From contig JACCIC010000093.1 of the NCBI GenBank assembly GCA_018907035.1, positions 1,802,001 to 1,866,000 on the forward strand: a DNA stretch of 64,000 bases, in the 5' to 3' direction. This document shows, piece by piece, positions 1-64,000 of this stretch (within the stretch, counting starts at the first letter, position 1; each line of letters opens with the position of its first letter). Below the pieces are notes generated by a model, which saw only the letters and a program-made list of their open reading frames with translations, was not told the origin of the DNA and ran no database searches. The translations under genes were made by a program, and so were the position numbers. The DNA comes from Sycobia sp. Sy_11 (Eukaryota > Arthropoda > Insecta > Hymenoptera > Epichrysomallidae).

Positions 1-1
1 A

Positions 2-222
2 TTGGTGCCAAAAACACTCATTTTTTTGGAACAACAGCGTCGCATGGGGGTCTGTGAAACGATGCTTTCGGACTATCAGGAGAAGATGGAACGCATAATA
101 ACTGGAGATGAAACTTGGGTCTACGCTTACGATCCAGAAACAACCAATCAATTGAGCGAATATCGTACCAAAGGAGAGCGGAAGCCGAAAAAATCGTTCA
201 ACAATCAAGGTTATGCTCACTG
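2..222 (+). pseudogene. mariner transposase fragment, truncated
   Basis: This is the middle of a mariner-family transposase. The translation contains FLEQQRR, CETMLSDYQ and the catalytic-region block ITGDETWVYAYDPET, where the D is the first residue of the DDE/D triad. The reading frame shifts near position 190: the expected IKVMLTV block continues in another frame (RSTIKVMLTV). Homology then stops at about 222, where unrelated sequence beginning TGTGACGAAGG takes over. The N-terminal DNA-binding part lies off the window or is lost, and the second and third catalytic residues are absent. It cannot encode an active enzyme. The family call rests on strong recognition of the DETW motif and its flanks. 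Confidence 0.85.
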
Positions 223-900
223 TGTGACGAAGGTGATTTTACCTACCTGTGGGCGTAGGTTTTCCTCTCACTGCCGTTTCGATCGACTTCCCGCTTTCCA
301 CTACCTACCTCTTGCGAGGTATCCGTGACGAGAACTCCGGGAAAAATGGTTCGGTGGTATAGGTGTTTGGATTCACGGAGTCACACAAAAGGGAAAAAGA
401 AACAGATAAACAATTTTTTTGCGTCGGTAAGCCTTTATTCAAATATCGGATTTCACCCACTGAGCTAGCACCGTTTCCATAAACTCACTGATTAATTTAA
501 CAGATGTACTCTAATTAACCAGTTACGTCCATACAATTATTACAGATTCACGAGTTCGCGTACAAGTTTATTATAAATTTCGCCTGCGCAATCTCCTCGC
601 CTTGCCCAAAATGACCGCCCCGCGCTTTCTCCATCACCACTCTTCGCATCTACTCCCCTCGCGTCGCTCCCCTCCCCTTCCACGCACAATTTACAATCCC
701 GGTGGCGTAGCTGGCCCGCACTGACCACCGCATTTCCCACGACGCCCGTTGTGGGATAAAGTTGTGATAACTGTAATATAGTAAACGGAAGAGAAAAAGG
801 CAGAACGAAAGAAATGCAGATGTACAAAGCTAACCAGTACCTTAAATGGCAAATCTGAGAACAAAGTTCCCATCATTGTTAAGAATAGCAGCTGTCTTTA
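223..900. other. unassigned block after the mariner break, possibly LTR-like
   Basis: Sequence changes abruptly at 223 from mariner coding DNA to a moderately GC-rich block starting TGTGACGAAGG, with pyrimidine-rich stretches near 600-690. A TG start inside a broken transposon is what an inserted long terminal repeat would give. I could not find a matching CA end, a target duplication or the rest of the mariner beyond it, so the LTR idea is only a suggestion. No coding region is supported. Confidence 0.25.
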
Positions 901-1548
901 TTAAGGGGAATATAGACATTAAAATGTTTTGTCTAGCTTGTGCATGCTCAGGACATTGAAACAAAATTCAAGCACTAAGTATACCGCAGTTGTATTCGGC
1001 AAGATGCAAGAAACGAGAAATGGGAATATAAAAGTCTCGAATTGGAGAAGGTAAACATTATTAACTCAGAGCCGACTAAACGTGCAACCGCTGTTCCCAA
1101 CGACCATGATAGAACTTATGATATCTGCAGCAGAATATCACACCAGAGGGGGTAAAAAATGTTATGCTTGCAGCACTCGCGAAGGCCGTCTCGAAGCAGA
1201 TAGAGGTATGGAGTGAAGTATAAAGAAGGTAGTCTTAATATCCAAGAACAGTATCTAGCAGAAGAGGGCATTGGCTAAAGAACAACATCCGCTTTGGTGA
1301 ACAAGGTGAGGGCAATACGGAGCTTACATCGTTTGTATATTCTCCCACGAATTCGAGAATGTGATCTCGTAATGGAAATAAATTTGATCAGACTATGTAC
1401 AGATAATCTCGTGATAACCACGATTACAGCACATGGAGACTGGTATTATAGATAGAATAATCAGAACAAAAGAAGAACAGAAGAGAAAAATGAGAAAAAT
1501 TTCTTTCCGTTAAACACAGTGGTATTTAGCTGATAAGCTATATTTAAG

Positions 1549-1741
1549 AGTTATTAATTTATTAATTTGTATATAAGCAGTCGACAAAAGCACAATTAAA
1601 ATATATTTGAGAGTCTGATGCACGTTTTTACAAACTTAGTAACAATTCTAGCTAAGTTCTATAAAAAATTAATCTAACCTCCTTAATAATTTAATTGTAC
1701 TTTTTTCGACTGCTTATATACAAATTAATAAATATTTTTTC
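1549..1741. repeat. 43-bp inverted repeat (hairpin-forming)
   Basis: The segment TTAATTTGTATATAAGCAGT followed by CGAC at about 1556-1600 is repeated in reverse complement at about 1693-1735, with only a few mismatches and roughly 90 bases between the arms. The arm sequence (TTTAATTGTACTT..TCGACTGC) recurs near 2400, 28290 and 44660, so this belongs to the dispersed repeat family described at 1741-2800. Confidence 0.75.
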
Positions 1742-2800
1742 ATTGGTCTTACAGTCCAATCAAATCAATCGAAAACAATACGTAACAATATCAATACATA
1801 TCTACATTAACATTAATACATGAATACACAAAAATAATAAAAATAAAAATTAAGTTAAAAGTTATAATGACAGTCAGACTGTCCTTGTTTACAGTCACCC
1901 CCGTAGACTAATCTGAAAATAAAATATTAGCTGAAAAAATTTTTTATTAGTAAAGTGCAGTCTGACTGTCCCCATGTTTGTTACTACGTCACAAATATAA
2001 ATCCAAATACCTATATCACGATTTTCATCGCCTTCTATATGTTCTGTTAATAATTCATCCAACCGAGAAAGTAATGAAAAGTAACCCAAGCAGTTTCCGC
2101 CTTTTTGACGAACTAATATCTTTGTTACTTTTATGAAGAAAGACAATTATATTATCTAAGAAAACATTATTAACGCAATTAGATTTAAAATCTTTCCAAA
2201 ATACAGTTTTTTTTTTAATTGTTCCATTATTTATTATATTATTTCGTTCCAGTCCCTTGAAGCAATTGTTAAATATTAACAATATTTTTCAACCTATAGA
2301 AAATAGTCTCATATATTTCTAATCGTTTTGATCTATGATTCTATGTTGTAAGCGTCCATGTTAAAAAGAACACGACTTTAATATTTTTAGCATTAAAAAT
2401 TAAAGTGTACTTATGTCAACTATTTTGATTAAATTAATACATATTTTTATCGGTCTTGCAGTCTTTATACTTTAATATATTATACTAAAATAATGACCGT
2501 CAGACTGTCTTTGTTTAGGATCACGAGATTCTGAAATAGAAATTACTAATAAAAATAAAATAAAATTAGATTAAAAATTAAAAATAATAAAAATAATAAA
2601 ATAATAAATATAAGCTATATTCTATGTTAGCAAAGGACCATATTTCTGTCCCCACCACCTTAAATTTAAATTTTCCTTTGATGCCCGACATTTCGAACCA
2701 CTACGGTTCATTTTCAAGCACTAAAGTATTGATCATAAAGAAGGACAATATGACTGTCATTATTTTAGTATTATATATTATAGTATAAAGAATGTAAGAC
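1741..2800. repeat. dispersed repeat family, copies 1a/1b with inverted arms
   Basis: Two adjoining copies of a non-coding repeat. Diagnostic blocks are GGTCTTACAGTCC, ATAATGACAGTCAGACTGTCC, CCCCCGTAGACTAATCTGAAA and CCCCACCACCTT. The stretch at about 2450-2520 is repeated inverted at about 2738-2800, giving arms of roughly 60 bp. On the minus strand, 2723-2691 carries a 5-bp hairpin (GAACC..GGTTC) followed by GAAA. The same order of blocks occurs near 28.3 and 44.4 kb. No protein is encoded. Confidence 0.7.
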
Positions 2801-5395
2801 TTTTAGAATTTAAAATTTAGAATTTTGGAAATTTTTAGCCTTAATTTCAGTGAAAAACTTTACATTAATAGTGATCAGAAGTTTAATATTATAATTCCAT
2901 TAAATGTGCTATGGTGTAAATCCGTGCTTATCTTGATAAAATGTCAAATAAATGATAAATTTCAAATACCTATTGCTTTACCCAAGGTGCAGAAGAAGGT
3001 TGATCATGGTTCTGTAGCACTTATAAGCCCAAGGATCGTAAATCCAAGATGTTTTGGAGAAATGATAAATTGCAGCTAAAGGGTATTTTTCTGTATTTTC
3101 GAGCCGCTCTTTCTGTTATACTCTTTCAGCATAAAAAAAGAAAATATTATTGACATATATACTTTATTGGCTTATTTGTTGCGTTATTCAATTCATCTTC
3201 CTTTGTTGAAAGGAAAACTGCATTTACCCCTTCAAAACAGTCGGAGAAAGAGTATTTTTGCTACCTGAATCTCTGAGTGCGGGAACAGAATTGAACTTAT
3301 AGCAAAAACTTATTTTAGTGATCTTAACGTGCTATAAAATTATAACTAATAATGCATAAGCTTACAAAACGTTTTGAAACTTTTATAGTTTATTTATTTG
3401 TCAACCATTAAAAAATAGTACATTTAGTATTTTACAATATAAATGCTGATTATTTGTAAAAATCTTAAAATTATTTATTTATATAATTCATAAGAGATTG
3501 AGTAAATTGTGTAAATCTTTTGATCATTTTCATATCTTTAACATTGCATAGAGGAACAGAATGAAAAATATGTTAAAAAAAAGTATAATATTTTGCATCA
3601 ACCAAGATATGATGAATAGCAGATCAAACGATTACAAATAAACTATATATAGTCATAATAGCTAACAGTATATTATGTTTGTCTAATACCTACAAAATTC
3701 AAAATTATGTAAATATTTGAAATTGTTGTCTCGTATGATAGATTAATAAATTTACAAGTAACAAGAAAAATTTAAATTCAATGCAAACGATACTAATGTA
3801 AAAAAAGTTATTAAAAAAAATAACAAGATGTTTAAAATGTCGTTTATACAATATTTTCGTCATAATATTTTTAAAGTAATTACACAATCATCCATAATAC
3901 TCTGTTGCATTTAAGCCTTTTAACCAATAGTGAATAAATCTACTTCATAGATGCTCTGTTAATCTGTTTGAATGAAACAAAGAATGTTGTGCACAATTAA
4001 ACTTGTTGAATTTAAGTAGATTTATTTATAATCTAATCATTTCTTATTTATTCACATGTATATTAAATCTAATTATAAAAAAGAAACAAAATTTATAGAT
4101 AAAATTCCAATAGACCAAATGACTTAAAAATTATTCATATTCTGTAGAAATATTAAAACGATTGGTTAAATATAGTAAAATATACTTTAGAATTCATAGT
4201 TCAGAATGCGAATCATTCGGAAATATAAATCAATAATTAAATATAATAAAGAATTAAAATGTAATATGTCAGCAAATAAATATATCTTATTACGAATCTG
4301 CTCAACTCGTGTAAAATATACGTAAAGGTTATATGTAATAACTATAATTATGAATAGTGTACAGTAGCGATACAAAATATATCATAATACTCTATAAAAA
4401 TATTTTCTGTGGAAATTTAACAAAAAATTTATATCGTTAATTGAATTAGTAATAATTATAAGAAACTTATATTATTTAAACTTTATTATTGACTAGTATT
4501 TTTTCTATGCTACACGTAATATTTGTAAGCATTTAGTACAGAAAACTTAAATTAATTTTTATATAACGAAAAAATAAAGAATTTATTATTATATAACGAA
4601 ATTTTTAAAATGTTTTCAATAGGTATGATCGCACGCTTATGTCTCTTCTTCATATATGAAACTAATTGTTGACAAAATTGTGTGTAAAATATTTAATGAT
4701 TAAACAACAACGTTGTTTCATATACAATATTTTTAAATCAATTAATATATATGCTTCGAGTTTACATATGAAGTAAAGCTATAAATATTTTATACTGTTG
4801 AAACTGTTCGAATTGATTTGAACCTTCCGTGTTTTATAATTATTTTATTTATAAGAGTTATATATACGAAACGTAGCTTATAGAAGACGCGATTGAAATG
4901 TGCAATCACCGGGACTAACTCACATTTATGGGATTAAACATGGATTATTTATCAACCGGTAAACATGGATTTTACTGAGACGAAAAAATCATAAATGTTC
5001 TTTATCGTCATTAAATATTTGAATCCAACCTTCAAAAACTTAGCCGTAATAAGTATGGAGGCGTGAACCATATATAACTATGAGGCATATATAATAATAT
5101 TGATTACATGTAAAACTTATATGTGATTCAGATAAAAATTGATTATTCGAATATTTAGATTCGAATAGATTTGGACCTTGGATTAGTTCCAATAATATAC
5201 AGATTCTAATCTTTATTTTAACATCATCAGTCCATTTGAATTATTCAATAAGGTAAATTCTGAGTTCCCAGTCCCAGTATCAAATTTCATCTTTGAGTAT
5301 ATAAAGTAATGTGAAAATAATTTGTTTCTTATAGATGTATACATTAATTTTATATGCATAACCTAATTAATCAGCTATCGCGAATTAAATAATTT
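2800..5395. other. AT-rich intergenic DNA, no gene recognised
   Basis: Very AT-rich sequence. The short open frames (for example 2825-3079) show no family motifs, splice-consistent extension or repeats. I see no supported feature here. Confidence 0.6.
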
Positions 5396-6120
5396 TTAAA
5401 ACAATACAGCACAATGATAGATATTACATTTATCCTGTGACCATTTTTGACCTAATGAAACTAAAAAAGCTTTAAGAATCTCACCAGTCTGCATGGAAGA
5501 TATCTTGTTCTCATATTGTTCAGTATTTTTAGCTAAAGACCGATCAATCTGTTTAGTCAGATAATTTGAAAAATTCTGTGGAAATTGATGATTGATCGAA
5601 GTAGCTAGAAAAGATCCTAATTCGCAGGATACTCTACTGGGACAAGATCTCAGATCCCATACATTTACGTTTTCAATGTAATCTTGATTAATTAAATTAA
5701 AGCTGGCATTCTCGTCTTCTCGACTTTCAGCATCATCGGAATTTGAGTGAGGAGATTGTGGATGATGCGAGGAAGATACAAAAATATCTTGTATTTTCTG
5801 AAAGAGAAACTTATGCAGTTTTAAAGAATTGGGGAGTGCTGGATAGACAAAGGTCACAAAAAAGGGTAGGATAATGAAAAATTTGAGGAAGAGTTTAATT
5901 AATTTGATAAACTTTAGGATCTTAAGAGGTACAATTATCATCTTAATTGCGAGCAAAGGAATGACAAATGGTAAGCTGCTTGCGGTGGTGAGTTTAATTA
6001 GAGACCACAAATTCTGTCCCAGTGACTTCATCACCGTCATGAAGTTGCCCGATGGATTGGTGCACTCGTGCGAGTGAATTACTGGAATCGGGCAATCGCA
6101 TCCACGCACCAAATTAGTTC
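5396..6120 (-). CDS. exon 4 (terminal) of the uncharacterised secreted protein
   Basis: Acceptor TGTAAACAG at 6121-6122. 725 nt to TAA at 5398-5396. Holds a CDC pair, the long hydrophobic segment, the acidic linker and the C-terminal Cys domain (CPSRVSCELG...CNIYHC). It is the largest uninterrupted coding stretch in the left half of the window. Confidence 0.85.
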
Positions 6121-6184
6121 CTGTTTACATAATAAATAAGGCTTTTAGATTAATATTTATGAATCTTATTGCTACTAGAACCAT

Positions 6185-6242
<58 letters not shown>

Positions 6243-9200
6243 AATAATCAATACTTCTAATGTCAATAAGAATTTGTCAAACATATTAATGTTTACAAAA
6301 TATCCTAGTTCAACATTATTAAGTATATTATTTATTTGTATAGATTAAAGAATTTTTGGCTTTAAAATGAGTTTTTACTTTTTTTTAATTTTGTCATATA
6401 GTCTAGGAGACAAAGAGATTTTTATGGCCGAAAGAGGTCCAGTAGGTCACCCAAGTTCTGTAGGATATTTCGATGTTCTGAATCGTGCGTGTCGCGAAAG
6501 GTGCAATTCTGCGAATCCCCGTATACTAGTGTCACAAGTGAAGTGGTGCTAAAATCTAATATTATTTGTTAAAAATAGTGCTTTATAATTTACATGGTAT
6601 GTGTAAAATAGGCGACACAAAACGACTTGCTTGTATTTCGATTTTGAGTGTTTTTGGATCTCAGTTGATAATGATCGGTAGTATTGTTGAACCGATGTAA
6701 ACAATATAACTATAGCATACATTGGCTTGTCATAAAATGGAAAATAATAGTTTATAGTTTTAAAAAGTGTTCATAACATTTTCTGCTATTATTATGCAAT
6801 GAACGCTATAGATTATCGCTTTAATTTTAAAATGGAATACTCTCAGTTGAAACAGTGATAAATAGTGCGCTCTGCTTGTCACAATACGTATGTTAGATAC
6901 CGTTACAAAATTCATAGCATCGTTCATTAGAAAAATTACTAAATGATTCCGAAAAAACCCGCAATCTGCGATTTCTCTACCGAGCCACGCATCTACAACG
7001 TTATAAATATTTAGTTTTTAATAATTTTTAAAAAATTTTTTATTATTTTTAATTTAATAACTTTTTGAAAATAGTTTTATGCAAAAATGCCCTTTATTTA
7101 CAAAATCAACCCACTAAAAGACTCCTAGAAATTTTAGGTGATTAAACGAACCTTCATTTACGAACCTTCAGTTACAAAAACTCTTGGCCCCTAAACTATC
7201 TATTAGAAAATTAACACAAAATTGTAAATTTGTTCATGCTTAAAATCTATTTCAAAGTGTCATATTAGAAAAATAAGCTCAATTTACTTTCATCTTCTTG
7301 GAAAGGAATTGTGGTAATTGTATATCCAATATGAGGAGGAGTTTCTACGATATAGTTAACATCGCCAGGATCTATCATAGCTTCGTCATATGCTCTGTTG
7401 TCCTGATCATTGGCAATGGTGTTATATCCATCCTTATATTCTCTATTACCTTCTTGATTATAATCTGAAAATTAGATTATTTTCTATTTTATTAGTGCAT
7501 ACTTTAATCTTCTTATAAATTTCAGATCTAAGATATTTGCCTCCAAGCAATATGTTCAGATAAGTAAGGACAACAGTGAGAAGAAAACATTTGAAAGTAG
7601 TATGTAGTTTCATTGCGGTTATGTTTAACTTAATTTTAATATAATAATTTTCAATCATCAAAACGATTAATCAAAATTAGTGTCAATAAACTTAGTAGAC
7701 TGTAAACTCGCTGATGCTAACTGCTTATATTCATTTTGAAAAACTAATCGAATAAGAAGATAATTGATAGTTGATAATTGATAATTGATAATTGATAATT
7801 GATATAGCGCTAAAAGGTCTTTTTTTTAACTTTACATAATAAACATCCATGTATTTCAGTATGATATTAATTCATTTTCCGTCACTTTTATTTTACGAAA
7901 TTACGTCCATTAGTAGGTAAAACAGGAATATAAAAATTTAACAAATTATTTCTGTATAAGATTAGAGTTATAATTCTGTAGAAGTTTACTAAAATTTACC
8001 CGTGGTAATATTTTGATCCTGTTCGTTTTCCGGCTCGGGTGATAAATTTGTTGTATTCTCAACAACGTCATATCTCGAGTACATTCGACGATTAAAGGAT
8101 TTTTTGCCCATTAGCATTCCTTTATAAGATAATCCCGTAGCTTTATTCAATGATGTTAGATTTTCAGTCTCCCTGTTAGTAGGCAACCCGTTCATCGAGT
8201 GACTGTTGTTGGCATTGATCCAGCTAGTGTAACGGTTAGGCTGGATAAAATAAGAATCACTGCTTAAAAATAGTAAGGATTTTTTTACGACATAATGTAT
8301 TCACAAAAAATTCACTAGTCCTTATTCTGAATTTCTAATAGGATTTGATTTTCTATAGATAAACTATAAATTATTGCCATAAATTTATCCATTAATTATA
8401 TGTATTAGTTTTTTAATAATTCCAAAATTGATATTTAATTTACTATTTATTTAACTAACCCGCTATGAATGGTCGAATTTCTTATTCATGAAAAACTTTA
8501 TTTGTAATTAGAATCTGAGTGTCCACAGTATGTTTCATCCCTTGTTCGAAAATTGATTATTTACACAGTTGCATTGTATGATGTTTCACAAATGGAAAAT
8601 CAAAAAATCATCCGAAGTTTGTGAAATATAAGTTTAAGTTATGTAAATAATATTTTATTCTTTAAAAATGGCATCTCAAAAAATAAATGATATATATCAA
8701 AAGTTGAGTTTGTACTTTTCCTTAAATGTCCAAAAATTGTTACATAAAGCAGGGCATTCAATCGATAATATTCGAAGGAACCGAAAATGAGTAAACCAAG
8801 TTGAACCACCTACTATAATACCATAATCTAAAATAATATAATAAATATATTTAAAATCACCCCATAATATTAAAATGACTGATAATTTTTCATAATATAA
8901 ATATATTTGTATATGCATTTGCAGAACAGCTTATAGATATGACTTCTTAAGGATCTATACCTTAAGATTAATGTTTATTTCATATCTTCATTCTATTTAA
9001 GAATTTAGTTCAGAATCAATTTCAGAATATTAAACATAAAAAATAAGAAAAAGTAAATGAAATAGGTTCTGTTCGTTTTTAATAAATTTTGATAAAACTA
9101 CTTTTTAATTATTATAAATCTCTAGCAAAATTTTAACTTTATTTTCGATTTGTCTTACTTTGAAGTTTTTCCAAGCTATATATGCGTGAAACAAAAATAA

Positions 9201-9884
9201 AGTAACATTATTCATTAAATAATAATATTTTCTCGTCATTTTTCATTCTGAAAATAAAAAGTTATTAAATAAACTCTGAAGCATGTTATTAAGAATTTTA
9301 ATATGTTCAAAAGATAAAAACAAATTGCGTATAAATTTGGATAGTATTTTTCTGTTCCCCTGAAAAGTATTGAATAAACAGACTTAAGTATTATAACTTA
9401 GATGCCGATCAATGTCTCAATTAAATTTTTGATATATATTAGACTTTTTCTTTGAGGCGACGAGATTAAATGATGACAGTACCGTTCACGCTCAATTAAC
9501 TCTTATATTTTTTATCCTATACAATTTAGTTAAGTGATTTTAGGGAAAAAACTGCTAAAATGAAAAAGAACCAATGGCATAGGCAATTTATTCCTCAAAT
9601 ATCTGTAATTTCGTTAACAAGGCGAACAGCAACCTATTATTACCCACCTGGTGAGCTATATTGAATTCATTTTTTAATGGTAGGAACAGCGACTTTGCGG
9701 CTCTGACACTTTCCTCTGCTGAGTTTTGCTGAAACATTCCGGATTCTCCGATGACCACAGTTCTATTGGCATTATCGGGATCCGGTTTTTCCGGAGCACT
9801 TGTTAACGTTGCGATAGTTGATGGTGCGGTTAGCGTTAACAACGACAATATGAGCATTGTGCTCTGTATCCAGAGAGAAGCCAT
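5396..9884 (-). CDS. uncharacterised secreted/membrane protein, four exons, 459 aa
   Basis: Four exons join in phase: 9884-9648, 8240-8000, 7464-7288 and 6120-5396, giving 1380 nt including TAA. The ATG at 9884 opens a clear signal peptide (MASLWIQSTMLILSLLTLTA). Residues about 80-218 are hydrophilic, rich in Asn, Asp and Glu. Residues about 266-312 form a long hydrophobic stretch with interspersed Lys, long enough for one or two membrane passes. An acidic Ser/His linker follows (about 331-355). The last 90 residues carry CPSRVSCELGSFLA and a C-terminal cysteine (KCNIYHC). The cysteine pattern resembles many insect-specific secreted proteins, but I do not recognise a named family and assign no function. 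Donors are GTGGGT, GTAAAT and GTAAAT. Exon 3 could instead read through to a stop at 7265 and give a shorter soluble form. The intron between exons 3 and 4 holds a (CT)n tract. Confidence 0.8.
6190..6241. repeat. (CT)n microsatellite
   Basis: About 26 uninterrupted CT units in the last intron of the minus-strand gene, close to the exon 4 acceptor. Read on the gene's strand this is a GA tract. Confidence 0.95.
7288..7464 (-). CDS. exon 3 of the uncharacterised secreted protein
   Basis: Acceptor TTTTCAG. 177 nt that complete the split Asp codon and read DYNQEGNREYKDGYN and onward, rich in Asp and Tyr. Donor A|GTAAAT at 7287 leaves one base, which joins GA at 6120 to make Arg. If the donor is skipped the frame stops at TAA (7267-7265). 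Confidence 0.75.
7762..7804. repeat. 7-bp tandem repeat (AATTGAT)n
   Basis: Six successive copies of AATTGAT, one with a single change (AGTTGAT), in the intron between exons 2 and 3 of the minus-strand gene. Confidence 0.9.
8000..8240 (-). CDS. exon 2 of the uncharacterised secreted protein
   Basis: Acceptor TTTTATCCAG, then CCT in phase 0. 80 codons plus one base, donor GGTAAAT. Begins PNRYTSWINANNSHS and ends NEQDQNITTG. It contains possible N-glycosylation sites (NNS, NTT, NIT). The single trailing base matches the two-base start of exon 3. Confidence 0.8.
9648..9884 (-). CDS. exon 1 of the uncharacterised secreted protein
   Basis: 79 codons from ATG (9884) to CAG, then donor GTGGGT. Encodes the signal peptide and a segment containing the hydrophilic run TSAPEKPDPDNANRTVVI with one possible N-glycosylation site (NRT). 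The exon ends in phase 0 and matches exon 2. Confidence 0.85.
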
Positions 9885-9953
9885 AATTCTCTAAATAAAT
9901 TCATGTTTATCATTTTAGATATATCTGTCTTTCATTAGAGCAGTCTCGCAAAC

Positions 9954-9994
9954 GTGGAATGCATTTTAATGCGTACCTATTTGTCTCATTCCAC
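9954..9994 (-). promoter_or_regulatory. inverted GTGGAATG pair upstream of the minus-strand gene
   Basis: GTGGAATG at 9954-9961 and its reverse complement CATTCCAC at 9987-9994 lie 70-110 bases upstream of the ATG at 9884. GGAATG is the core recognised by TEAD/Scalloped transcription factors in animals. That these copies are bound is only inference. The transcription start was not identified. Confidence 0.3.
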
Positions 9995-10309
9995 TTTATG
10001 TAGTTTTTAATATAGTAAAGCACTAGCATTATTTATTATTTTTCTTATAAATGGTGTAGTTTATGATAAAATAATACAATTCATTTTTTTATTCGTTATA
10101 TATTGACTGTAAAATATTGATATTGATCTAAATGAATTTTTAACTATTAACTTACGGAAACAAAACAGCCAATTTTAGCATATAAATATTAGTTACTGAA
10201 ATATATCATAACAAAAATGAGTACATATTTCAACTTTGAATATATTTTATCGTATTTTAAACTTCATGATTCTACTTCCATAGATTGATACAAATCAAAA
10301 CGATAAATA

Positions 10310-10440
10310 TTTTTAATGATCTTACAGTATTTTTAATAAACTAATGTAATATACTGTTAGTAAAAGACAATCAGTCCGCTCCCTTCATCTAAAGTTCATT
10401 TCTAGCCGCTTCGACTCCTCATCAGCGACTGTTATTCATT
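10310..10440. repeat. dispersed repeat family, copy 2 (short)
   Basis: Carries the family blocks TTAGTAAAAGACAATC and, on the minus strand from 10430 to 10399, CTGATGAG followed by a short hairpin (AGTC/GGCT) and GAAA. This corresponds to the hairpin segment of copies at 2.7, 28.6 and 44.8 kb. The flanking arms are missing or degraded. Confidence 0.55.
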
Positions 10441-11739
10441 TTGATTTTAGTATTTTAGGAATTATATTTTTACCTGGACGATGCTTAATAAAAACAATAT
10501 GATTGCTACTATCGCGTATTATATTAGTTTGCTAAAAAGATTATAAGATCGATTTTCATCAAGTTATTAGATTTTTATTGAAAAACAAATAGAAATATTT
10601 GGTCTATTAAAAAGGAATAAAATGAAATTCAACTCTAACTTCTTCTTTGTTTTTTTTTAATTGGAGTAATTATTAATATTTAGAATTATTTCATTTCTTA
10701 AAAAAATTGTACGACTACTGCTGTACTTTAATTTTATATTTTTCTAATGAATGAGAAAAAATCTGAAGATTTATATATATCATCGACCATCGATTATCTA
10801 GTCTATTGTTTAAAAAATTCAAGCATCATTTTGTGCCTGTTGTAAAAGGTTGGTCTCAAGAAATAACGCACAACTTCAAATAGTAATAACAATTAGAACT
10901 CTTTCACGTAAAATTATCTTGTGATTCTCTTCAATGCCGTTTAAAACAGATCGAAAGCTTTGTCATAAATTAAGTCGAATCTGGCCAACATGTATAAATT
11001 GATCAAAATACAAACGAACTTCAAAAAATATATTATTTATCGACTTGTGTTCCTCTTTATAGTGGCTGGCGTAAATACGTAGAAAATTTAACTGTTAAAA
11101 ATATTGTTGCTAATATTGTTTTTTAATTGTCATCGTATTTTCGGCATTTTTGAATTACTAATTATTAAAATTTGAATTATTATAATTATTCCCTTTAAAT
11201 CCATGTTATTTCTTGTTTTTAAGAACCAGATTGCAGCATCTTGTTGAAAAGATTGAGATATTGTTTTATTAAACGTTAAAAGTTAAAAATACGACTTTTA
11301 GTTTGAATTTACTTTGAATATCATGTACTAACAAAAGTTTAAAACTATATACGTATGTGTCAGATCAACGGGTTCGAAATTAATAAATATTCTTACCGAT
11401 CTTTACGAACGAATACAATCAGAACGTCGCTAAGAATATATTTATAGTTGAACCCCCGTAAAATCCGAAATACAAAAATTAAAATTAGTCTTGTCAGCGA
11501 AGCATTATTGCCAGTACAATTATATTATCTGTTCAAAGCGACCGCAAGGCCGATAAAGCATTAATGAGATTCCTTTAAGATCAGCCGATGTAAGTATAAT
11601 TTGTATAAATTTGACAGTTTGGAAGTCTTCGTACGTACCGGTGCTCCTCGCCAACTGCCGGGACTTTATTGACTATATCACAAAACTTGGATAGAACGGC
11701 ATGCAATAACAAAGCCGGGCACACGTGTACACGCGTTCC

Positions 11740-12185
11740 ACCAATCACAAAATCCAGGGTGCCGGGGAGCACTTCGTAAATTTCGCTCGGGGCCCTGGCG
11801 TATAATATTACCGAGCGCAGCCGGACAAATGGCTCGATCTCAATGAGCGGCGATCCTTTAAAAGCTCTTTAAGGCCCGCGAGACAGAGAGAAAATCGACG
11901 GGCGCGATATTAATAACGGATAATTCGAGGCGGCTTTTCGCGAATTCTCCAAGCCGGAGGCCGGGGAAAATAATAAGTGTCGCGCGGTTTTTCGCCCGTC
12001 GGACGAAGCGCGCGCGCGCGAATCCGAGCGTAGAGAATGGGTGTCCCAGGATGCAGGGGAGGAGCGCTACTTTTAACCTTGATTTTTCGCCTGGGTGCTT
12101 GAACAGTTTTACTACTGGCGCGGAGCGTTAGATGGGCTCGCCGGCGCCTCGGCTCCTTTACTTTTATTTTCTCGAGAAAATTTTT
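11740..12185. other. GC-rich island, no gene recognised
   Basis: An abrupt GC- and CpG-rich block in AT-rich DNA, including (CG)n-like runs (GCGCGCGCGCG near 12010) and GGCTCGCCGGCGCCTCGGC near 12135. No long open frame or RNA structure was recognised. It could be a promoter or enhancer of a gene outside this window or an unannotated 5' exon. Confidence 0.5.
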
Positions 12186-15119
12186 CTGTGAATCCGCACT
12201 GCAATGGCCAAGTATAAAAAATATTTAACTCTTGATGAAAGTAGGTAAGGCTATACGGATGCGGACCATGCTAATGGATTTGATCCCATTATGCCGTGGC
12301 TCAATTTATAACTTTACAATGGGACAAATCTCGGTCCTCTACGAGGAGCCATATCCTGATGCTTATAGTATAGAAATTCTAGCGAGCCTTTAAAAAACGA
12401 ACGCGTTTCAGCTGCATAGGTCCTCGTCGTTATCTTACGAATTACATCAGTTTTATCGACAATATGTTTAAAACAAAAAACTAATCTTAACGTATATGTT
12501 ACAGAAGAAAATGAAAGGAAATCCGAAAAATTAATTTATTGTACCAATGCATTGGAGTTGATAGTTTATTACGATTATTTTGTTTTGGCTAATCCGCGGA
12601 CGAATAATTGTTTTAAAGCAATTACAGATCTACAAGTCTAAAATGTTTGAGCCAATCAACTGTATTTTTTAAATTTTCGATTAAAATATATATCAAATAT
12701 AATGAAATGATATAGAGTATCATTATATCTATTATAAATAATGAAAGACTTACAGATTGCAGCCTTTTCGAAATTCTACCTTATCTCTATGCTCTTTAAG
12801 GACAATAGCATCTTTTCTTAAAAATGTTTTGATAAATGTTAAAAGGACATATATATGATATGATGGAAATTCAGAGCCTTGTGCAACCTCCTCTTAATGG
12901 TAAGTAAAGTAAAGATCCACGTTAATGTATAAGCAAACAAAACCGATGCGTCAACTTCGCCATTCTACCAGCCAAAATTTGCTCTTCGATTTTTTTTTTT
13001 TTTGCCTTCGTAAAAACAATATTTTATAAGGAGCGAAGGCAGTGGCGCGCATACGGCTAAAGGGTGACTCGTTCGCTTTATTAACAGAGTCGATACTTGT
13101 GCCAGTCGTGCGTCGGCATACGATATAGCAGTATAAGCAAATGAATCGCGCGTGGAGCATTAATAACGTTGTTCCCACAGGTATACTCAGCCCGTGAGAG
13201 CGACTGACGGTGACGCAAATGCTCCTCGTAAACCCAGCCGCCGATTAGTCGACGCCAGTCGTCGTGACCTATTCTCTTTACTTTACTTTTCTCTTAAGGC
13301 TCGTAAAGAGCAGCCATGCGTAACCTTCAATTAAACGCAATATTAAGTGTAAAATTTTGGCAGAAGAAGATTAATTACGCTAAAAACGTGTATTTTAAAA
13401 ATTTAGCCAATTAATAATTTGCGATAGCGCATTCACGCAGATATTTTTTACAAGGGTCATTCAGTACAGTCTACACGCTTTACATTTATTTTATTCAGAG
13501 AATAGTTGGCGTGGCCAAGGGTTATTTATTATTATCTTTTCTAAATAATATTATGTCTCGAAAAGTAATCCCTGGTTTAATTATTTCAGATGATTAATCA
13601 TCAAGAAACTTCCGAAAATACTAAGTGAATAGTAACTGTGATTTTGTGTCTTAAATAAATAAAATTTTAGTCGCTTTCAGATGCTTATAAAACATACGAT
13701 ATTTAAGTGAGTGAATGAATTCGACTCGATATGTTTTAAAAAAGGTGATTTAATTTCTTTTACGCTTACGACTATAACTTCAAATTGTCTTAACGAAGGC
13801 TGATTAGAATCTGACTCACAAAAATTTCCTGAGAATACAATGCAAATTGATGCAATTAATGGAGGTTTGACAAGAAAAAAAAATTGGAATTTTATTGCTT
13901 GCTATAATGGCGAGAGATATGAGCATTGTGCCCTTACGCTTGGAAAGACGGAAAAAGTTTCGTAGATATAGAAATGGGCGAGTTATATTTACTAGAGAGG
14001 GCAAATCCGTAACAGCTGCTATAATAAATGTAGTTTTCAAAATGAACATAACAAATCAATAAATCTTATCCGGGGTTCAGACTAGCGTCATGTATTTGAT
14101 TCGGTTTATAGGATACGTTAGAGTTTGGGAATTCCCAAAGTTATTTTAATTTAGATATCCATTATCAACTCAATTTGTTACGCTGTAAAAAAAAACCTAC
14201 GGAGATTCTCGTCAGTATGAATTTATCAATTGTCTAAAATTTCAAAGGAAATATATATTTAATGACTTTTAAATATTCTACGCTACATTACATTAGTAAT
14301 TACGTAACAGTCTCCTGAATTCACGTTGAATGATTAGTAATAATATTAATTATATAAATTATATCTAGATAGTTAATTGATGGTAAATTTATTTAAAAAG
14401 TTAACCTTATTTATCATTTCTCTAACCGCGATATAAAAAAAGATCAGACAGTGATTTTGGTTTGAAGCTGGTACTGTTAGTTTGTTATGCTATTTCATCG
14501 CAATGTAATTTTTTTATAATTTTTCCTCTGACCGCCTAACATCATTATACTGTTATTATCTTTGAAAGGAACTAATACTTCCTTTATTATCTTTATATTA
14601 TAATAAGAAAAAGCAGATACCAAGACCTTCTTTAAGGAATAAAATTTAAAAAATATGCAACTCATAATTTCCATAAATGTATGTCCTATATAAATTATAA
14701 TTTTGTTTAGTAATTTTTATATTTTGTCACAAAATTACTATTATTCTAATTATAATAATAAAAATTAACATAAAGCAAAATTATTAAATGAAAAAGAAAA
14801 TTAATTAAAAAAATTATTAAAATTACATATGCACACGCGCGCATATACACAAACAGACTTAGATTATTCACTATTACATACTTTAAAGCATAAATAAACA
14901 TTTTATATGAAATTTATAGACTGAATATTTATAATATATCAATTATATTATATTAATTTACATTAATTTATATTTATATTTATTTCTAATAATTTGTATT
15001 AACTTATGAATACCATCAAATGACTATCACTAATCTTCTTTAATTTCTCTTTTAGGCCAACATGTTTTAATAAATTATAAAAAAAATTCCAAGTATAAAT
15101 TTTCTAACATTAATTTAAA
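12186..15119. other. intergenic DNA with a weaker GC-rich patch at 13020-13310
   Basis: Mostly AT-rich. The patch at 13020-13310 has several CpG-containing words and a pyrimidine run, but no coding frame that I can support. From 13320 to 15119 I see nothing recognisable. Confidence 0.5.
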
Positions 15120-15165
15120 ATGGATCCAGATCTATGCGGTTTCTTCGGAAGACACGACCTCTTCA
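15120..15165 (+). CDS. exon 1 of the cysteine-rich protein
   Basis: ATG followed by DPDLCGFFGRHDLF, donor A|GTAATT. Phase 1 matches exon 2, where A+AA makes Lys. Confidence 0.6.
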
Positions 15166-15553
15166 GTAATTAAAATCACTCAATCGCAAATAATAATTCA
15201 ATTAGTAACCTAAAGCGACGATCGTAAATATGAATCAGCGCGAATAACCTATATTTCAGAAAGATTGTGCGAGTGTCCCAAAAAAAATGCATGCGAACAG
15301 AAATCTTTCGTTCGTACATTATTCGAAAACTGGAAGAAAAGTAGGCAAAAAGACGACTGTAACCAAGTGTGCACAGAAGAACCAAGAGAAGATGAAGTTT
15401 GTGAAAGCTTCGAATCGGTGGATCCCTGTCAACCAACAGTACCCGACTTAAGTTGTACTGGAGTGCAGTGTTTCATTAAGGAGCAGGTACAAAATTATAC
15501 AATTTTGCTTATGTACATTTGGTTAGGGAGCATAGTTATTTAAGAAAATTTTC

Positions 15554-15609
<56 letters not shown>

Positions 15610-16587
15610 GTTCAATATCACATTAGCTATTGAAACCCAATTTAGGTAATTTATTCTCTTTGCGCATATTAAACAATTATAATGCTTTATTGTTCAAAAT
15701 TATTGTCGACGTCCTACTGCCCTAGATTAGCTTGAGGAAAATTATTTAATGTGTAATGTCTTCGTGAAATTATAAGATGAAATCAACGACAATCTAGCTG
15801 ACATTTAGACCTAGTCGATCATCAGTATTGAACTATTCACTGATCTGTATTGATGTTTCCTTCATCATAATCAATCGTTAAGTTTAGCTTCAATTTAAAT
15901 TTTATAAAGTTTAATTGTCACCCTTAGACATTATTAAAATATATTTCGACGTATTTCAGGATATTTACAATAATTTTATTATATAATTTAATTTTTCTTT
16001 GGCCAAAGAAATATTTAAATGGGAATCTAAATCATAAAGCTCAACTGACCTATTATCCAGTTTTATTTTTAGTTATTTGTAACAAGCTTGAAGTATCTTT
16101 ATTTCTCCTCGATTTCTCCTTTATTTGCCAACATTAAATCTCCAATCGATCAAAGATCGAAACAATCTAAGACTTTTAACTGAAATATATAGCTTCATTA
16201 TCGATCTCCTTATCCTCAAGTGCTTTCTCGGATCATTGTACCAGTTTGTCGATACCTCATTGATATAAATAATATTTACACATACGAGTTAAATTAAGGG
16301 TACCCTTGTTGAACCAAAAAATATTTGTTAAATTGCATACATATTGAAGAAAATAGATGCGACAATCATTATTTTGTTGACGCAAACATAATCTAATTCG
16401 AGCTACACAATCTTATTTTCAATATAGATTTACATCCTGGTTAACCTTGAATTTCGATGCTTAAAAAAATAAATTCTGCGCATAATTATTGGCAAACAGA
16501 GCTTATTCGAGCCCTGGGCATTCAATCAAAACGTCCGTAAACTCAACAATAGAATCCCCTGGCGGCGTGCTGCTGCGAGCTGAAATC

Positions 16588-16619
<32 letters not shown>

Positions 16620-16783
16620 GGTGTCCGTGCCCGCCGCCGGACTGCCCGGCGGACCCGCGCGCCCCGACCTGCGGCTGCGACCTGTGCGGGAAGAGCGGCT
16701 TCCACGGCCGGTGCTACGATCCTCGCTGCCGGGACTACGGGCACGGCCGTACGAGGGACCCCCTGCGTTTCTACAAAGCCTGA
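15120..16783 (+). CDS. cysteine-rich protein with Asp9 run, three exons, 167 aa
   Basis: Exons 15120-15165, 15260-15486 and 16553-16783 join in phase (504 nt including TGA). The product has 21 cysteines, no signal peptide and no hydrophobic segment, so it is probably intracellular. The N-terminal half is charged (LCECPKKNACEQK, then DDCNQVC). The C-terminal half starts with CCC, has nine consecutive Asp (residues 105-113), then GCPCPPPDCP and CGCDLCGKSGFHGRC, spacing that would suit metal binding or disulfides. I do not recognise the family. The last exon is strongly GC-rich compared with everything around it. Its acceptor (ACTCAACAATAG) has a poor pyrimidine tract but directly follows the in-frame TAG that bounds the reading frame, and the phase fits. 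The start ATG is the first in frame after stops, and upstream exons cannot be excluded. Confidence 0.65.
15260..15486 (+). CDS. exon 2 of the cysteine-rich protein
   Basis: Acceptor CTATATTTCAG, donor CAG|GTACAA. Encodes nine cysteines, in pairs such as CEC, CNQVC and CTGVQC, and ends in phase 0 with KEQ. An (AT)n tract follows at 15557 in the next intron. Confidence 0.7.
15557..15606. repeat. (AT)n microsatellite
   Basis: Uninterrupted AT dinucleotides in intron 2 of the cysteine-rich gene. Confidence 0.95.
16553..16783 (+). CDS. exon 3 (terminal) of the cysteine-rich protein
   Basis: 76 codons from AAT CCC CTG to TGA. Contains the (GAC)9 tract coding for Asp9 and eleven cysteines, ending DPLRFYKA. 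The same bases are open in other frames because of the GAC repeat, but only this frame gives a regular Cys pattern that joins exon 2. Confidence 0.65.
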
Positions 16784-17280
16784 ACGCACCCCCCCCCCCA
16801 TCGGGCGCCGAGAGTCGCCGGTTGGATTGCTCCTCGACGGCCACTGCTGCGAGCCGCTCGATGTCAAATGTATATATATAGTTCGAGTATTGATCGTATA
16901 TTAAGATTATCGAAGCTTATCGAGTCCTTTCTCCATATTCAGTCGACGACAATTAATGATGTCGGATTTTACAATGGTATTTGCAAATATTCGGATATGA
17001 ATAATTTTGCTTTAAGGAAGAACAGTCCACGTGAGAAGACAACTTTGAAAAAAAAGAACTTTAAAAAAAAAAGAAAACGACAGGTACTTACTTATTTTCG
17101 TTATTAATTATTTCATTTTATCTAAAAATTACAAGTATAATAAATACTTTTAATTTTCTGTAAATAGATATTTACATTGAAAAGTTTTATATTTATTGTT
17201 TTTTATGGAAAATATGTGCATAAATCAATATATTATAAAATTTGCATACATTACGAATCGTTGATGAATTTCTAAAAATA

Positions 17281-17285
<5 letters not shown>

Positions 17286-17341
<56 letters not shown>
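17286..17341. repeat. (AT)n microsatellite
   Basis: Uninterrupted AT dinucleotides. The Tyr-Ile open frames on both strands here are produced by the repeat. Confidence 0.95.
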
Positions 17342-17345
<4 letters not shown>

Positions 17346-20300
17346 ATTATTAGAAACGAAAATATTTGTTTTTAAATTCTCAGAAAATCTTACAATGTTG
17401 GCTAGATGCAATTTCCAAACATTATCAACTTGATTTTTCCCATTTCTTTTCCTCTTTATTTTATACATTTCTATACATTAGAAATTGACAAACAGAGATT
17501 ATACTTATTGATGGGATCTTCAACTGCCAAAAATGAACACAAGTTAATAGTATGTAGTAATAACGTTTCATTATCGGCCAACACAAGATAAAAGGTCTTA
17601 TTATGTGAAGTATGTTATATCTTCTATTATTATATATAAATCTATATTTATTTTATTCTATCATAGAATGTTAAAAAATAGTAATGAAAAATATTGCTTT
17701 GCGCATTAAGTCATTTATTACCGTGAAATGCGACTTTCGATGAATCGTAGAAAAATTATAGTTTTCGAAAAATTAATTATTGTTGAATAATTACCCTTAT
17801 TGTTGAATAATTGACTGTCTTATACTTATAACACGTGTAGTTTTACGTTTTTAGTATAGCAAAATGTTACTCGCTTATCAAAGCGAAGCTATATCAAAAC
17901 TGATCATAGTAGGCAATGGGCATAATGGTGCACGCTCATTTAAACTGATAACTAAAAAGAAAAACGAGTATTTATTTTATTGGTATTATTTCTTTTTATC
18001 TAATGCAGAAAATCGAAATATTTATTGCTTATGATTATTTTAAATTATATTTTCTATATAAAATGTTCAATTTTGAATGATTTTAAAAGGATACGCGATA
18101 TATAATTAATTGCAATAAATCAAGTATTAACTTCATATAATTGAGATTTTAATAATTAATAATTTATTTTAATAGCTTAAAATGTAGCAGGATTTTCGTT
18201 TAAAATTATTGTAACAATCGAGATAATTTTTTCTCGCACTCAAAGCGTAAAATACGATTTTTTACAGCTGTCTGAAGGGAGCAAAATACTATTTTTCCTC
18301 ACTGGTAAAAAAGTTTACCGCCCTTTTTCGACCAATTAGAAAGCAGGATTTTGAGTAAAGGTACCTGCGTAACATGTAGTATTTACGATGCTAGGGCTTA
18401 TGCCCCACTCGATCGCGGGTTCTACCCTTTTTTTGATAATTTGAGCTAGATATTCGATATATAAAAATAAAATAACATTGATATTCTTGAAATTTTTAAT
18501 ATAACATGATTACCATGCTTTTTAAGTGTTAAAAATTATTTTATCCTTTTTTAAAAATTAGTTTTACTTTTTAATTCTGCTTTTCATGCTGTTAAATTTG
18601 TTTTTTTTATTTTAAGATTGTATTATGAACCAATTTATAATCTTCAGTGTATTATTTTTGTTTTTTATTACAGGAGGCGAGCGAAGCCCCCATCTCTCTT
18701 TAACATACTCTCTCAATTTCAAATAAATTGTAGAAATAAGAAAAAGTCGATTTGTATTAGGATTAGAGAAATTAGTATTGTTTCAATTATATCATGTATT
18801 ATTTCTGAGTAGAAGTCATTTTGAGTCATGAAAAAAGGTCATGAAAAAAGTTATATACAATAAGTACGAATTTAATTATTAAACGATGGAAGACGATGTA
18901 AATCTATAACAAGTATGGTATAACATGTTTTGCTTGGAAAATGTATCTAATAAAAAAATTAAATTTTTTTTATTAGATATTTAAAAAACGTATAGCTGTA
19001 CATTGTTTTATTTCTAAAAGTTATATTTGTTGACTAAAATTAGTCCAAAGCCAAATAGCTTGATTCACAGTAGATAAATTGGTAACTATATATTTTTGGA
19101 TGTGCTGAATAGGAACACGATACTCAAATTCATAATACAATTATTGATCATGGTGAAATCAATAAAAAATCGGAAAAGGATTCGTAATAAAAACTTTTTG
19201 CTTTAATTTTATATGACTACCCATTTATGCTTAAAAAATCCTTCTTTAAAATAGACAACAGTATCCAAAAAAGATCACATTTTTATATATATTAAGATCG
19301 AATTTTAAAGATAAAATAGTCTTATTTATATATGCATATATATGTATGTATATATACATACATATATAAAATAAAGTAATTGCGCAAGAATAGTATTAAA
19401 ACTTTTAAATGCACCAATTATTACACTTTTATTTATACTTATATATAGTGAACTGAACTTTTATACATTTATTTTTTACTTTTTGATGTAAGATCTATAA
19501 TAATAAATAAAATTATCGTTTGGATCCCTATATAATGCATGCTTCATCAGGCATCATCAGGTTTCATCAAGCTTCATTTACATATTAATATTAAATTAAA
19601 GTGTCTTTTGATGCATGAGTATTAATATCTATAGTGCAGAATTCTATATTTAACATAAATTTTATATACAAACAATAAATTTTATACTTCGACAATATAA
19701 TGCGCAATAGTTAATGTTGAGCTATAGAATTAAAATGTAGTGCATTGATAATTTATGTTTGAAATCATTTTCAATATATTCGGTATAATTTTTAAAAGTT
19801 TTTCATATTACAATACACGATTTATAAGACGTTACATTCCATTTCATTCGCGGTCGTGATTTTATCGTATCGTACTTCTAAGATGTAGGACGCCTATCAT
19901 ATTACTGAATAGACCAAGGTGAAGCCTAAAAATAATTATTGTTTCATACTTTGAAAGAAAATCCTTCGTTTTACCTTTTTTCGTAGATTAAAATATCTAT
20001 TAATATATATATTCATATATTCAGAGACTTATATTTCGAGGAGAGCAGTAGTTTCATATGATAAATTATATTACATTCAATAATATATAGTACATTCAAA
20101 TCGCTGTTGTACATAGATTAGAGCCATCTGCAGATATATGTTTTTTCGTATTACCTAATTATTTTTATTCTAAAACTTCTTTGTCATGAATTGAATAGTA
20201 GAAATTGACTTTGCCGTATGATGTATGCATTCACGGTGCGATAGGCCATTTTAATAAAATGATAAAATTTCTACTGTTATATTTGGTGACGATAAAAATG

Positions 20301-20424
20301 AGATTCATATGTAAATGAAAATATGTATTTTCGTAAATTACTATACTAATTTAAATCTTAAGATTTCCAAATTATAATGTAAACGAGATTTAACGAAGGT
20401 ACTTATTGGTATAGAAAGGTGCTA

Positions 20425-20425
<1 letters not shown>
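17342..20425. other. AT-rich intergenic DNA, no gene recognised
   Basis: Apart from small palindromes (TATGTATGTATATATACATA at about 19345) and a short run of imperfect CATCAGG-type repeats at 19540-19575, nothing with gene or transposon character was seen. Confidence 0.5.
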
Positions 20426-20428
<3 letters not shown>

Positions 20429-20502
<74 letters not shown>

Positions 20503-20512
20503 TAAATATATA
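20429..20512. repeat. (TA)n microsatellite, interrupted
   Basis: TA dinucleotides broken by TG/CA steps. Confidence 0.9.
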
Positions 20513-20593
20513 AATCAGATAAATATAAATATTTTTTAACATAATTGATTTCGGAAATTTACATCGTTCATGCCATAAAAATATCACATATAG

Positions 20594-20595
<2 letters not shown>

Positions 20596-20641
<46 letters not shown>
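20596..20641. repeat. (TA)n microsatellite
   Basis: Uninterrupted TA dinucleotides about 90 bases from the preceding tract. Confidence 0.95.
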
Positions 20642-20643
<2 letters not shown>

Positions 20644-20956
20644 AGATATATTATTATTATTAATCTACAACTTTCGTTCAAAATAATTGATAAAAGTTTC
20701 TATTTTTACAATTTGCGTCAAAAGCTACCATAATATCTTCGTAATTAAATCGGAGTAGGGAACTCATGAGATCTACAGCACACTCCCCTATTTAGAAAGA
20801 TCTACTTTCGACTTTTTCTCTTTTGTGGAGTATACAGATACAGTATACAGATGCCCGAATCAAAGCCTTCGTATCGTATAAAAATCGAGGAAAAGATGTA
20901 GGAAAAAAAATTTAGCAAAGAGACAAGGAGAATCAGGGTGAGGCGCAGAGGTAGAC

Positions 20957-20958
<2 letters not shown>

Positions 20959-20996
<38 letters not shown>
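20959..20996. repeat. (AG)n microsatellite
   Basis: About 19 AG units shortly before the GC-rich island at 21.2 kb. Confidence 0.95.
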
Positions 20997-20998
<2 letters not shown>

Positions 20999-21219
20999 AT
21001 ATAGATGTGTATTTATTTATAATTTTGAGTGGAAGAAAAGCACCATAATGTTCATACTATGAACAATAAATTGATACGCATTAGATCTTTCGTTAATAAA
21101 TGGTCTATATCAGATTCAAAAACATGAATACCGCATAACTACGCAGTAAGCCAGTCTTATTAATAGCGCGGATAGTAACGCAGGTAAAAATAAATCAGTC
21201 CGGTAGATAAAAGAAAATA

Positions 21220-21600
21220 AACTCGCACACTCCTCGATCCATTCGATCAAACTACATATCTCATTATAACAAGCTCGCGTACAAAACGCATGGCCAGCCC
21301 CCATAAATCGAGCCCGCGTCGAGCTCTCAAGCTTCTTCGGATTGTCAGGCCTCGGCCATCCCGCTAGGCGGGGCACGCGGTTCGGCCCGAGCCCAGGAGC
21401 GCAATTATACAGGCCGCGCTGAATCGGCAGCATTCGGAAATCCGGCGCGCATCAGACTCCGTGCAGCTAGCGCTGTATATTCCGGCCTAAGCAAGTTCTA
21501 TTAGGAGGGCTCCAGCAGCTGCACGCGCGCATTCGTCGCTTTGAAGGAGTGGGAGTGCGCGCCGGAATGAACGCGTGCCAGTATGACCATAGCCTATCTA
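21220..21600. other. GC-rich island, no gene recognised
   Basis: A second abrupt GC-rich segment, with GGCCTCGGCCATCCCGCTAG near 21348 and GCAGCTGCACGCGCGC near 21513. Open frames across it are not supported by splice sites or motifs. Likely regulatory or a non-coding exon, but that is a guess. Confidence 0.45.
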
Positions 21601-22289
21601 CAATAATGATCGGGCAATAACCGGAAATTGTACAACTATATTTCTTGATTTCTTACTCTTTATCTGAGAAAATAATCTTATCTTATCGAGATATTTGTCA
21701 ATTTTTTCACTATACCATAGATAAAAGTCCGAATACTGCTTGAGATCGCCGTGGCTGTCGTTGACAGATTTTAGTATTTTTTTACCAGTTCACGCAAACG
21801 AATTCGAGGTAAGAATAATATTGTAATTTTTGTGGCTTCTTTTTTCAGAGATCAAAATAGAAAATCCGAAACCGTAAAACGTATCTATGTCGATTCGATC
21901 GCGATTCATTGTTATTCAAGACGTTCCCAATCAAGCTTGAAGCGTGGAACTCGAATGTGCTGTGATTTTATAAGGCAGACTTTGACATTCCATATAAAAA
22001 AAAGGACTGGCTTAAACATATTTAAAGAGAATATACGTAATTATAATGTCATATTATAATTATTATTGAAATTTTACAGTTTTTTAGAGGAAAATACTTA
22101 AATGTTATTATTAGAATTTAATGTGAATTTGTAAGTGTGATATTAGTGATACATTGAATCAATAAAAATATCGAGGCAAAGTATGAAACTTAAAATAAAT
22201 ACATGAAAGAAATTTGTAACACAAAGAAAAACAAAGAGAATACTGTAAAATATTAATTTATCAGAGTGTAATGTTCAATATTGATTATG

Positions 22290-22293
<4 letters not shown>

Positions 22294-22340
<47 letters not shown>
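22294..22340. repeat. (AT)n microsatellite
   Basis: Uninterrupted AT dinucleotides. Confidence 0.95.
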
Positions 22341-22342
<2 letters not shown>

Positions 22343-22902
22343 GAAATCTTCATACATATGTACCTGTTAAATAGTTTCATTTAAGAATTTTAACTGCATT
22401 GATATTAATAGATATTACCGAAAGATTTTCGTTCATACCTCAGAATTGATTAATAGTTCAATTGATCATCTATTTAAAATTTAAGCTCCCAGAGAATGAA
22501 CCAATATAATAAGGTGACCCATAATGTCGTCATAAGAATACTTTGTGTTTCAATATTTATTACATAGAAAACTCATCTAACGACTATTAGACGCGTTATT
22601 TTACGTTGTATTATATTGTACTCAAAGAAATTTTCTTATCTATTATCCATAGATACGTTATTACTCTTTCAATTATAACTTACTTATATAAGATATTTAT
22701 TCTTAATATATGTCGAAATTTTCTGGAAAAAAAAATATATTTTGTACAAAATACACGGATACATCAAACTTGCTTTTGTTAAAACCTTTTTTTCGGTTAA
22801 TTTTTCCACTAATACGGAACCACTGGTTCGGCATAAGTAGTAAATGGCATATTAAATTATACGATTTGTACATTGGAATTCGTACGAATAAATCTGCAAC
22901 AG

Positions 22903-22904
<2 letters not shown>

Positions 22905-22977
<73 letters not shown>
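22905..22977. repeat. (AT)n microsatellite
   Basis: The longest pure AT tract in the window, about 36 units. Confidence 0.95.
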
Positions 22978-22981
<4 letters not shown>

Positions 22982-25900
22982 CATTTAAAAGTCTGTGGCA
23001 ATCTTATATTTAACATTAACATCAACTTTACAGACCCTAGATTCTATTTATTTGTCTTTTATTTGTAGAAATTAGCTTGATATTATAATATACAAAAATA
23101 CTTATTAGGACTCCCAGGTATTGCAATTTAAATCATGTTCATTTCAAAATTTTAATCGATCTTCACCTTTCACTTGTAACTTTTGTTTTAAATTCTCAAT
23201 TTGACATTTTACAATTTTACATTCTCAAATCGTCAAAAGATATCAAAAAGCTTCGTATTTATTCATTTTTAACAGAATTTGACTGCTTTTCATTTTTTTA
23301 ATGTAGCAAGTTACGCAGAAATACCAACTGATTCTTAATAAACAATTACATGTTTAATAAAAGTCAATTATAACTATTCGTTGAGGCTTCCTATGCCGAA
23401 GGTGTTTTATATTCCAAAATAATGCATTTTCAGATTAAAATGGTACAAAAAATATGAGGAAAAATTGTGAATGTTAATAACAATATGTTTATACCTATTT
23501 CTTAACAATCCATCCTTAAAATATGTGTTCAAGAGGCTGAAATTCGATTAAAAACCCTTGGTGTAGCCGTATGATTTTAAATGTAAATTCATAGCGTCCG
23601 TACTAATATTTCAAATTTTAAATTCATGATTCGGTTACTAGGTTACTATTTATACATGCTATGTTTATTTTTCGATATTATGCTTATATTATCGGAAAAT
23701 TGCGTTCCTAATTCTTGCAAGTATCCATGTATGAATTGCCTGGTTCAACATGACCATTACTACTGGCGCTTGGAAATTGAATCTATTGATGGTATTTCTC
23801 AATTGATTAATGTAATTCGCTCTGTCAACTATTTCAAATTTAAATTTTTATTAATTTTCTGCTGTAAGAAGGAAATTTGTGCTTATTTATAAAAAAAAGA
23901 TACATTGGACTACAGAACCATTAGAAGCTATTATATTATTATATTTTATATAGAAAGTTATCGGTAAAATCCTAGTTAACTAAATACATTAATACATACC
24001 GAAATCTTCCAATACTTTATATAAGTAGGGACTGTGACAATAAGAAACAACAACCCAGTGTTTGAAATAATGTTTAAAATATTTAAAAAAATTTTAATTT
24101 ATTTTGATACTTAAAATTTCCTAACGTTGATTCGATATAAAAATTAATACAAATATCATATAATACATACTATATATTATAATACATTTATTAAGTTATT
24201 GATTTAAACTTCTGATATCATGACTCAGAGCCTGAGTAAACTTCAACTTTATTTTTCAATATAGCTTGTATTATGAACTAATATTTTTTTATATGAAAAC
24301 GATTCTTGGTGAACAATCACTGATTTCTTAAAATTTTTTCAGGTCTCATAAAATTTTACGATTAGGTATACATCAATTTTTTCTCCTGTGCCATAAGATT
24401 TATCGAACTATTTCCTGATAAAATTTGAAAACTTCGTGCTCAATATGCCTATATATTATGTAATTTTTTATACTACTGATGTAGTAAGGTTACTTGAAAG
24501 TCGACGAACTTCTCGCAAGGAGGCCTCCTTTATTTGTTACCGTAGCAAATTAAACCACTTCAGGGTACGCCTGACAATGCTTATAGTAATACCTCCATAT
24601 TATTTTCTAAATGTAATTAAAGAATGCAGTAGATACTAAACTTTTAACAATGTTGTATTTTGCTATGATCGTATTATAATTATGCGGTCCTTTAATTGAA
24701 ATATGATAATTAAATTTTTACGCTTTACATTAGTAATTTCAATTTTTGTATTTTTCATACCCAACAACTGACTGATATTTATTGCGTATTATTTTTAGCT
24801 TATATTTTTCGTAAAATAATTTATTACACACGTCATTGTCCTGTTTATAATTCTTTTAATGAACTATCAAACTTCTAATTTAAGCATTACTTACAAATCA
24901 AGTTTAATGTGCGAATTTAGCACAAGGATTTTTATATTATTTTTTATGATTTCTTCAGATAGAGAAGACGTGAATTTAAATGTGCTCTGCAAATAGTGGA
25001 TCCTTGGTAAAAAAAATTTCTTTACGTTTAATTTAGAAAGTCCGCGTAGAACATATTAAGCATACTTATTAGCATATTTACTTATTCATCCAAGGACCAG
25101 TAAGGTTCTTTTACAATTTAAAACAAGAGTAAATAAATAATTGTAATAATTTATTTCAGAAAAAAGACGTAATAGATATAGTTGGTAATGCAGCATAATT
25201 AAGATAAATTAATGCTTAGATGTGTAGCCCTCAGTTAATATGCATAAGCTAAATTTACAATGAAGAAATAATAAAGCAAGATTTAAAATAAGATCTAAAT
25301 ATATGGAAATATAATCGCCAGAAATTAAACTGCGAACAGAAATCAAATGAATTACTTCACATTTATAACCCACTCGGTATACGTAAATATGCAGACCTGA
25401 AATTACCGGACTCGAAATTTCGCCTTGAGAACTAAGAGACTTGTGGCTCTCGGAAAATTTGAATTTGAATCGTGACACGTGTATCTACGTAAAATAAAAG
25501 ACCTATGAGTCAAAAGAAGATTTTAACAAAGCGCAGAGAAATCACCCATGTACAAATTACGTGCTATACGCCGCGCATAATCCTCTTAACTTTCATGATC
25601 AAGGTAAACGTCTTTATTATCGATTACGGAAAATTCGAGCAGCAATGGAATTTTATTACGAAGACTGTGCAAATGCAGTTTCATTAGGTACACGACGTCA
25701 CTGTTACCAGGAATAAAAAATTCGCTGATATTAGATAGTCCCGCGCATTTGAAATTATTTTAGCGAGTCTTAAGTATTTTAACCGATTGTCTTCCTCGTA
25801 TAAAGTATTTGTATTGTATAATTGTGGAAGGATCAATGTTATACTTTGTTAGTATTACGTTTCTGATTAAGACTGTATAGAATAAAATTACCGAAGCGTG

Positions 25901-26767
25901 GACTATATATTTTTTGTGCATACGGTTACGTAAATTTATGCACATTATAAATCGTTTGCCATCTCTCTTTATTGCGTATAATTAAAGATTTTTTTTAAAA
26001 ATATTTTCCTTCGTGTTTCTTCGATGTTTTCCAAGTATGACTACGGTATTAAATTAAACTTAAAAAACACGAGTTATTGTAGCTAAGAGCAATTATTATT
26101 TATTTGTTGCTAAAATGTACTTTTATTTTATTTATTGGATAAAGTAAAAATTATCATATATATAAAAGTATGAATTACTATAATTTTAACATATAGCCCT
26201 TTTTTACAAAATTGCAACACTTTACGAATAGTATCTATAAATTTATTTGGCCGTATCTTACTCTACGTAAATGAGAGCAAACTTTGGTCTTATTACATAA
26301 AAGATAATTATAAAAATATATTATAAAAAAAATTCTTCCTTTTAAAAAATATAATTCTATTTAAGTAACTTAAATATATACATAAGTTTTTGATTAAAGG
26401 TCCTTAATAGAAAAATCCTTTTAAAATTTGAACTAAAAAGATTCAGAATTAAGTTCATCTCATCACAAAACTTATTTTTAATCAAGTTTCATGACTTCTC
26501 TTAAAGTCATATAAAATCATAAAATTCGCAATCTTTGTGAATTTTTATGAAGAGTCAGTTGATAATGAATGTGAGAATTTACGTTTAACGTTTTATTTAA
26601 GAATAGGGAAAATCGCTGTACCTAGTCAACCTTCGGCAGACAATTTTTTGTGACTACGAAAAGGATATAAAGAATAAGCGCGACTTCAATATGTCATCAA
26701 TTTTATTTACAACAAATATAAGGGAATAGTCATTTTTTAGTCTATGTATTAAAACACATACAGAGAA

Positions 26768-26769
<2 letters not shown>

Positions 26770-26824
<55 letters not shown>
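26770..26824. repeat. (GA)n microsatellite
   Basis: About 27 GA units. Confidence 0.95.
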
Positions 26825-26829
<5 letters not shown>

Positions 26830-28229
26830 GATTTTAATATTAATAAGATTGAAATCCAAAAATTTTATTCTATTTTGAAAAAAAAATATATATATATAAA
26901 AGACAATAATTTTTATATCAGATATTTTTAAACTAACATAGGTTAGGATAAAAGTTCTTCGACTCATCTTCACAATGATATAAATAAAATGAACTAATCG
27001 AATATAATTTTTTTAACGTCTTTTTTTAGAACTTTGTTACAATTTTATTTGTATTTTACCTATTATAAAAATTTTTTTTTCTCTAGTTTATACTATTTGT
27101 TCTTTCTGTTAATATTCAAACCTTGTCTATAATTTGATTTTTTTAAGTTTTTAATTTCTAATATAAATGATAAATAAAAAATCTGAAATTTAATATTGTT
27201 CCAGAATTATACAATGTTAAAAACAATATACTGGCACATTTTTATCATAGTTGGTCTTATATTCCACCCAGCAGTCGTAAATTAATAAAATTGAGTTTAA
27301 AAATATAACAATTCGAAGGTTGTTTACTTAATAGTACCGTGTTACCAGAAAAGCATGAATTAAATTAAACTTTTAACAATAGATAAACATTATATTATAT
27401 AAAAATTAATTTTCTAAGGCTTGGTTAAATAAAGGAAGATAGGAATCTAAAGTACTTTAAAGAAAAAGGCCTCAACGCTCGCAACGAAAACTAGCGCTTT
27501 TGAAATTGCCCATGGAAAATTACATTTTATTTCTTTGTGCAAAAGACTATCATACTTTGTAATTTTCAGTCGTAAACAAATATATACTCGTACGTGAAGA
27601 ATTTAAGATGTTGTCAAAGTATTAAAAATGTAAATATAAATTATTATTAGAATTCAAATAATTCTCGACAGATCTATATGCATTAATTTTCCACGCAGAA
27701 TTTCGATTTGAGAATGAAAATTCGCTAGCTGTCGTCGCGTAATTTACGAAATGCAATACTTCGCGATAGACAATTGACTTCTGATACTTTTCGTCACTAA
27801 TCATGAATTGTGTTATCGTCGAAAAAGAAATCGCGTCAATCTTCTCTGGGCGTGCTGATGTGCAGAAAAGAATATCTAAATAGTAAAGAAAATTAATTTA
27901 ATGAAGAACAATATATTGTATATTTGAATAAACGCAAAACATATAACAGAATTATATTATTAATGTGTTTTACGATACATTAAAATATTAATATATCTAT
28001 CTATTTTCTCTAACGATTTGATATGTTATCAAAAATCTGAAATCTTTCCATCAATAATCCGTTTCGTACTTGAAAATCTCATTTAATTTGCCAAATTAAA
28101 TTTATATATTTTCAAAAGCGATGAAATTTTTTCTTTTTTTAGGGAATACCAATAATAACGAAAATGTATTTACATATAATGATTGGGATATTTATTAAAT
28201 TAGAATTGAATAAATTAAAATTAACGGTT

Positions 28230-28780
28230 ACTTAAATGTCACAGACATAATTAATTAAAAGAAATGATTAATGTTTAATCAAATTACTTTAATTGTGCTT
28301 ATGTCGACTATTTTTTGATAAATTAATAAATATTTATATTAATCTCACAGTCCAATTAAATAAATTAATATTAATACGTAATAATATCAATATATATTTA
28401 TATCAATATTAATACATATCAATATATCATTAATTAAAAATTATAATGATAGTCAGACTGTCCTTCTTTAAAATCACCTCCGTAGACTAATCTGAAATAA
28501 AAATTTTTATTAGCTGAAAAAAATTCTTTATTAGTAAAGTGCAATCTGACTATCCCCACCACCTTGAAGATTGAATGAGGTTGTCCAAAGATTCGAGCTC
28601 GCTACGGCTCCTCATCAGGGACTACACTAAACCTTATATTAATATTCTGATCAATATGTACGTCTATTTCCACTAAACTAAACAATTTATTAATTTGAAT
28701 ATACAATCCCCCTTCTATCCCCCTTTGACTGTAAGACCAATAGAAATATTTATAAATATAATCAAATTACACTTTAATTA
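28230..28780. repeat. dispersed repeat family, copy 3
   Basis: Blocks in the same order as at 1.7-2.7 kb: TGCTTATGTCGACTA, ATAATGATAGTCAGACTGTC, TCCGTAGACTAATCTGAAAT, TAGTAAAGTGCAATCTGACT and CCCCACCACCTTGAAG. On the minus strand 28622-28591 reads CCCTGATGAG followed by a GAGC/GCTC hairpin and GAA. Non-coding. Confidence 0.7.
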
Positions 28781-29371
28781 TAATTGACAGTAATAGCTTA
28801 TGAAAATTCATTGTGCTTAATTATTAATTCAAAGTAACTTTTGGAGGCTTTGAATTAAGTGGACTTTTTAATATAGTCATGATATATATACTGTCTATTT
28901 TATATTACATATGAACATCTCAAGTGAAATCATAATATAATAACACAAGCTTTGCAAACATTAATTTTAGAATGCACTTACAACAGAGTCTATTTTCTAT
29001 CTTATGAACTTGCTTAATTATATCTTTATATTTCAAAATTGAAAATCCCTTTTTTTCGCAATTGTACTTGAAATTAATTGGGTATGTTTTGAAAACAAAC
29101 AGTATAAGTTTCCAAAAAGATTGTTATTATTACAAAGTATGTATGATAAGAAAAATAAAAATGAATACTTTCTCGAATTTATTATATACTCTCAATAATA
29201 AGTATTTGTTCTATGAAAGAAAAAATTTACAAAAAATAATCATAAGATTTAAGGAAGGCTGCTTAGAAAATTGTACATATGTATATATAACATAATAAAG
29301 CAAAATGAATGTAACATTGATGAATGAGTGATGCTTTTTTTTGGTATTTGAAAATTCCAAATTCAGGTGAT

Positions 29372-29374
<3 letters not shown>

Positions 29375-29421
<47 letters not shown>
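29375..29421. repeat. (TA)n microsatellite
   Basis: Uninterrupted TA dinucleotides. Confidence 0.95.
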
Positions 29422-29424
<3 letters not shown>

Positions 29425-30030
29425 TATAACAGACTTAGGAGTGCTGATTGCAATAATTTATTACATTGCTTTGAAAATATAACCGCAGTTCATTATAAAG
29501 TTTAGAGCTGCTTATATATATATAAAATCCGATGCGGAAAATACAAAAGACGTATAGACGCGATCGAAATATAGCGGTGCCCCTGAAAACAAAAGATGGA
29601 AAAACCAGAGTTAAGTAACATATTGGAGCGGAAGCGAATTCATGAGTAATGTGGTATCCCTTGGAAAAACACAATAAGAAGCGGATCAGCGGGACGTCAA
29701 TCGGCGCAGTAGTGAGAGCAGCAGTAGCGGCGAGTGAAAGCGATATACCTTGCGATAAACGTACGCTTACATGTATGCAGTAAAAAAGAGTGAAACTTTG
29801 TTTTTTTTTCGGTGTTATACATTTACATTGTTGCGGTTAGATGTAGAATACCTTAGGCTTTTTTTTATTTACCATAAATGTACAGAATACCTCTTTATAG
29901 AATAGAAGGTATGTGAGAACAATATTTGCGGTGGAAAATCCCCCTAGATCGACTGAGCTACACTGAGATCCCCATAACTGGCGCGACTGTAACTGAAAAT
30001 TCTCTGCACGTTGTGCTCTTTTCTCACTCC

Positions 30031-30134
<104 letters not shown>

Positions 30135-30295
30135 CTATCTCTCTTTCTCTCTCCCTCTCTCGGACGCCACGCCTCGTGGCGCTCTGACAAACGTATATAC
30201 GATGCGCCGTAATCATATATACATACAAGTGTGCGCGGCCAGCTGTCTGTTAGGCTATATAGCGGAGGAGTCAAGCGGCTTCTAGCGGTTTGAAA

Positions 30296-30329
30296 TCAGT
30301 CGTCGTTGTGCTTTACAAGTGGAAAGTCG
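30296..30329 (+). promoter_or_regulatory. predicted serpin core promoter: Inr plus DPE
   Basis: TCAGTC at 30296-30301 matches the arthropod initiator TCAKTY exactly. Counting its A (30298) as +1, positions +28 to +32 read AGTCG, an exact match to the downstream promoter element RGWYV at the canonical spacing. A TATATA at 30256-30261 is too far upstream (-42) for a normal TATA box. The predicted 5' UTR is 92 nt. This is sequence-based prediction only. Confidence 0.55.
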
Positions 30330-30389
30330 TAAAGGCATCACATTGATAAATACATATATATAGATAGATATACATACGCAGTTTTCGAC

Positions 30390-30399
30390 ATGCGGTCCG
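30390..30399 (+). CDS. serpin exon 1 (10 coding nt, start)
   Basis: ATGCGGTCCG then donor GTAAGT. The leftover G joins TA of exon 2 to give Val, and the result MRSVTVILVVALSAS is a textbook signal peptide. The start is chosen because no ATG in exon 2 lies before the hydrophobic core. The intron is 4.1 kb. Confidence 0.85.
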
Positions 30400-33072
30400 G
30401 TAAGTCTTTGAAAAAGGCTCCGTCCTCGTCATATTGCTTTGCCGGCCGGTATCTTTTGCTGTACGCGGACTGCATAAAGACACACCGCGTGCACAAATCG
30501 GCCGAGACCGCATTTTTTTTTTCTAAGCGATTTTAAATTATTTTACAATCTCCCATCGTGAATAAATTTTTAATATTCTTAAAAGGTGTATCGCCAAGCT
30601 TCAGATAATTATTTGATATTTATGCATGAGCTGTACAGTATGTAACTCGATCTGTAACCTTGCTTTTCTACTAGAAACCTCAATAGAAAGAAAATACTTG
30701 CAAAATAATAATAAAAATCAATAATTCCATTATTGATTTAGCGATAATTAAAGTAATCAAAATGCCAATTTCACATTATTTTTCTTAATTGACGGCTGTT
30801 TTGTCCCTACTGATAATTTGAGCGACAAACCCATCTGTCGCTTAAAACAAATATAGATAAATCGTATAATTGAAGTTCTTAATTTTCAATGAACAAATAA
30901 ATTTGTGCTGTCAAGTGTACTTGGCTTTAAATCGTGTAACATTTGGAAGATCCGTATCAGAAATTCGATTGGATTCGAACGCGGAATTCGAATCTCGAAA
31001 TTAAAACTTAACGCGCTTAAGCATCTAAAACCAGACGGACGCGCGATATTAATTGCTCAGTTCTTTTAGAATTTCGAAAATTTGAAATCACGATTCAGAC
31101 CCGATCGAGGATATGCAAACTGCATTTAAATCCTGTTCCAAAATCTGAATCCGTCCGAATCCCCGTAATTCGAATGTATTGAAAATACGAATAGTTGTGA
31201 ACTTTTGTAAAAAATTTCTTTCTCATTGTCACTCTCGTTGCAAGCAATAATCCAAAACTTTCCTTAATTTATCGAGGAAATCTCTGTCAGCGGCAAAAAA
31301 AGGATTTTTTTTTATCCCCGAAGCTATTACGATCGCTAGCATCGATAATTATATACGTATTATGTAGCCGATTTGGCCATAAAGGAATAAGACCGCCGCT
31401 TGTGCAAGTCGTATTTTCCGCTCTACAACGCACTTATTTTTGTTTCGTCGATTACGGTGGCGCCTTAAAAATTGCCAAAGTGGCGTATCGGAATAAAATT
31501 TACCATTGTTCATTTTGAACGTTTGACAAAAATAATTCCCATTGTTGAGCATTCGAGTCGTCCCCGGCAAATAATTGAAATAATAAAGTTTGAAAACATT
31601 AAGTATGAAATTGCATCGTTTATTTTGAAAAAATTGATAAAATGATGAAAATTCCGGTATCGGCAGATTGATCAACAAAAGGAGATATATCAGAAAGAAA
31701 ACATTTTCCTTGTTATACTAATCTTTTAAAAGCCGTGATCCGAACCGGAAAAAATGAAAATATATTTATTATAAAAGTACGATAATCCAATAGTTTGTCA
31801 TGCGCTATAATATCTTCGAATATTGCGTATATTTACTAAACTCGAGTAATAAAAATAAGCGCAGCTTGCGGAAGCTCCGTCTGATTATTCTTACAAAATT
31901 AAGTATATTTTTTTGTAAGCAGTTGAAAAAAAAAAGATTTTCTTTTTAATTCTTGCTTAACTCACGTGTTTTTTAGCTACTTTAAACGCTACGAAATATA
32001 CAACTAGTAAATAAAAACACGGGACGCCCTGTGGAAATAGATGAATAAACAGCATCCTTGTGAAAAAGGAGGTGCATTTATCACAGCTTCGTCCATCCTT
32101 TTCAGTTGTACACGTGCAGCCGGAATCCAATATTTCTTTTCGTTCTAGATACGCTAACGTGTTTATAAATATAGGGATGCATGGAAATTTTTGAATATAT
32201 GCATAATGAGCACGACTCTAATGAATGTATCAATGTTACAAGACTAATGCTTCGATCTATTTGGTTATATGACTATACTAAAAAAAAGAAGAATCGAAAA
32301 TAGAATGCGATAATATTCAAATTTCTATATAATTTCTTCAAAAATAAAAATCAATTTGTATAAAGTTTGAAACAATAACAAAAACACGTAATTTTTACAA
32401 ACAGCTATACATTCGACCTTATAATGTTGTAATGCTTTCAGCCAATATTTCAAATTCAATGATGTAACAATATCGCTCATCTGAAAGAGTGCATAATGTA
32501 TTTTCAATATCCAACGCTCTTGTAATATTTGTGTCATATTCACGACAGTATAGATACGCGTACTCGCGCATCCATGCGTCGACGGGAAGGATAGATAAAA
32601 ATTACAGAACTTGACCTTCGTAAAATATTCATAATTAATGGTATTTCAAAGTAAACAAGCTTAACCTCTTTTCCGTGGATGTAAAATTCTCTTCTAGTAT
32701 GAGATATTCGAAGCAATACCGTTAATGTTATTGCTTAAATACAAATGAAAGGTTGTAATTTTTCAAATCTAGAAAAGGTACGCGCGCATATATACTGAAT
32801 TTCATAATCTATTGTACACAATAAGCAAGAAAACAAAGACACCTAATGGTACCAAGAACATATGTAATACTTTTTTTAGATTTTTTTCTTTTTTTTGTCT
32901 TAAACCATTTTTGATGATGGAGTAATGTGTGAGCTTCCTGTAAACTTTTTCAAAATATTCAATACACCTTATAATAAATAATTTTATTGGCAACTGTGTA
33001 TTTAAACAATCAATGTGTGTGTGCGCGCGTGCACCTGAGAGTAACATTGATTCGAACGTGTAGTATTATTAG

Positions 33073-33130
<58 letters not shown>

Positions 33131-36100
33131 TATGCTATTAATTCAAGTTTTTAAAAAGCTGAAAAATTTGAGTAATATGAATGTCAATTCTTGTTATATA
33201 TACCATTTTATAGGTAGAACGCTACATTTCGGTCCTACATACATGACGAGATTTTATTTTACCGTACAACCAATTGAGAAATTGCATTATACTAGGTCGC
33301 AAATAGGAAGCACATCTATAATAATGATCGGATTGCCATATTACTTTAAAATTTCCAGGTGATTGTTACTCGTGTTCATGAAAAATCTGACTTAAAAACG
33401 CGTTCCTTAAAAATTGGAGATGGCATTGGATTACTTATTGAGTAGATTGAGTTAGTGTGAGTCTCAAATGTTGATATATCAGAATAGTTATAATTGTATA
33501 ATTTAATACTAAAATATAAGTTAAACATCAAAACGTAATAGTCATTCGTATTTAAATGGAAATTTTTTAAACTTTAAGTTAAAAATATCTTTAATAATTG
33601 TCCGTTATATGGGCTTGTGTATATTTATATGATAAGAATAATATAAAAGATACCAGATGCTATCGGTAAAACTATTTTTTTTATAAATTAAGTATACGTA
33701 TAGTACCTTATCTATTGATTCATTTATGATTCATGTATTATTAATTCTCGTATACACAAGTGCGTCAGTACTCTATACTCTTATTTTTGTAAAATAAATT
33801 AAATTAATAAATTCAATTTATAACGATACGATGAAAAATCCAAGAAAATGGACTCAGCTGCCCTGTTAAAAAGCCAAAAATGTAGTACAAATACTAAAAG
33901 TGTACCGAAATGTTTATAATTCGTTAATAATATGTGAGCTACGGCACTTTTAAGTGTTATTGAAATTTGAAACATAGAATTTTGAATATTTACAACTTCT
34001 GTGCAAACTAAAATAAGTAAATTTCATAAAAGTAAATTTCATAAAAATTTTCAGCAACCATTGGATTAATGCCTATATGCTATATCGTATAAGAGACAAA
34101 AAAAATTATATCGGTTATTATATGTATATAAAATTAAGAAATTCTTTGATCTAAAATTATCGCATCACATCCATTTGCAACGCGTTTAATACATATGGAT
34201 AAAAAATTATACACGAGTCTTTAAAAATAGCACCTACATGTGAAAAAAACGCATACATCTGAGAATACCAATACTCTCTAGACAGAAGAATTGCAAAGAA
34301 TTTTTTTTATGTCTCTTGATACGAACAATTGAGACAGCTGCCTTCAAGTAGGAGCAAAAATGTTTGCAGACTCGGATATATTAATGTTCGGAGTTATTGC
34401 TCCTATTACATATATGTATATATATTAAGTCAATTATAAATTAATTTAAGCATTAGTTGGTAGTACATAGATATGTTTCTTATTTTTTCAAAAATTAAGA
34501 AAGAATTTTCCCTTTTTCCTTTTTAGTAACCGTTATTTTGGTGGTAGCACTAAGTGCCAGTTTTATAATGGCCGAGGACAAGATAGAGCCACTCAAACTG
34601 GTGTCCGAAGGAGCTGAAAGCTTTGCTACAAATTTGTTCAAGGTATGAATCTATTATTCGCTTTTTACCTTAATTCCTAGTCGGTATATATTTTTTCCAT
34701 TTAAATTTCTGCATTTTGTAAACTAGTAGCTTTCTATATTTTAAAGTTTTTACAATTAAAATTACTGTAGATCTATACTATTACAAATATCACTACGTTT
34801 TAGAAATAACTTGAAATTGTTTAATTCTCTCGCAAGGTCGTTCCTGATAAAAGATTAAATTAATAATACCACATAATTTACTAATACGGGTAAAGAAAAT
34901 GCAATTTTCACAACAAGGCTACATTATCGATCAATTTTTTTAGGAAATCGCAAAGCAAAATTCAAGTGAAAACCTTATCACTTCGCCGTTAAGCGCTCAC
35001 TTGGTCCTATCAATGGCTGCTTACGGTGCAGGCGGTAACACCGCTAAACAAATGTACCAATCCTTGAATCTGCCCACTGAGGATGCCGTTGGTCACGAGG
35101 GCTTCAAAAATCTGATTGCTCGACTCTCGGTACGTTACTTCGATCAAAAATAAATTTTTGGAAGGTTTTTAGATAATTAGAACTTGCGGTAAAAAATTAA
35201 TGTAATAAAAATTTCTACCAATCTTTTTTTTTTATTGTAATTTTCAATTCAATTTTGCCTATTGACCCAATAAATAAATAAGCCAAGTAAATTGAAACAA
35301 AAATTGGTATTTACAAACAAAATATTTAAAAAGCAATATGTTTTTATTTCAATTAAATTATGTCATTTGAGCCCCTTTAACAAATATATGTTACTATAAA
35401 CTTACTATATTCTTTTTCAATGCATGGTTTAATTAATCGCCTATGCAGAAAGATAAAGTTTAGACTTGTAGTGATTCTTACTCGGACAACTGATCTTTAT
35501 ATTGATGTGATTGTCGCAGGGCATTGAGAACGTGACTTTGGAGGTAGCCAACAAAATGTATCTAGTTGACGGTCTGGAGCTAAAATCTAGCTTCAAACAG
35601 TTAACAAGTGCTTCGTTCAACTCGGAGACTTCTCAGCTGGATTTGAATAAACCAGAGGAGACGGCACAACTAGTCAACGATTGGGTCAAAGAAAAAACAC
35701 ATGAAAAAATCTCGAGCATTGTTGATAAAGGTCAGTTCAATTTACTGTAATATCAGAGTGGCTTTAGTTGGGGAGGGGGGGGGCTCGAGGTCCATGCCTA
35801 GAGATCCACCCACCCAGCCCCCCTTCTCCCTCCGCGAAATATAATTTCTAAAAGTACAACAAATGAATAATATTTTCCAAACATAATGATTTATTTTAAT
35901 ATTAACAATGCAAAAATTAAAAGAATTAACACACTTGACTAGATTCAGAAAAATTGGTGTTATTTTCCGACGGCCTCTTCGGCTGTTACGTCATTATCAA
36001 GGTATAAGTGAACAAATATCTTTGAGTAATACACACATATATTAAAATTAATTCACAATCATGCAAAAAGTAAACAACAAAAACATTAGAAATAGCGGAA

Positions 36101-38595
36101 ATTATGATAGTAATAAATAAAGGTAAAAATATCATTAATGATATGAAGAACCTGGTTTCGTCCCCTATACTTAATCGCCTCTACATTATAAAATAATCAC
36201 CTCCGGAGGTTTTCCCACAATGTTTATTGTTAAAATTCGACCTATTGGACCTCACATTTTCCTCTGTAAAATCCTGCTCCGTTAAGTTTATGTACTCGTG
36301 TGTGTGCGTATACCTTCATAATGGCGTAAAGGCCGAGACAGCCGTCAGAAAATAAAAGCAACTTTTGTGAAACTAGCTAAGTGTGTAAATTCTTTTAACC
36401 TTTGAATTATTAATATTTTATTCTGTTTCATCAAGTGATAAGCAAGTCTTCAATCAATTATGTTTTATTTTATCTTTTGCATACAGTGCTACCAGTTACA
36501 CATAGCTGACAAACAAAAAGGTTGTCTGCTGATATATATATATATATATATATACACCCCGTGCAGGTTTCAAGCCTTACCAATGACAAAGACAACCCTG
36601 TGTAATATTGTACATACTTATACTGTTTATAAAGCATTTACTAAAAAATTAAAAAATTCTGGCTTGTTAATTTATATATTCTGTATCTCCTATTTATTTG
36701 AAAAAAAATATTATTTATAACTTTAGTAAACTAAATTTAATTCCATATTAATTTTATTCTTATAGACAAGCAAATTATTATAAACAAAACGTATCAATTA
36801 CTGAGCACGTTTCAATTTTCAATTATTTTCTGTTCTTGATGAATAAAATAGTTGGATAGGATCTTTTTTATAAAAAAGATCATTTGTATGAAAATTATGT
36901 ATAATTATGTTGTCATTTTTTTCGTATTATTTAAGGAAATAGTCGGGAAGTAAGATTTTAAATGTTTAAATTAATTTTTTATTTCATTTCTGTAACGAAA
37001 CATTTTATTTATATAAATAGTGTTTAACAAGAAATGTTAATTGAGGCTATTGCTGAAACAATCATTAAATATGCAAAATCGATTTTTTTTTAAATAAATA
37101 CTGAGATATTAATCGTAAATCAATAAAAAAAAAATAGTTGTTAGACCTTTAAAATGCCTATAAAATAATCCCTGTAACTTTGCAGTCGTTAATTTGTTTT
37201 TGTGCAAAAAGTAAAAATAGGATAAAATAATCATATTTCACATACGTAATCCTATTAGGAAAAAAATTATGACTTCATAATCGTCAAAGAAGGTGGCTTC
37301 TGCCAACCACTATATATGTCTCAAATTTCAATGAGCTATATGTTTAATAGTTTATCAAAAATACCTATCTTTACAAGGTCATGTATTTTTTTGAAACGTG
37401 AAATATCTAAAAGATACGCTACATGTAACTTATAAGACTTAAAAATCTATCTAAGAATAAAAAAAAATTTATTGATAATAAATTAATATCTAATTATTAT
37501 TTTGAAAAAACAAACTGTTCATGTTTAATCATTCTTTAAAGATAGCCTCTCCAGAATTATAATCTCCAGATATGAACTATTGTATGATTTATCTTTGGCG
37601 TATTGCCTACATGAATATGCAAAGAAACTGCTTTTCGTATTTTTTTGTATATTTGTTAATGTCGTATTTGGAAAACCGTATGCAGTCGAGTCTTTAGTTT
37701 TGGTGTCCATCGATAAATGTTCCAATTAATTTATCAGAAAAAAGGCTAATTTACCAGAAAAAAATACATACTTGAATACAAATTATATGTTAAGATAGCT
37801 CTAACTATAGTTTAATTTTTTATAGATGATATAAAACCTGACCTCCGCCTACTTCTCCTGAACGCTGTTTACTTCAAGGGACAATGGGCTACTGCATTTA
37901 GAAAGGAAGATACCAGACTAAGAACTTTCCATATCGATGAAAAAACTGACAAAATGGTACCGACTATGTTCGTTTCAGGAAGCTTCCAATACGGTGAACT
38001 GCCAGACCTGAAAGCTAAGTTCGTCGAACTCCCGTATCAAGTAAGTCCATCGTGATAAATAAAGCAATTTATCAAATAGCTCCGAAGACTTATACGATTT
38101 CCTTTATGCCGTTTAGAACAAAGACTTGAAAATGATTATCATTGTGCCAGACGAAATCAATGGCTTAAAAAGTATTGAAGAAAACTTAGAATCGTTCAAC
38201 TACACTCGCCTGGCTAATGAAGCAGGAAAAGAGAAGGTTGAATTGTTCTTGCCCAAATTCACAGTCGAGAGCAAAATCAATCTGGAAGAACCCTTAAAAG
38301 CGGTAAGTTAAATATGCAACTGTATCTCAATACTCAGATCCATTAAAATTTATTTATTGTTATTTCTCAAATTGATTTCACGAAACATTTTAAATCATGT
38401 ACAGAATATCGATTGTAATTTGAACACCTGTTTTCGGAAAATTTTTAAATATTATGCAATAATTTTGACGAATTAAGTAAAAAATTATAAACGCCCCATA
38501 ATACGTGATTTCAGAAAAATTTTAAAAAGTTACTCTACCGATTCGTTCTATAAACTCAAATTACAGGTTTCAGTATGTGCGAAATAATAATAAAT

Positions 38596-38649
<54 letters not shown>

Positions 38650-39639
38650 GCTAACAAACGAACGATTATATAATGATAACAACTATCTCTCAGGACTTTA
38701 AAGGAGTTATCGAATGTTATTATTATGATCCTGCTGCTGACTATGCTTACAAAAATATGAACATTAACAAAAGGAATGTTGACTCGCAAGAAATTTTCTA
38801 GATTACAACAGATTCTTAATGACTGATTAAAAATAGTGATATTGAAACGCTCTAACTAATAACTTGCAAACTTTTGCGTGACAACAAAATTATTTTATAC
38901 CAGCTTCGTGATTTATCGACACATACGTGAAAACAGTTAAAGTCGATCAAATAATTAGCAAGAAATGCAAAAATCAAGCGTATGTGTTTTAATATGTCCC
39001 TTTCGTGTGCCCTTTTCAGAACGATTTTATTGAATCCAAACATAAATGACTTTTACAATTTTATACAACATAATATTAAATTGTATTGTGATAAACTACT
39101 TTTTAAATGACAGGAATTAGATAATATTAATTATATTTTTAATTTAGCTGTGTTTTAATAAAAAATATTAATGTATTGTCATAATTTCTTTAAAAAAGGA
39201 ATTAATTAGCATACATAGTTCTAAATAAATATTTATTGAAACAAATAACTATTTAAAGTTCATTTATGCTGATAAAATTTTTAGGTGGGTATGACCGACA
39301 TGTTCACTAACAGTGCTGACTTTTCCCAAATTTCCAATGAACCTCTAAAGGTCGGCAAAGTTCTTCAAAAAGCTTTTATTGAAGTGAATGAAGAAGGAAG
39401 CACTGCAGCTGCGGTCACTGGTGAGTTTTTATGTAGTTCAATTCATATGTTACTACTTTTTGTGTCCATTCTGCTTTTACTTCGCTATTCTGAAAGTTCT
39501 TTAACTTGAAATAGTCTAACGGTTTGCATCATAATTTTAGTAGCTTAGAATTTAGGTGATGGTATTATATGTTGTCTATTCTTACTCTATACTTGCTTTG
39601 TTTGCTTTTCCATGTATTTTCATACATACATACATACGC

Positions 39640-39698
<59 letters not shown>

Positions 39699-40550
39699 TG
39701 GATGTTAATTTATGTTGCTCGAGTATATGATCAAATTTTTCGTTCACTTGATTATTTAATATACCTATATAAATATTTCTTGCGTTTTGTTCAACAGACG
39801 AAACCTTTTTTATGTCGACTAAAGATCTTTGCATGAAAAACGTTATTTATGCTTTTTATGTAGATATACTATATTCATTCAAAACAAAATTACTTTCAAT
39901 AGTTTCTGAAAACATATATATAATAGACAAATAATCTACTTTTTACAAAAGTAATTCATTGCATGCTTAATTTTAGAATATTTGCTAAAATAAGATTTTA
40001 TTATAGCAATTTATACTATGTACATTGTGTTCCCCGAAAAATATATTTTTCATTTCACTGGTTATAAAAAAAATCTTTTTCATAAAGACTTGATTCTTCG
40101 AAAATATAGTTAATTATTTTTTAAATTATATTTTATAAAGTTTGATAGCATATTTTATTTAAATAAATTGTAAGTTGTGCAATTTATCTAAAAAATTGCT
40201 TAATTTACATAATTAAAAAATATTAATTTATATTTAGAAACGTTTACATTTACAATTATAATACAGTTTTGAATATTACATCGAGATTACATATTTAGTA
40301 TTAGATAACACTTTATAAAAGGTTTTTTAAATTAATTTGAATAATGAATTTGATTACTTTTTGTCACTGTCTTGGTTATAATTTTTTATTATAATCAAAA
40401 GTGATGATTAAGAAATATTTAGCGTCTTAATAGTACTTTTATGAAAAAGTATCAAATATATGTTTTCAAAAATTTGAGTGGGGTTATATAAATGGTTCAG
40501 TAATTAAAATCACATTTAATCACGCTTAAAAATTAAATAAATATTTATAG

Positions 40551-40604
<54 letters not shown>

Positions 40605-43600
40605 TTAAATCGGTTGTAATAAAAACCAAAGAAATCTATATTAATCAATATAATGATAACGGGTGAAATTATAATCGCTTTTTCTGCCTAATTCGTTTCA
40701 AATCTTAAAAAATGATTATCTATATCTTGTCGACAACATTTTCGTAATCCAGTATTTCCATATACCTGGATCTATTATTAAAAATAAAAAAATTAAAAGC
40801 TGGAACATGACTGAAAGTTTATTAAACCTGCCAAATTTAATTACTCAAACAACACCTAGGAAACTTGAATAATTTTGACTCTGATACGGTATATATAAAA
40901 ATGTGCGACTATCTGAATTTTTAAGATTGCGTCAAATTCGGTCAAAAAGAACACTTATCAAGAAAAGAGCTTTAATTTAGTATTCTATTGAAGTATTTTC
41001 AAATTTACATGCTTAAAACTTTACTAACACCAACGCAATTATCAAACTAAATGTATTCTGACTTAGTCTAATTCAAAGGATATTTGTAACTAATTGCTTG
41101 CAACAAATGATGTAAGTAAAGTAGGAAATCGGCAAAGTTCTAGACCTAACCACTTAGTCGTAAATCATTTGTGCTATTTCATTATTGTTGATATATTTAA
41201 TTAATGAAATGCATTATAAATATATAATAACATAATTATATACTTAAACACATCTCAATCATATAGTATAATGCACCTTACGTATACGCCATTTAACATT
41301 ATATTTATAGTTCCGCCATAGTTAATAATATAATTTTATTATATTATTATTATTATATTTATTATCAAATATCAATTATTTGTATTAGACCTAAACGGTA
41401 GCGACCAAAATTTGAAGGTGGTTTATAACTTTTGACTTGCAGATTTTTTATTTTTATGATTAAAGTTAATGATACATAAAGTTATATGCACATATGTGCA
41501 TACGTGAGTGCATAAAATACAATCTCGTGTATTTAAATTGATTTTGAAAACAGTCATTATTGAAAACTACTTATTAATTTCTGTAAAACATTAAAAAAAT
41601 AATTGGACTACAATTTACAATAGTATAACAACTTAATTTATATTTATACAAATTACAATTCGTAATAGATCAGTTTTAGATATTTTATTTTTAACAATTC
41701 AAAAGATATTATAGATTATATATTATTCACTTTGATCATAAAAATAAGAAATATCTGCTAGACTAATGATAATAAATCATTTTCAAATTTTGATCGGTAT
41801 CGCCTGGTCTAATACCTTTGCCTTTTTAGTTTGTCGTACTAACTCATAGTCTACATAAGGTCATGTACCATCGATCAACAAAAGCCAAGAAATAATTTCC
41901 ATTTTCAATTTAATTCTTTTAATTCTTCTTCGCCTCAAAAAGTTTCAACTGTTCCAGCCATTAATTTAGCAAAAATTGCCAGTCCTGACAACAGATATGA
42001 GTCTACCTAAAGCACAGCTAATCTATGAAATTGTAATCTTCCCTCCATGATTTTCTTGTTTATCCACGCTCCTTTATTTATAACATATTAAGCATTGTTT
42101 TGAAGTACTAATTGTACTGTTTCAGCCTCCATAGATTAAAAATAAAATTAAATAGTTATGATCGACCTTTGTAGGGTCAAATAACTGTAAGTTAGAATAT
42201 GAATACGACTAAATTTTTTAAAAAAATTTCTGGATTCTAATAATCAATTATTTAACCGTATGGCTCTACAGAGATCGATTGTAACTACTTAATTTAGTTG
42301 ATTCACTTGTTTCTTTGATCGACATTTGTATCGGTACAAATGGCATCTGCCCGTTCTTTAACGCATGTAGAATAAACTGTCCTACATTAATATTTAGCCT
42401 AATTGTGGATAAATATTAGAAAGAATATTATCTCTTGCAAGGCATTGACTCTTCCGCTAAAACAAATATCCCAAATATGAGATAAGCTAAAACATAAAAA
42501 AAATTCACTAAAATTAACCTATTATTTCAAAATTATATATAATACTCTAAAAATAGAAATAATGGAAAATAACAATGCCTTATCAAATATATAATAATAA
42601 ATTTTTAAAAATGTATTAAAATTAAGCTTATCATATATCTATCTAACACTATAGCGAGCTGTGTCAATAAATGTTTTTTATTACAGTTAATCACATCATT
42701 TTACATTTCTAATCGATAAATGTAAAATTCTAAAAAAAGTTTTATATTGACTTTAAGTTAGAAATGTTTAATCATTCTAAAAATTCCGAATAGGATCAAT
42801 TTTATGCAAATAAAATAGCATTTTCTAAAGCTTTGAGAATGTAAAAATATATTCTTTGACAATGTTTATCAAAATTTTCAATTCAGGAGTTAAAAAATTG
42901 CTAATTACATGAATCTTTTATTAGGCATGCAAATGGTTTATTTTAGCACCATAATAATGTAAATTAAACAAATTTTTATAATAATGTTTTCACATTGTAT
43001 TCATTATTAAAAATAATGCACGAAAGATTCCTAGTTATTACAAAATTCAAATATTTAGAGGCTTAAAGTCATTGTAAACTATAATAAACTCTATTCAAAA
43101 TCAAGAATATGGATCAATAAATTACAGGTTCCAGAACTAATTTAACCCCTATACTAATAAATCTAAACTAAATTCTTTTATGTTCAATAATAGCTTTATC
43201 TAATTATGTTACATATTCAATCTTGTTCTAATATCACTGTCTGTGAACCTACATTAATAAAAAATAAATCAAACACGTTATAAAATCTTCACGAAATTCA
43301 TAATCTAACATCAAATCTGTTAAATAACTCATAAAAATCTGTTAATAACTCATAAAAATGCATAATTGTAAAAAGAAGAGTAAAATTTTTAAAAAATTAA
43401 CGTTTACATTATTGGGCAATCTCCTTATATTGGATAATAATTTTTTAGCCATTAAAATTGTTAAGCTGACAGCAACTTTCGAGCCGCGACGACTAAGGCT
43501 GAATATCAATAGACCATTCTTCTTCTCAATAATTGATAATAAGAGCAGGCTATCACTTTTCACAGGATATATTCTAGATCCGAAATAGAACCAAACACTT

Positions 43601-46600
43601 TATATATTTCAATTGCTATGAAGAACATTGTAATAGTATATATTAAATATATATTCGGCCTTATAATACCTATTTGTGTCTTTTATAATGTAATAATAAA
43701 TTAGAATTTGTTATACGCATAATAAATTAATATTGAAACAAATATTGCATGGCTCGAACTTATTAATTACTAAATATTATTCTAATTTATTTACGTTATC
43801 CTCTACTTAAAATATAGATGCGATTAAGTGTATTCGTATACCACGCATTCCAATAATACTTTGAATCCAATATACACCTACTAAATAATTAATACGTGTA
43901 AAAATAATCGATAAGTACTTTCTGATAAAGTACAATAATTTTTTTTTAAGGATGTTAACAAATTCGAATTAATATATTATTCGATGTAAATATTTCGACA
44001 CCGATGTTAAACAGTTTTAAAGAACATATCTAACATTTGCGTATATTGTTACTTACTTTTAGCTCTTGAAATCAGGCCTGCTAGTATCCTTATTGAAGAT
44101 TTTCAGCGGAGGGTAATAAAAGCAGATAAACCATTTATGTTCAAAATAATCGACAAGAAAACAAAAACTGCTATCTTCATGGGACATGTAGACACAGTGT
44201 CTTTTTCATGAAAAATATAAGCAACAAGGTACTCTTCACTAAATTTGCAATAGGCAGTCTGTTGTTAGATGAGAGCCGGAATACATTTAGTAAATCAATC
44301 AGACTAGTTAAATAAAAATAAAAAAATTGTACTTGGATTGACCGATATAAAGCACGCTAATGAATATTTTTATCGGTTTTACAATCTTTTAATATAATTA
44401 TAATGGCAGTCACGCGCCAAACGTCGGAGTTTGCAGTTGCGGAAAATTTTAGAGAATATGGTAGTCAGACTGTCGTTCATTAAAAAATTAATATTGATTT
44501 TTATATTTCAGATGAAATTCATATATATTTTTATCGTTTTTATAATCTTTATCCAATAATCGAATTATATTAATATAATGGCAGTCGGACTGTCCATGTT
44601 GATAATCACCCGCGTAGAATCCGAAATAAAAATAAAAATAATCTAAAACAATTTCATTGTACTTATGTCGACTGCCCATTTTTTATTTTATTTTTAGATT
44701 GAATTGATTGGACTGTAAGACCAATAAAAAAATATTTATTAATTTAAAAATAATCTATATGCTAAGTTAGTAAAAGACAACCTGAATGCCCCCAGCACCT
44801 AAATTTACCGTATCTTTTTCAATCTTCCTCCGACGCGTCGAACCACTTTGATTCATCTTCAGGGACTAAACTGAAAATTCTACTCACTTCACATGTAGAT
44901 TCGTTTAAATCTTAATTTTTATTATTTTTATTTTATTTCTATTTTGAGTAGTAATTTTTATTTTATATTCTACGTCGTTGATTATAATCAAGGACAATCT
45001 GACTGTCATTATATAATTATATTTAAATTATTGTTTAAAAATTATTAGACCGACAAAAATATTTGTTAATTTTTTATATTTCAAATGTCATATTTTAGAT
45101 TTAATGGGCAGGATTGTAAATAAGGACAGTTTAACTGCTATGATAATTATATTAGTTTATAAACAATATAGATATTTATTAGTCTATACTCAATTATAAA
45201 GAATATGAAATCTTTATTATTATATTCTTATATTACTACATTAATTTATGTTAAAGGAGGTGTTGCGATAAATTTTAACTTGATGATAAGTTATTATACA
45301 ATGGTTTTATACATAAAGTTTTATGAGCAATCCAATATTATCCTTAACTAATACCCTTCAGGAGATTTAAAACCAAATTGTTCGTGCTTTTTATTTCAAA
45401 AAAATTTGAAAGTTAACTTAGAAAATTATCTTAGAAATGTATTTTAAAAATTACAGAAAAATATTAATTATTATAATGGTTTGAGTTGATTTGCTACTGG
45501 TAAGACCGTTAGACACGGGACGCCGTACGGCAACGCGCTAGTTGATACAGATTGTCCATCCTTTTAATACAGATGATCATTTTTTTTTTCTGATTGAAAT
45601 TATTTATTTGATAATAATTAAAGAAATTAACATTTAACTGTTTGAATAAAAAGATTAATTCTATAATTAAATACGAAAAAACTGTTTTTATATTTTTTCA
45701 ATTTTCAAATTTTGCTTGAGTATCCTATTTAATTTTTTGTAAAATTTGTATGTAAAACCGGTCACCCATTGAATTTTCGTACTACACCCAGATTCTACCA
45801 CTGAAAACCTATACTTAAATTTAAATGTCATACAGGACTCCTTTTCTATATCATAAATTTATATAAAGATTCATCGATTTATTATAATTTTATTTAGTCT
45901 TTAATTATCGTTCATCTACTGTAAATTTCATACTAAAGCATATTAGTAAAATTATAAAATTATAAAGCACATTAGTAAAATTATAAAGTGCTTTGTTTAC
46001 AAACACATCGTAGACCTCCGTCGCTGATTAGCGCCGGTATTTGGAAGCATAAATAAATCGACGTTAATAACATAAAAAAAAATTATAAAATAAATTAAAT
46101 AGTTTTTTAAGCATATATTAAAAATCTTAGAGTTTAGTTTTATATTATATTTTAGTTAAAATAGGTTGGGAAAACTAAATACTTTAATGAATTTAATAGA
46201 GTTCAATGTAGAGGTTTTGAAAAATAAATTTAAATAAATATTAAGGTTGTATTTACAATTAATGACCTCACCTAATTTAATTCAAATTTGTATACTTATG
46301 TTTTTTGGGGTAGTGATTATGAATATCATAGTATAAAATTGAACTTTTTTGGTGAAAATTAAAAAGTTCCAATAATATTTTAAACAAAAAAATTAAATGT
46401 CATTATCAAAATACGTGTTCTTCGTTTTATCTATTTTTTCTGTAGAAGTATTATTTTTTTTAACAAATATCTTTAAAAGTACTGATATTAAGTACACGTG
46501 GAACAATGTTGGAAATGAAACGGAAGGATGTTAAAAACTGCGATGTTACCTTTGAGTCCATTTTCATAAAAAATTTATGGCTTTTAAAGAAAAATTGTAT

Positions 46601-48895
46601 GAAACCAAAAAGATATAATTTTATGAGAACTAAATTTTTTTTTGAAAATTTTATTATTTTAGAAAATAAATTTCATTTGTTTTATGGTTTTTTCAATGTT
46701 TTTATCATGAAAATCCAATTTATGAAGATTAATGGAAAATTTCTCCAAAATTTATCTCAAATTCAGTTATACGGCCTTCTAATGAAATAAAAATAGTATT
46801 GATTTCAATTAAGCATCTAATTCAAATAAGGAAGATTGATTTAAATTTAAAAAAATTTTTTTATTTCAAATTAATCTTCTATTAAACTGTATCTACAATA
46901 TTTAATTATTTTAGTGAATTGACTATTTTTTTCGATGTGCTTAAATTTATACAGAAATTCGCACATTTATGTGAAATATTATTTATATATAAGTAATGTG
47001 TAATCTAATGTATTTTATAACTGTCGCTGGTCAGAATATAATACACTACTAGAATTCGAAAATTTGAAAATTGTAATAGTATTTATATTTTTACTTTTAT
47101 ATATGACTCTTATAAAGATACACGCGCGCGCACGCAGACACACACACACACACACGCACGCACGCATGTACGAACACACGCACAAACACAAGCATATTCA
47201 CGCACGCACGTACGCACGCGCGCGTGCACACACACACACATCTCTGTCGATCAAATTTGAATGAAAATATAGTATTGCCTTTTATAATATAAAAATTTAT
47301 TATATAATTAAATATATATCGTTTATTATACAATACTATAAGTCGATTATTAAAAATACATTTTACGAAAACATTCTTGGTTCAATTTTATTCTGTTTAA
47401 AAAACTAATATAAATAATGTGAGAATATTATATACTAATTTCCAAATTATAAAACAAAATCTCTACATCCAATCTTATCCAATTAATAATCAAGAATAAA
47501 AATAACATTTTTATCATACGGCATTGTAACTTCCAGTATAATATTTTATGAATAGAGGTATAGATGGAAATAACGCGCGATATTAAAGTATTCTGATGAA
47601 TGTTAAAATTAATTATATTTTATTAAATTAATTAAAATACTATATTAATATCTAAAGAAAGTTGTCGAAATGTAATTTGGATTAATATTTTTTTATAAAT
47701 ACTAAAAAAAACTAATTTCGTAATCTAAATGATTTATTTATTCTTATAGAATAGGAAAATTAATTTAGATTATCATAAAACTTTATAGAGCCTTAGATAA
47801 CTTCCAAAATGAGTATAAATTATTTTGTTATTTGCTATATCTTTATATTAAATTTCGTTTTCCTTTTTAAATAAAAATAAAATAGTTAAAAACTCTAGAA
47901 AATTTACCTTTTTACAAGACGGGTAGAATTAAAAATGTGTTAAAGCTTTACGCAATCATTGTTCTGAAAGTTGTTAATATTTGTGGTTTGAATAGCTTAT
48001 TGTAATACGTCATATGGCATTTTTCAGTGACACAATTGAGAACTCGTGCAGGCATTATACGGGAGGATCAAAAGAGAATAGTAGCAAATAGACCGTTTTT
48101 CTTCGTAATATTCAACAGTAACACAAAAGTTTTAATCTTCAGTGGACACTTCAACCATCCATAAGTTGGATAAACCTCAAGCTGCACCACTAATTTGATC
48201 GATTAGTTAAAATTATCAAGTCAATTTTTTCATTATAATTAAATAGAATTTTGTTTGATTCATATAGCCTACAGTTCTAGGCAAAAAGGAATTAATCGAT
48301 TAGTTGGATAAAATAAATTTTAATTTATGAACGAAAATAGAATTATGATAAATTATAATATTTATTTCCACCTCTTAGCGCAAAAAAATGGTTTTGACAT
48401 TCATATACATGTATGAGTATTACACTGCATTCTATATGTACTTTATACTTTCAACAATTACTTTAAATTGTTACATCTACATTTTTGGCTTTTAATTTTA
48501 CAGATATTTATGAATACTTATACTTACACCACTCAAAGCTCGAAATAACAATTTGAACGTAATTTTTCTAATATAGTGGTGTAAAACACAACCCAGATTG
48601 ATGTGTAAGTGGATTCTTACTTCGTGCGACTTACTTTCCTGCTTCTTTTGGGAATAAACTGTTCCACGAAACATGCAATTAACTTCAACACGCGGACTAT
48701 AATGTATTGTGACATCATCGTTTCATACAACTTGTAGTTCGCCGTACATACATTTAAAATATTGCCATTGTACAATTTCGTTTACCTGATTCGTATCTCT
48801 ACATATTCTCACACGTTATTGTCCATTCAGAAAAATATTTGCCTTCTTATACAAAATAGCTGACAGATTTTGGAATTTTTGTAAACGATTAATAT

Positions 48896-48958
<63 letters not shown>

Positions 48959-49252
48959 CCCATCGCTATATGAGTAAATCCATATTAATGTAAAGTATCA
49001 AAATATATTGCTCTAATTCTGTTATACCCTGTTCTATAAATAAACTTAATATTTATTTGTAATATCAAAAAATTCTTTTAATGTTCTATTTGAATGATAA
49101 ATTTATATTGAATTGAACGGCAAATTTAATATCGCTAAATTTGGAACTGTCTAAATTAATCTATCATATATCGTTAGCTTTATGATTTGATAGGAGTTAA
49201 ATAATCGAAATTCTTGTAGAAGTTTATTGAAATGTAATGCATTTCAATTATA

Positions 49253-49300
<48 letters not shown>

Positions 49301-50316
49301 CTTAATATTGTTAAAAAGAGATTGAATTTTACAGTATTCAGAATTTTACTAACAAAATATTCTTTTTTTAAAAAAAGTTTTTTACTTTAAAACGGTTTAA
49401 TAGCTTAAATCTTAAATGCAAGAAAAATGAAAAATATATTACATGATGCATTTTTAACTATTTTAGACTTAATATTAAAAATAAGTTTTTTTCTTGTTTC
49501 GCCAGGTATCTCTGCAATATTGGATTCAGCTATACGCAGTGTACCTTTACTCCGTGTGGATAGGTCTTTTATGTTCAAGATTGTACAAAATCATAACAAC
49601 GTAGTTCTCTTCGAGGGTCATGTAACAGATCCATGAGCTTAAGAATCATTAGCCTTATTAACAGTTTATTGGAAATTTCGTATTTCTAACAAAAATTTAA
49701 CGACCTGAGTACATTATCCTAGATACTGCATTTACTTCAAATTACTTTATATTAACATACATATCGTGCTTTAGATAATTCTAAACCATAATTTTCTTCC
49801 ACGACTCTACCAATTTGGAATGATATTTTCTGAATTTCTAAATATTTTTTTCTCCATATTCATATTTGTTCACAGATATTGTCCACTTTTTCCCCATACC
49901 TGGACCTCCAAGAATCATTACATATGTAGTGGTGGACCGACCTTTTCACTATGCTATTGTTTATCATGACCAAATAAGCAGTAGCGAAAACAGTTTGTTT
50001 CAAGGCAGTGTTAGACAACCGTCAGCTTGAAAAGTAGATCACGTTATAATTTCTCTTTGCAATAATTTTTGCTTCTCTTTTGAATGTCTAAATTACGTTT
50101 TGTCATTAATTTAAATTAAATTAAATTTTTATGGCATCATTCTAATAAATTCGAATATAATATACGTAAATATAATCCTGAATATGGAAAATATGCCACT
50201 TTAATTTAATAAGTATCTGCTTAATATTGTAAAAAATATGAATTTGAATAAAAGTTCTAAAAATTTAGAAACTTAACAGGCTAATAAAATGGAGGTATAA
50301 CAGATTTATTATGTAT

Positions 50317-50371
<55 letters not shown>

Positions 50372-51944
50372 TATACTATATAGATTCTTTTAAAAGGATA
50401 TAATTGGCTTTCATTTTCATATTAGTTTTAATGTTTTATTACAAATTTGCTTGTTATTAGTAAAATTATGAGTGGAGAAATGCTGAGAAGAAGTACTAAA
50501 ATCACCGCTGGCCAGTGTCGTCTATGGCGTTGGTGGGGCTTGAGGCCTATACTTCAGGGGGACCTTATATATATATCGAGGGTCTGGATACGTGGGACTC
50601 TAGATACGGGCCGCATGGATCCCTATACAAAGACTGTGCCACTGGCACCTGGGTAATCCCTTTGTAATACCTTGATGTGCTATCGCAGCCCACATAGCTC
50701 CGAAAGTTGAATCCATAACTTTAGTCTTTGGATAGCTCAAATTTTGCATATTTTCTTTAACTATAGTTTCTTACATTGTTTATAGAAAATTCACCGAAGC
50801 TCAACAGCTCGAAAACAATTTTCTCACACGGTAGTATAAACTATCTGGACCAATTAAGATCTCCATAATAACCCGCAGTCCCTTCTTTAATTTGGACAGA
50901 TCCTCCGCTCCATTGCAATCTATAATTGCATCCATTAGTGCCCTAGCTTTAGATAATTTTAATGCAAATTCCACATTAATTGATCCTCTACAATCGATTA
51001 CTTATCAACCTCATTTCGATTTAGCAGCTAGGAATGCCGATCATGAGTTCAGATCCTATGAATGTCTTCTTGCTCTTAATTATATGGCATTTAACCAGTT
51101 TGCCAATAAGTGGAAGTACCATATAGCACTGCCCAAACAAACGGGGCAAAATTCCTGAAATTATTAAGGGCGGTCAAATCACTTTGACTATCCAGACATG
51201 TTCAACTGTTTTCTCTTATATTCTTAGCTCTATGCCCCCCCCCCCAATTTTCCAGACAAATGACCATTAATTCAGTCTATAATACAACCGCATAGCTTTC
51301 CTACTTAATTAGAATCTCTATGTTACCATTTTTCCTATAGATACAATCATACCTCACTCCCATCTAACTTACAGAGCCATCTGTAATGTAGAGCTCTCTA
51401 TCTCTCAACATGCATCATTGGTTAACTGTCCAGACTTCCAGTACACCGTTGCTGATTATATATTTCTTGTCCAATATAAATTTTTCCATGGATTTATCCC
51501 CATGAATCTGGATAATTCTTTTCTTACATATATTTCTAAGTAACAGAGTATATCTGCTTTTTTCTTTACCACCAATAACGTTTTTAATTCTTAAGACCTA
51601 TTTAACAGTCTCTATCTTATTTGCAATTTCAGTCGCCTCACTTCGAATAACACCTTTAAGACGATAACCGACATTGTCTTATTATCTCCGGTACTTCTCC
51701 TCAGTACAAGGTCTTCAAGTGCTATAAACTTTTTAATAATTGTGTGAACCCCCATGCTTAACCACTATATCAGCACTGCATACGTCAGTCTAAATCTACC
51801 TGAATGACTTAGTAAATTTACACATATTGTATGCTTCATACGTAGTATCTATCAAAGTATCAATATTAAAACAAGTAAGGCTGTAAGTGTGCTGTAAAAA
51901 GCGTATACAGTTGATACCTTTTAAACGTTTGGATACTCTATCCG

Positions 51945-52038
<94 letters not shown>

Positions 52039-54402
52039 CCTTACAACGTATCTGCCCGATATATTAGTCGTATGTAAAAGTTTTACTTATGAGCTGTTGT
52101 TGTTTGTTGTTTCTTATGATTTTAAGTTGACCCAAAAAAGTAACTTAAAGTGAATGTCTTCGAGTCTATTTGATCATTAATTAGAGAAAGAACTCTGAAG
52201 AGTCTTCTCCATAGCAATTTGTTCTGTAAGTATACTGTTCTTTAAGTGTGAGAAGCTCCAGGAGTTTGTCGCATATATGTTTGTAAGTATTGTTAGAATC
52301 TTGACATAAAATGATGCAAGGCTAATGGGTTAAAAATCGTTCACTCAAATATATCGTAGATTACCAGTTCGCTTATGGTAAGCCAATAGTTAAAGCAGTT
52401 TCTACTTTGTACTATAATTTCCAAATGTGATGGTTTAGTGCTACTTAAGGCTTGATTTTATACTTATTCGATACATAAACATAATGAATTTAATGTACTA
52501 GTTTGGCTGTTGAAAACAAAGATTCCATACAGTACATTCGAAAAGAGCATTTACTCGAGTAAATATAATCAAACTTTTTTCTCAGTGGAGGCCGAAGGTA
52601 CGTATTCGCCAGTTAGGTTAGCCCCAGCTTTAGGTATTCAAATCATTGGCTCTATGATGTGTACTCTATGACTTTCACGACGAACACTACATCAGCAACT
52701 ATAGTTGACTCCTATACCTAATTTGCAGATATCTATGTCCTCCTCCGCCATAAAAAAACTAGATAAATGCTCCAATCAAATAGATAACAGTCTTGTCATA
52801 TATATTAGAAATAACTTTCTTGGTTTTTTAAAGATTTTCTTTCAAATTTTTCAACCCTTTATATGACTTTGAATACATATTTTCTCAGCTTCTAACATTG
52901 CATGTGATGATTTCCCCTCATCTGATTCTATTTGACATTGGGATGTTATTTAATATTATTATTTTAATATTTTTACAAATACTTTATTAAATTTATAATA
53001 AATCTGGATCAAATAGAATTTTCTCACTTTCTTGGCTTTTTAAAGATTCCCTTTAAAATTTTAAATCCTTTATTTGACCCCTAATACATATTTTCTCAAC
53101 TTTTAACATAGCATGTAATCATTTCCCCTCATCTGATTCTTTTTGACATTGATATTTAATTTAATATTATTAATATTTTATTATTTTTATAATAAATCTG
53201 GATCAAATCCATCATCCTTAGTTTCCTTACGATCGATTTGCCACACTCTAGCCCAGTTTTTTGAAGATTTTCGTAATATTTAAGATACATTTGTTATTTG
53301 TATTTACTTTTAACTTAATTTATTTTCTAAATAACAAAAAAAATCATTTTCGAATAATTTAATATTTTCTAATATTTTTATGAAAATAGAAAGTAATTTT
53401 TGTATTGTACAAATAATTTATAATCAGTGTAAAATAATTTCCGATTTGGTATACCGTAATAAGAATCATTGTAAAAATCCTCAAAATAAATAGATTGTAT
53501 TCAAAACCTCCTATAAAGTACATTAAACTTCACTTGACTTTGTATTATATTGTAATTTTTCAATAAATTAATTGGCTATTCTTATATTCAACTTTTCGGA
53601 ACAATAAATAACATAACTGTTTATTTTTTATTTTTAAAAAAGTTTATTTATAGTATTTTTTTTAAATTGTTCAAATGTTAGACATATTCATCTAAGTTAC
53701 TGTAAATATAAATTTAAAAAACAAAAAGTTCATTAACCTGATCAATTCAGAGGAACAAAGAACATTTTTCTACCATCCTGACATATTGTTCGAAATATTA
53801 TATACAGATTTGATTTTAAAACATCGTATATAACGTTTTTTTCTACTGTGAAAAATTTAAACAAATATATAATTAATGACAAGTATTTCTTATTTCTTTA
53901 ACTAAATATAATCGTTTTCTATGCTAGAATAAAAAATTGGTAAAACTGAAAATAATTAAAATATTGATATCTTTAAGACTATCAAAAAATTCCCGAACCT
54001 TTAAAAATTTGTTGACTTTATTACCATTTTGTTTTTATTCCAAAAATAAATTTAACAAATATAACTATACAGTTTATTATATTTGGTATAGACGCAAAAT
54101 GAAAAAAGTTAAAAACCAATTAAGCTAAGGAATTATATAAAGATTATATATACTTTTGGATTCGTGAATGATTACTTGATAGACCAGTAGGAATTTATAT
54201 TAGCTTTCTAATATTATAAAATTTATTTGACTTCCAAATATTATTTTTAAATGCTTTACCTGTAGCGTCCAACATTGCGCTGTTTTCACTACCCCTCACG
54301 TTGACTTTGAACGTCAATCAGCCATTCTACTACCAAATTGTAAAACAGGTGAATGATAAGGAAGCAGTAACATTATTCTCTGGAGTGATCAGAATACCTT
54401 AA
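30390..54402 (+). CDS. serpin gene with six alternative C-terminal (reactive loop) exons
   Basis: Shared coding exons are 30390-30399, 34527-34642, 34944-35129, 35520-35730, 37826-38040, 38117-38302 and 39285-39420 (1060 nt). One of six cassettes follows: 43449-43588, 44063-44211, 48028-48164, 49506-49636, 49876-50030 or 54266-54402. Every combination is an exact multiple of three, giving proteins of 399, 402, 398, 396, 404 and 398 aa, the usual serpin size. Serpin features: signal peptide MRSVTVILVVALSAS, helix A/B region SPLSAHLVLSMAAYGAGG, signature NAVYFKG at residues 187-193, strand motif LFLPKF, and hinge EEGSTAAAVT (residues 344-353, P17-P8), whose small residues indicate an inhibitory serpin. 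The exon junction falls just after P8, so each cassette supplies its own cleavage site plus strands s1C, s4B and s5B. The layout matches insect serpins known to use alternative RCL exons (Manduca serpin-1, Drosophila Spn42Da). A role in immune or melanization protease control is likely by family but not shown here. Confidence 0.95.
32017..32110. repeat. ACACGGGACGCC...GTCCATCCTTTT repeat, copy 1
   Basis: ACACGGGACGCC at 32017-32028 and GTCCATCCTTTT from 32091 lie in serpin intron 1. The same two words, in the same order and orientation, occur at 45513-45566 in the cassette intron with a shorter spacing, so both are probably ends of one transposon family. Confidence 0.4.
33076..33127. repeat. 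(AT)n microsatellite
   Basis: AT tract in serpin intron 1. The rest of this 4.1-kb intron is AT-rich with no recognised feature apart from the ACACGGGACGCC repeat at 32017. Confidence 0.95.
34527..34642 (+). CDS. serpin exon 2 (signal peptide core, helix A start)
   Basis: Acceptor CCTTTTTAG, donor AAG|GTATGA. Encodes the hydrophobic core of the leader, then AEDKIEPLKLVSEGAESFAT and NLFK, the start of the mature serpin fold. Confidence 0.95.
34944..35129 (+). CDS. serpin exon 3
   Basis: 62 codons in phase 0, acceptor TTTTTTAG, donor GTACGT. Contains NSSENLITSPLSAHLVLSMA, the highly conserved serpin helix B segment, and AGGNTAKQM. Confidence 0.97.
35520..35730 (+). CDS. serpin exon 4
   Basis: Acceptor TTGTCGCAG, donor G|GTCAGT. 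Reads GIENVTLEVANKMYLVDG and later NDWVKEKTHEKI, the conserved strand s2A and helix F region of serpins. Confidence 0.97.
35891..36425. mobile_element. foldback element with ~120-bp inverted arms in serpin intron 4
   Basis: The left arm (35891-36012) and right arm (36306-36425) are clear reverse complements. Matching blocks include AAAAGAATT.ACACACTT, TTATTTTC.GACGGC, TTACG.CATTAT.AAGGTATA. The 290-bp middle has no open frame, only a CCTCCGGAGG palindrome near 36205. Each arm contains a CTTGATAATGACG-type motif followed by a hairpin (GCC..GGC inside GACG..CGTC) and GGAAAA. Non-autonomous; the family is not recognised. Confidence 0.75.
36534..36555. repeat. (AT)n microsatellite, short
   Basis: Short AT tract just downstream of the foldback element in serpin intron 4. 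Confidence 0.85.
37826..38040 (+). CDS. serpin exon 5 (NAVYFKG signature)
   Basis: Acceptor TTTTTATAG, donor GTAAGT. Holds LLLLNAVYFKGQWATAFRKE, the serpin signature around strand s3A, and MVPTMFVSGSFQYGELPD. It completes the Asp codon split with exon 4. Confidence 0.97.
38117..38302 (+). CDS. serpin exon 6
   Basis: 62 codons in phase 0 after a short 76-bp intron. Contains LKMIIIVPDEINGLKSIE and VELFLPKFTVES, typical s2B-s3B and s6A serpin segments. Donor GTAAGT. Confidence 0.97.
38599..38647. repeat. (TA)n microsatellite
   Basis: TA tract in serpin intron 6, between exons 6 and 7. Confidence 0.95.
39285..39420 (+). CDS. serpin exon 7 (hinge; last shared coding exon)
   Basis: 45 codons plus one base. 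VGMTDMFTNSADFSQIS is the serpin breach-region motif, and VLQKAFIEVNEEGSTAAAVT is strand s5A plus the mobile hinge. It ends after P8 with donor G|GTGAGT in phase 1, the phase shared by all six cassette acceptors. Confidence 0.97.
39643..39692. repeat. (TA)n microsatellite
   Basis: TA tract 220 bases after the hinge exon, at the start of the cassette region. Confidence 0.95.
39977..40080 (+). pseudogene. possible decayed serpin cassette (weak)
   Basis: Acceptor-like AATTTTAG is followed in phase 1 by EYLLK, a stop, then DFIIAIYTMYIVFPEKYIFH and FTGY. The final FTGY and the spacing back to the IY pair resemble cassette A (PFFFSII..LSLFTGY), but the loop portion is about ten residues short and a stop interrupts it. 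AT-rich DNA could give this by chance. Confidence 0.3.
40552..40600. repeat. (AT)n microsatellite
   Basis: AT tract between the weak pseudo-cassettes at 39977 and 40753. Confidence 0.95.
41749..41880 (+). pseudogene. decayed serpin RCL cassette
   Basis: After AG at 41747-41748, the phase-1 frame reads EISARLMIINHFQILIGIA, then WSNTFAFLV, CRTNS, a stop, ST, a stop and GHVPSI. This lines up with cassette D, which begins GISAIL, has RSFMFKIV at the matching place and ends GHVTDP. The closing nine bases GGTCATGTA are identical to cassette D. Two in-frame stops and a loss of two codons make it non-functional. It is best explained as a dead duplicate of a cassette in the same intron. Confidence 0.5.
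43128..43256 (+). pseudogene. decayed serpin RCL cassette
   Basis: A good acceptor (AAATTACAG) is followed in phase 1 by GSRTNLTPILINLN, then a stop and a one-base frame change. The next bases TCTTTTATGTTCAA are identical to the SFMF block of cassette D. Further on, ATCTTGTTC..TATCAC corresponds to the LF.GH strand, and the total length (129 bp) equals a working cassette. It lies only 190 bases before cassette A. Confidence 0.5.
43449..43588 (+). CDS. serpin alternative exon A (RCL and C-terminus)
   Basis: Acceptor ATTTTTTAG. 45 residues, AIKIVKLTATFEPRRLRLNI and then NRPFFFSII..LFTGYILDPK, TAG. The NRPFFF and FTGYILDP blocks are the serpin C-terminal strands. By hinge spacing (P8 is the last residue of exon 7) the predicted P1-P1' is Leu-Thr, but this loop is long and the site is uncertain. 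Confidence 0.93.
44063..44211 (+). CDS. serpin alternative exon B (RCL and C-terminus)
   Basis: Acceptor CTTACTTTTAG. Reads ALEIRPASILIEDFQRRVIK, then ADKPFMFKIIDKKTKT, IFMGHVDTVSFS, TGA. Predicted P1-P1' Ala-Ser by hinge spacing. A GT donor follows at 44229 (CAAG|GTACTC), compatible with splicing to a shared 3' UTR exon. Confidence 0.95.
44270..45150. repeat. dispersed repeat family, copy 4, between cassettes B and C
   Basis: The arm at about 44541-44640 (GGCAGTCGGACTGTCC, GCGTAGAATCCGAAATAAAA) is repeated inverted at about 44940-45050. The core holds TGTACTTATGTCGACTGCCC, GGACTGTAAGACCAATAAAA and, on the minus strand at 44866-44837, CCCTGAAGA followed by a 5-bp GAATC/GGTTC hairpin and GAC. 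It is the best preserved copy with both arms. Confidence 0.7.
45513..45566. repeat. ACACGGGACGCC...GTCCATCCTTTT repeat, copy 2
   Basis: Second occurrence of the word pair found at 32017; about 30 bases separate the two words here. Confidence 0.4.
47120..47240. repeat. (CA)n/(CG)n alternating purine-pyrimidine tract
   Basis: About 120 bases of mostly alternating CA and CG steps with ACGC.. and GCGCGCGTGC runs, the kind of sequence that can adopt Z-DNA. Confidence 0.9.
48028..48164 (+). CDS. serpin alternative exon C (RCL and C-terminus)
   Basis: Acceptor GGCATTTTTCAG. Reads VTQLRTRAGIIREDQKRIVA, then NRPFFFVIFNSNTKV, LIFSGHFNHP, TAA. Predicted P1-P1' Arg-Ala at residues 7-8, the type that inhibits trypsin-like proteases such as clip-domain enzymes. 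The NRPFFF and SGHF blocks place the C-terminal strands exactly. Confidence 0.95.
48899..48955. repeat. (AT)n microsatellite
   Basis: AT tract between cassettes C and D. Confidence 0.95.
49257..49297. repeat. (AT)n microsatellite
   Basis: AT tract 210 bases before cassette D. Confidence 0.95.
49506..49636 (+). CDS. serpin alternative exon D (RCL and C-terminus)
   Basis: Acceptor TTGTTTCGCCAG. Reads GISAILDSAIRSVPLLRVDR, then SFMFKIVQNHNNVVLF, EGHVTDP, TGA. The usual Pro before Phe is Ser. Predicted P1-P1' is Asp-Ser, an unusual acidic P1, if the hinge spacing holds; an alternative is Arg-Ser four residues later. Confidence 0.94.
49876..50030 (+). CDS. serpin alternative exon E (RCL and C-terminus)
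   Basis: Only 239 bases after cassette D. Acceptor TTTGTTCACAG. Reads DIVHFFPIPGPPRIITYVVV, then DRPFHYAIVYHDQISSSENS and FQGSVRQPSA, TGA. DRPF and FQGSV mark the C-terminal strands. The loop is Pro-rich (PIPGPP), which is atypical for an insertable RCL, so inhibitory activity is less certain for this isoform. Confidence 0.9.
50320..50369. repeat. (AT)n microsatellite
   Basis: AT tract 290 bases after cassette E. Confidence 0.95.
50450..52050 (-). mobile_element. decayed non-LTR retrotransposon, RNase H region
   Basis: On the minus strand the translation near 51480-51180 includes VLEVWTVNQ, then ELYITDGSVS and, further on, AVVL, a stop and TELMVI. The TDGS and TEL blocks correspond to the first two catalytic positions of an RNase H domain. 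Upstream on the same strand, ALEDLVLRRSTGDNKTMSV and KEKSRYTLLLRNI give further open stretches in several frames. Many stops and frameshifts, plus a homopolymer C run at 51236, show that it is dead. It lies in the serpin intron between cassettes E and F. The exact clade is uncertain. Confidence 0.5.
51946..52038. repeat. (CT)n followed by (CTAT)n microsatellite
   Basis: About 38 CT units grading into ATCT tetranucleotides. Confidence 0.95.
52812..53209 (+). repeat. ~200-bp direct tandem duplication
   Basis: The unit at 52812-53014 is repeated at 53021-53209. Shared blocks are CTTTCTTGG.TTTTTAAAGAT, ATACATATTTTCTCA, TTTCCCCTCATCTGATTCT and ATAATAAATCTGGATCAAAT. The two copies differ by scattered substitutions and small indels. 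Neither encodes protein. Confidence 0.85.
54266..54402 (+). CDS. serpin alternative exon F (RCL and C-terminus)
   Basis: Acceptor CTTTACCTGTAG. Reads ASNIALFSLPLTLTLNVNQP, then FYYQIVKQVNDKEAV and TLFSGVIRIP, TAA. Predicted P1-P1' is Phe-Ser at residues 7-8, the pattern of a chymotrypsin-type inhibitor. A donor GAG|GTAAAG at 54412 lies ten bases after the stop and can splice to the acceptor at 54797. Confidence 0.94.
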
Positions 54403-54797
54403 GCGCATGAGGTAAAGTAAAATGAGTATATTATATAGTTGTAAACAATTTCGTTCATAGAAACATTCGATTCAATATTTTTAAAGCTTTATCTTTTTAT
54501 AATTATAAAAATATTATTAAACTAAATATTTAAGACATTGTTTGAATTATGAAAAGGAATAAAATAACACATAATTCGTATAAAAAAAGAAAGGGTTAAT
54601 TTGAATTTGTATTTACGATTCATTCGTTAACATAGGGAATAGTATGTTTATAATTTTAAACTAACTTTGTAAAATGAAAGTATACCGATAAAAATATTAT
54701 AAGATATTTTATTCTTATATTAACTACAAGAATGTATCATCGCCTAAATATACGTAGAATGTACATATAAACTATTTGAAAATTTTTCATTTTACAG

Positions 54798-54905
54798 AAA
54801 CGCAAGTAGTCATCAGATTCAACAGTGATTTTGCAATGCTGTAGAGTAGACCTCCATCAATTTATTTCATCACTACTAATAAAGTTTTTCATAGATCATT
54901 CCATC
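54798..54905 (+). other. likely shared 3' UTR exon of the serpin gene
   Basis: Acceptor TTTTTCATTTTACAG at 54797 is followed by about 110 bases of non-coding sequence with AATAAA at 54878-54883. Cassettes B and F have good donors just after their stops (44229, 54412), and E has a possible one (GAAAA|GTAGAT). Manduca serpin-1 has the same arrangement: mutually exclusive cassettes joined to one common 3' UTR exon. The poly(A) position is approximate. Confidence 0.45.
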
Positions 54906-54988
54906 TAATCACTCAAAGATTGATGCATTGGAACTAATGGAATATGATTTCTTTTTTTTAATTATAAATTTACCAGTTTTGCATGAAT

Positions 54989-54996
<8 letters not shown>

Positions 54997-55041
<45 letters not shown>
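54997..55041. repeat. (AT)n microsatellite
   Basis: AT tract just after the predicted end of the serpin gene. Confidence 0.95.
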
Positions 55042-55044
<3 letters not shown>

Positions 55045-56540
55045 GTTGAAGTAAATATTTTTACAAAACCTACACAAAATTCTCGTATTTTTTTAGGTAT
55101 ACAATCGTAAAATAGTAATATATATCTCAAATATCTGTGCGTAAAGGTAGTAAAATAAGGATACCACGAGATTCACGAAAGTTTTAAGAATAAAAAAAGC
55201 TTTTGTTGCTTAAGTAGCTTCTATGAAAGGAATGCCCTTAAGTGAAATGCAAAATATTAATATAATGAATTAAATTGATTAATACCTCTGTTAATACATT
55301 CCTTTATATATTCTACTTTTTAAAACTTTGGATGATGTACGTGTATATATATATGATATAATAGAAAATTTACTTTTAACATTTTATTTATATTGTAATT
55401 TTTCAGAAATAGATAAGTTTAAGCATCATGCTAACTTTATTAGAGCAGGGTATTGACATATTTAAGTTTATATTGAATGACAAAGTATAATCACCTGATT
55501 TAGTATTTTGGAATATCATTAACTGTGCCTATATTAATAAAAAAAACCTTTTATGTAATAAATTAACTTTTAAACTTTGTTGTAGTAAAAAGAAAAATGC
55601 ATGTTTTCAACTGAAAGCAAAAAATAATAAAAACTATTGTTTTCGGTCAGCATCTTCATCTTCAATTAATTATAAACTAGGTCAGATGACATACATAACC
55701 ATTGATAATCCACTGAGTATGATGGCTGAGTATGATCCACTGAGCACAATGAAGTATAATAAGTTAGTGATGCATATCATAGATAATGACAGATCAAATT
55801 GAACAGATGAGGCGTACGCGCACATTGCATACATCTATACAAGTCGTATTAAAAATGCACATTAATCTTTTATGATCGAGCAAAACATTAATTATACATG
55901 AAATATTGTATGTATTTCATCATAAGAAATAAACAAACTATTTTATATATAATATTATATATAATATATTTTACATTATATATCAACCATAAATTTTTTC
56001 TTCTTAACGATGAGGAATGAGTAAAAAACTTTTCAAGCAATTGTATTTAACGCTTAAAGTATCGCATAATACTTGCTGTTGTACGGACTTACATAATTTT
56101 TATTTATTTCAAGAATTTAAAGTATGTTTTATACAAAATTTAAATTCCAAATGCAATCACTAACGTTCCTCTTCTAAAGCATAAAAAAAGGCTCGGGGTA
56201 ATCGAGCTCAGATGACATACTTCGTCGCGGATAGTTGCAGCGACATTAATGCACCTCCGTTGCATTGTAATGTTTATAGTATATTCACACCATGTAAAAC
56301 TATTACTTCTATCCGGTGACATGTACGCATGTATAATTGGTACTTTTTACGAATGATTTTTTTTGCTCGTAAAACGTATACGCAAAAAACAATAAAGAAT
56401 AAAAAAAATTAGTGTATATAACATTATAACTTATAATTTTTGAAAATATATAAATTATTTGAGAAAGTACGTACTTTGTTATGTTCGTTGTTGTTGTCGT
56501 TATCGTTATCTTTATTATTATTCTTGGGCTAATGTTTTAC
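55042..56540. other. AT-rich intergenic DNA, no gene recognised
   Basis: No supported coding region. A short imperfect direct repeat (ATCCACTGAG at about 55711 and 55735) is the only structure noticed. Confidence 0.5.
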
Positions 56541-56544
56541 GAGC

Positions 56545-57815
56545 CATTAAGCGAGGTTTCTAGGTGCCACCCTATATACTTCAGATATTGGGTGAATACC
56601 GCAGGGAGAGCTTCCTAGTTTATTAGAGACATCTGATGACCGGAGAAGAAAGAGACTTAGTGCTCGAATGGCTCACGGTTCTGTACATGGGGCCAATATG
56701 TAGAACATTTCATATGACGGGATCCTTCGGATGCAGATGCCTGACGACAGCTTTCTAGTTGAATACGCAGATGATGTAGCAGCTTTTATTATCGCTCAGG
56801 ATTAAGACGCTGCACAGATGCGACTCAATCAAGTCATTCGCTGCGTGCAGAGATGGATGGAGAGCGTAATAGAGATCGTACTGCTGACTAAGGAGCGTAT
56901 TCCAAAGATATGCCTTATGTAGATTGAGGACACGACGGTGATTGCCGAAGTAGCCGTGAAGTATCTAGGGGTGACACTTGATCCCAAGCTGAACTTCTGG
57001 GACCAGAGAAAAAAAATGGCGGATAAGGCTGCCTGAGTGACAGCGCAATTTAGTAGGTTGATGGCCAATGTTGTTCATCCTGCACCCTACAAGCAGCATC
57101 TGCTCATAAGAGCAGCCAAATCCATCATGCGATACGGAACGGAGGTATGGGCCGATGTACCGAAAGCCCAGAAGTATAGAAAAAAAATGGCGGCAGTGCA
57201 ACGAAGAGGGGCACTTCGCGTCATGAGCACCTACTGCACTGTCTCTGAGTCAACGGTGCTAGTTATTGCATGTGTTATTCCCATTGATCTCCAAGCAGAG
57301 GAAAGGAAGATTATCCACCTAGAGAAAAACATTCTCGGTAATATTAAGGCGGCAAAACGCGCCAAAACTGTGACGACAATTGAATGGCAGAAGATGACGC
57401 GCTACATACGTCTTTTCAAAGTGAGGTGTTTCGTCTTGAAAGGAAGCACCTTAGAAGAAATATAGGTCCCGTTGATATATTATCTAGTGGATGCTGGATA
57501 GTCCTGAGGCGTGATCTAGAGTATCTTTTCTATTGTAAGAATATATTGAACCACAAAAGAAGGCTAGAAGGAGTATAAACTTCTACCTACTGGTAAATAG
57601 GATGGCGCAGTCCAGAAGTAATATCTATAAATGTTCCCTCGGCTGCATTTATATCATCGAAAGGAAAATGGTTTTAGTAGGTTCGAATCCTGCATACCCT
57701 AGGGCCGAATCCAGCGGTAGTCTCGAGATGCGACAGCTCTAGGCCGGAAATGAATTGAGTTGTCAGATGAATTTTCCACTATCCAATGAAAAAAAGATTA
57801 TTATTATTATATTTA
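56545..57815 (+). mobile_element. R1-like non-LTR retrotransposon, 3' part, decayed
   Basis: Reverse-transcriptase C-terminal part on the + strand: ETSDDRRRKRLSARMAHGSV, then NISYDGILRM, the catalytic box EYADDVAA at about 56770, and VKYLGVTLDPKLNFW near 56960. The thumb and downstream region KKMAAVQRRGALRV follows at about 57185, and IPIDLQAEERKII. This arrangement is that of R1-clade elements. In-frame stops and frameshifts occur at several places (for example after HGANM and after IIAQD). The 3' region ends with an ATT-rich tail after GAAAAAAAG near 57790. 5' truncated, as is usual for such elements. Its 3' UTR contains a tRNA-like T-arm word (GGTTCGAATCC). Confidence 0.85.
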
Positions 57816-59150
57816 TCATAACAGTACGGGTTGTATTTATTATATATATTATCAGAATATATATTCAAAACAATATAAATATAGAAATATAGAAATATAT
57901 AGCAAGAATTCAATTTTATAATAAAATAATTGAATATACAAATTAACAAATAAGTTTAAAAAATAAAATAAAATATTAATACATAAAGATAGATATTAAA
58001 AAACTACTGAATTATAATTACGTTAATACAGTAATTTGATTTCGAGATAATTAATAAATTAATAAAAGAGGTAAGTGAAAAGAAAAAGAAAGCGTGTCAC
58101 AAAAGTAAGTATGAGGATAAAACTCAAGAGAGCTCTAGAAAACGAAGGACAGGGGCTACCAAGTGACTCTCAATCGTCCTTTCCTGGGAACCGATTTCAT
58201 CCGCGATCGACACTAGTTCGCCATCGGTGGGCTACAGGGCTCCGTCGACGTTGAAGCTCATTCTTCGCCCTCCTTGGTTTGATCGTTTTCTCTATGAATA
58301 AAGCTGGCGGGAGAGAGTTGTTTGGTTTTGGTCGATATATCCCATAACGTGGACTCGGGTTTCCAAATTACTATATACTTTGCTGTAGCGATCGAGCCAT
58401 TGCAAGCTTCAAAATAGGTATTATGTAGTATGCTTTAAATTTATACACAATACCCAGCCGTACTTAGTTTTCGCTATATCGGACAGTTATTCAAGATATT
58501 AAATTTTCCAGATCACTATATTTGTTCCAGGTTAGTATATCGATGTAATTTTTAATGGATTTAAAGTTTAATCTAGGTTCCCAAACATTTGTAATTATTC
58601 TTACAGAAAATCTCCGATATCAGCTGTTTACAATACCTAATTAATAAAAGAGAAATTCAAAATCTCCAACTTAAAGAAATTTGCCACCTAATAACGTAAA
58701 CTCTATAAAAAAATCTTCCAAACCATTTCACAAAAAAGTTTCACATTTAAATCCAAACTCCCAAAACTCAGTTAATACTTATAATGAACTCATTCCAGCA
58801 TAATAGACGCCCTATTACTTAATGGTACTAATTTGAATACATCTCTAACTTCATGATGGAATCATAACAAAATTCTTATCAAAGTGTTTAGCAAAAATTA
58901 TAAACATTACTCTACAATAGAAAATCTTAACAACTTCTTTAATTCCTAAAAATTATCACAAAGAAAACTAAATAATTTGTGTAGTAACAAATTTTAGAAC
59001 GGCATAAGTCCTCAAATGGACACTATAGGAACTTGAATCCTTAGATCTTTCAGCAACAAAAGGAACTGATTCTACTACGAATGTTTGTAATTACTCAAAT
59101 AATCACCGAATGAAAAAAGCATTTTAAAAGATAACTTGAGGAAAGTGCCA
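57816..59150. other. unassigned DNA with a GC-richer block at 58080-58400
   Basis: The block at 58080-58400 has balanced composition unlike its flanks and includes AATAAAG near 58297, reminiscent of a transposon terminal region. I could not match it to coding motifs. The rest is AT-rich and probably degraded transposon sequence. Confidence 0.35.
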
Positions 59151-59259
59151 AACTAACCTTAACGAGATCTGCCAAGCCACCAATAAAATATGCTTTACCA
59201 ATCTCTCACACAAACACTTTAGATACAAAGCAGGCTACCATAAAGCCATTTATTCATAA

Positions 59260-60040
59260 AGAATTGAGAATAGCTGATAAACAATGTAACACCTGCTCAG
59301 CTGAAGACTGAAATCTAATATTAAATAAAGTGTTAAAAAATCTTTCAAGTAATTCCAATGAAATAGTATTAAATTTTTTTACATATTTCTACAACGAATG
59401 GGACTTCCTAGATGTGTGGAACAAGTTTTATGTTATTTTCAAGCCCAAGCACGAAAATAAAAGATTTAAATTTTTTTTTCTAGTTAGCAATATCTTTAAA
59501 TTATTCGACAAACTATATCAACATTGCTTCTATAGAAAATAAACATACACATTCAATCTTTATTGATATACAAGGATCTTTTGATAAGATATACCCTGTG
59601 AAACGCACAAACCTCATGATCAAATTTCAATCCCTAAAAAACAGTTGCTTTTGATGTTAAATTAATTTAATTCGGAATTTAATAATATATCATAATAACA
59701 TTTTAGAAAATTTTGTAGTTAAAAACAGATCTTATTTTTCTGTATTTAACAATTAGAAATAAAAAATACTTAACCCATGAAATAGAAATATCTATGTATG
59801 GAGGTAATAAGTTTATATTACCCAAAAAATCCAACACCTGATTTAACAGAAAAACGGAATGACTGATCAGCAAATCTCTTATTATTTCCACAAAAAAAAT
59901 CCAAATTTTGTCTATTTACAAATTGTAATAATTCACATACCGCTGAAAAAAAATATAAGATAAAATAATAAAAACGATAAGCCAATTGAATATGTAAATA
60001 ACTCCAAATTTCTAAGCGTATATCTATAATAGAATCTAAA
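59260..60040 (+). mobile_element. second decayed non-LTR reverse-transcriptase fragment
   Basis: The frame at 59330-59542 has the layout of the N-terminal RT fingers (WNKFYVIFKPKHENK, then FLVSNIFKLFDKL). About 30 bases later a different frame gives FIDIQGSFDKIYP, the RT motif A region where Asp is catalytic. Near 60000 a block NFLSVYLY resembles the YLGVYLD thumb motif. Frameshifts between the blocks and missing motifs show it is inactive. It is distinct from the R1-like copy at 56.5 kb. Confidence 0.65.
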
Positions 60041-60260
60041 TTGTATTATTCATTTTAGAGAAACAAACGGATATGAGGAGTTGTCAAAGAATCGACGCCT
60101 TTTGATACTTGTAATTTCAAGTGCGGTAAACTGTGATGCATTAAAAATTGCTTCTTTGAACAATTAACATACAGTTTTGATTTCTGTTCATATTTTAAAG
60201 CTAATGGAAGGTACATATCTTTGCATGTAAGAACGATTGTAAGATAATAGCTCTCATATA

Positions 60261-61454
60261 CGAGAGTGGTCCCGAAAGTACCTGACCCAACAAATAAAAC
60301 TCAGAAAAAATTTTAGAAAAAAAATATATTTATTTGCCAACGCAATCTCCATTCAGTTCTGTACACTTTTCCCAGAGATGTTCAATTAGTTCGATACCCT
60401 TTTTATAATAAGAATTGTCAAGCTCCTCATAATAGCCATTAACTGCCGATATCACCTCTTCATTGTTGGAAAATTTTTGACCAGCGAGCCATTTTTTCAA
60501 ATCTGAGAACAGAAAATAATCCGAGTGAGCTAAATCTGATGAATAGCGTGCATGAGGTAGCAATTCAAACTTTGATTTTTTTGCTGAAACGTTGCAATCG
60601 TTCGCATCATACTCGCCATCGATAGTTTATCCTTTTTCAAGATAGTCCTTGAAAATTATCCCACACGTATCCAAAAAACCTACGCCATAACCTTGCTTGC
60701 AGATGGAACGATCTTTGCCTTCTTTAGAGCCGGTTCTCCTTCTTGAGTCCATTGTTTTAATTGTTCTTTTGTGTCGAGTGTGAAGTGGTGGACCCATATT
60801 CCATCCATGGTTATAAAACAGCGCAAAAATTCGGCTTTATTTTTGCGAAACATTGCCAAACACTCAACTGAAACATCTTCACGACGCTGTTTTTGTTCCA
60901 TTGTGAGCAAACATGGCTTTCATTTTGTACACAGCTTTGTCATTTCAAAATTTTCAGTTAATATATGATGTATCGCACTTTTTGAAATGCTTACCATGTC
61001 TGCTACCTCGCGCACTTTCAGTCGACGATCATCCACTACCGCTTTGTGAATTTTCTTCAACGTTTCTGGAGTCGTCCCGTCGTTTGGTCGACCACTACGA
61101 TGCTCGTCTTAGCAGCTCGTACGAGCTCGTTTAAACTCTGCTACCCAATATTTTACTGTTGCAAACGAAAGAGCAATTTCACCCAGAGTAGAGTCTAGTT
61201 CAGCTTTTATATTGGTTGGGCTGAAGCCTTTCAAATAAAAGTATTGTATCACATAACGATGACCAATTTTTTCCATGTTTACAAATTCACTGAAAACGTT
61301 CACTATTAATGGCTGTCAAATAAATACTAAACATCATGATGTCTTTAAACTTGAGACATATGCTTTATAGATTGTGTACTTTCTAATACAGTGGTATTTT
61401 TTAGCAACTACTGCCACCTCTGGGTCAGGCCAGGTACTTCTGGGACCACCCTTG
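60261..61454 (-). mobile_element. mariner element with both TIRs, transposase broken
   Basis: The left end CGAGAGTGGTCCCGAAAGTA matches the reverse complement of the right end (CAAGGGTGGTCCCAGAAGTA) over about 28 bp, and TA flanks both sides (60259-60260 and 61455-61456). The length of 1194 bp is normal for mariner. On the minus strand the transposase reads MEKIGHRYVIQYFYLKGFSP, the helix-turn-helix block TVKYWVAEFKR, then TMDGIWVHHFT (normally DETW), WTQEGEPALKKAK, and near the end LPHARYSSDLAHSDYFLF with the last catalytic Asp. Stops interrupt after RTSC, after LCTK and after KVMA. The segment that should hold the central QDNAP block is scrambled. It is not close to the fragment at 1-222. 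Confidence 0.9.
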
Positions 61455-61859
61455 TACTCGAACTTATTTGATAATAACTGTAAAAAATATCGCCTTCTAC
61501 TAATGATACCATGATTTCTAGATCGCATGATAATGAGAACTCAATAAACATATTATAAACTACTAAGATTATGAAAATGCCAGTACTACTTCCAGATTTA
61601 CAGAAATATAAAATAGTATGTATAATAATTAACTAAAATAAACTCGTATAAACTTTAAGCACAAAACAAAAGAAAAACAGAAAGAAAAGGAGTACTAACT
61701 AGGACAAACTTTTTGGACCAATAAACATATTTGTTAAATTTAACTATGAAAAACATATTGACAACACAATAGTGTGACTACATTTTAGTAAAATAGGTAG
61801 CTTAAAACGAATGTAACTTTTCAAAAATAGTTATTACTACTGATGTACTTTCGGTCTTA

Positions 61860-62480
61860 CATTTTTTGTCGCAAACGCGTGGAACCAGTGGATGCTAAAC
61901 GGAAATCTTTCAATAGCTGGCTTTTAAATACAGAATCATTATCATCGTTGACCCTTTGCACACGTGTAGGAAGTCGTCGATCCTGGGCAGCGGATAAAGA
62001 TCTGGTATAGTGATTCTATTCAGTCATCTATAATCAATGCAAACTCAAATGTCTAAATGTTTTTTGGGAACTAGAAGTATCTACGTTGGCTATTACCATT
62101 AACACTCCTCGATTATTCTGTCCTCGAACATACGATTGATCTTGGATTTAATAGCCTCTCGCTTAGCCGGCGAGAACCAATATGAAATGATGTTGACAGA
62201 ATGGTGCTCTTCTGTATCAATATGAAATTCTATGATCGTCGTCGAAGTTCCCTTTGTCTTGAACACATCACAAACTCCTTCAGAAATATTCTTAACACGC
62301 AACCCTCGACCACTGGATGATTTATTTCTTCGTCAACCTGAAGCCGCATATCCTCAGAAGGACGTTCAATCGTCGGCATTCGCCGCCACTGATGTTACTA
62401 TATATTATTCTACTATCGTAAAAGTCTTCTCGAATAAATCATTAAGAGCGGCGCGTCGATCCTAGCCATCCTCGATTTTT
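61860..62480 (-). mobile_element. Gypsy-type reverse-transcriptase fragment
   Basis: On the minus strand, FHIDTEEHHSVNIISYWFSP is followed by AKREAIKSKINRMFEDRIIE, the conserved start of Ty3/Gypsy reverse transcriptase. Further on, in another frame, DLYPLPRIDDFLH marks the next RT block. The SPW...VPKKDG segment between them is lost, and a stop follows IIEEC. The upstream part (62305-62460) reads RRALNDLFEKTF and similar. Short, rearranged and inactive. No LTRs were identified. Confidence 0.8.
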
Positions 62481-62789
62481 GGCGTTATCGATATCGCTTG
62501 ATTCATTATGAGGTCTTTGCTATCATAATACTCGTTATTCTCCCTGGTCTTATTTCTGCCGCTTTATTACGATAAAGTATACATCTGGTAATAATAAAAT
62601 TTCCTATATGACAGAAATGTTTTATATATGCCCGGATTAAACTCAAATTTATTGTCGGTAAGAAAATTAACTAAAAATGAGTTTAAAGAACAAAAATGTA
62701 TAAGTTATAGCTGTCGGACCATCGAAACTTCAGAAACTAAAAGGACTTGAAGGTTCCAAAGGTGAAGAATATAGCTACAGCACGGTCAC

Positions 62790-63415
62790 GATTATCATTA
62801 CGCGTGGCATAGGCGATTTGGGCACCAACATTCGAGTGCTATAAAGTAACTTTCTGAAAAAATCTCGCCACAGAGATTAAAATGAATGATTGCGAAAATG
62901 CGAAATCTGTAAGTATTGCGTGCAAGGTAAAATGTTCTGCAAAGTTTTTCCTAAGTAATCTACGGGTAGATCCAAAGAACCTGTCAATCTTATTCACACA
63001 GACGTTTGCGAACCGATGCAAACATCTGCCCGAATAGCAAGAGGTACGTACTGACCATAATCGATGACTATTCATTAAAATATACCCATATATACCTAAT
63101 GAGTCATAAATATGAAACAATTTTATCGAATGATCAAAACACAGCTTAATAAATTACCTAAGATAATTCGCTCTGATCGAGGTAAAGAGTACATAAACAA
63201 AGATTTACAATCGAACCTTAAAAATGAAGATAATGCATATTATATACCGTCTCTTACTCGCCACAACAGAATGGAGTAAAGGAATGGTAAAAGAGATATT
63301 TATTCGACATGATAAGATGCATATTACTCGATTCAGGTTTAGCGCAAAAATATTAGGGTGATGCCGTTCATACAGCTAATTTTTATAAAATAGATTGTCT
63401 AATCGAGACATATAT
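62790..63415 (+). mobile_element. Copia-type pre-integrase/integrase fragment
   Basis: On the + strand: AWHRRFGHQHSSAIK (pre-integrase His pair), CEICKYCVQGKMFCK (Cys pair), EPVNLIHTDVCEPM (first catalytic Asp), LTIIDDYS, then IIRSDRGKEYINKDLQ (second catalytic Asp) near 63155. SLTRHNRME stands where PQQNGVAER with the catalytic Glu is expected, and YWGDAVHTANF follows near 63360. Several frameshifts separate these blocks. The Copia assignment follows from the HRR.GH to CEIC spacing and the RSDRG.EY block. Confidence 0.85.
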
Positions 63416-64000
63416 CTGAGCATAATATATCATTATTTTAAAAATTGAGACATTTAAACAATTTTAATAGTCTGCTTGCTATCATAGGATATACTGAAAC
63501 GATTCCGCGTAGAAGTACTTTTTTGATAAATGATCACGTGTCTATTCATTTTGACGAAAAAAACATTTTGAATTCTTATATTTGATTTACAAAAGAATAC
63601 TTATATTAATTTATTAATGTAAAACTATTATAATGTTAGAACACTGAATTTGTTTTGTCAATATACGGTTAAAGGAGGTAGACCGAGAATGATATCGACC
63701 GTTGAACGCTAGAAGCAATAAAATGTTCTCGTTTCTCAACGTTTGACCGCAGACAGTTATTTTAAATTGAGTCTGTACGGTGTAACTTGGATCCTCGAAG
63801 ATATGAAAAGAAAAAAATAAATAAAATACGAGCCTTAAGTAAATGATAAATTTGAAGAAAACAGGTTTGATCAAGATCATGGTTCACCGCACATATAGCC
63901 GAATTGAGGAAATGTTAAGGTCTTGACTAGTCTCTTGCAAAGATCAGTTGCTAAAGATGTTCTACAAAAATGAAAAGTATGTAAAACTCCATGTACTCTC
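63416..64000. other. unassigned right end of the window
   Basis: AT-rich to mixed sequence downstream of the Copia fragment. It may hold further parts of that element, but no reverse-transcriptase motif could be read. Confidence 0.35.

Follow-up and report, generated by a model that had tools for sequence, protein, structure and literature searches.

A serpin-1-type gene of Sycobia sp. Sy_11 with one shared body and at least six predicted alternative reactive-loop exons

Insect serpins with exchangeable reactive loops

In Manduca sexta, serpin-1 combines one body with many alternative loop exons that join it at the hinge, which, by its title, is reportedly the subject of Jiang 1996, and in Drosophila the gene Spn42Da (Spn4) likewise carries alternative loop exons on one body. 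In the wasp Pteromalus puparum, one report describes a serpin-1 gene (PpSerpin-1) in which seven exons are shared and exon 8 varies, and gives an earlier count of 16 C-terminal forms (PMC5691223). Another account gives 21 C-terminal forms for this gene and places its splice point at the end of the hinge GSEAAAVT plus one G (PMC10513286). According to the same account, C-terminal alternative splicing is found in 192/731 genes of the insect serpin clade, with the splice at the +1 hinge position in 161 of those 192; part of the insect serpin-1 clade has both a secreted and an intracellular N-terminal form, and in Pteromalus the intracellular form lacks a signal peptide (PMC10513286). The arrangement of one body with alternative loops is already well described in other insects, close wasp relatives included.

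The DNA analysed here, referred to as the window, is a stretch of 64000 bases from Sycobia sp. Sy_11 (GCA_018907035.1, contig JACCIC010000093.1, positions 1,802,001-1,866,000). It contains one complete serpin gene, made up of seven shared coding exons (30390-39420) and six terminal cassettes. A preliminary description of the locus had proposed one serpin body with alternative reactive-loop exons, and this proposal is strongly supported by the anatomy of the gene and by the published alternative loop exons of its relatives. We put the probability at about 0.94 that one serpin-1-type body is joined by splicing to any of six or more alternative last exons, giving differing protease traps. The gene resembles Pteromalus serpin-1 in its seven shared exons followed by an alternative exon 8 and in the splice at the hinge plus one G, and it shares the protein start MR..TVIL; it differs in that six cassettes are seen in Sycobia against the 21 forms of Pteromalus, most of them not assignable one-to-one.

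We propose the following mechanism. The seven shared coding exons would encode a signal peptide together with the serpin body as far as hinge residue P8, and the pre-mRNA would then be spliced to a single last exon out of six or more alternatives. That exon would bring the reactive loop, beginning at P7, as well as the C-terminal strands and the stop codon. The common body would serve as scaffold and hinge and the chosen cassette would supply the bait residues. By the serpin suicide mechanism, the products would each capture a different serine protease class: the protease would cut the loop, the loop would enter sheet A and the protease would be held in a covalent complex. We infer from the sequence that the splicing takes place, that its products inhibit proteases and that the P1 residues are those assigned below.

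The shared body and its chalcidoid relatives

All exons of the gene lie on the + strand. Coding exon 1 (30390-30399) encodes MRS plus one G, the start of the signal peptide, and ends at a phase 1 donor, gtaagt; being below the usable length for the body HMM, it was placed on the basis of the homologous start in Pteromalus. The joined start, MRSVTVILVVALSASFIMAEDK, is signal-peptide-like and parallels MRTPTVILALALCVTCTMAEDK of the Pteromalus record P0001. The body HMM recovers the remaining shared exons, namely exon 2 (34527-34642, E 0.00035), exon 3 (34944-35129, E 3.6e-23), exon 4 (35520-35730, E 2.4e-23), exon 5 (37826-38040, E 2.1e-30), exon 6 (38117-38302, E 1.5e-21) and the hinge exon 7 (39285-39420, E 2.1e-22). 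The six exons upstream of the hinge exon, from 30390 onwards, are absent from the stretch on which the preliminary description was based. The seven exons have GT donors, AG acceptors and an unbroken phase; together they total 1060 bases, end in phase 1 and encode 353 residues up to EEGSTAAAVT. Exon 2 also contains the internal Met of MAEDK, present in Pteromalus P0001 as well, which could be the start of an intracellular form.

Direct reading and translation confirm that the hinge exon ends in phase 1 right after EEGSTAAAVT, as previously claimed: its last codons read ...EVNEEGSTAAAVT plus one G, followed by the donor gtgagt. We take the final residue of this motif to be P8. Inhibitory serpins have a proximal hinge with short side chains, and GSTAAAVT, which is common to all six isoforms, fits this rule, with Val as the single larger residue. 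Val is likewise the larger residue of the Pteromalus hinge GSEAAAVT (PMC10513286).

In a whole-protein Pfam scan, run with isoform 4 alone, residues 33-396 match PF00079 (Serpin) at E 1.1e-111 over profile positions 3-370 of 370. Among the best 120 of 1557 matches, the nearest is Pteromalus puparum serpin-1M (63%), followed by Nasonia vitripennis alaserpin X5 (61%) and Phymastichus coffea (60%); none of these 120 exceeds 63% identity, and Sycobia's own protein is not among them. We assume that LOC100122505 is the alaserpin record P0002. The solved structural relatives include conserpin, 4p0f (E 4.4e-67), 1sek (E 1.3e-61) and 1k9o (E 6.8e-61). We take 4p0f ("Serine protease inhibitor 4, isoform B") to be Drosophila Spn42Da / Spn4, which differs from the Sycobia gene in being diverged and in having other cassettes, and 1sek ("SERPIN K") and 1k9o ("ALASERPIN") presumably to be Manduca sexta serpin-1, which is lepidopteran and diverged.

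The body alone is 67% identical to that of Pteromalus over 352 columns. In a body tree of 26 rows, a split with support of 100/100 joins the Sycobia gene with chalcidoid rows, forming a set of 15 that comprises Pteromalus, Nasonia, Phymastichus, Copidosoma, Trichogramma, Eretmocerus, four further records and the window gene; the tree places the gene no more precisely than within this set. The body thus groups with Hymenoptera serpin-1/alaserpin genes, and several last coding exons start in the same phase at the hinge end +1. Judged by sequence, the gene is a chalcidoid relative, and most likely the orthologue, of insect serpin-1 / alaserpin as represented by Pteromalus puparum serpin-1 and Nasonia alaserpin.

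Six loop cassettes downstream of one hinge

The cassettes were searched for with an HMM built from 114 cassettes of other species, with the window's own sequences left out. These 114 derive from the best 120 of 1557 matched homologues, minus four without a hinge by pattern and two with odd-length ends; many are isoforms of one gene and hence not independent. Among 2869 ORF pieces of at least 15 aa, taken in six frames over 64000 bases, the HMM finds exactly six cassettes, at 30.2-47.3 bits (E 1.6e-13 to 3.6e-8). No further cassette was found on either strand of the window, the seventh match having E 0.18, and the best score in 20 dinucleotide shuffles of 39421-64000 was 10.0 bits, compared with 30.2 for the weakest true cassette. 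The last cassette lies 9.6 kb from the end of the window; the count of six is therefore a minimum, and more could lie past position 64000.

With a slash marking the predicted P1-P1' bond, cassette 1 (43449-43588, E 1.6e-13) begins AIKIVKL/T, cassette 2 (44063-44211, E 3.6e-8) ALEIRPA/S, cassette 3 (48028-48164, E 1.2e-8) VTQLRTR/A, cassette 4 (49506-49636, E 5.2e-12) GISAILD/SAIRS, the proline-rich cassette 5 (49876-50030, E 8e-10) DIVHFFP/I and cassette 6 (54266-54402, E 1.2e-12) ASNIALF/S. By direct reading and translation, an AG precedes each of the six in one common phase, phase 1, and all six are open to a stop at the last position given, as the preliminary description had stated. The resulting proteins would have 399, 402, 398, 396, 404 and 398 residues with cassettes 1 to 6, respectively. 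That all splice combinations are multiples of three also holds, but it adds nothing independent, because it follows from the shared phase and the in-frame stops. The strand motifs proposed for all cassettes, PF or SF with GH, GY or GS at matching spacing, needed correction: cassette 6 has GV, and, judged by eye on the translations, the spacing from P/S-F to G matches in cassettes 1-4, whereas it is longer in cassettes 5 and 6 by four and three residues, respectively.

More general searches were less discriminating. The Pfam Serpin profile gives bare cassettes 1-4 scores of 23.9-26.8 bits, slightly below its curated threshold of 27, and does not match bare cassettes 5 and 6. A database search with the six cassettes in tandem, preceded by nine hinge residues, returned 27 matches at E up to 10. 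None of these is named as a wasp's, both organism-named ones are bacterial, and most span 19% of the query, approximately the hinge piece with cassette 1; this search therefore lends the cassettes no independent support. We take the matches to be distant serpins caught by the hinge piece and cassette 1, and uninformative.

The six cassettes might instead belong to distinct serpin genes, as end pieces whose bodies have been lost, overlooked or misassembled, and the account of parasitoid serpins does report expansion by gene duplication too (PMC10513286). However, at E up to 1 the body HMM recovers only exons 2 to 7 of the same gene, and neither strand of the window has any second serpin body or other serpin body exon. 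With exactly six cassettes and only one body, the cassettes are therefore without bodies of their own here, and they share one hinge point and one phase at their starts. We regard separate genes as scarcely credible, and favour one body shared by the six cassettes.

On an approximate, home-made scale on which the constitutive donors score 3.1 to 7.9, so that weak donors may be missed, no donor scoring above 3 occurs within 350 bases after the stop of cassettes 1-5. For this reason cassettes 1-5 are probably alternative last exons, each polyadenylated at a site of its own. A 3' untranslated exon common to the cassettes is unsupported, since a donor above 3 follows cassette 6 only (54412, score 3.3), with an acceptor-like site seen by eye near 54798. 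The signal AATAAA occurs about three times per kb on the + strand and proves nothing about poly(A) sites.

In Dscam, long-range RNA pairing steers exon choice, and cassette choice might similarly depend on pairing of the intron behind the hinge exon with sites ahead of the individual cassettes. The duplex energies of the first 220 bases of this intron (39421-39640) with the 300 bases upstream of each cassette are, however, ordinary among shuffles: with 40 shuffles for each of the six cassettes, the fraction of shuffles as good ranged from 0.2 to 0.925. With this 220-base stretch as the part of the intron covered, steering of this kind appears very improbable for this gene. An Rfam scan of the window at gathering scores gave 0 matches.

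The window also holds repeats and pieces resembling mobile elements. Eight long AT/TA runs of 46-64 bases, between 33076 and 55041, and a 93-base CT run at 51947-52039 lie in or beside introns. On the - strand, 60330-60626 (by eye perhaps to about 61280) encodes HARYSSDLAHSDYFLF in a seemingly interrupted frame; we take it to be a mariner transposase pattern, and the 98 aa piece has no Pfam match. An open frame on the + strand at 57037-57462 resembles, in our estimation, the end of a non-LTR retrotransposon reverse transcriptase, and gives nothing above the Pfam cut-off.

Predicted targets and the sharing of loops among wasps

P1 was set at cassette residue 7 because residue 8 is Ser in 68/114 related cassettes; the choice also follows the Manduca numbering and an ungapped alignment in which the Ala of cassette 2 falls on the Met of IPMS in 6ee5 (Conserpin-AATRCL, with an antitrypsin-type loop). 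Loops one residue longer exist, for instance in Spn42Da-A, and each P1 may therefore be off by one. The predicted P1-P1' pairs of cassettes 1 to 6 are Leu-Thr, Ala-Ser, Arg-Ala, Asp-Ser, Pro-Ile and Phe-Ser. Under the rule linking the P1 residue to protease class, as stated in PMC5691223, the targets of cassettes 1-3 would be chymotrypsin-like, elastase-like and trypsin-like, and those of cassettes 4-6 unusual acidic, doubtful and chymotrypsin-like, respectively.

An acidic residue at position 7, as in cassette 4, is uncommon, being found in 4/114 related cassettes (three Glu, one Asp). Against the Asp reading, an alignment with conserpin that places a four-residue gap before it pairs a later Arg with conserpin's Arg, which would make the Arg four residues on an alternative P1. 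Should the Asp reading hold, ILD/SAIRS together with the internal Met start might yield an inhibitor of caspases or other Asp-specific proteases inside the wasp's own cells, and one gene would then serve for both blood-borne immune proteases and cell death; we consider this a long shot. The end of Phymastichus P0003 (GIWMID/SAM), with a loop one residue shorter, may be a counterpart of cassette 4, but cassette 6 gives it a slightly higher score (58) than cassette 4 does (54).

The preliminary description held the set of six loops to be species- or lineage-specific. When 15 homologue cassettes, hand-chosen from the best 120 of 1557 matches, were compared with the window's six, this was supported only in part, cassettes 5 and 6 having recognisable counterparts in other wasps. 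Cassette 5 is 49% identical to Pteromalus serpin-1M over 47 columns, and isoform M has an alignment score of 91 with it against 55 for the next window cassette. Three Eretmocerus ends each score highest with cassette 6 (86 against 43, 87 against 65 and 72 against 50). Taken by itself, the loop part does better than shuffled loops in cassette 5 (fraction 0.005) and in one of the three cassette 6 cases (0.025), the other two giving 0.09 and 0.135. For cassettes 1 to 4 the pairings are less strong or equivocal; the end of Nasonia X5, for instance, scores 83 with cassette 3 against 81 with cassette 2. The repertoire is, as its sequences compare, a mixture of shared and diverged loops.

In an alternative reading, use is limited to a subset of the six cassettes and the rest are decaying leftovers of exon duplication. 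High cassette turnover is inferred in published work, where Pteromalus M, the counterpart of cassette 5, served as the negative control in pull-downs (PMC10513286), and the Pro at the P1 place of cassette 5 is seen in 0/114 related cassettes. Isoform M was nonetheless detected in larval saliva, according to the same work (PMC10513286). Moreover, all six cassettes have an acceptor, an in-phase open frame, strand motifs and E of at most 3.6e-8, no broken extra cassette scores better than E 0.18, and counterparts of cassettes 5 and 6 occur in other wasp genera. We consider partial use unlikely, and prefer a gene in which all six cassettes would be available to the one body.

Our results add one more chalcidoid gene to the published picture of serpin exon gain and loss in insects. 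Fewer cassettes are seen in Sycobia than in Pteromalus and two of them are recognisable in other wasp genera, and the published picture is left unchanged.
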